This document shows, piece after piece, positions 1 through 64,000 of a stretch of DNA of 64,000 nt (position 1 is its first letter; every line of letters starts with the position of its first letter). Source of the DNA: Mesostigma viride (Eukaryota > Streptophyta > Mesostigmatophyceae > Mesostigmatales > Mesostigmataceae); NCBI GenBank assembly GCA_009746045.1, contig RPFO01001113.1, positions 64,501 through 128,500 of the forward strand, written 5' to 3'. The notes under the pieces were generated by a model that saw only the letters and a list, made by a program, of their open reading frames with translations, did not search any database and had not been told where the DNA came from. A program made the translations under genes and the position numbers.

Positions 1-220
1 AGTGATAAAAAGTGATAAAAAGTGATAAAAAGTGATAAAAAGTGGTAAAAAAGTGGCAAATTATACCACTTTTTACCACTTTGTGGTAAAAAGTGGTAAA
101 GTGGTGGTAAAAGGCTTGCGCAAGTGGTAAAAAGTGATAAAAAGTGGTAAAACCATAGAAGTGATAAAAAGTGGTAAAAAAATAACACATGAGCATGCAC
201 ACAAGTGATAAAAACACAAG
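1..220. repeat. AGTGATAAAA / AGTGGTAAAA decamer satellite
   Basis: The first 220 bases are tandem and interrupted copies of AGTGATAAAA and AGTGGTAAAA. The reverse complement of this satellite (TTTTACCACT, TTTTATCACT) reappears at about 2870-3165, so the two blocks could act as inverted ends of one element or be two independent satellite patches. No coding potential is seen. Confidence 0.8.
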
Positions 221-639
221 GGCTAAACCGACAAAAATGTCAGGCCCAAAACGACAAGAAAAGCATCTTTATTCATTCAATCATTAAAATATTGGCATGG
301 TTGTAAGGTGAACCTGCTACATATGGTGTTTTTCAACCGTAGGGGACTTCTTGCGCCTGCGGCTGCCCCAACAGTATAACACGAGAAAAATCATGAGCTT
401 TACAGGAGCTTTATTTCATTAAGTCATTAATGTGAAAAAAAAACTCAGCACCACTAAGGTGCATTATAGGGTTATCATACATTATAGCCAATGTACCATC
501 AAAGCCGCAAGCCACGAGGTAGCCATGGCTGACAGCGGAGATAATAACTTTCACGTTTGGGCACCGAATTCGGCTGTGAATATCACAATCGCTTCTTCTT
601 TCAAAGACGCACACGCTGATATGATTTTCCGAAGCTATT
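221..639. other. No gene seen
   Basis: AT-rich sequence between the satellite and the ORF1-like remnant. Short open frames overlap on both strands but none has recognisable protein character. Confidence 0.5.
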
Positions 640-800
640 GCGCAATATGTGACGAGCAAACGCTCCTCGACACAGGCAGCCTTGCGGCTGTGCTAAGCCC
701 TGAAAATACGTCTGCAGCCTCGCCCTCAGGTCCGAAAGGCAGTGGTGACACTAGTCGCGCACTAGTGGTCGCCCAGATCCCTCATTTGATGCCCAGCACG
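640..800 (+). pseudogene. Remnant of a LINE ORF1 N-terminal region
   Basis: The translation around 660-790 (SGDTSRALVVAQIP) is nearly identical to a segment of the longer ORF1-like frame at 47560-47700, including the preceding Ala/Ser/Pro-rich stretch. The frame is not continued downstream, so this is a decayed fragment of the same family. The function of that N-terminal region is not known to me. Confidence 0.55.
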
Positions 801-865
801 TTGAACGCGTTGTGTCGGCACAGCGATCCCCCCTGCATTCAAACAAAGGCACACCGATAACCAAG

Positions 866-1110
866 AAAAGAGTATGCAAATGTGCAGCCTTGTTCATTGA
901 AATTATGGCTGGCTTACGCAAAGAGCGACTGTAAGATGACCTATACAGTGGGGCCGGAAACAGGTTGCTTGATGAGGACGTGTTTTTCGGGCTTCACTGG
1001 CCGGGAGTGTCTAGTGGTGAGAACCATTGCTGCGATCGCTTTCCCACCATTTACGAGGAAATACCCGCAAATGAAAAACCACTGAAACGGTCTAGCTAGT
1101 CAGTCATTAC
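866..1110 (+). repeat. Dispersed repeat, second copy at 49860-50100
   Basis: This stretch aligns over its whole length with 49860-50100, sharing ATTATGGCTGGCTTACG, GGCCGGGAGTGTCTAG and CCCACCATTTACGAGGAAAT. In the right-hand copy it follows an ORF1-only LINE relative, so it is probably 3' untranslated sequence of that family. Confidence 0.65.
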
Positions 1111-1235
1111 ATTAGCCATATGCCATGCATGTTTCCAAACGTCCAAGAACTGCACACGGTGCAAATGCAAAAATCCGGAGGACACGACTTCATTGCTTCA
1201 TATTTGTATGCAGAAGAATAAATAAGTGACATGCA

Positions 1236-1496
1236 TTAAGGGCCCGCCTGCATAAAGGGCCTGCAGTCTGATGCGGGCCCAACGGCAGCACCGCCATAGC
1301 AGATAAGGGCCCCCAGTCTGATGCGGGCCCCATGCACGGCACCACCGCCATAGCAGAGCTCGAAGGGGTCGTGGTGCGCGTGAAACGTATGAAAGTCAAC
1401 GTATGCCCTTTGTCGGTAGGTGCCGTTGGGGTCAAATTGGGTGCCGCCAAAATCGGGCCGACGCGTCAATAGACCGAGGCCGTCGATGAGTGCCAT
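1236..1496 (-). CDS. Unidentified 86-residue ORF
   Basis: A short minus-strand frame whose first ~50 residues (with DPNGTYRQRAYVDFHTF) read like ordinary globular protein, followed by a degenerate Gly/Ala-rich part made of an imperfect ~60-bp duplication (the GATGCGGGCCC segment at about 1270 and 1320). I do not recognise a family. It may be the last exon or a fragment of a host gene or mobile element, or chance. There is no supporting context. Confidence 0.2.
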   Translation of the reverse strand: MALIDGLGLLTRRPDFGGTQFDPNGTYRQRAYVDFHTFHAHHDPFELCYGGGAVHGARIRLGALICYGGAAVGPASDCRPFMQAGP

Positions 1497-1499
1497 CGT

Positions 1500-2694
1500 G
1501 CGGCTTGGGTCACTTCTGTTGGAGAACTTCAGGTAAGTTAACTTATATAATGCAAACCACTGGTCGCCCGCGTCGGGAACCGGCCCAACGGCTCTCCCGC
1601 AACAGAAAATTACGCGGCATACTGCATAAGTCGTCGGATCGTTACGTTTCGACGGTCAAGATTTCAAGATGAGGTTTGCGTTCAATTTGCCGCAGTTTGC
1701 AACCCAGAGAAAGTAGTCGTTGCACTCGTTGCCCACCAGCAAGCTGTTTTCCGGCCCCACCGTGTAGCTCATCTAGTCGCTCTTCACGTCAGCCAGCCAT
1801 TATTTCGCATGTAAGGCTACGCATTTCCATCTCCATTCATATTCATAATCCTGCACGGCTCGACAGCGCGGACAAGATAACGGCAGGCTCGAGCTACCAT
1901 GGTCCGGATTCTCCCGATTTCTGGCCTGCGCTGGTTGTCTCTTTGATATTGGCAAAACTTTCCGGTAAGAGGTTTTTCGCAGTTTGGCTGTTTCGAAACG
2001 TTAATTAACTGAGATGCCTTCGGGTCAGGAGACTCACATAGCCGCGGAATCATGCCAAAGGTCCTATGTTCGATCCCTTGCTGGTAGCTTCTGAGCTTTC
2101 TTATTTTCTGTGTTCCGCGGAATCTCAGATTTGGGCCGCTAGCGTTTTCACGTTTGTTGCTTTCTGATCCGACGACAATGTTGTGGCTTGCACGTGTGAC
2201 ATCTGGCGCATGGTGCGATTCATGTGTATGGGCTGCTTTGCCATAAGAGTGAGGGTTGGGTCATAAATCGTGTTCTACACATTTGCTGCGTGGACCGTTA
2301 GGTGCTGGCGCGCTCTTCCTTGTAGAATGGTGATGTCTATGTCAAGGATCTGATATCTTTTTTTTCTCTTGCATATTGTGTCGCGGTTTGCTTTGGACTC
2401 TTGCAGGCACCACGGGAATGAAATGGGAGCGGTCAGCATGATACCCTAGCAAGTGACCAGCTTTGTTAACCACTAGCTGCCATCGTATTGATGAAAGGCA
2501 ATGACGGATGTGTCATAAAGCCATAACAGTGTTGTATAGATGATTCATTAAATGATCAATGGTTACAACTTCAGAACCGCCTCTGAATGGCTAGTATGAA
2601 TCGATAGGTTCTTGACGGCTATAAACATTAATTATTAAAACATTTTAATGAAACGATTTTGATTGCCGAGCTGTTTTGAACAGTGCTGTTGATT
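1500..2694. other. Repeat debris, no gene seen
   Basis: About 1825-1955 is an inverted copy of 49735-49860 (it contains the reverse complement of GAATCGGGAGAATCCGGACC). The rest is AT-rich with no coherent coding frame on either strand. Confidence 0.55.
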
Positions 2695-3165
2695 CACGTC
2701 CTGTTTTTCTCACTTTTCTCACGTCCTGTTTTTTGAGATCTCCTTTTCTCATTTTTGGGGGGTCATCTCACCCGGGTGAGAAACGTGTTTTCTCACCCAT
2801 TCTCACCCTATTTTCTCAGTTTTCTCACCCATTCTCAAAGCTGAGTTCCTAGTGAGATCTATCTGCGTTTTTTACCATTTTTACCACCGATTTTTTCACC
2901 TCCATGGGGGTATTTTTTACCACCTGTTTTCACCCTCGTTTTTACCACCTGGTGCCGGGTATTTTTTTTCCACGATGGCGGTCAGGTGGTAAAATGGAGG
3001 TGGTAAAGGCTTTTACCACCCCCTGTTTTACCACCTTTTACCACCTGTTTTACCCCTTTTTTACCACTTTTTATCACTTTTTATCACTTTTTATCACTTT
3101 TTACCACTTTTTACCACCGGGTGATATAGATTTTACCACTTTTTACCACTTATATCACCCCCGAG
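2695..3165. repeat. TTCTCACCC and TTTTACCACC low-complexity satellites
   Basis: From about 2695 to 2850 there are irregular repeats of TTTTCTCACCC. From about 2870 to 3165 there are repeats of TTTTACCACC and TTTTATCACT, the reverse complement of the satellite at the window start. The hydrophobic open frame here is only the translation of this repeat. Confidence 0.8.
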
Positions 3166-3169
3166 TTCC

Positions 3170-4940
3170 TAGTGCATCAATGCATTCAATACATGAAATG
3201 TCACAAAACTGTGAACGCTAGCTACAAAATGGCCAAAGCCAGCTGGCACCGTTATAACGGTGCCAGCTGGCAGGGGTATAAATGGTAGCATAACAACACA
3301 AAACTTTATTCCAATTGGCATGAAACAACAAGGGATGCCCAAATGGGCATAATGCACCATACCCAGGTGATAAAACAAGAGACCATGCCATATAACACAT
3401 GCCAACATGCCACAAGGGGCCAAAATGGCACTAGCGCGCGCGGTATATATTGCGCATGACTAGCCAAGGGTGTAGCTGACTGTCAATTAGGCTACCTGGC
3501 TAGCTGTATGCCAAACTACGGATCGCGCTTCTGGGTGCGCAGATACTGCCTCCTACGAGGCCCTGTCAGCTGGGTGCCAGCTGCCAGCGTGCGGGTCGTG
3601 CGGCCATTGGCCTCAGCCCACACGCGGCCAGCCGGGCTGCGGGCTGACAGGGGCTGCATGGCACGCTGGCGGCGGGCGTCGTCGTCGAGGCCAGCCACTG
3701 GCCCAGCGTGGAACCTGAGATAAGCCAGCATATAAGACACAAGACCATGTTTAAAAATAGGTGAAAGGCTCATTAATCAAGGCCTCAAGCGCGCGTCAAA
3801 GGGGTGGCAAGGAGCTACATCACTAACGCACCCAATGAATGACAAAACACCTCCACGTTCTTTGCAACAATAAAGAAAACAAAAGGAACAAGTTGGTAAT
3901 GCTTCCATGCAGACAGGTATTGGGCATCTCCATGTTTGTCACATGCCATGGATGCAAAATAAGGAGGTGGGCGTTGGCCAGCAAAACAAGAAGCCATGCC
4001 TAAAAGTGGTCAGAAAAGAACTTTTCTCGGGATGTTTGAGCCAGGAAAAGCACTGGGTAATCACATTTACCATATTACTAACCAATACCAACCGTTATCA
4101 CGCTATTTCCGTTGCAGCCTCAGCTAACAGCGACCAAACATGGTTTAAAATCTGCTTGACCTGATGGTATTCCACAACCATGACAAGCCGATGCGTAGAG
4201 GCAGCAAAACAACAAAATGACAATCACAAGCCCTCGATTATAACCCTGATATTAGTTAGAAACAATAATACAACCATATACGGTTAACGGAACACGCTAG
4301 GAGGCTAGAACGTACCAGGTCGGAACAGCAGATTACCTTTCCTGCGGGAGCCAGAACGCCCGATTCATGGACGTAGCCTCGAGCCTTTCCTGGCTGCCAG
4401 TTCTAGCAAATCTGGTTGGGAACAACGTCAAACGTTTATCCATGCGCAAATATCTCGAAAATTTCCGCCTAGCAACATGCAGCACTCGCACTGTCACCGC
4501 CTGGCCGCTAACATGATTTGCTGCGCCTACCAGCACCCCGAGACCCATCTACGCATCTTCAAACGTTCCATGGCTAGGGTTATAACGTTTTTATGACTTA
4601 AAAATCATGCCTACAAAATTTGAGTCCATTATGTCAAGCTATTCTCTCGTACCAGTCAGTTGTGTGCACCGCCATAGCCGTGCGCGTCAATATTTTTCAT
4701 GCACGTCGGTCCCGTTGGACCATGGTACCCCCCTAACTTTGCTCAAGCATATCTCCCTGGCCAGGTGTCCAAAGTACGGTCTGAAGTGCTCTACGGAAAG
4801 CTGACGTCTAGATCTTTCAATCCCGCCAGGTGGCACCATCAAATTATTTTCGGCGCGGCGCCTGCAAGGCGCACAAACTCAGTCCGTTAGAGTGGCGCCA
4901 GTTCAACTGGCGCCACGAAAACGGACTCAGTACAGTTTAA
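3170..4940. mobile_element. Non-autonomous TTAA-ended DNA element, copy 1
   Basis: The body aligns in patches with 6730-7270 (ATGCTTC(C/A)ATGCA..CAG, CATCTC(C/T)ATGT) and with 42220-42990. The right end carries an ACTCAGTCC / GGACTCAGT hairpin and then TTTAAGGG followed by TTAA (about 4932-4940), matching the ends of copies 2 and 3. Ends of the CCCYTAA type next to TTAA resemble piggyBac-like elements (inference). No transposase frame is present. The left end is unclear and merges with satellite. Confidence 0.5.
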
Positions 4941-4943
4941 GGG

Positions 4944-5432
4944 TTAATTGAACCCCTAGCGAAAGACGAACGAGACGATCCAGATCTCAGTGCATTTACG
5001 TAAGTATACTACTGTAATACGCCATAAGCCATTTACACAAACCCCGTTTACTCCAGGAATGATAGAGGAAGGAAACACAACTACACTGCCATGACCCTAG
5101 CTAATATGTGTTAATCCATTAACACACGCCGAGTGCCAACACGAGGGGTAGAACGTGCATAAATGACCACCAACGGTCCAGCCTGCTCGAGCCGACATGG
5201 CCCTCGCCTACAGATGCACAGATGCACGCTGGTCCACTACATTCTACCCAAAGGATAAGGACTACTACTAAAGTACGCGGCGCGACGCCAAAAGCATCCA
5301 ATGCACCACGGTACTGTTACGAGGACAACAGTGTCCACCAGTACAACTACACGTAAACCTAGGGACGACCGAGGCAAAGAACCTAATTTACGTCCGTAAC
5401 TACGACAGATTGTTACGCGACGTAATAGCAAT
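4944..5432 (-). repeat. Truncated, diverged copy of the gypsy LTR
   Basis: The sequence from ACCCCTAGCGAAAGACGAAC to GTTACGCGACGTAA aligns with the LTRs at 15940-16504 and 34280-41757, but lacks about the first 75 bases and has many small differences. It is an older solo LTR or a fragment whose left part was lost at the junction with the TTAA element. Confidence 0.7.
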
Positions 5433-5840
5433 ACGCGTATTTCTAGTACGTTAGTACTCCAAACCCCGCCGTATTGTATAATACGGCGTATTTACCGTAT
5501 TATACGGCGTATTGGCGTTCACTGAGCTGGGATAAGCGGGATAGGTAGACAGGATAGGGGGCGCTAAAGGACACTGCCAGCCGTAAGCCAAGCGGAGCAG
5601 TGGGGCGTCACCCGAGGCCTGCTAGGTTATCAAGAACCGCTTAGCCTTATTTGGACAGTGACGCACAAGTACGACATTATACGACTAGACAACACTTGTA
5701 TTCTTGTCGATGTCTTTTGAAATTTAATGTGAATGGTTTGGTTGCTTTCCAAATATATAAAGCATCATGGTTTTATTCTACACCTGGCTGGCTACGGAAT
5801 TGCCTGTCACGAGGTCGGCGGCCAAGTATGTCCGTGACCT
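5433..5840. other. No gene; short AT-rich inverted repeats
   Basis: Positions 5466-5516 contain repeated AATACGGCGTA and its complement and can fold into nested hairpins. No coding frame is recognisable in the rest. Confidence 0.4.
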
Positions 5841-5845
5841 GCATC

Positions 5846-6053
5846 AGTTAGGTTAAATAGTGCCGGAACCTTTTTGCCGCCTGAGGCAAATCGGTCCGTC
5901 ACACTATTTTGCCCGGAATAACCACTTCCGAGCACCCAAGTTAATTCGGCCGCATTAACTTGGGTGCTCGGAAGTGGTTATTCCGGGCAAAATAGTGTGA
6001 CGGACCGACTTGCCTTAGGCGGCAAAAAGGCTCCGGCACTATTTAACCTAACT
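5846..6053. mobile_element. Solo 208-bp palindromic element with 5-bp target duplication
   Basis: A near-perfect inverted repeat: AGTTAGGTTAAATAGTGCC on the left is mirrored by GGCACTATTTAACCTAACT on the right, meeting at a centre containing TTCGGCCGCATT. It is flanked by GCATC on both sides (5841-5845 and 6054-6058). It is a diverged relative of the palindromes in the arrays at 10192-11749 and 13235-14116. It shows that the palindrome can exist alone in the genome with its own target duplication, like a solo LTR or a foldback MITE. Confidence 0.85.
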
Positions 6054-6134
6054 GCATCTCACAGGATCATAGTGGATCACACACATGAGTACTCTATTGC
6101 TATGGATATGCCTTCCAAGTGATAGTCTAGGATA

Positions 6135-6390
6135 TAATGGCACGCAAACGCGACAGCGCGGCTTGACGATTGAGGAATACTATTGCGAGTATGTCGCTTG
6201 GGCGCACTCACGGTGTTACAGCCGCCAGTTGTGTGTCAATGCGCTTATGGGCCTGAATTTGTACTTTCCCCGGGAGGTGCGGGATTGGGCCTTGGCACGA
6301 AGTGTTTTGGCTGGCTGGCGCACGTTGGCACCCCCTCGTGCTCCCCCCCCCCATTCCATGGGAGGCTGCATTTGCGCTTGCTTGTACTAC
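6135..6390 (+). pseudogene. Fragment of a PAT-like tyrosine recombinase
   Basis: About 70 residues (for example CVNALMGLNLYF, LARSVLAGW and PPRAPPP) are closely similar to the N-terminal part of the recombinase domain encoded at 28230-28440 in the PAT-like element. The catalytic Arg, His-x-x-Arg and Tyr region is absent, so this is a dead fragment of a related element. It ends near 6390, just before the TTAA-ended repeat. Confidence 0.8.
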
Positions 6391-6425
6391 GGTGAATTAG
6401 TTAATTTAAAATCTTTTGTTTTATT

Positions 6426-7305
6426 TATTAACCCCTAAATGGTAGCAACTCAGTCCTAAAAATCGGACTGAGTTGCACATCTTTGCACATATGTTTCTCC
6501 ATGGCCTAAAAACAATTTCTGGCTACCCCTTGGTACCAAGCATGCATTTATGTTGAATTTCTTTGGGGACATGCCACTGGTCCCATATCTTTGACTTTAG
6601 GGTGCTATAAATAGCACCAAACCCAGGGGGGTACGGAAAAATGGGGTTTGAGACATACATCATGCAATATGGACCACTTATACAAATATATAGGCCCTGG
6701 AATTTCAAAGGCAGTTAGTTTATATCACAGGCATGCCATCAATGCATTCACAACATGACATGCTACAGAACTGCACAAGCTAGCTAGCAAAAATCCCAAA
6801 ATAGCTCAGTCCTAAAAATAGGACTAAGTTTTTTTAGGGTGGTTGGCTAGCACTACCGTTGTGGTTTCCTATCCCAATGTGGCATAAAACATCATAGCTG
6901 GCCACACATGCATCCTCCAACACATTTCCAGCATATAAAACAGCAGCTCATGCTATATAATACTGTAAATCTAGTGCCATTAAGGGCAGAAAGCACGCGT
7001 AGAAGGCACATGCAAGGAGCTTATTACCAACGTACCCTATACGCTACAAACAACTTCAAAATACAAGGAAAAAGGAAAGAAACAAAATAAGCAACTTGCT
7101 GATGCTTCAATGCAAGCAGATCCCAGGCATCTCTATGTCTCTAACACACAGCAAACACACAAAAAGAAGGCGGGCTTGGCCAGCATGCATGCCTAGAACT
7201 GGGCAGAAAAACACTCGCCCTGAGTTGTTTAAGCAACGGAAAGCATCGTATCATCACACTGAACATTATTACAAACGATATCTGTCGTTATACCGACATT
7301 CGGCA
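6426..7305. mobile_element. Non-autonomous TTAA-ended DNA element, copy 2
   Basis: The left end is TTAA followed by CCCCTAAATGGTAGCAACTC, the inverted counterpart of the right end of copy 3 (GGACTGAGTACCATTTATTA followed by AGGG and TTAA). ACTCAGTCC hairpins occur at 6452-6475 and 6805-6830. The interior aligns with copy 1. The right end is lost where unrelated sequence begins near 7306. No transposase frame is seen. Confidence 0.55.
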
Positions 7306-8028
7306 GGGTTTTCACACTCGGGTTTTTTTCGGTCGAATTGTTTGGACGCTCCGGCGAAATTCGGCGGACTTTCGGCCAAAAGTGTCCATTTACCCAGAGG
7401 CCTCAATTGAGGCCTTTTGGCTCAATTGAGGCCTTTTTCACCAAGGTCACATGGGGACGGTAATTTTGGCGGGAAGGACCGGTCCTATGGGTCGTCCGGC
7501 CCCAGTGGCGCGAATCTGGTATATGTGCTGAGCGTCCTGACCCGTTGGGGTCGACAGGGGTCGACGGTTACTGAAAGATATGTGAGGTGGAAAAGTACCT
7601 ATTTTGGCCACTTTCTTGCAACCGGACGACGAATTTTCACGAATGCACGACCATGGCGGCCTCGAGTAAAATAGACCGTATGGCCACGTTCGTGCATCAT
7701 TTCGACCAGTAAGGAGCTCGTTGGGTAGATAATTTATCCGTGAAGCTAGCCCGATCGCTAAATGGGTCAAAAGTCAGTTTCTAAATTCGTGGGGTCGTTA
7801 TTTGTGTGCTGAATGCCAGGTTAGTGAAATTCAGCTGGGGCGTAATTGGCGTTGATAGTGCGCCTGCCAGCAGGCCGGTGCTTCGATATGCTGGGAAGAG
7901 ACTAGCGGAACGGCGGGGGGGGATGTTGGGGCAGCCGTGACTAAAGGGGCACTGCATGGCTATTTTCGAGCCTTTTGGCGTGGATCCGTAGGTAGAGGAA
8001 GGGGTGTTTTTAGCTAGGAAAAACTGGG
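7306..8028. other. Probable second DNA-transposon remnant, no gene
   Basis: It starts with GGGTTTTCACACTCGGGTTT, whose complement (GAGTGTGAAAACCC) ends a segment at 42167, so this may be a terminal inverted repeat of another family. AGGCCTCAATTGAGGCC palindromes sit at 7399 and 7421, and one recurs at 15849. The region to 8028 shows no convincing frame; part may be the 5' untranslated region of the LINE. Confidence 0.35.
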
Positions 8029-8502
8029 ATGCGGACAATAAACGCGCGCGCGCCCCCAGCTATGGGAGCGCCATTATGCAAACATCGTAATGTGGCGGCC
8101 CTCCCCCGGGAGACGGGGCTGAGCCTCCGCCTCAAGGTGGAGAAGGAACTCATCACCAACTTCCGCCTAGAGGACAGTGTCACAATTGACACCGTCCGCC
8201 GCCTACCGGGGCGCGCAGATGCGCCGGTGGCGCTCGTGCTTACGCGCCCCATCGGCAAGCACTACATTCTCCAACACCGCACCAAGCTACCACGAGGCTT
8301 GGGTTGGAGTCTCGACGACGATCTGACCCCGGCGCAGCTTCGCGCCCGCAGGGACCGGCTGGCACAAGAGGACGCGAAGAAGGCCCTCGCTGACCGCACG
8401 AAGAAGGTGCGGCTGCGGTGGAAGGACGACGCATGGCACATGGAGGTTAACTCACGGGAGGCTACCACGCCGAGGGGAGACGCGCGGGGGGGTAGGGAGT
8501 AG
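8029..8502 (+). CDS. LINE ORF1 protein, C-terminal type domain
   Basis: 157 residues, basic. The block around LDDDLTPAQLRARRDRLAQ recurs in two other ORF1-like frames of the window (49100-49507 and 50666-51073), each followed by a Trp-x-x-(Asp/Gly)-(Ala/Asp)-x-(Trp/Tyr) type ending. LINE ORF1 proteins of the L1 kind bind RNA and act as chaperones in the ribonucleoprotein; that role is inferred by position and not demonstrated by a named domain here. The N-terminus is uncertain because the frame may begin upstream or this copy may be 5'-truncated. It ends 76 bases before ORF2. Confidence 0.65.
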   Translation: MRTINARAPPAMGAPLCKHRNVAALPRETGLSLRLKVEKELITNFRLEDSVTIDTVRRLPGRADAPVALVLTRPIGKHYILQHRTKLPRGLGWSLDDDLTPAQLRARRDRLAQEDAKKALADRTKKVRLRWKDDAWHMEVNSREATTPRGDARGGRE

Positions 8503-10191
8503 GCCCTCCCCGCCCCCCTCACACCGCGAGCAGCTACCGGGGGGTTAGCTAGAACCCACCCCCCACACCCGTCGTCCGATGGCCGAGCGTGTCTTGGATA
8601 GTCCAATCTCACGGACGACGCAACGGAGTCAAAGCCGCGACCTTCATCGCCAACTTCGCAACAAGGAGCGCCTGCTGGCTTTCGCAACCCGGCACTCCCA
8701 ACGGTATGCTGCATTCTTTGACCCCAAGACCAGGCGAGCAAGTCGCGCCGCCCGCCTGGAGGGTGCCCTATGCGCGTTGAAAAGTACTATGTTATCTCAC
8801 GCCGCACACACGTCCCCGCCAGCCTCCCCCCCACCCCCTGCCGACACCGCGGGTCCCCGGCGCCCCCTGCTGGGCCAACGCCGGCACCACTCGCTGCGCA
8901 TCGCAACCTACAATGTCCGCACCCTGCCCGGGGGAGATGCCCCCCCGCGGGCCAACGAGCTTGTCCACTACTGCCGCCTATATGGCATTGATGTGCTTGG
9001 GGTCCAAGAGCACCGACGCTCCTTTGAGGGCCCCGTTCAGCGTGTCACCCTCGCACTACAATGGCAACTGCTGTGCGGCCCGGCGCATGCACCGGGTCAG
9101 GGAGGAGTGGGCCTGCTGTGCTCCCCCACCGCTGCCGCCCAGCTCGTGGACCACAAACTTTGCTCGAATAGGATCCTTCAGTGCACTTTCCGCTCCCTTG
9201 AAGGACGGACCCCCATTATGCTCTCGGTAATTGTCGGATATGCCCCACATGCTGGGCACCCGGCCGAGGACCGCGCAGCGTTCTTCAACCAGTTGCTCGA
9301 CATAGAGAAACAGATCCCACGTCAATACATCGTCGCCATCTTGGTGGATGCCAACGCGACCCTGCCCGTGGGCCGCGGGGGCTGCATGTATGCGCCGCGC
9401 CTAACCGATAGCAATGCCAACACCCCCCTACTTGAGCAACTGCTCACTGAGGGGGACTTGACTGCTGCCAATACGCTTTTTGCTAAACCGCCTGATGCAC
9501 TAGTGACCTTTGTGGGCCCCATGCGCAGGGCGGCTGGCTCAATGCTCCCTCGGCGGCGATGTGTATGCTTGGACTACATACTTGTGCGCAAGTGCTGGCG
9601 CTCTTCCGTCATCGATGCCCGTACGCTGACCACCCCCAGTGTCGCATCGGATCATCGCATGGTCACCGCAACCTTGCGCCTACGTCTTCAGGCCCCTGCG
9701 CGCCGCCGCCCCCGGCCCCGCCCTGACTGGACCTGCTTACGCCCCGTCCGTGGGCGCAGGGAGAAGTGGTCAGCGGATGAGATACGCCGCGATGCAATCA
9801 GGTCTGCCTTTGTGGACGCGCAACCTTTGATGTACCTGGACGCAGATCGCGGTGTAGATCTCACGCCACCCTACGAACTGTTCATGCGATCGGTGGATCT
9901 TGGCTCTAAGCTTCTCCCCGAGCAACCCCGCGCCCGACCAGCCCCGCTCTACCTGCGCGACGCCCGGGTGGTTGCCGCCCGGCTGGCGCTAGCGCAGGCC
10001 CGCCGCCGCGGGGAGGACCTGTACCCGTACCAGGAACGGCTTACTCAAGCATATACTGCCGCCCATGCGGAGGAGGTGGAGACACTTGCCGCCGAAATCA
10101 ATCGCCACACGGCCGCCAACCAGCACAAGGCGGCCTGGCGCTCTCTCGACCGTCTCACCGGACGCCGGGAAACGCAACGGGCTGACATCTC

Positions 10192-11749
10192 AGTTACGTT
10201 AAATAGTGCCGGAACCTTTTGCCGCCTGAGGCAAATCGGTCCGTAACACTATTTTGCCCGGAATAACCACTTCCGAGCACCCAAGTTAATTCGGCCGAAT
10301 TAACTTGGGTGCTCGGAAGTGGTTATTCCGGGCAAAATAGTGTTACGGACCGATTTGCCTCAGGCGGCAAAAGGTTCCGGCACTATTTAACGTAACTAAA
10401 ACCTGGCCTCGTGGAGGGGGGACGAAGAGCCCGAGACATCCGCCTAGGCCGCTGAGCACGCACCACTAAATGCGCCGGAGCTGCCTCAGTGAGGATTCGA
10501 ACCCCTGACCTCCAAGGTGCACAGGTTTTAGTTACGTTAAATAGTGCCGGAACCTTTTGCCGCCTGAGGCAAATCGGTCCGTAACACTATTTTGCCCGGA
10601 ATAACCACTTCCGAGCACCCAAGTTAATTCGGCCGAATTAACTTGGGTGCTCGGAAGTGGTTATTCCGGGCAAAATAGTGTTACGGACCGATTTGCCTCA
10701 GGCGGCAAAAGGTTCCGGCACTATTTAACGTAACTAAAACCTGGCCTCGTGGAGGGGGGACGAAGAGCCCGAGACATCCGCCTAGGCCGCTGAGCACGCA
10801 CCACTAAATGCGCCGGAGCTGCCTCAGTGAGGATTCGAACCCCTGACCTCCAAGGTGCACAGGTTTTAGTTACGTTAAATAGTGCCGGAACCTTTTGCCG
10901 CCTGAGGCAAATCGGTCCGTAACACTATTTTGCCCGGAATAACCACTTCCGAGCACCCAAGTTAATTCGGCCGAATTAACTTGGGTGCTCGGAAGTGGTT
11001 ATTCCGGGCAAAATAGTGTTACGGACCGATTTGCCTCAGGCGGCAAAAGGTTCCGGCACTATTTAACGTAACTAAAACCTGTGCACCTTGGAGGTCAGGG
11101 GTTCGAATCCTCACTGAGGCAGCTCCGGCGCATTTAGTGGTGCGTGCTCAGCGGCCTAGGCGGATGTCTCGGGCTCTTCGTCCCCCCTCCACGAGGCCAG
11201 GTTTTAGTTACGTTAAATAGTGCCGGAACCTTTTGCCGCCTGAGGCAAATCGGTCCGTAACACTATTTTGCCCGGAATAACCACTTCCGAGCACCCAAGT
11301 TAATTCGGCCGAATTAACTTGGGTGCTCGGAAGTGGTTATTCCGGGCAAAATAGTGTTACGGACCGATTTGCCTCAGGCGGCAAAAGGTTCCGGCACTAT
11401 TTAACGTAACTAAAACCTGTGCACCTTGGAGGTCAGGGGTTCGAATCCTCACTGAGGCAGCTCCGGCGCATTTAGTGGTGCGTGCTCAGCGGCCTAGGCG
11501 GATGTCTCGGGCTCTTCGTCCCCCCTCCACGAGGCCAGGTTTTAGTTACGTTAAATAGTGCCGGAACCTTTTGCCGCCTGAGGCAAATCGGTCCGTAACA
11601 CTATTTTGCCCGGAATAACCACTTCCGAGCACCCAAGTTAATTCGGCCGAATTAACTTGGGTGCTCGGAAGTGGTTATTCCGGGCAAAATAGTGTTACGG
11701 ACCGATTTGCCTCAGGCGGCAAAAGGTTCCGGCACTATTTAACGTAACT
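10192..11749. mobile_element. Five-palindrome array with four tRNA-like spacers
   Basis: An exact 338-bp period: palindromes at 10192-10397, 10530-10735, 10868-11073, 11206-11411 and 11544-11749 (206 bp each), separated by 132-bp spacers. The unit begins AGTTACGTTAAATAGTG and ends CACTATTTAACGTAACT. The whole array is flanked by ATCTC (10187-10191 and 11750-11754), so it entered, or grew from, a single insertion in the LINE. Spacers 1 and 2 are in one orientation and spacers 3 and 4 in the other. There is no coding capacity; apparent frames are translations of the palindrome. The organisation (terminal repeat - short interior - terminal repeat, 5-bp duplication, solo forms elsewhere) recalls a miniature LTR element, but with palindromic terminal repeats. 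Confidence 0.9.
11033..11121 (+). other. tRNA-like segment spanning palindrome arm and spacer
   Basis: The spacer contains GGTTCGAATCC (11100-11110), a perfect eukaryotic B box, inside a T-arm-like stem. It is preceded by AGGTC, a common tRNA variable loop, and followed by CTGAGGC and A. The seven bases GCCTCAG at 11033-11039, in the palindrome arm, pair perfectly with CTGAGGC at 11114-11120 as an acceptor stem would. The D arm is poor and no paired anticodon stem is visible, so this is a tRNA-derived 3' half rather than a working tRNA. The same arrangement exists for all six spacers: 10398-10529, 10736-10867 and 13441-13572 on the minus strand; 11074-11205, 11412-11543 and 13779-13910 on the plus strand. 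Confidence 0.55.
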
Positions 11750-13234
11750 ATCTCAGGCACCCCCAGTGAACGCCTTGAGATTTGGTTCAGCTCCCAGGCC
11801 ATACTATCAGGGGCCCCTGGCCCGCCCCCCCCGCTTGACCCCGCTGCAGCTGCACGCCCTGCGGCCAGCCGAGGCGGCCCCATCGAGCCCCCGCAGGCGC
11901 CCACCAGCGAGACGGACTACCTGGTCCCACCGCTCTCCGGCCCCCTGGGGGACGGCCCCCACGACGAGTGGACTCCCCAGGAATGGGCTGCTGCCATCTC
12001 CACCCTCCGCAATGATGCTGCCATGGGAGTGGACAATATTTCACCGGAGGTGGTTAAGATGCCTGAGCTTGAGCCCTTCCTCCGGGGTGTTTGCAACCGG
12101 ATTCTACGAGATGGCCTCCCCCCGCCGACGTATTGGAAGACCGCTGTACGGGTCATGCTCTACAAGGGCAAGGAGTCCGCCGCGGATACCGGCAACTACC
12201 GCGGCGTATGCCTCCAAAGCTGCGTGCTGAAAGTCTTCATGCGTCTCCTGCTGAACCGCATGCGCGCCAGCCTCGATCCCCACCTAGGTGAGTCCCAGAT
12301 GGGCTTCCGTGTTGGTCGCAATTGTGTTATGGTCACTATTACCGCGCGCCGCCTGATCGAGGAAGTGGGTCGCCTGGCCCCCGGCCTCTTGCCATTGCTA
12401 TTGATCTTCGTGGATTACACCAAGGCATTCGATACGGTTACCTGGGACGCCCTGTGGGTGGTCCTTCACCTGTTCCGTGTCCCATCGTACATCGTTGAGA
12501 TCATCCGCCAGTTCTATGAAGGGTCCCAAGCCCAGGTCCGTACCGCCGACGGCGTCACTCCGGCGTTCCCCCTGCACACCGGGGTGTGGCAGGGCTGTGT
12601 GCTCTCCCCATATCTATTCATCATTATGGTGGACTATATTATGCGGCGTGCACAAGCCCGCTTCGCCCGGGTGGAGGGGCGGCTGGGGCGCCCGCCGGGG
12701 ATCGAGATCACGGAGTACGCCAGCTACGGCGGGGTTGACCCACCCTACCGCCTGAGCGATCTGATCTACGCTGATGACACGACACTCGTGGAAACCCCAG
12801 AGTCAGCCCAACTGTGGCTAGACAGCTTATCACTGGAAGCGCGGGCGGTGGGGCTTATGATCAGCAAGAAAACGGAGGTCATGGCCATCGGCTTCCCTGC
12901 TGGGATAGCCCCACCCACCCTCCTCTTGCTGGACGGCAGCCCTGTCCCCCCGGCGACTCGCTTCAAGCTCCTTGGCAGCTGGCTTCCCTCCACGGCCGAC
13001 GACATCAACACCCGCATTGGCCAGGCCTGGGCGGCCCTCCGCCGCCTCGACAGGTTCTGGACCTGTCGCTACCTGAGTGAGCGACGCAAGCGCATTCTGT
13101 TCAAGGCCCTTGTCCTCAGCATCCTCCTTTATGGCTGCGAGGCGTGGACCCTGGACCAGGCGCTGAGCCAGCAGCTTGACGGCACCGTCACTCGAATGCT
13201 CCGTCATATCCTCGGCGTCCGCTACCAAGAACGC

Positions 13235-14116
13235 AGTTACGTTAAATAGTGCCGGAACCTTTTGCCGCCTGAGGCAAATCGGTCCGTAACACTATTTTGC
13301 CCGGAATAACCACTTCCGGGCACCCAAGTTAATTCGGCCGAATTAACTTGGGTGCCCGGAAGTGGTTATTCCGGGCAAAATAGTGTTACGGACCGATTTG
13401 CCTCAGGCGGCAAAAGGTTCCGGCACTATTTAACGTAACTAAAACCTGGCCTCGTGGAGGGGGGACGAAGAGCCCGAGACATCCGCCTAGGCCGCTGAGC
13501 ACGCACCACTAAATGCGCCGGAGCTGCCTCAGTGAGGATTCGAACCCCTGACCTCCAAGGTGCACAGGTTTTAGTTACGTTAAATAGTGATGGAACCTTT
13601 TGCCGCCTGAGGCAAATCGGTCCGTAACACTATTTTGCCCGGAATAACCACTTCCGGGCACCCAAGTTAATTCGGCCGAATTAACTTGGGTGCTCGGAAG
13701 TGGTTATTCCGGGCAAAATAGTGTTACGGACCGATTTGCCTCAGGCGGCAAAAGGTTCCATCACTATTTAACGTAACTAAAACCTGTGCACCTTGGAGGT
13801 CAGGGGTTCGAATCCTCACTGAGGCAGCTCCGGCGCATTTAGTGGTGCGTGCTCAGCGGCCTAGGCGGATGTCTCGGGCTCTTCGTCCCCCCTCCACGAG
13901 GCCAGGTTTTAGTTACGTTAAATAGTGATGGAACCTTTTGCCGCCTGAGGCAAATCGGTCCGTAACAATATTTTGCCCGGAATAACCACTTCCGGGCACC
14001 CAAGTTAATTCGGCCGAATTAACTTGGGTGCCCGGAAGTGGTTATTCCGGGCAAAATAGTGTTACGGACCGATTTGCCTCAGGCGGCAAAAGGTTCCATC
14101 ACTATTTAACGTAACT
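13235..14116. mobile_element. Three-palindrome array with two tRNA-like spacers
   Basis: The same 338-bp organisation as the array at 10192: palindromes at 13235-13440, 13573-13778 and 13911-14116, spacers at 13441-13572 and 13779-13910 in opposite orientations. The array is flanked by AACGC (13230-13234 and 14117-14121), so it is an independent insertion in the same LINE. Palindromes 2 and 3 carry GATGG in the left arm and CCATC in the right arm where the other array has GCCGG and CCGGC, so both arms changed together. Confidence 0.9.
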
Positions 14117-14753
14117 AACGCCGCACCCGGGGCGAGCTCTACTGCGAGCTCCCTCTTGTCACCCATACCATCCGACACCGCCGCCTCCTCTTTGCCGGCC
14201 ATCTTGCCCGCACAGACCAGGTGAATACCGATGTGGGCCCTGCCGGGGGGCTTAAGACGGGCCAACCAGGTAGACACCTCCTCCTATGGCAGGGTCCCCT
14301 TGTCCCATCGCAACCCACTGGCAAACTTGCGCGCGCCGGGCACCGGCGCGGCGCGACCCGGACCTATGTGACACAACTGCTTGAAGATGCAGGGCTTCTG
14401 GGACTATCCGTACTCCGCGCCCGCATGATTGACAAGGAGAAATGGGCTGCCATCTGCGATAAGCACCTTCCCGAGGGGTATGCTCCTGTTTTCTCCCCAC
14501 GGGCCCCGCGGCCCGTTGCTAGCCAGGGTAGAAGTCTGCAGGTGGAGGTTATTGGTCCTGAGGATAGCCGCTACACTACTGCCTCGTCTGCCATTACAGT
14601 AGAGGACAGCTCGGATGAGGATTACATCCCCATCTAGTGCTTAACGGTTGGGGGATGATGCAGACGATATTTGTTTAAACTTTTGTGTAATTATTTTTCT
14701 AATGAGATTAGCATAGTACTCCGTGGCATGCCTTTGCGCATGACACGCAACTA

Positions 14754-14777
14754 CTTACTTACTTACTTACTTACTTA
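14754..14777 (+). repeat. ACTT microsatellite tail of the LINE
   Basis: About six ACTT units lie about 115 bases after the ORF2 stop. Short tandem tails of this kind mark the 3' end of several LINE clades instead of poly(A). Confidence 0.75.
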
Positions 14778-15939
14778 TGCAAACAGCGCTGGTGAGGCCG
14801 CTGCAGCCGCTTTCATACGTCAATGGACGACGCATGGAGCGTCTGTCCGGCCAGATTTGCGGGCTGCATCGCTTCCGGACAACTTGAAAACGCCGAGCTT
14901 GAACAGCTTTTCTAATGCAGCCACGTTCAGCGCCAGCGCATATGCGTGCCTAGTGATCCCGGGTGTGAGGGGTGTGAAAGGTAAGTGCGTCCTGGTGGTA
15001 GTAAGGTAATGGCATCGATTTGCTTGTGATATCGTCAGTTTTTAGCTGCCTATCGGCGCCTAGTGCCGATGTGACGTAAGGCAGGTTACAGTACTTCGTG
15101 CAGTGCTCTGCGGCTGGCCCCCGCCTTATAGACATGTTTGCTTTCCATAACAAGCATGGCAGTTCCTGCCATGCTGGCCATGTCTCAGGCAACCCTTGCA
15201 AAGCCCGAAATCAAGCTAAGAGGTCTAGTAGGCTGTGCAAATGTTGTCCAGTTATGCTTGTATATCTTGCCATGTGCTGTTCATCTGCTGCCGCGGCAGC
15301 AAACCCCTGTCAGAATATACCGTAACAACCTAGATATTGGGGCTATGTGAGTGAAGCTACGCGCTTGGAAGGTCACACCTATCATTATAATGCATGATCC
15401 TTGTGCGTGTTTGTAATAGAGGCTTTGGATTCCTCATGGTTACGTGCAATACCCATGGCAGGCTATTGCTGCCTGCAGTGCTGCGCGACAGCCCCGGCCG
15501 TGCAAGTGTGTGTGAGGGGTCCCTTGGGGAGCATGCCATGTCATGCCATGCTTACCATGTCGTGGGGGAACCTCGTAAGGTCCAAAAGACACGTTACATG
15601 CAGATGGAACTGAGTACTGACGCCTTTTGGTCGCTTGTATCTATGGTCATGTTGTGTTGATGGTGCCGTCGCAGCGACAACCTGTTTTATTAACCATATC
15701 AAATCATAATTAAATATGTATTAGGGCTATATGACTGATGTTAAGTGCTGGGAACCCCGAAACAATCATAATAATGCATGGCCTTCACTCATATTTGGAA
15801 TAAAGTTTGTTGGCTCATTGTAATTACATGCAACACCCAATTTATGAAAAGGCCTCAATTGAGGCCTTTTTCCAGGTAGATAGACAAAAGTGGTATGCGC
15901 CGGAACAGGGCCGTGCACGCGCCGGGCTTGACACGCTGT
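14778..15939. repeat. Degenerate ~385-bp tandem duplication, no gene
   Basis: Two diverged units lie between about 15140 and 15835: AATGCATGATCCTTG near 15390 matches AATGCATGGCCTTCA near 15775, and CTAGATATTGGGGCTATGTG matches ATTAGGGCTATATGACTG about 390 bases later. The stretch 14778-15140 shows nothing recognisable. The last ~90 bases (AGGCCTCAATTGAGGCC palindrome at 15849 onward) are the left flank of the gypsy insertion and continue at 41763. Confidence 0.4.
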
Positions 15940-16504
15940 TGTTACATCCTAAATTTCTACCTCCACCTCTACCTCTACTGGGCCTGATACTACCTAAATT
16001 GGTCAGGCCTCCTCTACTCAAACCCCTAGCGAAAGACGAACGAGACGGAGCTGATCTCAATGCATTCACGTATGTACTGCTATAATACGCCATACAACCA
16101 TTTACCCGAACCCGTTTATTCCAGGAATAGAGGAAGGAAACACACTACACTGCCGTGACCCAAGCCTATATGTGTTAATTCATTTAACACACGCCGAGTG
16201 ACCACACGAAGGGGAGAACGTGCATAAATGGTCACCAACGGTCCATCATGCTCGGGCCGACCTGGCCCTCGCCTATACCGACCACAGGCAGATGCACAGA
16301 TGCACGCTGGTCCACTACATTCTACCAAAGGATAAGGACCACTAATAAAGCACGCGGCGCGGCGCCCAAAAGCACCCAATGTACCACAGTACTGTTACGA
16401 GGACAATAATGTCCCAGTAGGAACTACACGTAAACCTAGGAACAACCGAGGCAAAGGACCTAATTTACGTCCGTAACTACAGCAAATTGTTACGCGACGT
16501 AACA
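15940..16504 (-). repeat. 3' LTR of the gypsy element
   Basis: 565 bp, from TGTTACATCCTAAATTTCTA to TTACGCGACGTAACA, nearly identical to the split LTR at 34280-41757. The preceding five bases GCTGT match those after 41757. Confidence 0.9.
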
Positions 16505-16516
16505 CCTCCCCCCCCA
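16505..16516 (-). promoter_or_regulatory. Polypurine tract of the gypsy element
   Basis: On the minus strand the bases immediately before the 3' LTR are TGGGGGGGGAGG, a purine run where plus-strand DNA synthesis would be primed. Confidence 0.75.
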
Positions 16517-16869
16517 TAAAGGTAGGGAGCCCTCTCCCTACGCACGGGGAGGAAACCAAAGGGGTAGGGAAAACCTAATGCACCCAGCACACACCAACAC
16601 AATCGACAGGCCATCCAAGATACAAAGCACCAACATGTTAACTCGGTTCCACCACCACGCCGGGTGGTGTAGGGTTAGCCAGCACCAAGCCTGGTGGGAG
16701 GTTCCCCTAACTGCCTGGAACGGAGTCCTTGCCGGGGGGGGACGGCACTGGGCAGGACACACAGAGTAAACAAATCAGTACCAAGGACCAAGAACGACCA
16801 ATCAACTGGCCAGAATATGAGGGCGACTCTATATACCGGAGGGACAACACCCTCAGGTCGGGCCTCTAT

Positions 16870-18744
16870 CTAGTGGCCATCAGTCTGGTAAGTGCCACGC
16901 GAGGCCAGCAGAACATCCAGATACGCCTGGTAATGGGCCACCTCATCGGCATTGTCATGCCTATCGACAGTGAGGAAAACATCGGCCCACACGCCATCAG
17001 GAAAAAGGCCCAGGAAGGCCCAGTAATACCTATGCTGCGTAAGAACGACCTGGCCACGGGCCCAGTCCAGGAAGCCACAGGCAAAGAGGCGTAGGAAGGG
17101 CTCTACCGCGATCAAGCAGAGAGCCCGCAGGAGTAGGCGATGGTACCGGATCCGAGGACGCAAACCCGTCGGGAAAAACAGATCTACCAGGGGCTCCACG
17201 TTAGACGGCCACATCCGGATGTGCCGAACCTCACGTGAGCGCCACCGACGAGAACACTGTCGCGACCCGAACGTCTCGAGGTAGTCGCTAGCCCGAGGAG
17301 GAGGATGGCCACGGGAGTCCAGACCCTGACCCGGGATAGGCGCTGGACGACGGGCATCCCACTCCAGGATGGGCTGGAGAACCGTGCTGTACGTAGCACC
17401 CGGCACCGCAGGAAACTCTACCGTAAGGGCATCTGAGGCCATAATGCCCAGCGGCGGAGGGTAAGCCCACTGGAACCCACCGTAGGTGTCCAAGTCATTG
17501 TGACGCCTAGCCCAGCGATACAGAACGCGCCGAACCAGGATCTCGCCCTGGAACACAGGATCAGCTAAAATAACCATATCGAAAGGAGGCCGATCAGTCT
17601 CAATGGGTAGGCCACGGTCCCGCGGCGCCCGACACACCTGGGAGAACCCGTAGGACATGGACGAAATGGCAAGCTCGGCGGAGGCGCGCGGCAGGTCACA
17701 CTGTCGGCAGGCGAGCGCAGACATACCGTACCCAGGGACGGGCGTGTCGCGCGACTCCGGCGTCGCATGCACCACAGAAGGGGCCCGGTCCCGATCGCCC
17801 TGAGACAACTCCCGGAGGGAATCAGCCGCGCGGGTGGCGCGAGGATCAGGGCCGCTGGCCCGAACAACCGCAGCCAAAGACCGCGAGGACGAAGGGGCAG
17901 GGGCCGACACAGGGGTAGGAGCCTGCACAGGCACAGGCGGCGCCGGTACCACAGGAGGCCGCGACGGGCCCGCTGCCGAAGGAGGTCGCGACGGACCCGC
18001 CACCGCATCTGGCGCTCCGGTCTCCGGTGGAGGCGCACCCTCAGGCCACATGTTGAAAATAGGACCCGTAGGGACAGGCAATCCAGCATAGGACTGATTA
18101 CCATCTAAGCTCCAGTCGGGCACAGGGATCCTTTGCGGGGGACCACCCTCCCATAGTCTGGGAAGCCCACTCGTCTCACCAAAGAAACCCCGAACTGGCT
18201 GCGATGGCGCGGCAGGAGGCTCGGGGGCCGCGACGGCGAGCGCGGCCGCAGGGGCAGAAGACTCGCGCGAAGGCGCAGGGGTGTCGGTCACAGGCGCAGA
18301 GGCAACCGGAGGTGTAGGGGCCGCAGCAACAGAGGAAACCGCAGCGACCGAGGGCTCACCTAGCGTAGGCGAAGCCGTCGTCGCCGAGGCAACTGGAGGG
18401 GTAGAGGGCACGGATGCAACAGACACCCCACCTGGCGTGGCTGGAGCATGCGACTGGGACGCGAGGAAGGCTCCAAATGCCGAGGCCAGGGACTGGATCT
18501 GGGCCTGCATCGCAGAAACCGTAGACGCCAGCTGGTCAGGCTCGCGATCCGAGCCCAGAGGGGTAGGCTCCACCGAAACGTGCCGGGTCGACCGTGGTGA
18601 AGACGGGACAGGGGAAGGAGCCGACACCGAGGCGGAGGACGCTGCACTTGAAGCCGAATACTCTGGAGTGTACTGTGCCTCAACTGGTGCGTCCGTAGGG
18701 GAAGGGACACCATGTGCTACAGTTAATATGACTGTTATGTCCAA
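16870..18744 (-). CDS. Extra gypsy ORF of unknown function
   Basis: Up to 624 codons on the same strand as Gag and Pol, lying between Pol and the polypurine tract. The first ~300 residues are low-complexity Pro/Ala/Ser/Val with a short coiled-coil-like stretch (STVSAMQAQIQSLASAFGAF near residue 75). The last ~300 are globular, rich in Arg, Trp and Tyr, with a CRQCD motif near residue 345. I recognise no family: no transmembrane helix, nuclease or envelope motif is visible. The upstream codon is TTG, so the true start is uncertain and may depend on splicing. Its preserved length suggests recent selection or youth. It could be a second structural protein or a captured host gene. Confidence 0.6.
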   Translation of the reverse strand: MDITVILTVAHGVPSPTDAPVEAQYTPEYSASSAASSASVSAPSPVPSSPRSTRHVSVEPTPLGSDREPDQLASTVSAMQAQIQSLASAFGAFLASQSHAPATPGGVSVASVPSTPPVASATTASPTLGEPSVAAVSSVAAAPTPPVASAPVTDTPAPSRESSAPAAALAVAAPEPPAAPSQPVRGFFGETSGLPRLWEGGPPQRIPVPDWSLDGNQSYAGLPVPTGPIFNMWPEGAPPPETGAPDAVAGPSRPPSAAGPSRPPVVPAPPVPVQAPTPVSAPAPSSSRSLAAVVRASGPDPRATRAADSLRELSQGDRDRAPSVVHATPESRDTPVPGYGMSALACRQCDLPRASAELAISSMSYGFSQVCRAPRDRGLPIETDRPPFDMVILADPVFQGEILVRRVLYRWARRHNDLDTYGGFQWAYPPPLGIMASDALTVEFPAVPGATYSTVLQPILEWDARRPAPIPGQGLDSRGHPPPRASDYLETFGSRQCSRRWRSREVRHIRMWPSNVEPLVDLFFPTGLRPRIRYHRLLLRALCLIAVEPFLRLFACGFLDWARGQVVLTQHRYYWAFLGLFPDGVWADVFLTVDRHDNADEVAHYQAYLDVLLASRGTYQTDGH

Positions 18745-18768
18745 GCTCTAAAAGAGAAGAAAGGGCTG

Positions 18769-19369
18769 GAGTTAATATTGCCTGGCAAGCAATATTATTC
18801 TACTAAGCTACTTGCTACTTGGCTTGTAGAGATTCTACTTCCGGTTACTACAATCCAGAAACGGGTTCATTCTGATGAGTATTGCTCGAGATATGAGCAA
18901 GATACTGTTCTACTACATTCTACTTGGATTCAGTGATTCTACGGTGGTTCTTCAAGTGACGCGTGGCATACGACGTCTTGTCACAGTGTACGATAGGACA
19001 TTTAGTCTCCGACACTGCGGTCTATTCAATGCTATTGATTAGACGTAACAAATAGTGACAGGACTTGTGCGACAGGACAATGATGTGACTATTTATGGAT
19101 AACGAGTCGAGATCTGCTGGTCCAGAGTGAAGGACAGCAATATTGTGAGATGATCTGTCCTATCAGTCATCTGGATGTGACTGCGTCACAATTAGTATAT
19201 AACGAGCAGGAAGCTGCCACTTGGTAGCACCACTTTCCCTGCACCTGTGTCCTCGCACCTTTGGCGACGGTTCTCACGTGCTTCGTGCATTCTGTGCTGG
19301 TAGCCATAACCAGCAACGTAAACCTATTGATTAATATAACTACTTCCTCTGTAGATATTAATCAGTACA
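18769..19369 (+). mobile_element. Possible solo LTR between the two extra gypsy ORFs
   Basis: A non-coding 600-bp block flanked by GGCTG on both sides (18764-18768 and 19370-19374). It begins GAGTTAATATTGCC with a small hairpin (AATATTGC..GCAATATT) and contains TATATAACGAG near 19197 and GTAAACCTATT near 19318, features shared with the better supported solo LTR at 48398-48880. The ends are not the usual TG..CA, so boundaries are tentative. Confidence 0.4.
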
Positions 19370-19968
19370 GGCTGAACCACAGTTCAGCCACAGTTTCGTT
19401 AACTGCTACCCCCGCTGACTGATCAGCAATCTCCATGAACTCAACCGCCCGTAGGAGGTCGCAGGGGTTGTCATCTATCTCTGCCTCGCCCTCGCCCGGA
19501 AGCCAAGGGAACACCTCCCGAAGGCAGGAGCGGCCCACAGGGGTAGACAGGTAAGAAAACACCCGGGGGCACTCAAGGATAGCGGTTATCTGCCCCAAGG
19601 CCGGACAGCGCGATCCACAACCGAGAAGGCAATGTCCGGCATCGTCGAGCCCATGCATGCACGACTAGCTGGTGAGGATCGTGGGGGTCTGGGCCGAACC
19701 ACGCGACCCCAAAGAGGGCGGCCCTGACTAATGCCGCATGATGAGCCTGGAGGGCAGGCTGAACAGGTCCACCAGGATAACACGAACGGGAGACCCATCG
19801 GCCCGGAAGGGCCTCGAAATACAACTCTGGGTCAGGCGGTGGAGGGGAAGGCGGCTGGCTCTCCGACGGAGGGGTAGGTTCCATGATGGCTGCGGAGGGG
19901 AGGGGACCACCCAACCACCCAACAAATAACAATAGCAGGCATACGATAAGGGAAGGGCCGGTTGCCAA
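19362..19968 (-). CDS. ORF immediately downstream of gypsy Pol, hydrophobic N-terminus
   Basis: Directly after the Pol stop codon TAG the same frame stays open for about 130 codons (19968-19573). A second frame (19658-19362) continues with natural-looking sequence containing several Cys, suggesting a frameshift near 19650. The opening residues include a strongly hydrophobic run (LIVCLLLLFVGWLGG) followed by a Pro-rich stretch, like a signal peptide or membrane anchor. There is no ATG before the hydrophobic run, so it would need stop-codon readthrough, splicing or a non-ATG start. An envelope-like role is only a possibility. Confidence 0.4.
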
Positions 19969-20785
19969 CTAGAGCTGGTGTAGGGTTTTGTACTCCTGCA
20001 GCAAGCGGCTACAACCATCTAACTCACTCTCTGTGTACCATACTTTATCTACCTCACTACGAGCATACATCCATTTCACCTTATACTGGCGCTGAGTACC
20101 GCGGCCCTTTTTAATATCCCTATGGGCCACGATACTCTCTACCTCGTCCTCTACTTCACCAGTATCAGGATTATGCTCTAAAGGGGCAGGAGCTAACTCT
20201 CTACCAGCGCGAACGTGCTTTGGTGATAAAGCTTCAGCTGGCTTCTATGGAAGGTGTTAGAATGGGTCTGCCAAGAGGTAGGGATATCTATTTTATATAA
20301 GAAATTACCTACTCTTGACAACACACGGAAGGGTCCTAAGAAGGCGGGCCTAAGTTTCACCTTAAGTTCTGCTTCGAACTTGTGAGCAAATCGGCCAACA
20401 CGAGGGCCTTCTACTAAAACTAAATCTCCTATATCTATTTCAGGCGCTCTTCTATCTAAGGAGGCACGCAACCTGGCAAGGTACTTGGCCTGAGCCCTAT
20501 GGTACCCTGAGATGGCGTGGTCATGTGCATTTTTCATTTTATCTAGTAAGGCATGCACACCTTCTACGGTATCCCGGGACACATCGTCCCTGTCCCGTAA
20601 GGGACTAGCTAAGAGAGAGGTAGGGGTAAAAGGCTGTCTACCTGTATCTAGGAAGAAAGGCGTATAGCCATGCGCAGCCTGAGGGCAATTGTTAAGGGAG
20701 AACTCTACCAAGCATAGATAATCCTCCCAATCACTCCCAGAGCCATTAACATAGTGCCTCAGCGCTTCTTCCACTACCCTATTAA
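19969..20785 (-). pseudogene. Gypsy Pol C-terminus: integrase end and chromodomain
   Basis: The frame 20785-20193 carries the C-terminal integrase core (NRVVEEALRHYV, EFSLNN, GYTPFFLDTGRQP) and the basic GPFRVLSRVGNFLYKID domain. After a frameshift near 20200 a chromodomain follows (VESIVAHR, RQYKVKW, VWYTESEL), ending at a TAG near 19969. Chromodomains guide chromovirus integration to marked chromatin. The segment is separated from the rest of integrase by the TTAA element at 20786-22669. Confidence 0.85.
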
Positions 20786-22669
20786 GGGGAGGTGGCACCC
20801 CAAAACCCTTAAAAATTGAACTATGGTAATAACACTTGAAATTCATTTGCACAATGCTGAAATATGATTGCGGGCACTAAATAAGATCTCTTGTGAGTTG
20901 TCCATGCACTTGTTGGGGGTACTACCCCCAAGTATACGCCAATATTGCGCTATAAATAGAAAAAGACGCTAATTAGGGCTGGGTATGCCCCAGCCAATGC
21001 ACACATTTGTTGGCAACCAAAAATCAACCATTTGTAGTTCCCTGAGTGTGTAGCTTGCTGAGCTATTTACATCATGGAAATGGCAAAACCTTGAACAGTT
21101 ATTAATTTTCCCGCAAAACAGGTCTTTTTTTACCGGACATTGGGAATAAATGTATCATAAACACTTAATTGGGCCACAAAATCAAGCGAAAATCCGGCTA
21201 ACAGGGGGACAGCAGTGGTCCAAGTCCCAGGTCATTCCGACAAGTCTAGCTCAAGTTATAAGGTTTTGCGTGCTAAAACCTGAACATACGCTAAATGAGG
21301 TTTTTCTGTGTATAAGGCCACCTAGACATCATGTTTTCCATCCAAGAAGCCAAAAAACATGCCCAACTCGATCACACAACATAAGAAAAGGCTGGGCACC
21401 TCATCTGCCCTCCCCTGCCCTCAGCATGGCCAGCCTTGCCAGCGTGCGCATAGCAACACCATCGCTAGGCATACACGCACCAAGAGAGCATACACTATGC
21501 TCAGCCCAAGGTTACCATGTAAATTTATGCCAAGAACTCAGCAAGTATACGTGTAAAAACCTTAGAAAGACTGCCCAAGCAATAGAGGCAACTGCAGCCT
21601 GCAAACTTGGCAGCAAATCATACATGTTGTCTGCCAACCATTCACATCCTATCCAGCTTGCCTTGCTGCACACATAGCAGGGAAGTCTTAATGGTCATAG
21701 CTCAAGGAAAGCAATATAAACACCTATCTAATGCAATGCCACTCATGCAGTATGGCCAGCAAAAGAACCACTCTCACCTTCCTTTCCAATATGGCAATTT
21801 GCTAAGAAGCTGATGCCAGCTTGTTAGCCTCTAGGCACATGCCGGATGTCGTTACTAAAACAGGCGTGTCAGATCCGGCACATAACAAAGCGTCTGAGCA
21901 AGCTCATGTCCAAAGGATTATGGAAAACAAATGTCAACACATTACCAACAACTTGACCTCGGCGCATTTAGCATGCCAGCCACAAACTACACGAAATTGT
22001 ACGAAATTGCTAGGAATCTGACGATGCAACCGAAAGAAATGGAGCGCTTCCTGCAGGGAAACTGCCCGAAAAAAAGGCGAAAGGCCGACGTCAATGCACC
22101 TGCCTGCGTGGAAATGTTTCATGCATAAACTGGCACGCAAGCTCGAACAATAAAAGACATCAGCCATTGATCAGGCGAACAAGGAAGGTGCGCCTTCCGT
22201 GAATACGTCGAAGGCGACATGCGCAGGCCTGCGTAGGTTCTTACCTTGAATGCCGGAAATGTAAAAGAAACCGGGAAGCTTCGGCACAAACTCGACAACG
22301 CCATTAAGTAAGCTTCATAATCGGTCTTTAGAGCCTACGTCGCCTCACAATAGCTGCCGTAAACCTGCATTAAATTTCATGATCCGCAAGAGAAATTATA
22401 TCCTGGACCCCCGCGCCCGTAGCCGTTCGAGAAATTAGCGATATTGCAAACCGTAAACTTTCCGCCATGAAATGAGGTCATCAACTAATCTTCTGCGAAA
22501 TTCAAGCATTTTTTCTAGCTGTTTACGTGCCATATCGATTAATATTGCATAAAGGCATGCCGCCATGGCCACCTCCGCGAGTGTTGAGCGGTCCGGGCAC
22601 ACATTATACACCGTACGGACGGTACCGCGAATTTTTTGGCGCGGAAAATATTCGGCGCGCCACGTCCCC
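20786..22669. mobile_element. 1.88-kb TTAA-flanked DNA element in gypsy integrase
   Basis: TTAA occurs at 20782-20785 and 22670-22673; between them the ends GGGGAGGTGGCACCCC and (inverted) GGGGACGTGGCGCGCC match at 13 of 16 positions. Removing it joins the integrase reading frame perfectly (VERLNRVVEE). TTAA duplication is typical of piggyBac-type transposition, although the GGGG terminus is unlike the usual CCC start. The longest frame inside (21150-21677) resembles no transposase, so the element is probably non-autonomous. Confidence 0.8.
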
Positions 22670-24318
22670 TTAAGACGCTCTACTAAATGAGAGGAGGAGG
22701 AGTGGTAGGCAGTACCGAACGTAACCTTGGTACCGATAGCAGCGAAAAACTGCTGCCAAAAGTCGGAGGTAAATAGCTTATCTTTATCACTAATAAACTG
22801 CCTACTCAAACCATGATATCTATAGACGTTATTAAGGTATAGGCGTGCGCAATCGCGTGCGGTGAGTTCTAAGGGACACGGCACGAGATGACACATACGG
22901 GTAAAACGATCTACAAACACAAGGATCTGGGCGTTACCTCTATCATTCTTCCTAAAAGGTCCTACAAAATCCATCATAATGGAGTCCCACGGCATGATGG
23001 GATCAGGTAGGGTCCTAGGTTCTGCTATCTGTCCTACATTGTTGGGTTTCATCTCCTGGCAAGATTGACAGGTCCTAACATACTCATCTACATCTTTTAA
23101 AAGGGAAGGCCAGTAGTAAGAGCGGGCTACTAAGTCCCGTACCCGTTTACCACCCTGATGAGCAGCTAAGTCATGCAACTCAAAGAGCAAGGAGGAGCGA
23201 CAGATAGGAGGGACATACAGGCGCCATTGAGGGGGAGAGTCTGCTATCTGCACATACAAAAATCCACCTACAAATTTACAAGGGTGCTTGCCAAACTGTT
23301 GGGGATGGGTGGCAATGGCAGCTAAAGCTTCCGGCTCAGTGGCCGTAAATCTACTAATAAGGCGTTCAAGATCAGAGGTAGGCATCGCTACAGAGGTATC
23401 CAGAACAGGTTTAAAGAGGTCTCCTACCGCCTTGCCGAAGAGAAGGGGAGGTCCTAGAGGGACTATGTTATCATAAGACTTTCCTGACCTAGTCGCTATG
23501 TGGCTAAGCGGTATAGAAATTTTATTTTTCCCCTCCCCCCCCACCGAGACCACAGGAAGGGCCTCACACGGGAGAGAGATTCCTACGTGAGAAAGAAGAT
23601 CAAGCATGCGAACAGCTGTATGAAAGAGATAGGCATAGGATTCATCATCAGGTTGTTCACCATAAGGGATTACACCCATAGTAGTAGGAACTAGAGTAGT
23701 ATTGAGAACATCCAAGTCCTCGAAAAAGGAGTAATCTGCGCGACGGGAGAGTGCATCAGGTACTATGTTATCTACACCCTTAACATACTGAAGTTTAAAA
23801 GGGGAAAACTGTGCTAAAAACTCCATCCAGCGCGCTTGATGAGGGGTAAGGTTGGGTTGGGAGAGAAGATGGGTAAGGGGGCGGTGATCCGTTTGGATAA
23901 CTAATCTACAAGGATCTATCTCACAGGGTTCATTCAGGCAAACATCAAATTGGGCACCTTTAAGAAAGTGCTGCCACGCGTGGCAACAATACACCACCGC
24001 TAAGAGTTCCTGCTGGTGTACTGGATAGTTACGCTCCGCAGGGAGCATTGTCCTGGAGATATACTCAATTGGCTGTAAGCCCTGACCCTGATCCTGGAGA
24101 AGGACGCCCCCTATAGCTACCTTACTAGCGTCTGTAGCTACCACAAAGGGTTTAGTAGTATCCGGTAGGATGAGTACGGGAGGAGAGAGGAGTAGGGATT
24201 TTAGACACTGAAAAGCCGACTGACATTCACTACTCCAGACAAAGGGGATATCCTTCTTTAATAAATGATTAATAGGGGCTGCTATAGTTGCGAAACGCGG
24301 GATAAAACGCCTATAGTA
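22670..24318 (-). pseudogene. Gypsy Pol: RT end, RNase H, integrase core
   Basis: Begins with the conserved YYRRFIPRF segment at the end of RT, then RNase H (VVATDASKVAIGGVLLQD, QTDHRPLTHL, DALSRRADY). The integrase zinc-binding region follows (HDLAAHQGGKR..CQSCQ) and the catalytic core (MMDFVGPF, ISDKDKLFTS). The third acidic residue lies by the junction with the TTAA element. The N-terminal residues of the open frame (before YYRRF) belong to the PAT-like insertion and not to this protein. Confidence 0.9.
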
Positions 24319-24750
24319 TCGTGGTTCTCTGAACATAGTTTCTTTATAGTGAGATGGAAGGGTAGCCGCTATAGCTAGGTTATTGGGTTCACGTGACATA
24401 CCTTTTGAGGCCGGTGCGGCCTGATCCGGATCAGTCGTGGCCAAAGCTTTGGCCAGTTTTTCTTGGCCAGGTGGCAGGAGCTACGTTGAGATATAAACCT
24501 GCCACTGTCTAGGTTTCTTGGCTCATGGCGTAGTGATTAACTAGATCTAGATTCTTTCTCTCACGCAATATGTGACCTAATAGCCCCGGCAGCCTTACGT
24601 AAGCTGCCGGCAATTAGAACGCCACATTGCGTCATTTGTTCAGACGCAACATTTGCGTGGCGAAAAAATGCCGTCCGGGCCAAGGCCGCATGACACGCAA
24701 AAAAGGACAAAAACAAACCCACCTAGCTAAGGTCGGCCTCTTTTCTTTTC
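24319..24750 (+). repeat. A1 repeat of the PAT-like element
   Basis: Begins TCGTGGTTCTCTGAACATAG and ends CTCTTTTCTTTTC. Repeated in full at 29223-29654. It would contain the promoter; a palindromic CCGGCAGCCTTACGTAAGC stretch lies near 24585-24610. Confidence 0.9.
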
Positions 24751-24837
24751 ACGAGGGCGGCGACAGCAAGCCAGGGGAAACGAACCTCTGGTTTGACGAA
24801 CCTGTACTGTCGGAGCCATTTTTGGCCCTGAGCAGCA

Positions 24838-25892
24838 ATGCCGAAGGGGCGCAAAGCTACAGGAGGGCAGGCAGCGCGCGGGGAGGACGGGACGCCCACA
24901 CCGCGGGCTGCTGCCGCCAGTCACGCGCCAGTCGCCTTCAGCGCCAAAAAGAAGCAGCTCGCCACTCTGCTCGCCAAGTGCATCAGCCCCGCAGAGGCGG
25001 TGGGGGCAGTCGAGCAGGTCTTCGGTGCCGAGGACTGGGTGACGGACGCCAGCTCGTGGAGCTCGAGCCAGCTGAAGTCTGTCGTGCAGTTGCTGGCCGA
25101 TCACGTTGATGTTGGCGACGTGTTGGACGCACGTGACCCAAACGGAACGTTGGTGGCAAAACTGCTGGCCGTGGCAGATCTCGCGGCGGACGAGGAGGAG
25201 GATCAGGCGCTGCCACCAACGACACCTGCGCAGCGAAAAATGGCCAAGCCGAAAGGCGCGGCCAAGGTTTCGGCAGGTGGGGGGGCTGTCGGAAAGGAAA
25301 TGAGGGCGAGGTTGGCGACATTCGTTGGGGCACCTCCGGAAACCGAAAATCAGGACGACGAGGAGGACGAGGAGGGGGAGGTCGCAGCCGAGAAATTCAT
25401 GCAAGGTTTGAAGGCAGCGCTGGGAGGAATGGAGGGGGCGGGAAGCCACTTCAAGGCCTCGAAAGGGGTGGCGCTGCCAAGCCGAGCCAAGAGCGTGAAA
25501 TATCGGGTTTCGGAGCGGGTGCTGCCGGGGGTGTTGGAGGACGCCAGCGACAATGGGATGGGAATCCGGTCGTGGGTCATGACGGTAAAGCCTGGAAATT
25601 GGCGGAACATGGAGAACAGGAAAATTGTCATGAACATTGCATTGGCCATGGACACCCTTCTCAAGGAGCTGGGCTCAGCAGCCGGGGAGCTTGTGGGCAT
25701 GGAGTACCTAATGAGGGTGGTGGCGGCCTTGCTGCAGGTGGAGGGCAAGGAGGGGGGGGGTGGAAGGTGGCCAGCCACCTCCTGCCATTGGGGGAGGAGG
25801 CTGCACTGTCAGCCACCCCGGCTGTCAAGGCAGCTCTCCAAACTGCCATCCTCTTGGACAAGCTCAGCAAGGCTCAACAAGTAGGGAAATAG
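24838..25892 (+). CDS. PAT-like element Gag-like protein
   Basis: Starts at ATG 24838. The N-terminal ~100 residues (KKKQLATLLAKCISPAEAV, DPNGTLVAKLLA) and a central acidic stretch (DDEEDEEGE) precede a globular part ending near the stop at 25892. A run of nine G at about 25752-25760 shifts the frame; the better continuation (LPLGEEAALSATPAVKAAL) is in the other frame, so the shift is either an assembly homopolymer error or a real lesion. There is no zinc knuckle. The role as structural protein is inferred from position upstream of the polymerase. Confidence 0.7.
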
Positions 25893-28800
25893 AATCCCAG
25901 CGGGACCGCTCCCTTTTCCCGCTGCCATACCCACTTAGGCCAGCGTACACCGCGTGGGGCAGGGTGAGATCGGCACGCCGGCGACAGCGTGCCACGCGCC
26001 GCCACCGCGAGTACACACTGCAATGCAAGGTAGTGCGTTGGCTTAATTGGCTGTGGGGAGGGGGGCAAGACCCTCCTCCTAACCCTAGAGGGGCGTGCTC
26101 TAAGGGGAGGGAGGAGGCCCTTGCGAGGGTCAAGAGGCACTGCACCTGGCACAGTCGCCGCGTAGGGGGCGTTGCGACAGGCCAGGAGCAAGAAGGTGCT
26201 GATGCAATATATGGGAAGCAGAATAAGTATGAACAACTGCGCGCGGACGCGGTGAGTCTACCAAAGGCGGAGGTGGCGGGGAAGGCACGGCTGCTCGACC
26301 TGTTGGCTATGCGGCCGAGCTGGCGGGAGATATATGCCAGCGAAGAGAACTGCATCAAGCCAGCGGTCGTGGCGAGCGCAAAGTATTGGAATGTGCCCAA
26401 GCCCAGCCGGGGATGCTCCATGGCTGAATGGGGCAAGCTCATGAGCCGGGCAGCGGGCGTGGGCATGGTGGCGTTCCGGGAGAGGCGGCCCAAGTGGGTG
26501 GATGGCTGCTTTGGAGTGGCCAAGGGGGTGGGTGAGCTTCGGTTCATCGTCAACAGGAAGCTGGGCAACCTGCTGTGGGTGGACCCCCCAAGATCCTGCT
26601 ACCCCACCTGGGCATCCTCGTGGAGGTCTACATCAAAGGCTGGTGCTACTGCGCCAAGAGCGACCTCGTGTCATACTACTATTCCATCGAGGTGCCCGAG
26701 TGGTGGTGGGACTACCAAGGGCTTCCTAGTGTGTGGTCGACTAGCGTAGGTCTGGCAGGGCCCAGGCGGAAGGTGTGGCCCGTGCTCAAGGTGCTGGCCA
26801 TGGGACATTCCCATGCGGTGGCGCTGGGGGAGGCCATCCATGAGATGGTGCTCTACATGACCGGTGCCCTGGATCCGAGGCGCCAGGTCAACTACCTCTC
26901 AAGCGCAGGTGAGCTCACCTTGGTGCGCGACGAGTGTGGCCAGCCACTGCGCTTGGCCATCGAGTACAAGGAGGAGCGCGCCGGGGAGCTTCAGATTGAC
27001 CTGGAAAACCCCCCTGCCCCCATGCTGTCCATCACCATTGATGACTTGGTGGCCAGCAACGGGCGGACCTGCGAGGCGGTGAACCAGCTCATCACGCGCG
27101 CTATTGAGGAAGGCTACCTCCCTAACAACCTTGTGCCGTCTAAGGAGAAGACTAAGATGGCGAGCCTGGAAGGGGACGAGCTAGAAGCCCTAGGGGTGGT
27201 GCACCGACGGAACGGCGTGCTGGAACCAACGGTCAAGCAGCTCAACCTTGTGATCGCCCACACGCAGGCTATACTCACTCGAGGCCGAGCTACGGCCGAG
27301 GGGCTGGCTGCCGTCTTGGGGCGGTGGTTGTGGCTGCAGATGTTAAGCCGCAGCTGCTTGTCCATTTGGCAGCAATGTTTCAAATTCATCAGCCTGCAAG
27401 GGTGGGGGCAGCGATCCTGGGTGCTGTGGGCCGGGGTGCGGGAGGAGTTAGAGTGTGCCCTGGCCTTGGCTCCCATGCTAAGGGTTGACCGAAGCGCACC
27501 TTTGGCCCGTGAGGTGGTTGCATCTGACGCGTCCACCTACGGGCAAGGTGTCGTGTACGCAACCATGGAGCCGGGCGATGTGACGGAGCTGGCGAGGGCA
27601 CGAGAGGTGCGGGGGTACCCGACTTTGCTCATACCAAGTGAGGTGGCCTACGCTGGCCCTAGGCCACTGAGCGCGCGGGCGCAACAAGCAATCACTAGCC
27701 AGCAATGGCGGGTTGGGGTCCGGAGTCGTTGGCGGGATCCGGGGATGCACATCAACGAGAAGGAGGTGCGGGCTGCAGTGAAGGGCGTGGAGAGGAGTGC
27801 GCGCAGCTTGGCAAACCGAGGCAAGCGGGTGGTGAGGTTGGTGGACTCCACCGCGGCGTTGGGCTGCTTGGCTAAGGGGCGGTCCTCATCCCACAAGCTC
27901 AACAAGCAGTGCCGCCGCTTGTGCGCGCTGACCCTCGCCACGGGGAGTCGTTCCCAGTGGGTGTGGACGCCGAGTGCACTTCAACCAGCCGATGGCGTTT
28001 CTCGCGGCCAATCCATGGCGACTTTCTTGGCAGGCTGGGTGCGCGACCTGACCGCGGAAGGCATCCATCCTAACCCGGGGCCCCCTGCACCTGTTAGCTA
28101 CCTTCCATTGCTAGAGGGGAAAGTAAAGCCGGCTACTTTGCTGGCCTACCGTCGTGGTCTTGATTCCCTCTTGACTTGGTGGGAGGCTGGTGGGCGGGCG
28201 GACGGGTCATCGTCACGAGCTGACACCCTTGAGGAGACATTTTGTGCGTATGTCGCCTGGGCTCATTTTCGGGGGTACAGCCGCCAAGTGTGTGTCAATG
28301 CCTTGATGGGGTTGCAACTTTATTATCCCGGTATGGTGAAGCGGTGGGACTTGGCCCGTGGCGTCCTCGCTGGGTGGAAAACACTTGTGCCCCCCCGTGC
28401 CCCTCCTCCCATTCCATGGGAGGCGGCGTTTGCACTTGCCAGCACGATGGTCATGCAAGGTCAGCGCCTTGCGGGCCTGCTGGTTGTCATCGTGTTCCGC
28501 CATTACCTGCGAATCTCGGAGGCGCTGAACCTCCGTGTTGGCCATGTGCGCCTCCAGCCTGACGTTCGGCTTGGGCCGGCTCAACGGGGCGCCCTACTGC
28601 TGAGGTCTACCAAGACCTCTAAGGGCAAGACTCAGTCAGTGGTGGTAGAAGATGTGATGTCTGAAACCATCCTCCGTCACTGCATCGCGGGTAAGCACGC
28701 TTGGGAGGCCGTGTTCCCTTTCACCTACCCGCAATTCCGGCGCATTTGGCAGGCTGCGAGTCAGGCCTTGGGGGTCGCCCAGATTTTCACCATTCACGGG

Positions 28801-29013
28801 CTGCGGCATGGAGGTGCCACTCACGATTTCCTCGCGGGTCGCAGCATGGGGGACATCCAGGGCCGGGGGCGCTGGCTTAGCAGCTCCACGGTTGCCCATT
28901 ATGTGGGCTTGCACCGCAGTTTGGAGGTGCAGCTGCCTGAGGTTATTCTTCGGGCCATGGCCGCCTGCCCCCCTCGGGCCTGGCGGGCTATTTTGAAATT
29001 GCCCTCCACCTAA
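25893..29013 (+). CDS. PAT-like element Pol: RT, RNase H, tyrosine recombinase
   Basis: The first part (about 26180-26585) carries the RT fingers (GVGELRFIVNRKLGNLLW). A run of C at about 26583-26588 moves to the 812-codon frame 26575-29013. In order this has RT motif A (SDLVSYYYSIEVP), motif B (AMGHSHAVAL) and active site TIDDLV near 27040; RNase H (ASDASTYGQGVV near 27520, VRLVDSTAAL, ADGVSRG); and a tyrosine recombinase with LRISEALNLR near 28510, HGLRHGG near 28797 and the catalytic Tyr in VAHYVG near 28895. Reverse transcriptase and recombinase are in a single frame. No adenine methyltransferase domain is seen. Confidence 0.9.
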
Positions 29014-29085
29014 TTTGGTTGTTCATTTCTCTGTCATTATGCTAGGTTCTTTGCCCCTGGCATGGATCGCCAGGGAGGGATATAA

Positions 29086-29222
29086 GGGTAAGGCTAGCCT
29101 TTGCCAAGCAATAAGTGTTCCCATGAGCATCGGCGGCCGGGATGTGGCCTGCCTTTTGTATGTGCTCCACTCATTGTTTTAATAAAGAGTCTGGTTACCC
29201 TGGAGTTCCACGGTTAATAGAA
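29086..29222 (+). repeat. B1 repeat of the PAT-like element
   Basis: 137 bp from GGGTAAGGCTAGCCTTTGCC to CGGTTAATAGAA, directly abutting A2. Contains TTTTAATAAAGAG near 29180, a possible poly(A) signal. Confidence 0.9.
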
Positions 29223-29654
29223 TCGTGGTTCTCTGAACATAGTTTCTTTATAGTGAGATGGAAGGGTAGCCGCTATAGCTAGGTTATTGGGTTCACGTGA
29301 CATACCTTTTGAGGCCGGTGCGGCCTGATCCGGATCAGTCGTGGCCAAAGCTTTGGCCAGTTTTTCTTGGCCAGGTGGCAGGAGCTACGTTGAGATATAA
29401 ACCTGCCACTGTCTAGGTTTCTTGGCTCATGGCGTAGTGATTAACTAGATCTAGATTCTTTCTCTCACGCAATATGTGACCTAATAGCCCCGGCAGCCTT
29501 ACGTAAGCTGCCGGCAATTAGAACGCCACATTGCGTCATTTGTTCAGACGCAACATTTGCGTGGCGAAAAAATGCCGTCCGGGCCAAGGCCGCATGACAC
29601 GCAAAAAAGGACAAAAACAAACCCACCTAGCTAAGGTCGGCCTCTTTTCTTTTC
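29223..29654 (+). repeat. A2 repeat of the PAT-like element
   Basis: A second full copy of the 432-bp A repeat between B1 and B2. A C-rich spacer (29655-29679) separates it from B2. Confidence 0.9.
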
Positions 29655-29679
29655 CCCCCCCCCCTCCCTGCGTGTTTGG

Positions 29680-29816
29680 GGGTAAGGCTAGCCTTTGCCA
29701 AGCAATAAGTGTTCCCATGAGCATCGGCGGCCGGGATGTGGCCTGCCTTTTGTATGTGCTCCACTCATTGTTTTAATAAAGAGTCTGGTTACCCTGGAGT
29801 TCCACGGTTAATAGAA
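29680..29816 (+). repeat. B2 repeat of the PAT-like element
   Basis: A second copy of B, ending GGTTAATAGAA exactly at the junction with gypsy RT sequence. The B-A junction (AATAGAA-TCGTGG) seen at 29222/29223 is what a circular intermediate would carry. Confidence 0.9.
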
Positions 29817-31371
29817 AGAGGCAATCCCTAGGAAACTACGTACACCTTTAACGTCGGTAGGGGTAGGCCATTCCTGAATTGACTTAGTTTTATCCGGGTC
29901 GGTAGCGACCCCGGCATCTGACAAAAAGTGTCCTAAAAATGGGACACTCCTACCAGAACGAACTTTAGCACGGCGAGCCCACAAGGAATATTCAGCCATT
30001 ATTTCTAAGACTTTCTTCAAATCACGTAGGTGCGTTTCAAAATCAGGGGAGTAAATAAGGATATCATCTAAGTAAGCCTGAGCACAAGAACGGTCGTGCT
30101 CAGATAAAGAAACAGAGGAGAAGGAAGGATCCTTTAAATCAGATGACACTTGAGGAAGGTGAGAATTACCCATAACAGGTCTAAGCACTTCATTCATTAA
30201 CATTTGAAAAGAGGCAGGAGAGTTACAGAGTCCCATAGCCGCTACTCTGAACTGGTAATGACCAAAAGGGGTAGCAAAGGCGGTTTTATGGCAATCCTCA
30301 GGCGCTATACGCAGTTGCCAAAAACCATCCGCACAATCCAGTACCGTGAAACAGGTGGAACCTTTAATTAACCTTATTAAATATATCATCAATACGAGGT
30401 AGAGGGTATTTAGACTTCACAGTAATATCATTTAACTTCCTATAATCAGTAACTAGGCGAAACTTGCCATTTGGCTTAGGGACTAACAGGACACCAGCTG
30501 AGTATAAAGGGGAGTTACTAGGCTCTATCAATTTTGCTTCTAATAGTGACACTAAAATCTGTTTTAGTTCCTTTAACTCGGTAGGGCCCATTCTATACAT
30601 CGGAGAGTGCGTAGGAACTGCACTGTCCTTGATAACTACACGGTGTAAAACAGAACGAGGAGGAGGATAAGAAGGAGTCTTTTCTTCAAAAACTTTTGAG
30701 GAATCTATCACAGCCATGTATCTTACTATTTCATTTTCAGTAAATCCCACTCCTATTGTATCCACTGTGTTTACATCTATATCCACACTATTATTAGTGA
30801 TAGGTATCTCCTGTACTTCTAACTGAAGGAACATACATAATAGGTATCCATATTCCTTTAGTTCAGATCGAAATTCATCATTGGACATTAATACTTCAGG
30901 TATAGGTCTTACAGGAGGATCAACAGGTGTAGGAGGAGTAATATCTACCAAGGATAAATTTTCTGTTCTATAATGACGTTCCGGTACCCAGTAAGAGCTA
31001 TCTGGAAACCAAATGACCATGGTATCATAATTAATAGTAATCTTATTATCCTGGTGCCAATCTAATCCTAGTAATACATCAGCGGTAGTGATAGGGCCTA
31101 TAGTGGCCGTCAGGTTGACAGTACGTCCTTGTATGACCAGGGGAAGGGACACTGTACCCGGGGAATGACTGGTGCGACCGTCAGCATAATGGACAGTGAC
31201 AGTTTTTGTGTGAGGGATAGGGACTAGTCCTAAACGCCTAACTAGGGCCTCGCTCACAAAGGAGCTAGCCGCACCGCTATCCACTAACACAGAGACGTTC
31301 AAAAGTTCATCAGCATGCAAGAAGGGGTCTACAACAGTATGGGGAACGGTTAAGCCACCATTCAAAAACAT
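29817..31371 (-). pseudogene. Gypsy Pol: protease and reverse transcriptase
   Basis: The frame 31371-30364 has a retropepsin (VLVDSGAASSFV near residue 30, LLGLDW near 98) and the start of RT (LLVPKPNGKFRLVTDYRKLN). A frameshift near 30370-30390 moves to the frame ending at 29817, with RT motif A (TVLDCADGFWQL), MGLCNSPASFQ and the active site AYLDDILIYS, then FLGH and RSFLGIAS where the PAT-like insertion cuts it. Protease matures Gag-Pol and RT copies the RNA. Confidence 0.9.
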
Positions 31372-31477
31372 AAGAGGACGGACACGTAGTGGTAGGGATG
31401 ATTCAGCTCCTACAGAGGTTATAAAAACAGGCAGGCAAAAATTATTATCTGGGGTACTATCTAAGGACCTGTCCAGG

Positions 31478-33226
31478 TTACCCCCGGCTGACAGGCCTAC
31501 TGTTCCCCCTCCCCCCCAAATCCATAGGAACTAACCCCGAAGAAGACCCTGGCGAAAAAGCCACTGCTGGAGGGTCACGAGGGATCGAAGAGGGTGCGGG
31601 AGCCTGATTATCATAGGGGAACCCTGGGGGTCCTGTCTGCACAGCATTCAGCCTACTAGGGGTAGCTGAGGGAATGCGTCCTGGAGTGGGACGAATAGGA
31701 GCACGCTGAGGGGTACGAGGAGGGCGAGCGTCGGGATGAGGGGGAGCACCCGAAAGGAACTTGGGGCACTCACGTTTAAGATGACCTACTTCCTTACAAT
31801 GATAGCATGTGATATGAGAAACATCCAGAGCTGAAAGGTCAGTAACGCAAATATCTAATTCTTCTACATAGGAGTTCTCCTCCTCAGGGGTAAGGCTAAT
31901 ATTATTAATACGGGAACGGGTAGGAAGAGAAGGAGTGGTGAAGAAATCTGCTACTCGTAAGAGATGCTGACGCACATGCTTGAGGGGCAGATCAGTAAAA
32001 CGGTAGGCAGAGAACTGGCGCTTTACTTCACGTAATAAGGGTCTACTGAGGCCTTGTAGGAAGCGAGCACGTACTTCTGCGCCCGACAAATCCCTAATTC
32101 TTACCATCTGTGCATCAAATTCTTTCATATACTCCTTAAACGATTTAGTACCCTGCTGCAAGGTACCAAAGGCTAATCTATCCTGCCAATCTGCATCAGG
32201 AGGGACTAAATGGTTCTCTAAACGCTTAAACAATTCTGCTACTGAGTTAGGGTAGGCATGAGAGGCCAAAGACTCACACTGGATGAGGTTAGCAAGCTCA
32301 GGAGTAATACAGGTAGTAAGATAGTGAGGGACTAGTACAGCATCAGAGAGACGCCATCTATTATGATTTTGCCACGACTCTGTATTCTGGGTAAGCAACA
32401 TAATAAAAGTGAAAAACTGTTGAGGGGTAGACTTAACATCCAACTTGGGTAGGTTAGCAAAGAGGGGGAGAGCAGGGGGTTTAGGGGGATTAGACAAGTC
32501 AGTTTTACCCATAGGGCCACTGTCTTCCACTGCTACATACGAGGGATAGAAAGAAGGAAGAGGAAAGGTTTTGGATAGAGGTCTAGTAGAAGGGGCCACC
32601 GTTTCAGGATGGTGCCCGTAGGAGAAGGGGACAGTATATTGCTCACGAAGGGAGGAGTAGGCAAAATGATCATAATTTCTGTCATCTAGAGGCATGGTGC
32701 TGAAATCACTATTAACTTCTAAATCAGCCACACGGGTAGGGACCTGGGCAGCCTCGTAGGCCGTATCAGGGTAGGACCAGGAAGCAGGTGGGTAAAAGGG
32801 AACTGCACTAGGGCGCCCAGAAAGGCCGACAGGGGCAGAGGTACGACCCGTGTTAAAAGCAGGGATGGAAGGCACAGGATGGGGAGGAGGCCTAGAAGCA
32901 TTGTCAGGGAGTGAGGACCTACTTGAGGGTTGAGCCAAGGTTGCAGGAGGGGCAGGGGCCTGGTTCAGGGTAAAGGAGGGGTCATCACTAAATCTGACAT
33001 GCATACGTTGTTCATAGGTAGGTGGGGTAATTGAGGGACGACGGCGACCACCAGTAACAGGAGAAGGAGGTGAGGTACGCAGATTACCTTGAGGAGTGAG
33101 ATGGTGCACCGTTTCCAAGGAGTCCCGTCGGTTACCACGAGTATTGTTATTGTTATTAGTATTATTATTATTAGTAGTAGTAGTATTGGTAGGTATTGGC
33201 GACATATCTCCACCCACTGGATCCAT
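31478..33226 (-). CDS. Gypsy Gag with zinc knuckle
   Basis: 582 residues. An Asn/Thr-rich start encoded by an AAT/ACT-type microsatellite is followed by a long Pro/Ser-rich N-terminal region. A retrotransposon Gag core follows (FFTFIMLLTQNTESW, NLIQCESLASHAYPNS, LAFGTLQQGTKSFKEYM, ARFLQGLSRPLLREVKRQF), then a CCHC knuckle (CYHCKEVGHLKREC) and a basic Pro-rich tail. It forms the virus-like particle and binds RNA. ATG at 33226; intact frame. Confidence 0.9.
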   Translation of the reverse strand: MDPVGGDMSPIPTNTTTTNNNNTNNNNNTRGNRRDSLETVHHLTPQGNLRTSPPSPVTGGRRRPSITPPTYEQRMHVRFSDDPSFTLNQAPAPPATLAQPSSRSSLPDNASRPPPHPVPSIPAFNTGRTSAPVGLSGRPSAVPFYPPASWSYPDTAYEAAQVPTRVADLEVNSDFSTMPLDDRNYDHFAYSSLREQYTVPFSYGHHPETVAPSTRPLSKTFPLPSFYPSYVAVEDSGPMGKTDLSNPPKPPALPLFANLPKLDVKSTPQQFFTFIMLLTQNTESWQNHNRWRLSDAVLVPHYLTTCITPELANLIQCESLASHAYPNSVAELFKRLENHLVPPDADWQDRLAFGTLQQGTKSFKEYMKEFDAQMVRIRDLSGAEVRARFLQGLSRPLLREVKRQFSAYRFTDLPLKHVRQHLLRVADFFTTPSLPTRSRINNISLTPEEENSYVEELDICVTDLSALDVSHITCYHCKEVGHLKRECPKFLSGAPPHPDARPPRTPQRAPIRPTPGRIPSATPSRLNAVQTGPPGFPYDNQAPAPSSIPRDPPAVAFSPGSSSGLVPMDLGGRGNSRPVSRG

Positions 33227-33317
33227 CTTTAATTAAATAAAGGAATAGGAATCTAAATGGAAGCAATAAAGGAAAAAGGAAAAACCTTGAATGTCTTAAA
33301 CAAAGAAACAATTAAAA

Positions 33318-33710
33318 TCAATCCTTTTTAACCACAGTAATGGATAGGGAACCAAACTCTAAGGTGAGAGGAGTATCTGAGGTAGATGAGGATGCAGCCC
33401 GTTTAGGGGGAGAAGAAGGAGGAGTAGCAAAAACTAGAGCTTCTACAGGAGGACGACCATGAGGAATAGAACGTACATGTAGGCCTAAATCTGATTCACT
33501 ATGGTCTATAAGGAATTGCTGAGCTTCCTCGAAGGTAACAAATTTCTTATACCTAACTACGTTATATGTACGGTTTTGCACTATCTTCCTAGCATCTGAC
33601 CAAGAAAGGAAAATGGCTGACCATTGAGGGGTAATAACTACGTAATATTTGGCTAAGCTATTGTCACTGGACGAATGGGAAGGAGCAGTAAAAACACGAC
33701 GCTGGCTCAT
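33318..33710 (-). CDS. RNase H1 hybrid-binding (viroplasmin-like) domain ORF upstream of Gag
   Basis: 130 residues with ATG at 33710. The segment KYYVVITPQWSAIFLSW followed by SDARKIV, VVRYKKFVTFEEAQQFL matches the pattern of the RNase H1 N-terminal hybrid-binding domain (also called Cauli_VI): Tyr-Tyr-Val-Val, a Trp-centred turn, Tyr-Lys-Lys-Phe and a final Glu-rich helix. There is no RNase H catalytic part. The domain binds RNA-DNA hybrids, so a role in reverse transcription or translation is plausible (inference). It lies 91 bases upstream of Gag on the same strand, between it and the primer-binding site. Confidence 0.75.
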   Translation of the reverse strand: MSQRRVFTAPSHSSSDNSLAKYYVVITPQWSAIFLSWSDARKIVQNRTYNVVRYKKFVTFEEAQQFLIDHSESDLGLHVRSIPHGRPPVEALVFATPPSSPPKRAASSSTSDTPLTLEFGSLSITVVKKD

Positions 33711-33726
33711 GGTAACGCACCTGGTG

Positions 33727-34264
33727 GGTCTTGTGACGTCACGCTAGAAGAAGGAGTAGGCGACTTATCTGGGCGATCTGGAGCACCGAAAGCAGCATGA
33801 GGGCGGAATAGTTCAGCGCTCGTCCTAAAATCAGCGACCGAATAGTCCAGCGCTCGTCCTAAAAGCAGCGACCCGTATCTCTGCGGGTGCGGCCGTCCAA
33901 TAATACAGCAGCACGAAGGAAAAAGGTGTAGTCTACCACGACGCTACTCGTCTCACTGTTGCCGAACCAAACAATTATCCTCTATCTACGACAGGAAGAG
34001 AATTATCCTCTATCTACGACAGGAAGAAAACTTGCGCAGGAAAACAAAGCGAAGGAGCTATCTACGAAAGGGTTTATCCGCTACGAGCAGGTCTAGCATC
34101 TAGGCAGATCGTGTCCCGAACCGGGCAGCACTACTCTCCCAGCTTGACGGCGACCCGCCCATTACCTGTCAAGAAAGTGTCGTCTTCGTATCCCTGGACG
34201 CGGAAGGGTTCTTGCAAAGGCGTATGTGACAAAGGACCGTCGTCTCGTTCTCTACCTACGAAAG
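33727..34264 (-). other. Gypsy 5' leader, no gene
   Basis: Untranslated leader between the primer-binding site and the first ORF. It has two short direct repeats (ATAGTTCAGCGCTCGTCCTA near 33810 and its variant near 33842; ATTATCCTCTATCTACGACA near 33974 and 34003). No coding frame is convincing. Confidence 0.5.
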
Positions 34265-34278
34265 TTCCTCCGGAACCA
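34265..34278 (-). promoter_or_regulatory. Gypsy primer-binding site
   Basis: On the minus strand one base after the 5' LTR the sequence is TGGTTCCGGAGGAA. The TGG start is complementary to the CCA end of a tRNA, which is where reverse transcription would begin. I cannot assign the tRNA. Confidence 0.55.
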
Positions 34279-34761
34279 TTGTTACGTCCTAAATTTCTAC
34301 CTCCACCTCTACCTCTACTGGCTGGGCCTGATACTACCTAAATTGGTCAGGCCTCCTCTACTCAAACCCCTAGCGAAAGACGAACGAGACGGAGCTGATC
34401 TCAATGCATTCACGTATGTACTGCTATAATACGCCATACAACCATTTACCCGAACCCGTTTATTCCAGGAATAGAGGAAGGAAACACACTACACTGCCGT
34501 GACCCAAGCCTATATGTGTTAATTCATTTAACACACGCCGAGTGACCACACGAAGGGGAGAACGTGCATAAATGGTCACCAACGGTCCATCATGCTCGGG
34601 CCGACCTGGCCCTCGCCTACCGACCACAGGCAGATGCACAGATGCACGCTGGTCCACTACATTCTACCAAAGGATAAGGACCACTAATAAAGTACGCGGC
34701 GCGGCGCCCAAAAGCACCCAATGTACCACAGTACTGTTACGAGGACAATAATGTCCCAGTA

Positions 34762-35360
34762 TGTTATATTGTGGGCTCGCAGTCACATAAAGTAATGGAA
34801 TTTGGTTATGCTCGGAATTGGCTAAGTCCGGAGGTCAGCCGGCAGCGCCGCGCTGAGGTTTATTTGCTGGGCCGGCGGTCAGTGGGAATTTATGTGTACG
34901 GTCAGGCAACGGGTCGTAGGTTCTGCATGGCTGTGGGCTATTTTGGGTTCTGGCCATTACCGTTGGTTCCGTGGGCAACTTTGGTTCCGTACCGTTTGTC
35001 CAGGCAGTGGGGACGATCTCGGTTGCGGTGCGTTATGTTGTGGAGTGTCGTTTGGGAATTATGTTTGTGTACTTCGGTTGGTTTGTACTTGGGTACGTTC
35101 TCAGGCCCACGCCGTTGCTCAGCGTTGGGTGAAGCCACAGAGCTACTCGCAGTGATGACCTACAGCGGAGCATTGAGTCAAAGCTGTTTGGCGGCGTGAA
35201 AGGCCGACACGCAGGAGAAAGCTTTGAATCACGTTGCAGCAAATGCTGTCAATGGCCGACGTTGTCGACATGTCCGGGGCTGGGCGCTGAGCGAGTAATC
35301 TATTTTTACGTCTTTTATTATTCGGAAATACAATACACTTGAATTTTTTTTTTGTACTAG
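34762..35360 (+). repeat. Copia 5' LTR
   Basis: Aligns with 41067-41667 almost base for base apart from a 4-base insertion (TGCA near 34925) and changes in the last 60 bases. The 3' boundary is approximate because of a T run. Confidence 0.85.
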
Positions 35361-35390
35361 GTTGGGGCCGTAATTTTACAGCATAAAACA

Positions 35391-36617
35391 TGGCAGCGTC
35401 AGCTGGGAGAAAACGGAAAGCAATTCATAGTGATCCGTCGACATGGGCCGCTGACCTACGAGCTGAAAAGGATCTGTTAGAACTATTTCGAAAGCGTGTG
35501 GAACCCTTGCTAGCGACGCACCCACGCTCGTAGTGCGTGACTATATAGAGAGAATAGAGGCTTTTCTGAAGGACCATGGTGAGAAGATCAGCAGTGTTTA
35601 TTCGCTTTTCCGAGATGCCGGTTTGCTGAGCTGCGACAATTTCATTCTCGCATTTACTCTTCGAGCATGCAAGGATGAGAAGGTAAAACGGCGTCACATC
35701 CCAGGTAAGCTGCGTGAGGCGTTGTTGGAGTCGAAGGAGGGCACGACCTCTAGGCTATGCAGCATTTACACCTGGGTGCCACAACGGCCTTACTCACTCG
35801 ATTTACTCAGCCTTCGCAATTTGCGGAATGAGTCTGTGCTCAATGGACTAGAGGTGTCTGAGACAGCGGTGATAGACCGTTACGTGAGGATGGCCAAGGA
35901 CCTGAATTTCCAGACTGTGATGGGAGCCCTGCGTGCAGGCCAAGCCAAGGATGACCTTACCAAGGCAATAGAGATCATTACCGGCCTGGTAGAAGGGGAG
36001 GAGAGGGACATGATTGCACAGCTGAGAGCCCAGGGCAAGCTGACCGAGTCTGGGTTGATGGCCCCTGCCCCTCCCCCAGCCGCTCCCAATTCTGTGCCCC
36101 TCCCTGCACCCTCTGTGCCAAGCACTGTTACCCTGCCAAGCCACAGGATGCAACGGGCAAGGTTGCCGGTGTCAACAACAGCAAGCCTGCTGGAGTAGGC
36201 AACGGTGGCAAGCAGCGTGGTGGAGGCCGTGCCCGTGGTGGCGGGCGCGGTGGCAGACGTGGGCTGTGGCAGGGCAGGCCATTGGTGCAGCAGCAGAGAC
36301 AGCAGCAGCATTATGCCCCAGCACAGCAGGCAGGACAGCCGCATTATGCTTCACAGCCGCCGCAGCCGCAGCAGCAGTTTGCACAGCAGCAGCAACAGCG
36401 GCAGCCACAGAGGCAGGAGTCTGGTGCATGCTTCATATGCGGGAGAAAGGGTCACCTGGCACGCACATGCTACAATAGGCACGCTGACAGCATGCCAGCT
36501 CGCAGCAATAGCAATGCACAGGGCCCTGCCGTGTGTAACCGCTGCAAGCAGCCAGGACACTTTGCACGTGACACGCACCTGTGCCCGGCGGCCCAGAGTG
36601 GGGGCCGTAGGCAGTGA
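35391..36617 (+). CDS. Copia Gag
   Basis: Begins at ATG 35391 (MAASAGRKRKAIHSDPSTW). A shift near 35520 leads to the frame at 35533 with an alpha-helical capsid-like region (RDYIERIEAFLKDHG, LRNLRNESVLNGLEVSE). A second shift near 36130 leads to an RGG-rich and Gln-rich stretch and two CCHC knuckles (CFICGRKGHLARTC and CNRCKQPGHFARDTHLC, the second with an irregular spacing). Two frameshifts make this copy defective unless they are assembly errors. It ends at TGA 36615-36617, in frame with Pol. Confidence 0.8.
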
Positions 36618-36621
36618 CTAG
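36615..36621 (+). promoter_or_regulatory. UGA-CUAG stop-codon readthrough context between Gag and Pol
   Basis: Gag ends CAG TGA CTA G, and the Pol frame is open in the same phase right after the stop. UGA followed by CUAG is an established efficient readthrough context in eukaryotes. No frameshift is needed to make Gag-Pol, so suppression of this stop is the likely expression strategy. Confidence 0.65.
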
Positions 36622-39600
36622 GGTCCGGTGGTGAGGGTGAGGCAGCTGGTGATGTGCCAAATATGCGAGCTAGTGCGGGGCAGCACGGCTCGACCCCCCA
36701 GGCTAGCTCACCCCGCCTGGGTGCTCGCGTGGCAGCGCTAGATGAGAGCGCTGGTGAGGAGGGGGACCATGCAGAGCAGGGGGCAGTTGCAGTAGGGGAT
36801 GAAGCACTGTCTCAGGGAACGAGGGAGAAGGGGGTTGGAGGAGGTACTGCAGGTGTACACACTGCAGTTCTGGACGGGCCACCGGTACGAAGGTCCTCCC
36901 CACACCCGGGACCTCAGGCACAACAGTCTCAATGTCCATTGGAGGCAGGTGGTACACTCAGTGTACTTAACATGGCAATGAGGTTACACACACGGTTGGG
37001 TCATGGCCACGCTGCAGAGCATTGGGCAGCATCACTGGGGTTTTCGGAGCTGGTGGCGACGTGCAGAGAGGTCTGGCAGAGGTGTAAGCATTGTCAGCGC
37101 AATGTGCCTAAGCCGCACAAGTTTCATGCACGTAGACCGGTGCTAGAGAGGGGCCCGGTGCAAGTGGATGTGCTCAAGTACGATGACAGGGAGTATGTGC
37201 TAGCGGTGGGGCGGTTCTCCAGGTTCAAGGCACTAGAGGTGTTGCCACGCAAGCACAAGGAAGAGCTGCTCACCAGCCTGCGCTTGGTAAAGGCCAAGTT
37301 TGCCGTGGTGTCAACTTTAGAGTGTGACCAGCAGTTCGAGTGTTGCATGAAGGAGCCGGGGTTTGAGCAGATTGTGGTGGCGGGTGCGGCAGATCACGAA
37401 CATCAAGGGTTAGTGGAGAGACATATCAGGACCTCCAAGTTTGTGATGAGTGCTATGGCCAGGATGCGCTCGCTGTCGTACCGCGATCAGGCTCTGTTGT
37501 GCAGGCAGATAGAGGAGCACATGAATCACAGGGTGATGGTCAGGGTACATGTGGATGGTGAGGAGGTAGCCGTCACGCCCCATGGGTTGGAGATGGGCCT
37601 GCTCCCGCTGGAGGCGGTAGAAGCATACCGTGATTGGCTGTGTGACCGGTACCTCAGGCTGGTGGACATGGACCTGCGCAGGGGTGATGTGTACGTGCCT
37701 AGCGAGGGAGCAAGGGTGTGGGCGTACCGGGAGGGAAGTGCTTTGGAACAGGGTTTGTGGGAGGGCCCTGTTGTGGTCAAGTCAGTGGACGGTGACCACA
37801 TGTTGGCGAAGGTTGGGCGTGAGGACCGCCGCTTCGACCGACTACTGGCGTGGAAACACTTGCGGCCGTACTACGAGGGGCTAGGTGCGCCAGCAGACCT
37901 GCCCCATGAGGAAGGTGCGATGGGCTCCAGCGCGCAGGCTGGAGGTGAGGCGGGGGACCCAGGGACGGCCGCAAGGGGGGTGAGAGAGGAGACGGGGCCT
38001 GATCAGCCTGCGCCCTCTCTTCCGTCGGATGGTGGGTTGCCACTGTCCAATGGCGGTCCAGCCAGTGTGGGACCAGGCGGGCTGGGGGTTGCCCCTTCCG
38101 CTGATGGTCAGGAGGTGCAGCGCGCGACAATGTTTGCCCGTGTCATTGAGCGGCTGCAGGAAGCCCGGCGGGCAATCGCGGAACGCGAGCAGCCGGGGGG
38201 CACGTTACCACGGGCCGGCGGGGCGGGCAGGCCGTCGGCTGTAGGTGGGGCGCCTCAGGCCGGCGAGGGAGCCGTAGGAGGGCCACCACAGTCCAGCGAG
38301 GCCAATGCAGGGCCAGCCGCAGGTGGAGAGGCACAGGCCGGCGATGCTGGCGCATCGACCGCAGGTGCGGGGCTACAAGCCGATGGCGCTGATGGGTCGG
38401 CTAGCACCCGGCGCGAGTCACTGAGTGGCGGTGATGGCTCCGAGGGCGGCGGCGACGTCGCAATGGAGGCTGGTAATGAGGTAGCCTCGGTGTCTAAGCT
38501 AGTGGATTTTCAGCAGGACGGGCTGGCTGGGTGTCGGTTGGAGGTGGATACTAATGCGGTGGTGTGCTTGCTAGGTGAAGGGGTAGCTAGGCACTTCCCG
38601 CTACAACCGTCCAAGTGGAACTTTGTGGAGGACTTTTCTGGGGTGGTGCGCATGCCGGTAGTGGGCGAGGTGATGCTGACCATTCTTGGGCGTGACACTC
38701 CTTTCTGCGTGCTTGAGGGCTATGATGGGCCGGCGATTCTGGGGCTGCCATTTCTTAATCACCCTGATGTTGTGATCCAGAGCTCTAGTTTGACCAGGGA
38801 GGGCCATGGGTCGATAGAGTTGGAATCGTACAAGGCAGTGCAACCTCTCAGTCTCGTCTCAAGCACCGTGGCTAGGCTAGCAGCACTGACAGGGACAGAG
38901 GGTGTGGCGTGGGGAAAGGATCTCCCGCCAGCGGTAGACCTGGTCATGCCTGCGTTGTTGCATCCATCCAGCATCGGTATTACCAAGCGGGACATCGCTG
39001 CACATTCTCCGATTGGCTATGAGAGGCTGGTACTAGAGATGTCGACGCAGAGTGGTTTCTCCAGCTGGTGGTGCGCGTTTCACAGGGCGCTGGAGGAGTG
39101 GCAGGGGTATGGTGTGTATGAACCAATGGACAGTGTGCCCAAGGGGGCCAAGGTACTTCCTCTCAAGATGGTGTTGTCTCACAAGGTAAAGGCTGGGGTG
39201 GAGGTATGCTATGTGAGGCCGGTGTCGCAGGAGTTTTCGGGAACCAGTGAGCTGGCCAAGGAGGAGCTGTACACCCCAGGTCTGGCGTGGGATAGCTTCA
39301 GGATTATCACCATGCTGTATCTCGGTTTCCTGGATGAGGGCAGAGACTATGGGTGTGCGTCTATTGATGTCAAGCGTGCTTTCCCTAACTCTAGCGAGGA
39401 GGTGGCGCGTGAGGTGTGGGAAGGCACGTCACCCCTGGTGGTCCAGACACCCTCGTTTTGGATGGAGGAAGTGAGGGCAGAATTCATGGGCTTGTTGAAG
39501 GCCATAGAGGGACTGCAGAGTGCCTCGATTGTGTGGCGTATCACTTTGATGCGTGCTCTGTTTGAGCTGATGACATTCGAGGTATCCCCGTACGACCCTT

Positions 39601-40580
39601 CGTTGTTTGTGGCACAGACTCCCTCAGGTCCCTTGTTTGTACAATTGCATGGGGATGACCTGCGAGTGGTAGCACCCCGTGCTGTTCTGCATCAGTTCTA
39701 TGCAGATCTCGCTAAGCGTTTCCCTGTGGGCGAGCTGCAGGTGGTGGACCAGCAGACTCCGCGTGTCTTCTGCGGTGTAGTGCAGACCCTGCGAGTGACG
39801 TCTGGTAGGCATCAGATGCACCTGGGTATTCCTGACAAGTATCGGGAGGAGCTGATGGGCTCGGTGGATGAGCTGTGTGCTAAGGGCCTGTGGAGCCGCC
39901 TGCGTGGCAAGCTAGGCTGGATGGCGGCAGTGTGTGCGCCCGATCTGGTGGTGCTGAGTAGGACGGTAGATGACGTGTTGTCGCAAGTCCATCCGTCGGT
40001 TGTGAGGCAGTATGTGGCCGAGAGCCAAGGTGTGGTGCTTTCTGGCCTGTCGGTCTCTCAGCCCGCTGTTCTTCACTGCTTTGCAGATACGTCGGGTGAG
40101 GGCAGGGAACTGACCAAGCTGAGGGCACGGATGGGTGGTCTGTTTGTGCTCTGTAACCCAGGGGGTCGGGGATCGCTGTGTGGGTGGTATTCGAGACTGT
40201 GCAGGCGTGTGGCAGTTGGCTCTGACACTAACGAGTGCCGTGGTGTGTGTGAGTGTATCAAGGCTTCGCTGTACCTCGAGCAGTTCTTGCGCTGGATGGG
40301 CAAGTGGATGGGTGTCCGTTTGGTGCTGACGACAACTGTGCATACGGATAGCCAGCCGCTTGTGAGCTTTATCCTTAACAGCTTGTCCAGGACGCGTGAC
40401 CTCGATTTCCTGCTGTTGAAGGAGCTGTCTTACGCGGTGAGCGTTCTCCATCTGCCGGGGAGGCTGAACCCGGCGGACGCGGTGACCAAGCTGTTTGCAG
40501 CAGCGCGAGAGCAGTATCGCATCTTGCGGATGGTGATGGCAGGTTCTCTTGGGGATCTGCGGGAGTTGTTGGTTGTTTGA
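36618..40580 (+). CDS. Copia Pol: integrase, protease-like domain, RT, RNase H
   Basis: A continuous frame of 1,320 codons. Integrase has a zinc-binding region (HTRLGHGHAAEH near 36990 to CKHCQ near 37090) and core acidic positions in VDVLKYD, LECDQQFE and HQGLVERH. A long Gly/Ala-rich linker follows. A segment with a VDTNAVVCL motif (near 38545) and, about 64 residues later, ILGLPFL (near 38740) looks like a retropepsin with Asn in place of Gly after the catalytic Asp-Thr. RT has LPLKMVLSHKVKAG, ASIDVKRAFPNS near 39358 and HGDDL near 39650 as the active site. RNase H has FADTSGEG and NPADAVTKLF, a copia signature. Confidence 0.88.
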   Translation, partial: LGSGGEGEAAGDVPNMRASAGQHGSTPQASSPRLGARVAALDESAGEEGDHAEQGAVAVGDEALSQGTREKGVGGGTAGVHTAVLDGPPVRRSSPHPGPQAQQSQCPLEAGGTLSVLNMAMRLHTRLGHGHAAEHWAASLGFSELVATCREVWQRCKHCQRNVPKPHKFHARRPVLERGPVQVDVLKYDDREYVLAVGRFSRFKALEVLPRKHKEELLTSLRLVKAKFAVVSTLECDQQFECCMKEPGFEQIVVAGAADHEHQGLVERHIRTSKFVMSAMARMRSLSYRDQALLCRQIEEHMNHRVMVRVHVDGEEVAVTPHGLEMGLLPLEAVEAYRDWLCDRYLRLVDMDLRRGDVYVPSEGARVWAYREGSALEQGLWEGPVVVKSVDGDHMLAKVGREDRRFDRLLAWKHLRPYYEGLGAPADLPHEEGAMGSSAQAGGEAGDPGTAARGVREETGPDQPAPSLPSDGGLPLSNGGPASVGPGGLGVAPSADGQEVQRATMFARVIERLQEARRAIAEREQPGGTLPRAGGAGRPSAVGGAPQAGEGAVGGPPQSSEANAGPAAGGEAQAGDAGASTAGAGLQADGADGSASTRRESLSGGDGSEGGGDVAMEAGNEVASVSKLVDFQQDGLAGCRLEVDTNAVVCLLGEGVARHFPLQPSKWNFVEDFSGVVRMPVVGEVMLTILGRDTPFCVLEGYDGPAILGLPFLNHPDVVIQSSSLTREGHGSIELESYKAVQPLSLVSSTVARLAALTGTEGVAWGKDLPPAVDLVMPALLHPSSIGITKRDIAAHSPIGYERLVLEMSTQSGFSSWWCAFHRALEEWQGYGVYEPMDSVPKGAKVLPLKMVLSHKVKAGVEVCYVRPVSQEFSGTSELAKEELYTPGLAWDSFRIITMLYLGFLDEGRDYGCASIDVKRAFPNSSEEVAREVWEGTSPLVVQTPSFWMEEVRAEFMGLLKAIEGLQSASIVWRITLMRALFELMTFEVSPYDPSLFVAQTPSGPLFVQLHGDDLRVVAPRAVLHQFYADLAKRFPVGELQVVDQQTPRVFCGVVQTLRVTSGRHQMHLGIPDKYREELMGSVDELCAKGLWSRLRGKLGWMAAVCAPDLVVLSRTVDDVLSQVHPSVVRQYVAESQGVVLSGLSVSQPAVLHCFADTSGEGRELTKLRARMGGLFVLCNPGGRGSLCGWYSRLCRRVAVGSDTNECRGVCECIKASLYLEQFLRWMGKWMGVRLVLTTTVHTDSQPLVSFILNSLSRTRDLDFLLLKELSYAVSVLHLPGRLNPADAVTKLFAAAREQYRILRMVMAGSLGDLRELLVV

Positions 40581-41049
40581 GCTTGGACCCTGTGGAATTT
40601 TAGCCTGTGGCCAATTTGAGAACGTTGTTTGGGCCGGGGGTGATCCTTATGCCTGCCCTATACTGATGGTGACCCGGCACGGTTGGATAATTTGCTCCAT
40701 AATTGATTTGGTGGGGGAGTGTCCTTGGTTGAGGACTGGTGCGGTTGGAACGGGTTTGTAATGTGTATGGGTCGTGTGGGTGTGCCGGGGTCAAGGGTGG
40801 TCGTTTAGATCAGTCTTGTATTCTCGCTTGCTTACATGACTTACTTCAGACACTGGCAGTATGTGCAAGGCGTGAATGGGCGCCAAGTTAGAGGGGTTGG
40901 AGCTCCCCTAGTACATAGCGTCTTGTGCGTACTGTCTCCGCGAGTGTTTGTGAGTAACCCTTGGGTGGGGTTGGATATTGTGAGGATTGTTGGCATGTAT
41001 GTCGACTGTGGGTTGTGGTTAAGTGGCCGAGTGGTGGATGTGACTGCTC
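40581..41049 (+). other. Copia 3' untranslated region
   Basis: No conserved frame. TGTAA occurs near 40756, a poly(A) signal used by chlorophytes. An open frame running into the LTR is probably accidental. Confidence 0.4.
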
Positions 41050-41066
41050 GAAAGAAAAGGGGCTGG
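41050..41066 (+). promoter_or_regulatory. Copia polypurine tract
   Basis: GAAAGAAAAGGGGCTGG lies immediately before the right LTR, the expected plus-strand primer site. Confidence 0.65.
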
Positions 41067-41667
41067 TGTTATATTGTGGGCTCGCAGTCACATAAAGTAA
41101 TGGAATTTGGTTATGCTCGGAATTGGCTAAGTCCGGAGGTCAGTCGGCAGCGCCGCGCTGAGGTTTATTTGCTGGGCCGGCGGTCAGTGGGAATTTATGT
41201 GTACGGTCAGGCAACGGGTCGTAGGTTCTGGCTGTGGGCTATTTTGGGTTCTGGCCATTACCGTTGGTTCCGTGGGCAACTTTGGTTCCGTACCGTTTGT
41301 CCAGGCAGTGGGGACGATCTCGGTTGCGGTGCGTTATGTTGTGGAGTGTCGTTTGGGAATTATGTTTGTGTACTTCGGTTGGTTTGTACTTGGGTACGTT
41401 CTCAGGCCCACGCCGTTGCTCAGCGTTGGGTGAAGCCACAGAGCTACTCGCAGTGATGACCTACAGCGGAGCATTGAGTCAAAGCTGTTTGGCGGCGTGC
41501 AGGGCCGACACGCAGGAGAAAAGCTTTGAATCACGTTGCAGCAAATGCTGTCAATGGCCGACGTTGTCGACATGTCCGGGGCTGGGCGCTGAGCGAGTAA
41601 TCTATTCTATTACGTCCTTTATTATTCAGAAATACAATACACTTGGCGAATTTCTTTTTTTTTAACA
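41067..41667 (+). repeat. Copia 3' LTR
   Basis: 601 bp, TG..CA ends, followed by the CAGTA duplication and the rest of the gypsy LTR. Confidence 0.92.
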
Positions 41668-41762
41668 CAGTAGGAACTACACGTAAACCTAGGAACAACC
41701 GAGGCAAAGGACCTAATTTACGTCCGTAACTACAACGAATTGTTACGCGACGTAACAGCTGT

Positions 41763-42167
41763 ACGGGCTGCGAAAAAGTGGCAAGTTTTTTACGGCTGTT
41801 TCCGTGGGCTGGTCAGACATGTTCAGAATTGGGCATGCGAACCTGATGCGAAGGGAATTTCGACCGTCCAGGTGGACGCATCCTATTGGGTCGGACAAGT
41901 AAAAATTTGTGGCGCGGCGCCCCCCCGGCCACAATTGGGGTGGAATTCCAGTGGTATTGGGTGGTAGAACCATTTGGGGGTCTACCACCCAATACCACTG
42001 AATTCCACCTGATTTGGCCAAATTCAGTGGTATTACGGTGGATCAACGGAAATGACCCGTTTTTCCGTTTCGGACCGGAAAAACCCAGTGTGAAAAAATT
42101 TCGTCGATTTTTTTCCGCCCAAAACGGAAATTCGACCGAAAAAAATGCGAGTGTGAAAACCCAGTCA
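41763..42167. repeat. DNA-element remnant with hairpin
   Basis: This continues the locus interrupted by the gypsy element (left part ends at 15939). Positions 41937-42008 form a hairpin of about 30 paired bases: GGTGGAATTC..GGTGGTAGA pairs with TCTACCACC..GAATTCCACC around a loop with CATTTGGGGG. The segment ends GAGTGTGAAAACCC, complementary to the start of the remnant at 7306, so it may be the other end of that family. Confidence 0.45.
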
Positions 42168-43013
42168 TGTTGTAGCATACGCTAAAAGCAGTCAAAACTC
42201 GTCCAAAATCTGGCCGAGGTAACATTACTACCCAACCATCACAAGCCTATGCACAGAAGCAATAAAACAACAAAAAGACAGTCATAAAGCTTCAATTATA
42301 GCCCCGAGACTGGTATCGAAACAATATATGACACATGCGCGGTCACTGAGACATGATAAAAGGCTAAAACGTACCTGGTCGAAACCGCAGATTACCTTGT
42401 TTGCAGGAGCTAGCACGCCCACCCGACGAACGTAGCCGCAAGCATGTCCTGGCCGCCATTGATGGTCAACTGTGCTAGGAACGACGTAACTAACTCATCC
42501 ATGCGCAAAAATCCGAACATTTTCTGCCGAGCAACAGGTACAGCTTGCACTGTCATCGCTTGGCCGCTCACGCGATTTGCTGCGCCGCCACATAACCTCG
42601 AGACATATCTAGGCATTTGTAAATGTTGCATGGCTATGCATATAGCATTTAAAAGACCTAGGGATGATGCCTACAAAGTTTCAGTCGAATACGTCAAGCC
42701 ATGCTCTCGCCCCAGTCAGTGGTTTGTGCCACCATAGCCGCGGACGTGAATAATTTTTATTCACGTCGTCCTCGTTTGGCCATGGTACCCCCCCTACTTT
42801 CGTTGACTGTAGGTCCCTGTCCAGGTGTCCAAAAGTAGTAAACCAGGGGTGTACGTGAAAGTACAAATCTAGATCTCGAATCTGGTCCAAACAGAATATT
42901 CAAACGTTTGCTAGAATTATAGCTAGTTCTGCCACAAACTCAGTCCGATTTTTAGGACTGAGAAAAACTCAGTCCTTCGGACTGAGTACCATTTATTAAG
43001 GGTTAATTAACTA
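42168..43013. mobile_element. Non-autonomous TTAA-ended DNA element, copy 3
   Basis: Aligns with the right half of copy 1 (CACAAGCCTATGCACAGAAG against CACAAGCCGATGCGTAGAGG-type blocks, GCATGGCTATG, CCATGGTACCCCCC). It ends with ACTCAGTCC hairpins and CCATTTATTAAGGG followed by TTAA, the mirror of the left end of copy 2. The left end is disrupted. Confidence 0.5.
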
Positions 43014-43015
43014 AT

Positions 43016-43276
43016 TAGGAACATCACTCCGTTGGGAGTAAATGTAGCACATAGCCCTGAGAAGGGGCATATGGCCTATAATACATTCTAACTAAGCTAC
43101 TTCCTGCAAGGGTGGGAATGTAAACAACACTTGCTCTAGGTGCACTAGGGCACCTGCACCACCCAGTGTCTCGGGCAACACCCAGCTAAGGGGAGCTCGT
43201 CATAGGTGGGGAAGATCATCCGATGGCTATACAAGAGCTAGGGCATGGCTTCTCAGCAGAGAGTGACTCCCTGCAT
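43016..43276. repeat. Dispersed repeat, target of the L1-like insertion
   Basis: Its first part (AACATCACTCCGTTGGGAG) matches the minus strand at 51120-51150 and the remainder matches, inverted, 49640-50275. It is therefore a rearranged piece of the ORF1-only LINE relative family. The sequence resumes at 46560 after the L1-like element. Confidence 0.6.
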
Positions 43277-43531
43277 GGGCACTGCATAATTTTTTTTTCC
43301 GGGTAAATGGGTATTTTTTATTAACCAATAGGAATATCGTTAGGTGAAGAGGTACCACGTATCGACCAGCTGGTTACCCACTGAGGGTAGTGTGATAGGT
43401 GAAAGGTTTAGAAAGGAGCATTATGTGACCAGGGGAGCCAAGTGACGCGCGTAAGGTCACCGTGAGGAATGCAAGTAAACACCCTGTTGCGTCCCAGGAG
43501 AGCATGGAAGAGCTCCAAGGGGCTGGGCCTG

Positions 43532-44792
43532 TCATTGTTGGGCCCGGGGTCCCACACCTTGTATTGTTCTTGCGCCAAGAGCCAAGCGCGACGCATTGCT
43601 GAGTTCCAGAGGAAGATAAACCGCCTCACCACGGCGGCTTTGGTGTATTCGTGCCGCACTTTGAAAACCGTCTCCGGCGTTCTGGATAGTCCAGATCGCA
43701 TATAGCATATTAGTTCGGAGCCATACCCAGGCTAGCTGACTGTCGGATAACTCCTCCCCGGGGGTCCCCGCCATACCGAATATGATACAACGCACGGATA
43801 GCGTTAATGTGGAATGTGGTAGCGCGGTCCATGCGGACCATACGTTAAACAACCATTGCCACACCCTGCTCACTTGGCAGTAGAGAAAGCGGTGCTCAAT
43901 TGTTTCCGAGGGGAAGGTGCACAGGCATGTCGCATCGTGGTGAAACCGACTGCTGAGGGTCGCGTTTACCCCGATTGCCCTGTGCAGTAAAAGATGTTGA
44001 ATGTCGGTCGCTCTGCGGTCCACCAAAGGGTGATCGACCGCCAGGGTGATAAGTTAAATCCAACTGTATCCAGGCCATTGATTGAAAGCCCCATCGTGGG
44101 CGGCCAGGGTGGAGCTTATGGTTCTCGTGCAATAAAATGTCATAACCCCATTCGGCCGTGTACTCGTAAAGACATTTGCTGATCCTAGACATCCCCTTGG
44201 TCAGGGTCCAGCCAAATTCCAGGGGGTCCAATGGTAAAGTATCCAATCGCGTATTGCCTACGTGTAACCAAGTGATGGCCTCCGCCGGGGTCGTGGGGTC
44301 CGGTTGGAACATGCAGGACCTTGATACTAACCACGGGACCATCCGGATACGGTGACATTGGTGGGCTGGAAGACAGACACATAATGTCGCCAACTGATTG
44401 AGGCAAACATTGTGGCCTGGAAGGGTGTCGGCCACTTGGACTTGAATTCCGGCCGGAGGTAACACTCCCCGGACCAGACCTTTGCATGTGGATGTGATCC
44501 CGTCTGGGTAAAAACTGATCCAATCACCCGGTTGGAGGGCCTTGCGTGGGGCCATCATCAGAGCATGCCATGTAGCTGGGATGGCCTGGATGAGGGTGTT
44601 CCAAGCGTGTAGCGATGGCATGTTTTGCACCCAAGCATTAACTTCAGTGTATGCCCGTAACCGATATCTGTCCCCCTGCCACGCGTAGAGATCGAGCACT
44701 CTCAGAACAGGGGGTGATGCGCACAGGAAGCCAGCATAAGGGTTGTGCCCATGTAACGTGCCCAAGGGCTTGCGCGCATTGTCCACAATCAA
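43532..44792 (-). pseudogene. L1-like ORF2 C-terminus with zinc-binding RT domain
   Basis: Two overlapping frames (44792-43896 and 44026-43532) continue the same polyprotein after frameshifts. The second holds a C-x-C then H-x(4)-C arrangement (CLCTFPSETIEHRFLYC) followed by WQWLFNVWSAW, the zinc-binding domain at the C-terminus of plant and algal L1 ORF2 proteins. Confidence 0.75.
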
Positions 44793-44875
44793 ATCATTGA
44801 AATAAAGAATCTGTCGTGCAACCTCCTCACGAGTGGTGGGAAAAACGAGGCGCCCAGGTTTGAGCTTGTGATAAC

Positions 44876-46544
44876 CTAACCATAGGCGCGACCAGTACCA
44901 GGGGAGCCCCTTCGGTATGATATCAGTGTGCAGCCAAGTACTCCAGCGTCAAGGTGCCATGATGTGCCATTAGCATGGGTGTAAATAGCGGAGAGAGACT
45001 CTTTTGCCAACAGGCATCCACCAGGGTGCGTATTCACTTCCATGTACACGCTGATCACTTGTTTAGCATACATCGACCACAAGCGCCATTGTATGTTGTG
45101 TAGCCCTAGACCACCGTGCAACCATGACATAAAGGACATATCCCGGCTGATCCAGCCATGTACCGTGTGAGATATCAAACCTTTCTGTTTCCAAACAAAA
45201 TTGCTGCCGATGCGTTGGATAAGCTGGATGGTATGATCGTTGGGAGGGGGTGCCAGACAGTAGTATAAAACCTTGGAGAACAAGAGTTGGTTGACGATCA
45301 GTGATTTTCCTCGTAAGCTCATCCGCTGGACGCCACCCCACCGCCCTGCCGTGAGGAGCACTCCTGCAAGTTTGCCCACGTGGTTGGTTTCGTCATATAA
45401 AAACGCACGATGTTCAGCCAAACGTCCCTCTGGCGTGCAGCCAATGGGGCAGTTGTGCAAAAGATGGTGTTCACCTGGTTTGACCCATGTCATGGCCAGG
45501 TGAGAGGGGGTTATCCGAGATGGGTTGGGTTTGCCAATGTGCAGTCCCGTGGACTTTTGCACATTACAACGTTGTTGTGAGGCCACAGAGTACGTGTTGA
45601 TATTTTCCAAGACAGCATTCACTTCCTGGAGAGAGATGCAAACATTGGTGGTGTCATCCACATAGGCTATCTGTACAATACCTTTGGCAAGCGGGAAGCC
45701 CTGTAGACGAGGGTCGTGCTGGTGGAGCCAAAACAATCCTGCGTGTGCCAGTAGGAACAAGATGGGGGACATACAATCTCCTTGGGGGAGGGATCTTGAG
45801 CTGTGGCCAAGTGCAGATTTGTGACCGTTGATAAGGATGTACCAGGTTAGCGATTTGATCATTCCCATGATGACCGTTAGGATGCGTGGGCCAAACCCTA
45901 AGCCGATCAATATGTGTCGGAGGTACGCCCAGCACATGCGGTCAAACGCTTTTTCAAAATCCCAAAAGAGGATAAAGCCAGCGATGTCGTCGCGCCATGC
46001 CTTCTCTACTATGTCCATTATGAGGGTGATGCTATCATTGATATGGAGGTTAGCACGGAAGCCTACTTGCTCCGGGCCTATAAGGCAGTCGAGAACAGAG
46101 TAGAGCCTTTGCTGAATTATCTTGCTAATGATTTTGTACGCAACCGTGAGGAGGCGTATTGGCCGGTAATTTTTCCACTGTGTTTTGTCACCCTTTTTGA
46201 ACAATAATATGAGGGCTGTTTCGGCCCATTGACCCGTAATCTGTCCATGTTGCCAGATTTCTAGTATGCATTGATAGAAATCTACGTGTAAAAGGGACCA
46301 AAAAGTTTTCCAAAACTCGATGGGAAGCCCGTCCACCCCTGGGGCACTACCGGTCTGGATGTGTTGCATGGCATTTATAGTAGCCTCCTCCATGGAGGGG
46401 GTTTGGTCTAGTTGGTGTTGTTGCGCAAGTGTGAGGCGGCGTGGGATAGCTTGTAAAATGTTTGCTATGGCCGCGTCGGCTTCGGGGTTGGGTTCATTTT
46501 GGAACAGCGAGGTGTAGAAACGATGTCCACTTTCTAGGATGGGG
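44876..46544 (-). pseudogene. L1-like reverse transcriptase
   Basis: About 550 codons with the plant/algal L1 pattern: GSAPGVDGLPIEFWK, LLFKKGDKTQWKNYRPI, GPEQVGFRANLHIND, FWDFEKAFDRM (motif A), SLPQGDCMSPILF (motif B) and AYVDDTTN (active site). Downstream come the thumb-like GVLLTAGRWGGVQRMSLRG region and a Trp-rich stretch. There is no ATG at a natural start; the frame simply begins at the truncation. Confidence 0.88.
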
Positions 46545-46559
46545 GGGCACTGCATAATT

Positions 46560-46840
46560 AAATAAAGCTAGGCATCATCTGTTTTATTTATCACAGTCGT
46601 TTGCAGGTGGCCGGCGCCCAGCCTCATAATTATTTAGTAAATCTACCAATGCGGACGGTGTACACGAACGCGGTCAACCCAACCCGCCAAGTACTTTCTG
46701 AGGCGGGGCGGCTGGACGGGAGGGCACACATTTGCTACAGCGTTTTGATTATAGTGGCGGATCAATTGACGCCGAGTGTGGCGGTGACACGCTAATTTGG
46801 GGAAAATGTGGCCGTGGCGGGACGGCACTGTTTTAGTTCA
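46560..46840. other. No gene seen
   Basis: The first ~25 bases continue the interrupted repeat; the rest has no recognisable feature. Confidence 0.4.
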
Positions 46841-46851
46841 GCCCGTCCAAG

Positions 46852-47297
46852 ATGCCACACGTGGCCCCCGCGGGACTGCGCCCAGCTCAGCCTGGCCGGC
46901 ACCTCCTGACGTGGGCCGGGCCCCGTGATGCTAGATCGACGCCGCAAGGCCCGCACCATATCAAAGAACAGCTAGTAGAGGACATGGGGGGCCTAGGCCT
47001 CTCCGTGATTTGGAAAAAGATGATGGACAAGGCCAAGTGGGCCCACGTCATAGAGGACAACGAGCCCCCCCCCTTGGGGAAGCGCCCGCGTGTGCAAACA
47101 TACATACGGGAAGCACGCCAGACAGGTCCCCTATAGGTAGAGTTGTTGTTGATATGTTTGTAGATAGCTGTTGTAGATAGATTAGACCGGCCAGTAGGAC
47201 TGTTTGCACCCATCCATCCATCCATCAGGGTTAATGCTCCGTGACTCCCCAACGGGAGCACGAGTCTAATTAATTAATTAATTAATTAATTAATTAA
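46852..47297 (+). mobile_element. LINE 3' fragment with TTAA-repeat tail
   Basis: The frame 46852-47136 (QPGRHLLTWAGP, QLVEDMGGLGLSV, MMDKAKWAHV) aligns with the very C-terminus of the LINE ORF2 at 14260-14460 (QPGRHLLLWQGP, QLLEDAGLLGLSV, MIDKEKWAAI). After a short 3' region with CATC repeats (47211-47226) it ends in a TTAA-repeat tail at 47267-47297. It is a severely 5'-truncated copy of a related LINE whose tail motif differs (TTAA instead of ACTT). Confidence 0.82.
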
Positions 47298-47502
47298 GAT
47301 GCCACAATGGGCGGTGCTGGTGCTACATTCAGTGTTGTTGTTGGTAAGTAAGTCACGGGTTGGCGGCCGTGCTGAGAGCGCACAGTAGTTGGCCGGGGTG
47401 GGTCAGCTTGACGTCTGAAAAGTCAGAAACTCAGGGGGGGAAACCGAGGTCGGTTATCCAGGGTAAGAATCCGACGCCGAAACCAACGGCCAGGGTGGAA
47501 TC

Positions 47503-49507
47503 TTGCCAGCGGCAGGTGGCCGGCATGCCTACTGTACTCTAGTATCGACCAATGACAGACGCTCCTCGACGCAACGCAGCCTGGCGGCTGCGCTCGGGAA
47601 TGAAACTACGTCTGCAGCTCCGGCTGCAGCTTCGCCATCAGCACCGGAAGGCAGTGGTGACACTAGTCGCGCACTGGTGGTCGCCCAGATACCTCCCGGG
47701 CTTTCCTCGCCCTCTTCATCGCCTGACCCAAAGCGCAGTCGCCCAGGCGAACCTGGCTGGTCTGAGCGTGATTTTGACCTTGATCGGCTCGATCTTTAAC
47801 ACCTTCGACGTCAGCAGGCCTGCCTTAATTTTTCGACGTGCCACCCATCAAGATACTGGAGCTCGTGTTTTACATACGGGTCACACGCCTCACTGCTGGC
47901 CCGGCCTGTGCCAGCAACTCCACTCCAAAACCCACTTTAATTCAGCAACGGAGCTGACGGCCGGTTTTCCAACCGCGTATATCTGACTGCCCTTCGACCA
48001 GCCTGGCCGGCTGGTCTCGCCCCCGCCTTCAGCTCGCAGCTCTCTTTACCCTCATTAAGCGCTCGGCCGAGGACCTCCTGCACCCCGCCCCCATTACCGA
48101 ATCTACCTTCCTCCACCACCTCCACGACGCCCTCTCACAGCACGTGACGCCCATTGCTGCAGATGTGGCAGCTGTGACGTGGGTCGCGGCGCTGGCTGCT
48201 GAGCTCCCCACCATCCCCACCGCCACCGCCACCCTCCTCGCCCCCCCCCCCCCCCCCCCCTCCGCCTCCACTGACTCCATCACCGCGCCCAGCTCCGCGA
48301 CATCGACCAGCGTGTTAATTAAGGACAATGCCCTCGCAATCGAGAGTCCTGCAGAACACCGCAGGCCTTGAGCACCGCCCAGGCGGTGAAGGACATTAGT
48401 TAGTCTCCATGCTTTGCTGGAGACTAAGTCTCAAAGGCATTGTGAATACAACGTATGAATAAGCCTTGTAAACCTACGTTGGTATGTGAATATAAATACC
48501 ACGTGGGCTATGCAGATAGGAATGCTAGTTGAGTCGCATACGTTTCCCTAGATAGGTACTTTGGGTACTGAGGTACGTGACAGATGTCAGTACCCAGTAT
48601 ACGTAGTGTCCTGTCATTGGACGGTACTAGAGTATCCTAGATAGGGACCGTACGGCAGCGTGCATTGATCTGTGATCGCACGATGCAGTGACTAGACGGC
48701 GACCTGTCATCGTGTGGCCTCGGGCCAACGGTCTGCACCCAACGGTCACTGGCGGCGCAGCCGGTGAGAGGAACGTTGATAAAGGGTAAACCTATTTTCT
48801 AATGAACCAAGCAATTCATTGCTCACAGCATACAGTGTTCTCAAGCAATATATCACGTCGTTCATTTCTCATTCCTAACTACATTGCCGCCAAGCCAGCC
48901 CCTGCTGGCCTGGCCGGCGATGCTCCTCCCAATGATCACGACCTGGGCGGACATGCTTAAGCAGCACACCACCTCCACCACCTCCGCCGTCGCAGCCCAG
49001 CTCCAGCGGCAGGTCTACGCTTGACCTCCGCGAGGAGGCCGAGCTCGCCAAGCGCAGCCTCAACGTCATTGTCAGGAACTTCGACATCATTGGAGGAAGG
49101 TGAGAATTCGATCCGAGAAGCTTACGCGTGCGTTTGAGAGAGAAATCCTTGGTCGCATGGGCCTTAATGGTGAGATCGAGCTGGTCGCCCACCGCCTTCC
49201 CCGCGTGCGGGGTAAGGCAGGGGCGCGCGCGCCCCCGCTCCTTCTCACCTTACAGAACCCGGCGGACGAGATTTCTTTCCTCAGACGCCGCAAGCGGCTC
49301 GAGGAGACTCACTTCATCCTTGACGACGACTTGACCCTGGCGCAGCAACAACGGCGACGGGAGCTATGGCCGACCTACCTCCAGCTCCGGCAGACCAAGC
49401 TAGGCGGGGCAGCCGGTGTATACTGGAAGGGGGCGGCCATCTACGTCGGCCACAAGCCCTGGCATGCGACCCCCGCGGCCCCAACGACTCCAGACGCCCC
49501 AGCTTAG
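47503..49507 (+). pseudogene. ORF1-only LINE relative, split by a solo LTR
   Basis: The N-terminal frame 47503-47799 has SGDTSRALVVAQIP and an acidic-basic end. A middle part (about 48030-48397, LIKRSAEDLLHPAPITEST, MTPIAADVAAVTWVAALAAE) runs into a poly-Pro tract coded by about 20 C at 48241-48260. It continues after the solo LTR (AVKDIAAKPAPAGLAG across the junction; REEAELAKRSLNVIVRNFDI) to the C-terminal frame 49100-49507 with LDDDLTLAQQQRRRELW and YWKGAAIYVGHKPW, the ORF1 signature shared with 8029-8502. Frameshifts are present. No ORF2 follows, so this is either non-autonomous or internally deleted. Confidence 0.6.
48398..48880. mobile_element. Solo LTR, 483 bp, ACATT duplication
   Basis: Flanked by ACATT at 48393-48397 and 48881-48885; removing it joins the ORF1-like frame exactly. 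Ends are AGTTAG and CTAACT. It begins with a hairpin (AGTCTCC..GGAGACT), has a TATA-like GAATATAAATACC near 48490 and GTAAACCTATTTTC near 48787. The AGTTA..TAACT termini and 5-bp duplication are the same as those of the palindromic elements. Confidence 0.75.
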
Positions 49508-49559
49508 GGGAATACAGCAGTAGTAGTGTAGAATAGATAGACCGTGGCCATGTACATGT

Positions 49560-50290
49560 AAGCGGCCTGCTACAGGCACTATACCAGCTGATTCACGAGA
49601 ATTATTTAGCCATGTACATGCATGTGCCTATGATGTGCGGCACCCCCCAGATGATGCCTAGCTTTATGTAGTTATGCTGCGCCCATGCAGAGAGCTGCTC
49701 TCTGCTGAGATGCCACGCTCTAGCTTTTCTATCAAGGAGACAACCAGCGCAGGCCAGCTGAATCGGGAGAATCCGGACCATGGTAGCTCGAACCTGCCGT
49801 TATCTTGTCCGCGTGTTCGAGTCGTTCAGGATGATGAATATGAATGGTGATGGAAATGTGTAGCCTTGTGCATTGAAATTATGGCTGGCTTACGTGTATA
49901 GAGCGACTAGATGACCTAGATGGTGGGGCCGGGAACAGCTTGCTTGATCATGCAGGGCGTGTGTTTCGAGCCTCTGGCCGGGAGTGTCTAGGGGTAAGCA
50001 TGCACCATAGCTGCGATCGCTCTCCCACCATTTACGAGGAAATACCCGCAAATGGGAAACCACTGAAAAGGTCTAGCTAGTCATTCATTACGTTGTATAA
50101 TAGCTGTGACGATCTTCCCCCCCATGACAGGCTCCCCCTTAGCTGGGCATAGCTTGATAGATCATGGGGATGCAGGTGCCCTGGTGCACCTAGAGCAAGG
50201 GTCGTTTACATTCCCACCCTTAATTGCAGGAAGTAGCTTAGAATGTATTATAGGCCATATGCCCCTTAATTAGTTAATTAATTAATAAGC
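49560..50290 (+). repeat. 3' region of the ORF1-only element / dispersed repeat
   Basis: No coding frame. Parts recur at 866-1110 (direct), 1825-1955 (inverted) and 43050-43276 (inverted). It ends in a TTAATT-rich tail at 50268-50290, suggesting a LINE-type 3' end. Confidence 0.55.
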
Positions 50291-50660
50291 ACGTGACTGC
50301 GTCACGTGGGTGCCAATACAGAGTAAAGGAACCTTCGACCCTATATACACAGCGAGAAGGAGGGAGGGCGCCCTAGCTTCTCTCACTGCCGCAAGTGGGC
50401 AGGCCACAGAGCGCTCTCTCCACGGCATGGTGCATCATGCCGGGGCGCAACACTGTGGGTGCAATACAACCAGTGCAATACCAAAATAGGTAGGCTGACG
50501 CATAGCTTATGCTACAAATGTGAGGAGGGCTCAAGACGCGTCGGCTAAGCTGATGACCACAAGGTGCCAGAGCTAATTGAAGGTACTATAACGCTGTGCG
50601 CTAATATCGGGTCAAGTGCTGTAATGCCTAAGCTATCCCATAATCGATTGCCCCCAGCTC
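50291..50660. other. LTR-like segment, unproven
   Basis: Starts with an inverted repeat (CACGTGAC TGC GTCACGTG, 50293-50311) and has CTATATACACAGCG near 50341, like a promoter in an LTR. I could not find a target duplication or partner. Confidence 0.25.
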
Positions 50661-50665
50661 GACAA

Positions 50666-51115
50666 CTAGCTTGAGTGCTCTATCCCGGGGAAGCCCGGGG
50701 GGGCTTCCACAGTTTCTTGTTGACATAAAGGTCCCCACCCTGCCAGTACACTTGGGGCTTCTCGGGGTAATTGGTCTTGTGGCGGATGTAGTCGGGCCAC
50801 TGATCGCGGCGTTGCTGCTGCTGGGCTGGCGTCAGGTCGTCGTCGAGCGGTCGCCAGGAGGTGTCCACCAGCTTCTTGCGGCGAGAGAGGAACCGAACTC
50901 GGGCTGTGATGTCGCTGAAGGTGAGGACCACTGGAGGGGGCCCAGCCTTGGCCTGTGGACTGATGGGGCAGGCAGTAGGCGCCCTGCAGTGCCGCACCTG
51001 GCAGCTCCATGCACGCCAAGAGCTGTTTCTTCAGCTCGTCGAGAAGAGAGTCTGGGGTCTCCTCCGGCTGCATGTCGAAGCGCCTGAGGATCGGACCCGG
51101 CAGCCCCTTCTCAAG
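50666..51115 (-). pseudogene. LINE ORF1 C-terminal fragment
   Basis: Overlapping minus-strand frames encode PLDDDLTPAQQQQRRDQW and QVYWQGGDLYVNKKLW, the ORF1 signature of 49100-49507 and 8029-8502. The N-terminal half is in another frame (MQPEETPDSLLDELKKQL). It is a decayed fragment. Confidence 0.7.
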
Positions 51116-51119
51116 GGCT

Positions 51120-51790
51120 ATGTGCTACATATACTCCCAACGGAGTTATGTTCCTAATTAATTAATTAACTGTCATTAATTAATTAATTAATGACAGACC
51201 CAATTCTACCATATTGAGACAACTGCGGGAGGTTCTCATGCAAACTTGGATGCATAGTCCTCCCCAACTCTAGAGTATGATCCATACAGGGGGGGGCCCA
51301 CAATCAATCTACAATACCCATGCCAAATTTTATTACTTGAGGAGACGCCATTTCAACAAATACATGACAATTGATGCTCATTATGAATGCGTTTCCACAT
51401 GAAATCATTACCATTTCATGCAATTTGGTCACTGGTGCGCTTTCCGCGTGCACTTTTCATTACTAGATTGCTTAAATTTATTAAAATTTATTAACATTTA
51501 TTAAAATTTATTCAAGTCGGGGTAAAATTGGCTGTTTTTGTCAAAGTGTCATGCACTCGGAGGGTAAGCAAGTGAGACAAGTTGTAGATTAAATTTACAA
51601 TTGCACAACCCTCTCCACGACCCCGCTAGTTCTATTTATAGAACGAATTATAATTATTGCCAAAATTGTGCACAAGCCTGTGCACAACCCAACCAGTAAT
51701 TCCCACTTGAACTTTGAATATTCAAGTGAATGCTCTGGAGACAGATGTACAGATCGATCTTTACAAATGTACACGAGTTCAGATCAAGCT
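51120..51790. other. AT-rich intergenic region with a perfect palindrome
   Basis: At about 51168-51195 CTGTCATTAATTAA runs into its own complement, a 28-bp perfect palindrome next to a TTAATT tail. The rest is AT-rich with ATTTATTAAAATTTATT repeats near 51475-51510 and no gene; it should include the 3' end of the minus-strand gene that stops at 51793. Confidence 0.5.
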
Positions 51791-51792
51791 AT

Positions 51793-52612
51793 CTAACTAC
51801 CTACTAACAGGCGTTTCTTTACAGGTGCCCGTCCGCTGGGCTTCTTTACACCCCCCTCCCGCACATCTGCGCCAGCCTTCCCTTGAGGTTTTCGTTTGCC
51901 CTGCCCTGCGGCTTGGTCTCCCCCCTTCTCTTGGAGTCGTGGGGAAGATCTGGTCGCTGGGGAAGATCTGGTCGCCAGGTACCCCTTGTCCATCCACCAC
52001 TCCAAATACGTTCCCTCAGGTGGCTTGAAACAGTTCCGCATCTCGTCTTGTTGTACCTTGAAAATTATGTTGGGCATCGTCCCCTGCTCCCCATTAATCC
52101 AGATTCCCTTTTCGTCACACCCTTCTGCCCAAAATTTAACGTACCACACGCCCGTTTTATCCACCTTTCGAACGACTCCATGCACCAGGAACGTGTCGAC
52201 GTGGAAATCAGGCATGTGTGCCAGCTTCATTGGGTCTGCATTGAGTTTAGCCACCGAATCAGCAGCCCACGTGGGCTTCCACAACGTATCAAGGCGCTGG
52301 GATTGGTTCTTCCGATACTGGCAAAATTCACCGCCGTGCTTGCACAATACCGAAACCGGACATCCAACAGGCGAGCGGGGCACGACCCGTTTCCCCCCCC
52401 CCCACCTTCCAGATTCTCCATCCACGTCTGCCAACTTGGTGGTGGCACTTTCTTGTCTAGTGGCTTGGGCTGGGTTGCGGTAACTGTGACACGTCTTTGT
52501 GGCGCTTCCTCCTCAGGTTCCGATTCTTCCGATTCTTCCGAATCTTCCTCAAACCCTTTGGGTGGGCCGCCATGCGCGTCATCCTTTGGCGGCTCCTCTT
52601 CAGACTCGTCAC
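51793..52612 (-). CDS. Last exon
   Basis: Acidic start ([26 protein letters not shown]), then [15 protein letters not shown], a frameshift in a run of about 11 C near 52391-52402, and a globular end ([50 protein letters not shown]), finishing with a Lys/Gly-rich tail and a stop at 51793. Confidence 0.65.
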
Positions 52613-55600
52613 CTGTGTGTGGGACAAGCAATGACGAGCGGCGCAATTAGTTATCATTACAATCGCAAATCAAACTTGGGAATATGCAAACATCATAATT
52701 TAACCGACCATATTCACTCAGATTAACTTACCCTTTGACAGATGACTAGCCGTTGCTCTTGATCGAACGTGCCCGCCAGGCGAAAGGAGCTTTTTGCAGT
52801 AGTCGACGGCACGCCCCAACATCCCCCCCCCGACGCCCCCGAATTCCCCCTCGAGCCTCCCTCCCCTCCCCCCCCTCCTTCCCCCCTTCCCCCGATGCGC
52901 CGGTCGACCCGCCCCCCTCTCCGCCCTTCGACCCGCCCCCCTCTCCGCCCTTTGACCCGCCCCCCTCTCCACCCTTCTCTCCCCCCCCTCTCCGCCCTTG
53001 GACCCGCCCCCCTCTCCGCCCTTTGACCCGCCCCCCTCTCCACCCTTTGACCCGCCCCCCTCTCCGCCCTTCGACCCGCCCCCCTCTCCGCCCTTCGACC
53101 CCCTCCCCTCTCCGCCCTTCTCTCCGCCCCCCTCTCCATCCTTCGACCCCCTCCCCTCTCCGCCCTTCGACCCGCCCCCCTCTCCGTCCTTCGACCCCCC
53201 CCCTCTCCGCCCTTCGACCCCCCCCCTCTCCGCCCTTCGACCCGCCCCCCTCTCCGTCCTTCGACCCCCCCCCTCTCCGCCCTTCGACCCGCCCCCCTCT
53301 CCGCCCTTCGAACCCCCCCCTCTCCGTCCTTCGACCCGCCCCCCTTATCACCACCCTCATTCCCGTCCCCCTCATCATCGCCGGCACCATCATCACCAAC
53401 CTCCTCCCCATCATCACCCCCATGTGACCCGACATCCTCATCATCCCCCATTGAGACGTCTTCGGCCGCGGGGGTCTCCGAGGCGGCGCGCTTCCGGCGT
53501 TTCTTTTTGGTGCCAGCGCCTGCCGTCTCCAGCTGACGCTTCTGGGCTGCACCCGCAATTTCCTTGCCCGAACGGCCGTTGGGATTGGAAATATCCTCCC
53601 CCTGTGGCCGCTTCCCAAGTACCTTCAGAAGGACCTTAAACCCATCCACCTGCTCCTTTGACCCAATGAAGATCACGGGTGGGTTGAAGAATCCCGTGAA
53701 ATCGCTTAGGTACGACGACCAGTCGTCCTTCACACCATTGAAATCTCCACAATCCTTCGCCGCCTTCCAGTCCCTTTTCTCCACCCACGAACCCGTTCGA
53801 CCCTTCAACAATTCCTCATCATTCCACAGCTTGGCGTGATGTTCCAAATTCACATCATGACCCCATTCTTGATATCTGGCTGGTTCAACCCCTTCCTCTT
53901 CGCAACAAATTCGAACCCCTCCATTGCATTAAGTACCACTTGAGCCAACCGTGTCGGCCCATCGCTTTTCTCCCACGCGAAAGTCTTCATCATGAACTCA
54001 CAGGTCTCGTCCCCGTCAGACGTGTAAACTCTCTTAGAAATCCACGGGCCCTGCTGCTCGATTTCGGATGCCAGCTCCTCCGACCCAAACTTCCGCGGGG
54101 GTTCCCGCTTCTCCCCCACCTTTTTTTGGCGACCCGACTGGACGTCCTCTGCCTCGGCATGTTCGGCTTGGCCTTCCTCCGGCACAGCCCCCGTCACCAC
54201 CACAGCCCCCGCCACAGGCTGTACGGGTTGGGGCACCACAGCCTGTTCGGTTGGGGGTTCGGGCGCAATCAGGACCCACCATTTCGTTTCCTCCTTGTGG
54301 GTCGTCCGAAAATCCGTCCTCTCCAGCAGTGCAAGTGGGAAGGTGGAATCGTCCCTCCCCGTTGGCCTGATAACCGCCCTTAGTCTCTTGGCAGCTACAG
54401 CGACCGTATCGGCCACCCTCTGAAGGGCGCTGTCGGCTTCCGAAGGCTGCATCGGCAACCAGCCGAGGTCGCGTGGTTCGGGGTATTTCCCCAAATCGCG
54501 GTTGTAGATCATGAAAAGCTGGACCATCACCTCGCAGAAGATCTTGGCCATGTATGTCAGGTCATACAAGCACTGAGGAGGAACGTGTTTGGCCTTCACG
54601 GTTGCCATGATAGACGGCCAGAATCGAAAGCGGGCTAGACTCCTCCACCCTTCCTGTTTGATCCCCCCCCCTTCCTCATCACCCTTCCCTCCCCGTCCAG
54701 CTTGTCCGCTGCCACGATGTCCAGAAACTCTGCAAGCTCCTTGGCCAGCTTGTCCTCAATCGGCATTCCACATCTACTGTCGTCGTTCGGAGCGACCGTT
54801 TCATCCTTCACAGCCGAGATGAAGTCGTAGACTTGGGTTTTCTCCGATTCGGACAAACCACCCTCGTTCAATCGCCCTCCAACCCGCTCCTCACCACCCT
54901 CCTCCCCCTCCCCGTCCTTCCTTGCCTTCTCAGTGCTGCTTGAAACCCCATGAATCAAATTCCATATTTCTTTCTGGTCCTGAAGGGGCACCTCCGGCTT
55001 ATCCCAGGATTCCTCCATGTGCGTCTTGAAATAGTTGTGCACTTCCAGCAGCGCCGTCCCCCTCGACTTTTTGGAAACGGCCTCGTCTTCTGCATTCAGC
55101 CCCCCTCCGATCAGGGCAACCCTCCGATGCGCCTCTCTCCCCTGCATGCATGAAATGTGAATCACAGTGTTTGAGACAAAAAACGGTCATACAACACACG
55201 ACCTGACATTTTGTCCTTACACTTTGGAAGATCGGCCGTTCCCGAACAAAAATCACACCCTAATTTCCAGGTTCCAACGGCCGTTGGCGCAAGAAAAATC
55301 ACACCCTAATTTCCAGGTTCCAACGGCCGTTGGCGCAAGAAAAATCACACCCTAATTTCCAGGTTCCAACGGCCGTTGGCGCAAGAAAAATCACACACTA
55401 ATTTCCAGGTTCCAATGGCCGTTGGCGCAAGAAAAATCACACCCTACTTCCAGGTTCCAACGGCCGTTGGCGCAAGAAAAATCACACCCTAATTTCCAGG
55501 CTCCAACGGCCGTTGGCGCAAGAAAAATGTCGACCGAATTTCCAGGTTCCAACGGCCGTTGGCGCAAGAAAAATATCAACCAAATTTCCAGGTTCCAACG

Positions 55601-58600
55601 GCCGTTGGCGCAAGAAAAATCACACCCTAATTTCCAGGTTCCAACGGCCGTTGGCGCAAGAAAAATCACACACTAATTTCCAGGTTCCAACGGCCGTTTG
55701 CGAAAGAAAAATCACACCCTAATTTCCAGTTTCCAACGGCCGTTGGCGAACAAAAATAACATATAGTGCCTAAAACGTTCCCACACCCGATCCGTTATAT
55801 TTACCTTTTGCGTCCGCATGTCCTTCATGGGCGGGATCAGTGCTTCCCCCTCCACCTCCCAGCCCTTGAGCACGTCCAGATTGGTGTACTTGAACTTGTC
55901 CGCGTCCCTCACCAACCCCCTCCACAAATCAAACGCCTCGTCGGTTGTCTCCACGAACTTGCCCTTTTGTGTACCCGCAATCTCGCCAGCTATCGCGGTA
56001 CTCACTTGCTCGTCAGAGCCCTCGAAAATCACGGACTTCAACATCTGCGTGTAGTGGTTGCCGTCCAGCACGGCAAACTGCACAAACACGCAAGGCGTCT
56101 GGTCTGGAAATTTACCCTTAAGGCCGGCATGGTCCGAGATGTTCAAGCTCCCCAGCGCGGATTTCGTCAGGTCAACTACTGCCTGACGCTCAGATTCATT
56201 TGACCACTCGGACGGATCCAACTCCATGGTGATCAACTCGTCTGAGCAAGCGGCCGCCATGTCCTTCAGGGAGTCCGTCCGGAGAATGGACATGGCTTCC
56301 TCGGCCGTTGGCGAACGATAGTATCCGAACCTCTGCACGGCACGGTCACTGTCGTCCCCCGTCAGTATTTTAATGTGGTAAGGAACCATTTCACTCCTCT
56401 GCACCCATAAATTGTAGAGACCTGGATCACGGTCTGCCAGCACCTGCCACGCAAACCGGAAGATCGGCACGGCACATTTTGCTTTTGTCAGACTTGTGCC
56501 GGCCCCCACGAACCACGGCGCGAGCCCCCTACAATTCCGCACCGTCACCGTCCGATGCCGCATGAGTTCCGGGAGTTGGCACAAGTTCTCCGTGGGGGCC
56601 CGTACTTGAGTCGCAATCGCGGACCCCCCCACGATGTCGACATCGTCTGGAACTAGGCGTATCTTCTGCCGCAGATGAAACGCCGCCTGTATGGTGTCAG
56701 TTAGATTCTTGTCGTGCACTTGAGAGGACGGCGCTGGCTCCCAGGAGTCCAAAATGCTGGGCTTCGCATTTCCAGCACGTGTCGTCAGCAGCCCCTTCCT
56801 CTCAAAGGTCTTCACAATAACCGACCATAAGTCGGTGCCCGGTGCTCGTTGGCGCCAGTCCTCAAAAAATGTTGTGAGATGCCTTTCCGAACAGTTATGT
56901 TCAATCTTGTAAGCCCACTTCCTCCGCTCTTCGTCCGTTCTCTGCCTTGACGGACGCCCCTGATCACATGCAAAAAACATACAGATAGCCGGAAGGTCAG
57001 TACTATGTTCCAACGGCCGTTGGCGACAGAAAAATAACACCCTAATTTCCAGGTTCCAACGGCCGTGGGCGCATGAAAATCACACCCTAATTTACAGGTT
57101 CCAACGGCCGTTGGCGCATGAAAATCACACCCTAATTTCCAGGTTCCAACGGCCGTTGGCGACAGAAAAATAACACCCTAATTTCCAGGTTCCAACGGCC
57201 GTTGGCGCATGAAAATCACACCCTAATTTTAAGGTTCCGACGGCCGTTGGCGCATGAAAATCACACCCTAATTTACAGGTTCCAACGGCCGTTGGCGCAT
57301 GAAAATCACACCCTAATTTACAGGTTCCAACGGCCGTTGGCGCGAGAAAAATGACACCCTATTTTCCAGGTTCCAACGGCCGTTGGCGCGAGAAAAATCA
57401 CACCCTATTTTCCAGGTTCCAACGGCCGTTGGCGCATGAAAATCACACCCTAATTTCCAGTTTCCAACGGCCGTTGGCGCGAGAAAAATGACACCTTCAT
57501 TTCCAGGTTCCAACGGCCGTTGGCGACAGAAAAATAACACCCTAATTTCCAGGTTCCAACGGCCGTTGGCGCATGAAAATCACACCCTAATTTTAAGGTT
57601 CCGACGGCCGTTGGCGCATGAAAATCACACCCTAATTTACGGGTTCCAACGGCCGTTGGCGCATGAAAATCACACCCTAATTTCAAGGTTCCGACGGCCG
57701 TTGGGCAAAAAAAAAATAACACCCTAATTTCCAAATTGCAACGGCCGTTGGCGCAAGAAAATCAAGCAAGAAAAGGACAAGGACAAGGACAAGGACAAGG
57801 ACAAGGACAAGGACAAGGACAAGGACAAGGACAAGGACAAGGACAAGGACGAGGACAAGGACAAGGACAAGGACAAGGACAAGGACAAGGACAAGGACAA
57901 GGACAAGGACAAGGACAAGGACAAGGACAAGGACAAGGACAAGGACAAGGACAAGGACAAGGACAAGGACAAGGACAAGGACAAGGACAAGGACAAGGAC
58001 AAGGACAAGGACAAGGACAAGGACAAGGACAAGGACAAGGACAAGGACAAGGACAAGGACAAGGACAAGGACAAGGACAAGGACAAGGACAAGGACAAGG
58101 ACAAGGACAAGGACAAGGACAAGGACAAGGACAAGGACAAGGACAAGGACAAGGACAAGGACAAGGACAAGGACAAGGACAAGGACAAGGACAAGGACAA
58201 GGACAAGGACAAGGACAAGGACAAGGACAAGGACAAGGACAAGGACAAGGACAAGGACAAGGACAAGGACAAGGACAAGGACAAGGACAAGGACAAGGAC
58301 AAGGACAAGGACAAGGACAAGGACAAGGACAAGGACAAGGACAAGGACAAGGACAAGGACAAGGACAAGGACAAGGACAAGGACAAGGACAAGGACAAGG
58401 ACAAGGACAAGGACAAGGACAAGGACAAGGACAAGGACAAGGACAAGGACAAGGACAAGGACAAGGACAAGGACAAGGACAAGGACAAGGACAAGGACAA
58501 GGACAAGGACAAGGACAAGGACAAGGACAAGGACAAGGACAAGGACAAGGACAAGGACAAGGACAAGGACAAGGACAAGGACAAGGACAAGGACAAGGAC

Positions 58601-61600
58601 AAGGACAAGGACAAGGACAAGGACAAGGACAAGGACAAGGACAAGGACAAGGACAAGGACAAGGACAAGGACAAGGACAAGGACAAGGACAAGGACAAGG
58701 ACAAGGACAAGGACAAGGACAAGGACAAGGACAAGGACAAGGACAAGGACAAGGACAAGGACAAGGACAAGGACAAGGACAAGGACAAGGACAAGGACAA
58801 GGACAAGGACAAGGACAAGGACAAGGACAAGGACAAGGACAAGGACAAGGACAAGGACAAGGACAAGGACAAGGACAAGGACAAGGACAAGGACAAGGAC
58901 AAGGACAAGGACAAGGACAAGGACAAGGACAAGGACAAGGACAAGGACAAGGACAAGGACAAGGACAAGGACAAGGACAAGGACAAGGACAAGGACAAGG
59001 ACAAGGACAAGGACAAGGACAAGGACAAGGACAAGGACAAGGACAAGGACAAGGACAAGGACAAGGACAAGGACAAGGACAAGGACAAGGACAAGGACAA
59101 GGACAAGGACAAGGACAAGGACAAGGACAAGGACAAGGACAAGGACAAGGACAAGGACAAGGACAAGGACAAGGACAAGGACAAGGACAAGGACAAGGAC
59201 AAGGACAAGGACAAGGACAAGGACAAGGACAAGGACAAGGACAAGGACAAGGACAAGGACAAGGACAAGGACAAGGACAAGGACAAGGACAAGGACAAGG
59301 ACAAGGACAAGGACAAGGACAAGGACAAGGACAAGGACAAGGACAAGGACAAGGACAAGGACAAGGACAAGGACAAGGACAAGGACAAGGACAAGGACAA
59401 GGACAAGGACAAGGACAAGGACAAGGACAAGGACAAGGACAAGGACAAGGACAAGGACAAGGACAAGGACAAGGACAAGGACAAGGACAAGGACAAGGAC
59501 AAGGACAAGGACAAGGACAAGGACAAGGACAAGGACAAGGACAAGGACAAGGACAAGGACAAGGACAAGGACAAGGACAAGGACAAGGACAAGGACAAGG
59601 ACAAGGACAAGGACAAGGACAAGGACAAGGACAAGGACAAGGACAAGGACAAGGACAAGGACAAGGACAAGGACAAGGACAAGGACAAGGACAAGGACAA
59701 GGACAAGGACAAGGACAAGGACAAGGACAAGGACAAGGACAAGGACAAGGACAAGGACAAGGACAAGGACAAGGACAAGGACAAGGACAAGGACAAGGAC
59801 AAGGCGGACAAGGACAAGGACAAGGACAAGGACAAGGACAAGGACAAGGACAAGGACAAGGACAAGGACAAGGACAAGGACAAGGACAAGGACAAGGACA
59901 AGGACAAGGACAAGGACAAGGACAAGGACAAGGACAAGGACAAGGACAAGGACAAGGACAAGGACAAGGACAAGGACAAGGACAAGGACAACAAGGACAA
60001 GGACAAGGACAAGGACAAGGACAAGGACGGACAAGGACAAGGACAAGGACAAGGACAAGGACAAGGACAAGGACAAGGACAAGGACAAGGACAAGGACAA
60101 GGACAAGGACAAGGACAAGGACAAGGACAAGGACAAGGACAAGGACAAGGACAAGGACAAGGACAAGGACAAGGACAAGGACAAGGACAAGGACAAGGAC
60201 AAGGACAAGGACAAGGACAAGGACAAGGACAAGGACAAGGACAAGGACAAGGACAAGGACAAGGACAAGGACAAGGACAAGGACAAGGACAAGGACAAGG
60301 ACAAGGACAAGGACAAGGACAAGGACAAGGACAAGGACAAGGACAAGGACAAGGACAAGGACAAGGACAAGGACAAGGACAAGGACAAGGACAAGGACAA
60401 GGACAAGGACAAGGACAAGGACAAGGACAAGGACAAGGACAAGGACAAGGACAAGGACAAGGACAAGGACAAGGACAAGGACAAGGACAAGGACAAGGAC
60501 AAGGACAAGGACAAGGACAAGGACAAGGACAAGGACAAGGACAAGGACAAGGACAAGGACAAGGACAAGGACAAGGACAAGGACAAGGACAAGGACAAGG
60601 ACAAGGACAAGGACAAGGACAAGGACAAGGACAAGGACAAGGACAAGGACAAGGACAAGGACAAGGACAAGGACAAGGACAAGGACAAGGACAAGGACAA
60701 GGACAAGGACAAGGACAAGGACAAGGACAAGGACAAGGACAAGGACAAGGACGGACAAGGACAAGGACAAGGACAAGGGACAAGGACAAGGACAAGGACA
60801 AGGACAAGGACAAGGACAAGGACAAGGACAAGGACAAGGACAAGGACAAGGACAAGGACAAGGACAAGGACAAGGACAAGGACAAGGACAAGGACAAGGA
60901 CAAGGACAAGGACAAGGACAAGGACAAGGACAAGGACAAGGACAAGGACAAGGACAAGGACAAGGACAAGGGCTGGACAAGGACAAGGACAAGGACAAGG
61001 ACAAGGACAAGGACAAGGACAAGGACAAGGACAAGGACAAGGACAAGGACAAGGACAAGGACAAGGACAAGGACAAGGACAAGGACAAGGACAAGGACAA
61101 GGACAAGGACAAGGACAAGGACAAGGACAAGGACAAGGACAAGGACAAGGACAAGGACAAGGACAAGGACAAGGACAAGGACAAGGACAAGGACAAGGAC
61201 AAGGACAAGGACAAGGACAAGGACAAGGACAAGGACAAGGACAAGGACAAGGACAAGGACAAGGACAAGGACAAGGACAAGGACAAGGACAAGGACAAGG
61301 ACAAGGACAAGGACAAGGACAAGGACAAGGACAAGGACAAGGACAAGGACAAGGACAAGGACAAGGACAAGGACAAGGACAAGGACAAGGACAAGGACAA
61401 GGACAAGGACAAGGACAAGGACAAGGACAAGGACAAGGACAAGGTGCTGGACAAGGTGCTGGACAAGGACAAGGACAAGGACAAGGACAAGGACAAGGAC
61501 AAGGACAAGGACAAGGACAAGGACAAGGACAAGGACAAGGACAAGGACAAGGACAAGGACAAGGACAAGGACAAGGACAAGGACAAGGACAAGGACAAGG

Positions 61601-61925
61601 ACAAGGACAAGGACAAGGACAAGGACAAGGACAAGGACAAGGACAAGGACAAGGACAAGGACAAGGACAAGGACAAGGACAAGGACAAGGACAAGGACAA
61701 GGACAAGGACAAGGACAAGGACAAGGCGGACAAGGACAAGGACAAGGACAAGGACAAGGCTGGACAAGGACAAGGACAAGCTGGACAAGGACAAGGACAA
61801 GGACAAGGACAAGGACAAGGACAAGGACAGGACAAGGACAAGGACAAGGACAAGGACAAGGACAAGGACAAGGACAAGGACAAGGATGGCGCAAGAAAAT
61901 CACATCTTTGTGCGTAACACCTACC
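51793..61925 (-). CDS. Multi-exon gene of unknown function (at least four exons)
   Basis: Supported exons on the minus strand: exon a ending 61925, exon b 56959-55805, exon c 55141-52732, exon d 52612-51793. Donors read GTAGGT, GTAAAT and GTAAGT; acceptors end GATCAG, CATGCAG and CACACAG; codon phase agrees at all three junctions. The 5' end is not found: exon a runs from about 62230 or further and has no clear start codon. The product exceeds 1,000 residues: Pro/Ala-rich start, a globular middle, acidic and basic low-complexity parts, and a globular C-terminus. I do not recognise the family. The globular part has VLDGNHY, faintly like ParB/sulfiredoxin folds, and exon c ends with [11 protein letters not shown], faintly like a methyltransferase. 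Both are speculation. Confidence 0.7.
52732..55141 (-). CDS. Third exon, with coding 24-bp repeat
   Basis: The frame starts [16 protein letters not shown] and shifts at a homopolymer near 54661-54671, continuing at [18 protein letters not shown]. It shifts again by one base near 53855 into [17 protein letters not shown]. It has a basic patch ([10 protein letters not shown], possible nuclear localisation signal), an acidic stretch, the repeat at 52850-53345, and ends [14 protein letters not shown] before GTAAGT. The homopolymer shifts are probably sequence errors or recent lesions. Confidence 0.6.
52850..53345 (-). repeat. 24-bp coding minisatellite (RRAERGAG)
   Basis: About twenty copies of a CTCTCCGCCCTTCGACCCGC unit plus CCCC, 24 bp with a few 21-23 bp variants. 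On the gene strand it codes an Arg/Gly/Glu octapeptide such as RRAERGAG. Length variants change the frame locally. Confidence 0.85.
55258..55757. repeat. 46-bp minisatellite in the second intron
   Basis: Eleven units of a 46-bp repeat whose core is CCAACGGCCGTTGGCGC, followed by AAGAAAAATCACACCC and TAATTTCCAGGTT. The core is a perfect palindrome. It fills the intron between 55804 and 55142. Confidence 0.92.
55805..56959 (-). CDS. Second exon, globular domain
   Basis: 385 codons beginning [15 protein letters not shown] and ending MKDMRTQK. Includes [62 protein letters not shown] and [16 protein letters not shown]. It is open throughout, with no frameshift and good codon usage. The DGNH motif and preceding strand-like segment resemble ParB-type folds only loosely. 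Confidence 0.65.
57004..57760. repeat. 46-bp minisatellite in the first intron
   Basis: About seventeen units of the same repeat as at 55258, with GCATGAAAATCACACCC and GACAGAAAAATAACACCC variants. Confidence 0.92.
57768..61888. repeat. Giant GGACAA hexanucleotide array
   Basis: About 4.1 kb, near 680 units. The left ~1.9 kb (57850-59800) is essentially perfect; interruptions (GGCGGACAA, GACGGACAA, GGGCTGGACAA, GGTGCTGGACAA) cluster to the right. The very long open frames on both strands are only dipeptide translations of the repeat (Gly-Gln, Asp-Lys, Arg-Thr; Leu-Val, Pro-Cys, Leu-Ser). It lies in the first intron of the minus-strand gene. Each edge carries a piece of the 46-bp unit (GGCGCAAGAAAATCA). 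Confidence 0.97.
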
Positions 61926-62240
61926 CGGGCAGCTGGCAGTGTCTGGTGGGTTGCTTTTCCAGTTGCTGCCGTCGCGGCATCGGAACCCGATGACCCAGAA
62001 GCCACCGATTTCCTCCGCTCCTTCGCCGCCTTTGCTGCATGAGCGCCGCGCGCCTCTTGCCCCGACGATGGTGCGGGGGGGGGCATTTGCTGTGCTGCCG
62101 CTGCAGCTTCCGACGGCGCGGAAGGGCCGGCGGCGGGAGGGGGCAACACCGGTGGCGGCGGAGAGCCCGGCGGCGGGGGCGCCGGCGGAGGGGAACGCGG
62201 GTGGTTGTGCGTACAAGCACGCTGTGACACGCAGACGACA
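61926..62240 (-). CDS. First supported exon, Pro/Ala-rich (5' limit uncertain)
   Basis: Minus-strand frame with many Pro-Pro and Ala runs (SPPPAPPPPGSPPPPVLPPP), then AAKERRKSVASGSSGSDAA and THQTLPAAR, ending at 61925 before GTAGGT. The upstream limit may be an acceptor near 62228 (GTCACAG). The low-complexity composition fits a disordered N-terminal region. Confidence 0.5.
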
Positions 62241-62299
62241 AAGAAGAAATCCGCCGAATATGTTAGCAAGCGGTGCGGTGCAGCACACACACCTGACAA

Positions 62300-62870
62300 A
62301 GCTAATAGGTCAACCCTTAAAACCGTGTCCAACTGCCCGCTATAAAAACCGGGCAATGGTCACTTTCCATGATAATGTCCACAAACCAACCTAATAGTTA
62401 GTTATGGTCCATTATAGGACACAAGCACACACATATATTCACCACCTTGGGGGTCATGTCATTGGTCATATTGCAATGTCCTATGGGTGCCAAATATAGC
62501 ACCCCCTGACAGAAAGGAAGCTAGTAAAGGGCTCATGAACACCAAGGTTGCATGTGGAGGAGCAGGGACCCAGCTGCAAGCTCTAACAATAAATGCCCAC
62601 TACAAATAGCGGACAGTTTGGTTGGTGACACCTGCTAGCATTACAAAGCTCAATTCTCATCCCGTAGCAACAAAATTGTAATGTCCGCTGTAAATATCAC
62701 TCAAAACGGCTAAAGGGTTAAAACGAAGTTGTAGTTGTTTTGCGGCATCAAGTTTCAAAGTACGTACTGGGATACCCTTCGCCAGCCTGCTTGGCATCGA
62801 GTAGGATAAGATCTTGGAACCAGTAAGGGGGCTTCGCTTGCTGCGGCAGATGGTGCAATCCATTGTGATC
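62300..62870. other. No gene seen
   Basis: AT-rich sequence upstream of the minus-strand gene. It may hold further 5' exons or the promoter, but nothing is recognisable. Confidence 0.35.
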
Positions 62871-62874
62871 TGCG

Positions 62875-63215
62875 CGCAAAACATACACAAACGAACCAAC
62901 CCTCATAGGTTGAGCAATCCAGAAAATCATGCCATTACTGTAACAACATGGGCAAAGCATACACAAACGAACAACCATCATAGATTGAGCTAGCAATCCA
63001 CAACATTATGCCATTACTGTAACAACATGGGCAAAGCATACACAAACGAACAACCATCATAGATTGAGCTAGCAATCCACAACATCATGCCATTACTGTA
63101 ACAACATGGGCAAAGCATACACAAACGAACAACCATCATAGATAGAGCAATCCACAACATCATGCCATTAATGTAATAACATGGGCAAAACATACACAAA
63201 CAAATAGCCATGATA
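62875..63215. repeat. 79-bp tandem repeat, about four copies
   Basis: Units recur with CATGGGCAAAGCATACACAA near 62947, 63026 and 63105 and a diverged fourth near 63180; the first unit is also diverged. No coding meaning. Confidence 0.8.
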
Positions 63216-63384
63216 GGGCATTAAGAGAATAGCCATGATTGGGGCAATAAGAGAATTTTTTTGTTCAATTCAATGATCACAATTTATGCACACAGTCGAT
63301 GCATTCATAAATGAGGCAGGTTCTTCCGAAAATTGGCTCCGTCGTAGAGTGTCAACGGCCAACTTGCAAACACGCACGTTACAT

Positions 63385-63543
63385 GATATACATACCTAGT
63401 CATTATGGTCCTATACAAACGCCAGAAGGGCCTAATACCGGTTTAATTGGATCTTTAGCTACGCATAGTAAAGTAAATGAATATGTTTTCCTGTCCTTTT
63501 TATACATTACAAAAAAATCAAGTAATTAAAAGTGAAATACCTA
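63385..63543 (+). pseudogene. rpoB: Nuclear fragment of plastid rpoB
   Basis: The translation [30 protein letters not shown] contains a hallmark of the RNA polymerase beta subunit (shown here only in part: [18 protein letters not shown]). Three residues normally found between Tyr-Gly and Pro-Ile in this block appear to be missing, and the frame breaks after NEY, so it is decayed. The AT-rich composition and plastid-type sequence point to DNA transferred from the chloroplast. It directly abuts the end of the deleted PAT-like copy. Confidence 0.78.
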
Positions 63544-64000
63544 TTCTATTAACCGTGGAACTCCAGGGTAACCAGACTCTTTATTAAAACAATGAGTGGA
63601 GCACATACAAAAGGCAGGCCACATCCCGGCCGCCGATGCTCATGGAACACTTATTGCTTGGCAAAGGCTAGCCTTACCCCCAAAACACGCAGGGAGGTGG
63701 GCGGGAAAAGAAAATGCAGTGACGGAGGATGGTTTCAGACATCACATCTTCTACCACCACTGACTGAGTCTTGCCCTTAGAGGTCTTGGTAGACCTCAGC
63801 AGTAGGGCGCCCCGTTGAGCCGGCCCAAGCCGAACGTCAGGCTGGAGGCGCACATGGCCAACACGGAGGTTCAGCGCCTCCGAGATTCGCAGGTAATGGC
63901 GGAACACGATGACAACCAGCAGGCCCGCAAGGCGCTGACCTTGCATGACCATCGTGCTGGCAAGTGCAAACGCCGCCTCCCATGGAATGGGAGGAGGGCA
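63544..64000 (-). mobile_element. Deleted PAT-like copy, runs off the window
   Basis: On the minus strand it ends with the B repeat (63544-63680), preceded by the last bases of the A repeat and C-rich spacer. These join directly to recombinase-coding sequence (63715-64000: LRISEALNLR, RSTKTSKG, ETILRHC). The His-x-x-Arg and Tyr portion of the recombinase, B1 and most of A2 are missing. The junction lies at GACTGCA/TTTTCTTTTCC, so it is an internal deletion derivative. Confidence 0.88.

Follow-up and report, generated by a model that had tools for sequence, protein, structure and literature searches.

KolobokP elements, which have been reported from seven animal phyla, are built of a shared interior and of end repeats that carry their own inverted repeats and are apparently mobile alone, and they also occur in solo forms, according to the portions of the original description consulted (PMC9587614; Kojima and Bao 2022). 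In the same portions, multimers of the form (end-interior)n-end are described inside one target duplication of 3–4 or 4–5 bp, and unequal crossover is proposed as their source (PMC9587614). The ends are direct repeats of approximately 450 or 660 bp with inverted repeats of only 11–18 bp; the interior of autonomous elements codes for a Kolobok transposase and a His-Me finger nuclease, and nonautonomous elements of 1,738–3,261 bp exist (PMC9587614, portions consulted).

Within the 64-kb stretch of DNA analyzed here (the window), one family is represented by three insertions with one, three, and five copies of a palindrome of 206–208 bp, hereafter P, and 132-bp spacers (s, or s' when reversed) separate the P copies in the two multimeric insertions, arrays A and B. 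Like KolobokP as far as the consulted text describes it, the family has solo, three-P, and five-P forms that each lie in one 5-bp duplication, and its tips read 5'-RR...YY-3' (AG...CT here), which is a weak feature. Repeat ends with their own inverted repeats are counted as a shared feature as well because a palindromic P is a direct and an inverted repeat at once. In contrast to the KolobokP ends in that text, P is much shorter and is a full palindrome; whereas the autonomous KolobokP interior is coding, the interior here is 132 bp long and without genes (longest ATG-started frame, 18 amino acids in arrays A and B and 4 amino acids in the solo insertion); and the spacers here are mirrored. 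No oppositely oriented multimers were found in the consulted KolobokP text, where the passages on palindromes concern the target of the nuclease (PMC9587614). A first-pass annotation of this DNA had known of no described family with this architecture. The architecture as such has a precedent in the solo, single, and multimer logic of KolobokP within one 3–5-bp duplication, whereas the palindromic end and the mirrored multimers, which were not found in that text, keep their part of the claim (PMC9587614). These two features distinguish the family from KolobokP and hint at hairpin-templated copying. Among the matches listed from one library of open-access literature, there was no family that combines fully palindromic ends with mirrored multimers.

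Made1-type elements have TA duplications, and we know of none that forms spacer-joined multimers. Cassandra carries Pol III promoter sequence. Pairs of bacterial TIMEs mobilize the DNA between them, the Tn3 duplication is 5 bp, and to our knowledge TIMEs do not occur as full palindromes in mirrored arrays. In one report, TIMEs are miniature inverted-repeat elements that derive from Tn3 and give rise to mosaic transposons of the nonautonomous kind (PMC4133298, in part). The solo P resembles the palindromic MITEs (Made1 and similar; PMC1784062, in part) in that it is short, noncoding, and almost fully palindromic and has a target duplication. In the Foldback element Tetris, the arms consist of tandem units of ~220 bp that have expanded, and a middle domain is present (PMC4079207, in part).

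Architecture of the three insertions

The features of the three insertions are collected in Table 1.

Table 1 Coordinates of the palindromic insertions, their target duplications, and the interrupted LINE frame (positions in the window)
Feature	Coordinates	Strand	Remarks
Target duplication, left	5841–5845		GCATC
Solo P	5846–6053		208 bp; 4/104 pairs mismatched
Target duplication, right	6054–6058		GCATC
LINE frame	8549–14634	+	contains endonuclease and reverse transcriptase domains; split by both arrays; end converted from joined coordinates
Target duplication, left	10187–10191		ATCTC
Array A	10192–11749		P-s-P-s-P-s'-P-s'-P; 1,558 bp; arms 779, 0 mismatches
P1 of array A	10192–10397
Spacer 1 of array A	10398–10529	+
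P2 of array A	10530–10735
Spacer 2 of array A	10736–10867	+
P3 of array A	10868–11073		axis of array A
Spacer 3 of array A	11074–11205	-	reversed; B-box word 11100–11110
P4 of array A	11206–11411
Spacer 4 of array A	11412–11543	-	reversed
P5 of array A	11544–11749
Target duplication, right	11750–11754		ATCTC
Target duplication, left	13230–13234		AACGC
Array B	13235–14116		P-s-P-s'-P; 882-bp palindrome; 6/441 pairs mismatched
P1 of array B	13235–13440		perfect palindrome; CC at half-arm sites 18–19
Spacer 1 of array B	13441–13572	+
P2 of array B	13573–13778		axis of array B; one mismatched pair; AT at sites 18–19, both arms
Spacer 2 of array B	13779–13910	-	reversed
P3 of array B	13911–14116		one mismatched pair; AT at sites 18–19, both arms
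Target duplication, right	14117–14121		AACGC

The coordinates that the first-pass annotation had assigned to the solo insertion and to both arrays proved correct to the base, and we recovered its unit counts (five P and four spacers in array A, three P and two spacers in array B), the number of P units per array being as given by the assembly alone. A direct repeat of exactly 5 bp borders each of the three insertions (3/3), and Tandem Repeats Finder gave a period of 338 bp for both arrays, in agreement with the annotation. All five P copies of array A are letter-identical, 206 bp long, and perfectly palindromic, and its four spacers are identical to one another. What had gone unnoticed is that the order of the spacers is mirrored about the central P, as s s s' s' in array A and s s' in array B. 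Because P is palindromic and the spacers are mirrored, array A is in its entirety a perfect palindrome and array B a near-perfect one. The symmetry axis coincides with the center of a P in all three insertions, with half-lengths of 104, 441, and 779 bp. When spacerless palindromes were sought, allowing no more than one mismatch and requiring arms of at least 15 bp, 13 axes were listed, of which nine were the P copies (two of them being the array axes) and four were short, with arms of 15–18 bp. P begins with AG and ends with CT (AGTTA...TAACT), and the outward-facing end sequence is identical on both sides of the P copies.

Both arrays interrupt a LINE frame, in which the part upstream of array A matched the Pfam domain Exo_endo_phos (3.8e-09) and the part between the arrays matched RVT_1 (5.4e-25). 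When the arrays and one target copy each were removed, a single frame of 1,212 codons was obtained, stop to stop. Two insertions into this otherwise open frame indicate that the arrays are real insertions, and as they interrupt an otherwise open frame they are probably young.

Variation among P copies and composition of the spacer

The arm comparison took in 18 half-arms of the nine P copies. The solo insertion differs from the arrays at half-arm sites 6, 26, and 55, alike in both arms, and P1 of array B differs from P2 and P3 at sites 18–19, where the two arms of each copy agree (Table 1). At site 86, G is found in five of the six arms of array B, and one arm of P2 deviates without a mirrored counterpart, as does one arm of P3 at site 59. 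The solo insertion has four unmirrored sites (23, 38, 45, and 101), with all four departures in the right arm. With 4/104 unmirrored in the solo insertion and one each in P2 and P3 of array B, the arms are thus not alike in every copy. Overall, a change in one arm of P tends to be accompanied by the same change in the other: the P lineages differ mainly by mirrored changes, and single insertions also hold unmirrored ones, so matching of the arms seems to take place in active elements and not in resting ones. Such matching would result from hairpin-templated synthesis or from conversion between the arms of P, and a choice between the two would be conjectural. The half-arm of P folds as DNA with a z of −2.84, and each half-arm contains an inner inverted near-repeat (GTTAAATAGTG / CACTATTTTGCC, e.g., at 10197–10208 and 10247–10258), which makes P a palindrome built of smaller hairpins.

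The spacer is identical in all six copies across arrays A and B, with the ends AAAACCTG...CAGGTTTT. Its halves match each other in the inverted sense with a score of 39, against a shuffle mean of 19.0 and with 3 of 2,000 shuffles reaching 39, and its RNA folds somewhat better than shuffles (z −2.41 for one strand and −1.69 for the other strand). The word GGTTCGAATCC, which from the consensus we take to be a perfect Pol III B-box, is present in 6/6 spacers and nowhere else in the 64 kb. A tRNA model placed across the P-spacer border reached 16.2 bits, compared with a curated cut-off of 29, with the acceptor and T arms fitting and the rest not, and ARAGORN detected no tRNA in the window or in four joined test strings for a tRNA or permuted tRNA in the spacer. 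On these patterns, we read the B-box region of the spacer as a putative tRNA-like remnant or a lone B-box. A tRNA-derived SINE is not supported despite the B-box word, as there is no recognizable tRNA head by either method. Searching the window against Rfam gave nothing at the gathering cut-off. With E up to 10, array A had 31 matches, none of which reached the cut-off of its family; the five families concerned were mir-3145 (50.3 bits against 98), Dictyoglomi-1 (39.1 against 150), ceN39 (19.8 against 35), snoR144 (17.2 against 100), and tRNA (16.2 against 29). The first four of these families were set aside as matches of long hairpins.

Origin of the mirrored arrays

P is probably the mobile end of a composite-like family of nonautonomous DNA transposons of eukaryotes. 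This reading is supported by the exact 5-bp duplications at all three insertions, which differ in length, by the restored LINE frame, the shared symmetry axis, the arms of P that change together, and the longest frames of 18 amino acids, as well as by the same solo and multimer logic in the consulted text on KolobokP. Counting against it, no transposase domain was present among the ORFs scanned (20/43), and just three insertions are known. The features typical of MITEs are present, namely short length, absence of coding sequence, inverted-repeat ends, and a target duplication of fixed length. P would then be a 206-bp palindromic MITE-like unit, and a transposase encoded at another site would cut and join it with a 5-bp stagger. 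As every P carries identical outward ends, any pair of P ends could bound a larger unit; P alone would be the minimal form and the spacer a passenger interior. A whole array may have inserted as a unit or may have grown inside a first insertion, and the family may be a foldback element amplified in place, as the first-pass annotation had suggested. Multimers, whether formed before insertion or after it, would result from P-to-P copying or alternatively from unequal crossover between P copies, in which case exchange between P arms in inverted orientation would have flipped the spacers.

Because a strand of P is self-folding, fold-back copying could occur. If a strand, either nascent or broken, ended in P, it could fold back on itself and use the preceding arm as a template, which would give mirrored halves and keep the arms of P alike. 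We regard this copying step as plausible, with the balance tilting slightly against it. The wider proposal is that the family represents a class of mobile DNA with fold-back copying as its mode of multiplication: each insertion would be a whole-length inverted duplication about the tip of the hairpin end, growth would proceed in mirrored 338-bp steps (half-lengths 103–104, 441, and 779), and the ends would stay palindromic as one arm serves as template for the other; this we find doubtful. Random spacer flips would leave both arrays mirrored in 2/4 × 4/16 = 1 in 8 cases, and spacers inverted through recombination of P copies account for the mirror equally well, so the mirror alone is not decisive. 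Moreover, the last event in array B was not a clean mirror copy, since the outer copies P1 and P3 differ at sites 18–19. The unmirrored differences in the solo insertion and in P2 and P3 of array B also weigh against arms that are always kept alike.

Inverted units could also have been generated outside the chromosome, if a linear molecule closed by half-P hairpins had replicated by a rolling-hairpin or dumbbell mode into palindromic dimers that were then inserted by a recombinase acting on P ends. Such a replicon would yield the dimer P-s-P-s'-P, which is array B, and it agrees with a self-complementary P whose arms change together. ODIRA, an inverted amplification in which strand switching between inverted repeats produces triplications, provides a precedent for inverted dimers from an expelled hairpin-capped molecule, although the triplications described in the portions consulted differ from the unit orders of arrays A and B (PMC10766186). 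However, under the simple rolling-hairpin form the spacers should alternate (s s' s s'), which the order s s s' s' of array A does not fit; an extra head-to-tail step would be required, and no replication gene was seen, which leaves the replicon in general unlikely. It is still less probable that the copy number and mirror order are artefacts of assembly over an unassemblable palindrome and that the cell has a solo P or P-s-P only. An assembler could create the letter-identical P copies and spacers of array A, and parts of two reports describe palindromes and long inverted repeats as a threat to the stability of genomes (PMC3855049 and PMC3315005). Nevertheless, the three P copies of array B differ among themselves, the target duplications adjoin both ends, and the LINE frame continues unmirrored, unlike a fold-back read.

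With long inverted arms of 779 and 441 bp that contain 338-bp units, the arrays share with classical Foldback-type elements, as partly described for Tetris (PMC4079207) and Galileo (PMC3573991), inverted arms with a variable number of internal tandem units, which would have been lengthened by unequal exchange, and the occurrence of nonautonomous forms. Yet the separate middle domain of these elements is absent here, the unit at either end of an array is palindromic in its own right, and the arms are exactly equal in 2/2 arrays. The duplications at the three insertions are 5 bp, whereas those of Foldback and Galileo are 7–9 bp. Galileo, in addition, belongs to the P superfamily (PMC3573991, in part), and a Foldback origin appears very unlikely to us. 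The first-pass annotation had also likened the family to LTR elements, and the repeat-interior-repeat order, the solo and multimer forms, and the single 5-bp duplication bear out that logic; membership among LTR elements does not hold, given the AG...CT ends, the lack of a coding part, and spacers that run both ways. A TRIM-like element, with P as a small LTR, s as a tiny interior, solo forms from LTR-LTR exchange, and arrays from tandem exchange, would agree with the 5-bp duplication, the small size, and the solo, single, and tandem forms, which are known from TRIM and Cassandra elements (PMC7215508, in part). On the other side, P is fully palindromic and lacks TG...CA ends, and the spacers lie in both orientations within one insertion in 2/2 arrays; we regard a TRIM as highly improbable. 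Inspection by eye showed no primer site or purine tract at the spacer ends.

Instability is to be expected of long perfect palindromes; yet under the preferred composite-like DNA-transposon reading, palindromes of up to 1.5 kb are apparently both produced and inserted by a mobile family. If mirrored multimers are the rule, the family would offer a natural system for studying hairpin-templated DNA copying and would carry the KolobokP-type composite-like design over to elements that are miniature, devoid of genes, and palindromic at their ends.

Searches for relatives and surrounding repeats

The Pfam scan, covering 20 of the 43 ORFs of at least 150 amino acids in the window, returned no transposase domain, and the window itself held no further copy of the P end beyond chance-level matches. 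Scans of a viral contig collection gave no relative, with two stretches showing a peptide pattern and none confirmed, and plasmids and phages gave no match to P plus spacer. Six records of a genome contig collection contained the 19-mer; their blastn matches, of only 19–23 bases to P and in one case of 14 bases to the spacer, were taken as chance, and the records were rejected as relatives.

The surroundings of the insertions are eukaryotic repeat DNA with Gypsy, Copia, and tyrosine-recombinase ORFs (20/43 ORFs scanned). The tyrosine-recombinase ORF at 26575–29013 lies within 24313–29816, where a 438-bp repeat (24313–24750 and 29217–29654, 99.8% identical) and a 137-bp repeat (29086–29222 and 29680–29816, 100%) are found; we take these to be split direct repeats as in PAT/Ngaro-type retroelements. 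This element appears to lie within a Gypsy element of the opposite strand. A short distance beyond the solo palindrome, the stretch 6170–6381 is 72% identical to 28229–28439, a part of the tyrosine-recombinase ORF, and judged by this similarity it is probably a decayed relative of that ORF. A Copia-type element occupies 34762–41660, with an RVT_2 ORF (36654–40580) between 97% identical repeats (34762–35353 and 41067–41660). Two arrays with a 45–46-bp unit and similar consensus (CGGCCGTTGGCGCA...) are located at 55233–55761 and 57007–57764, and ~688 copies of the hexamer AAGGAC, with 98% matches and several frames open, fill 57773–61886.
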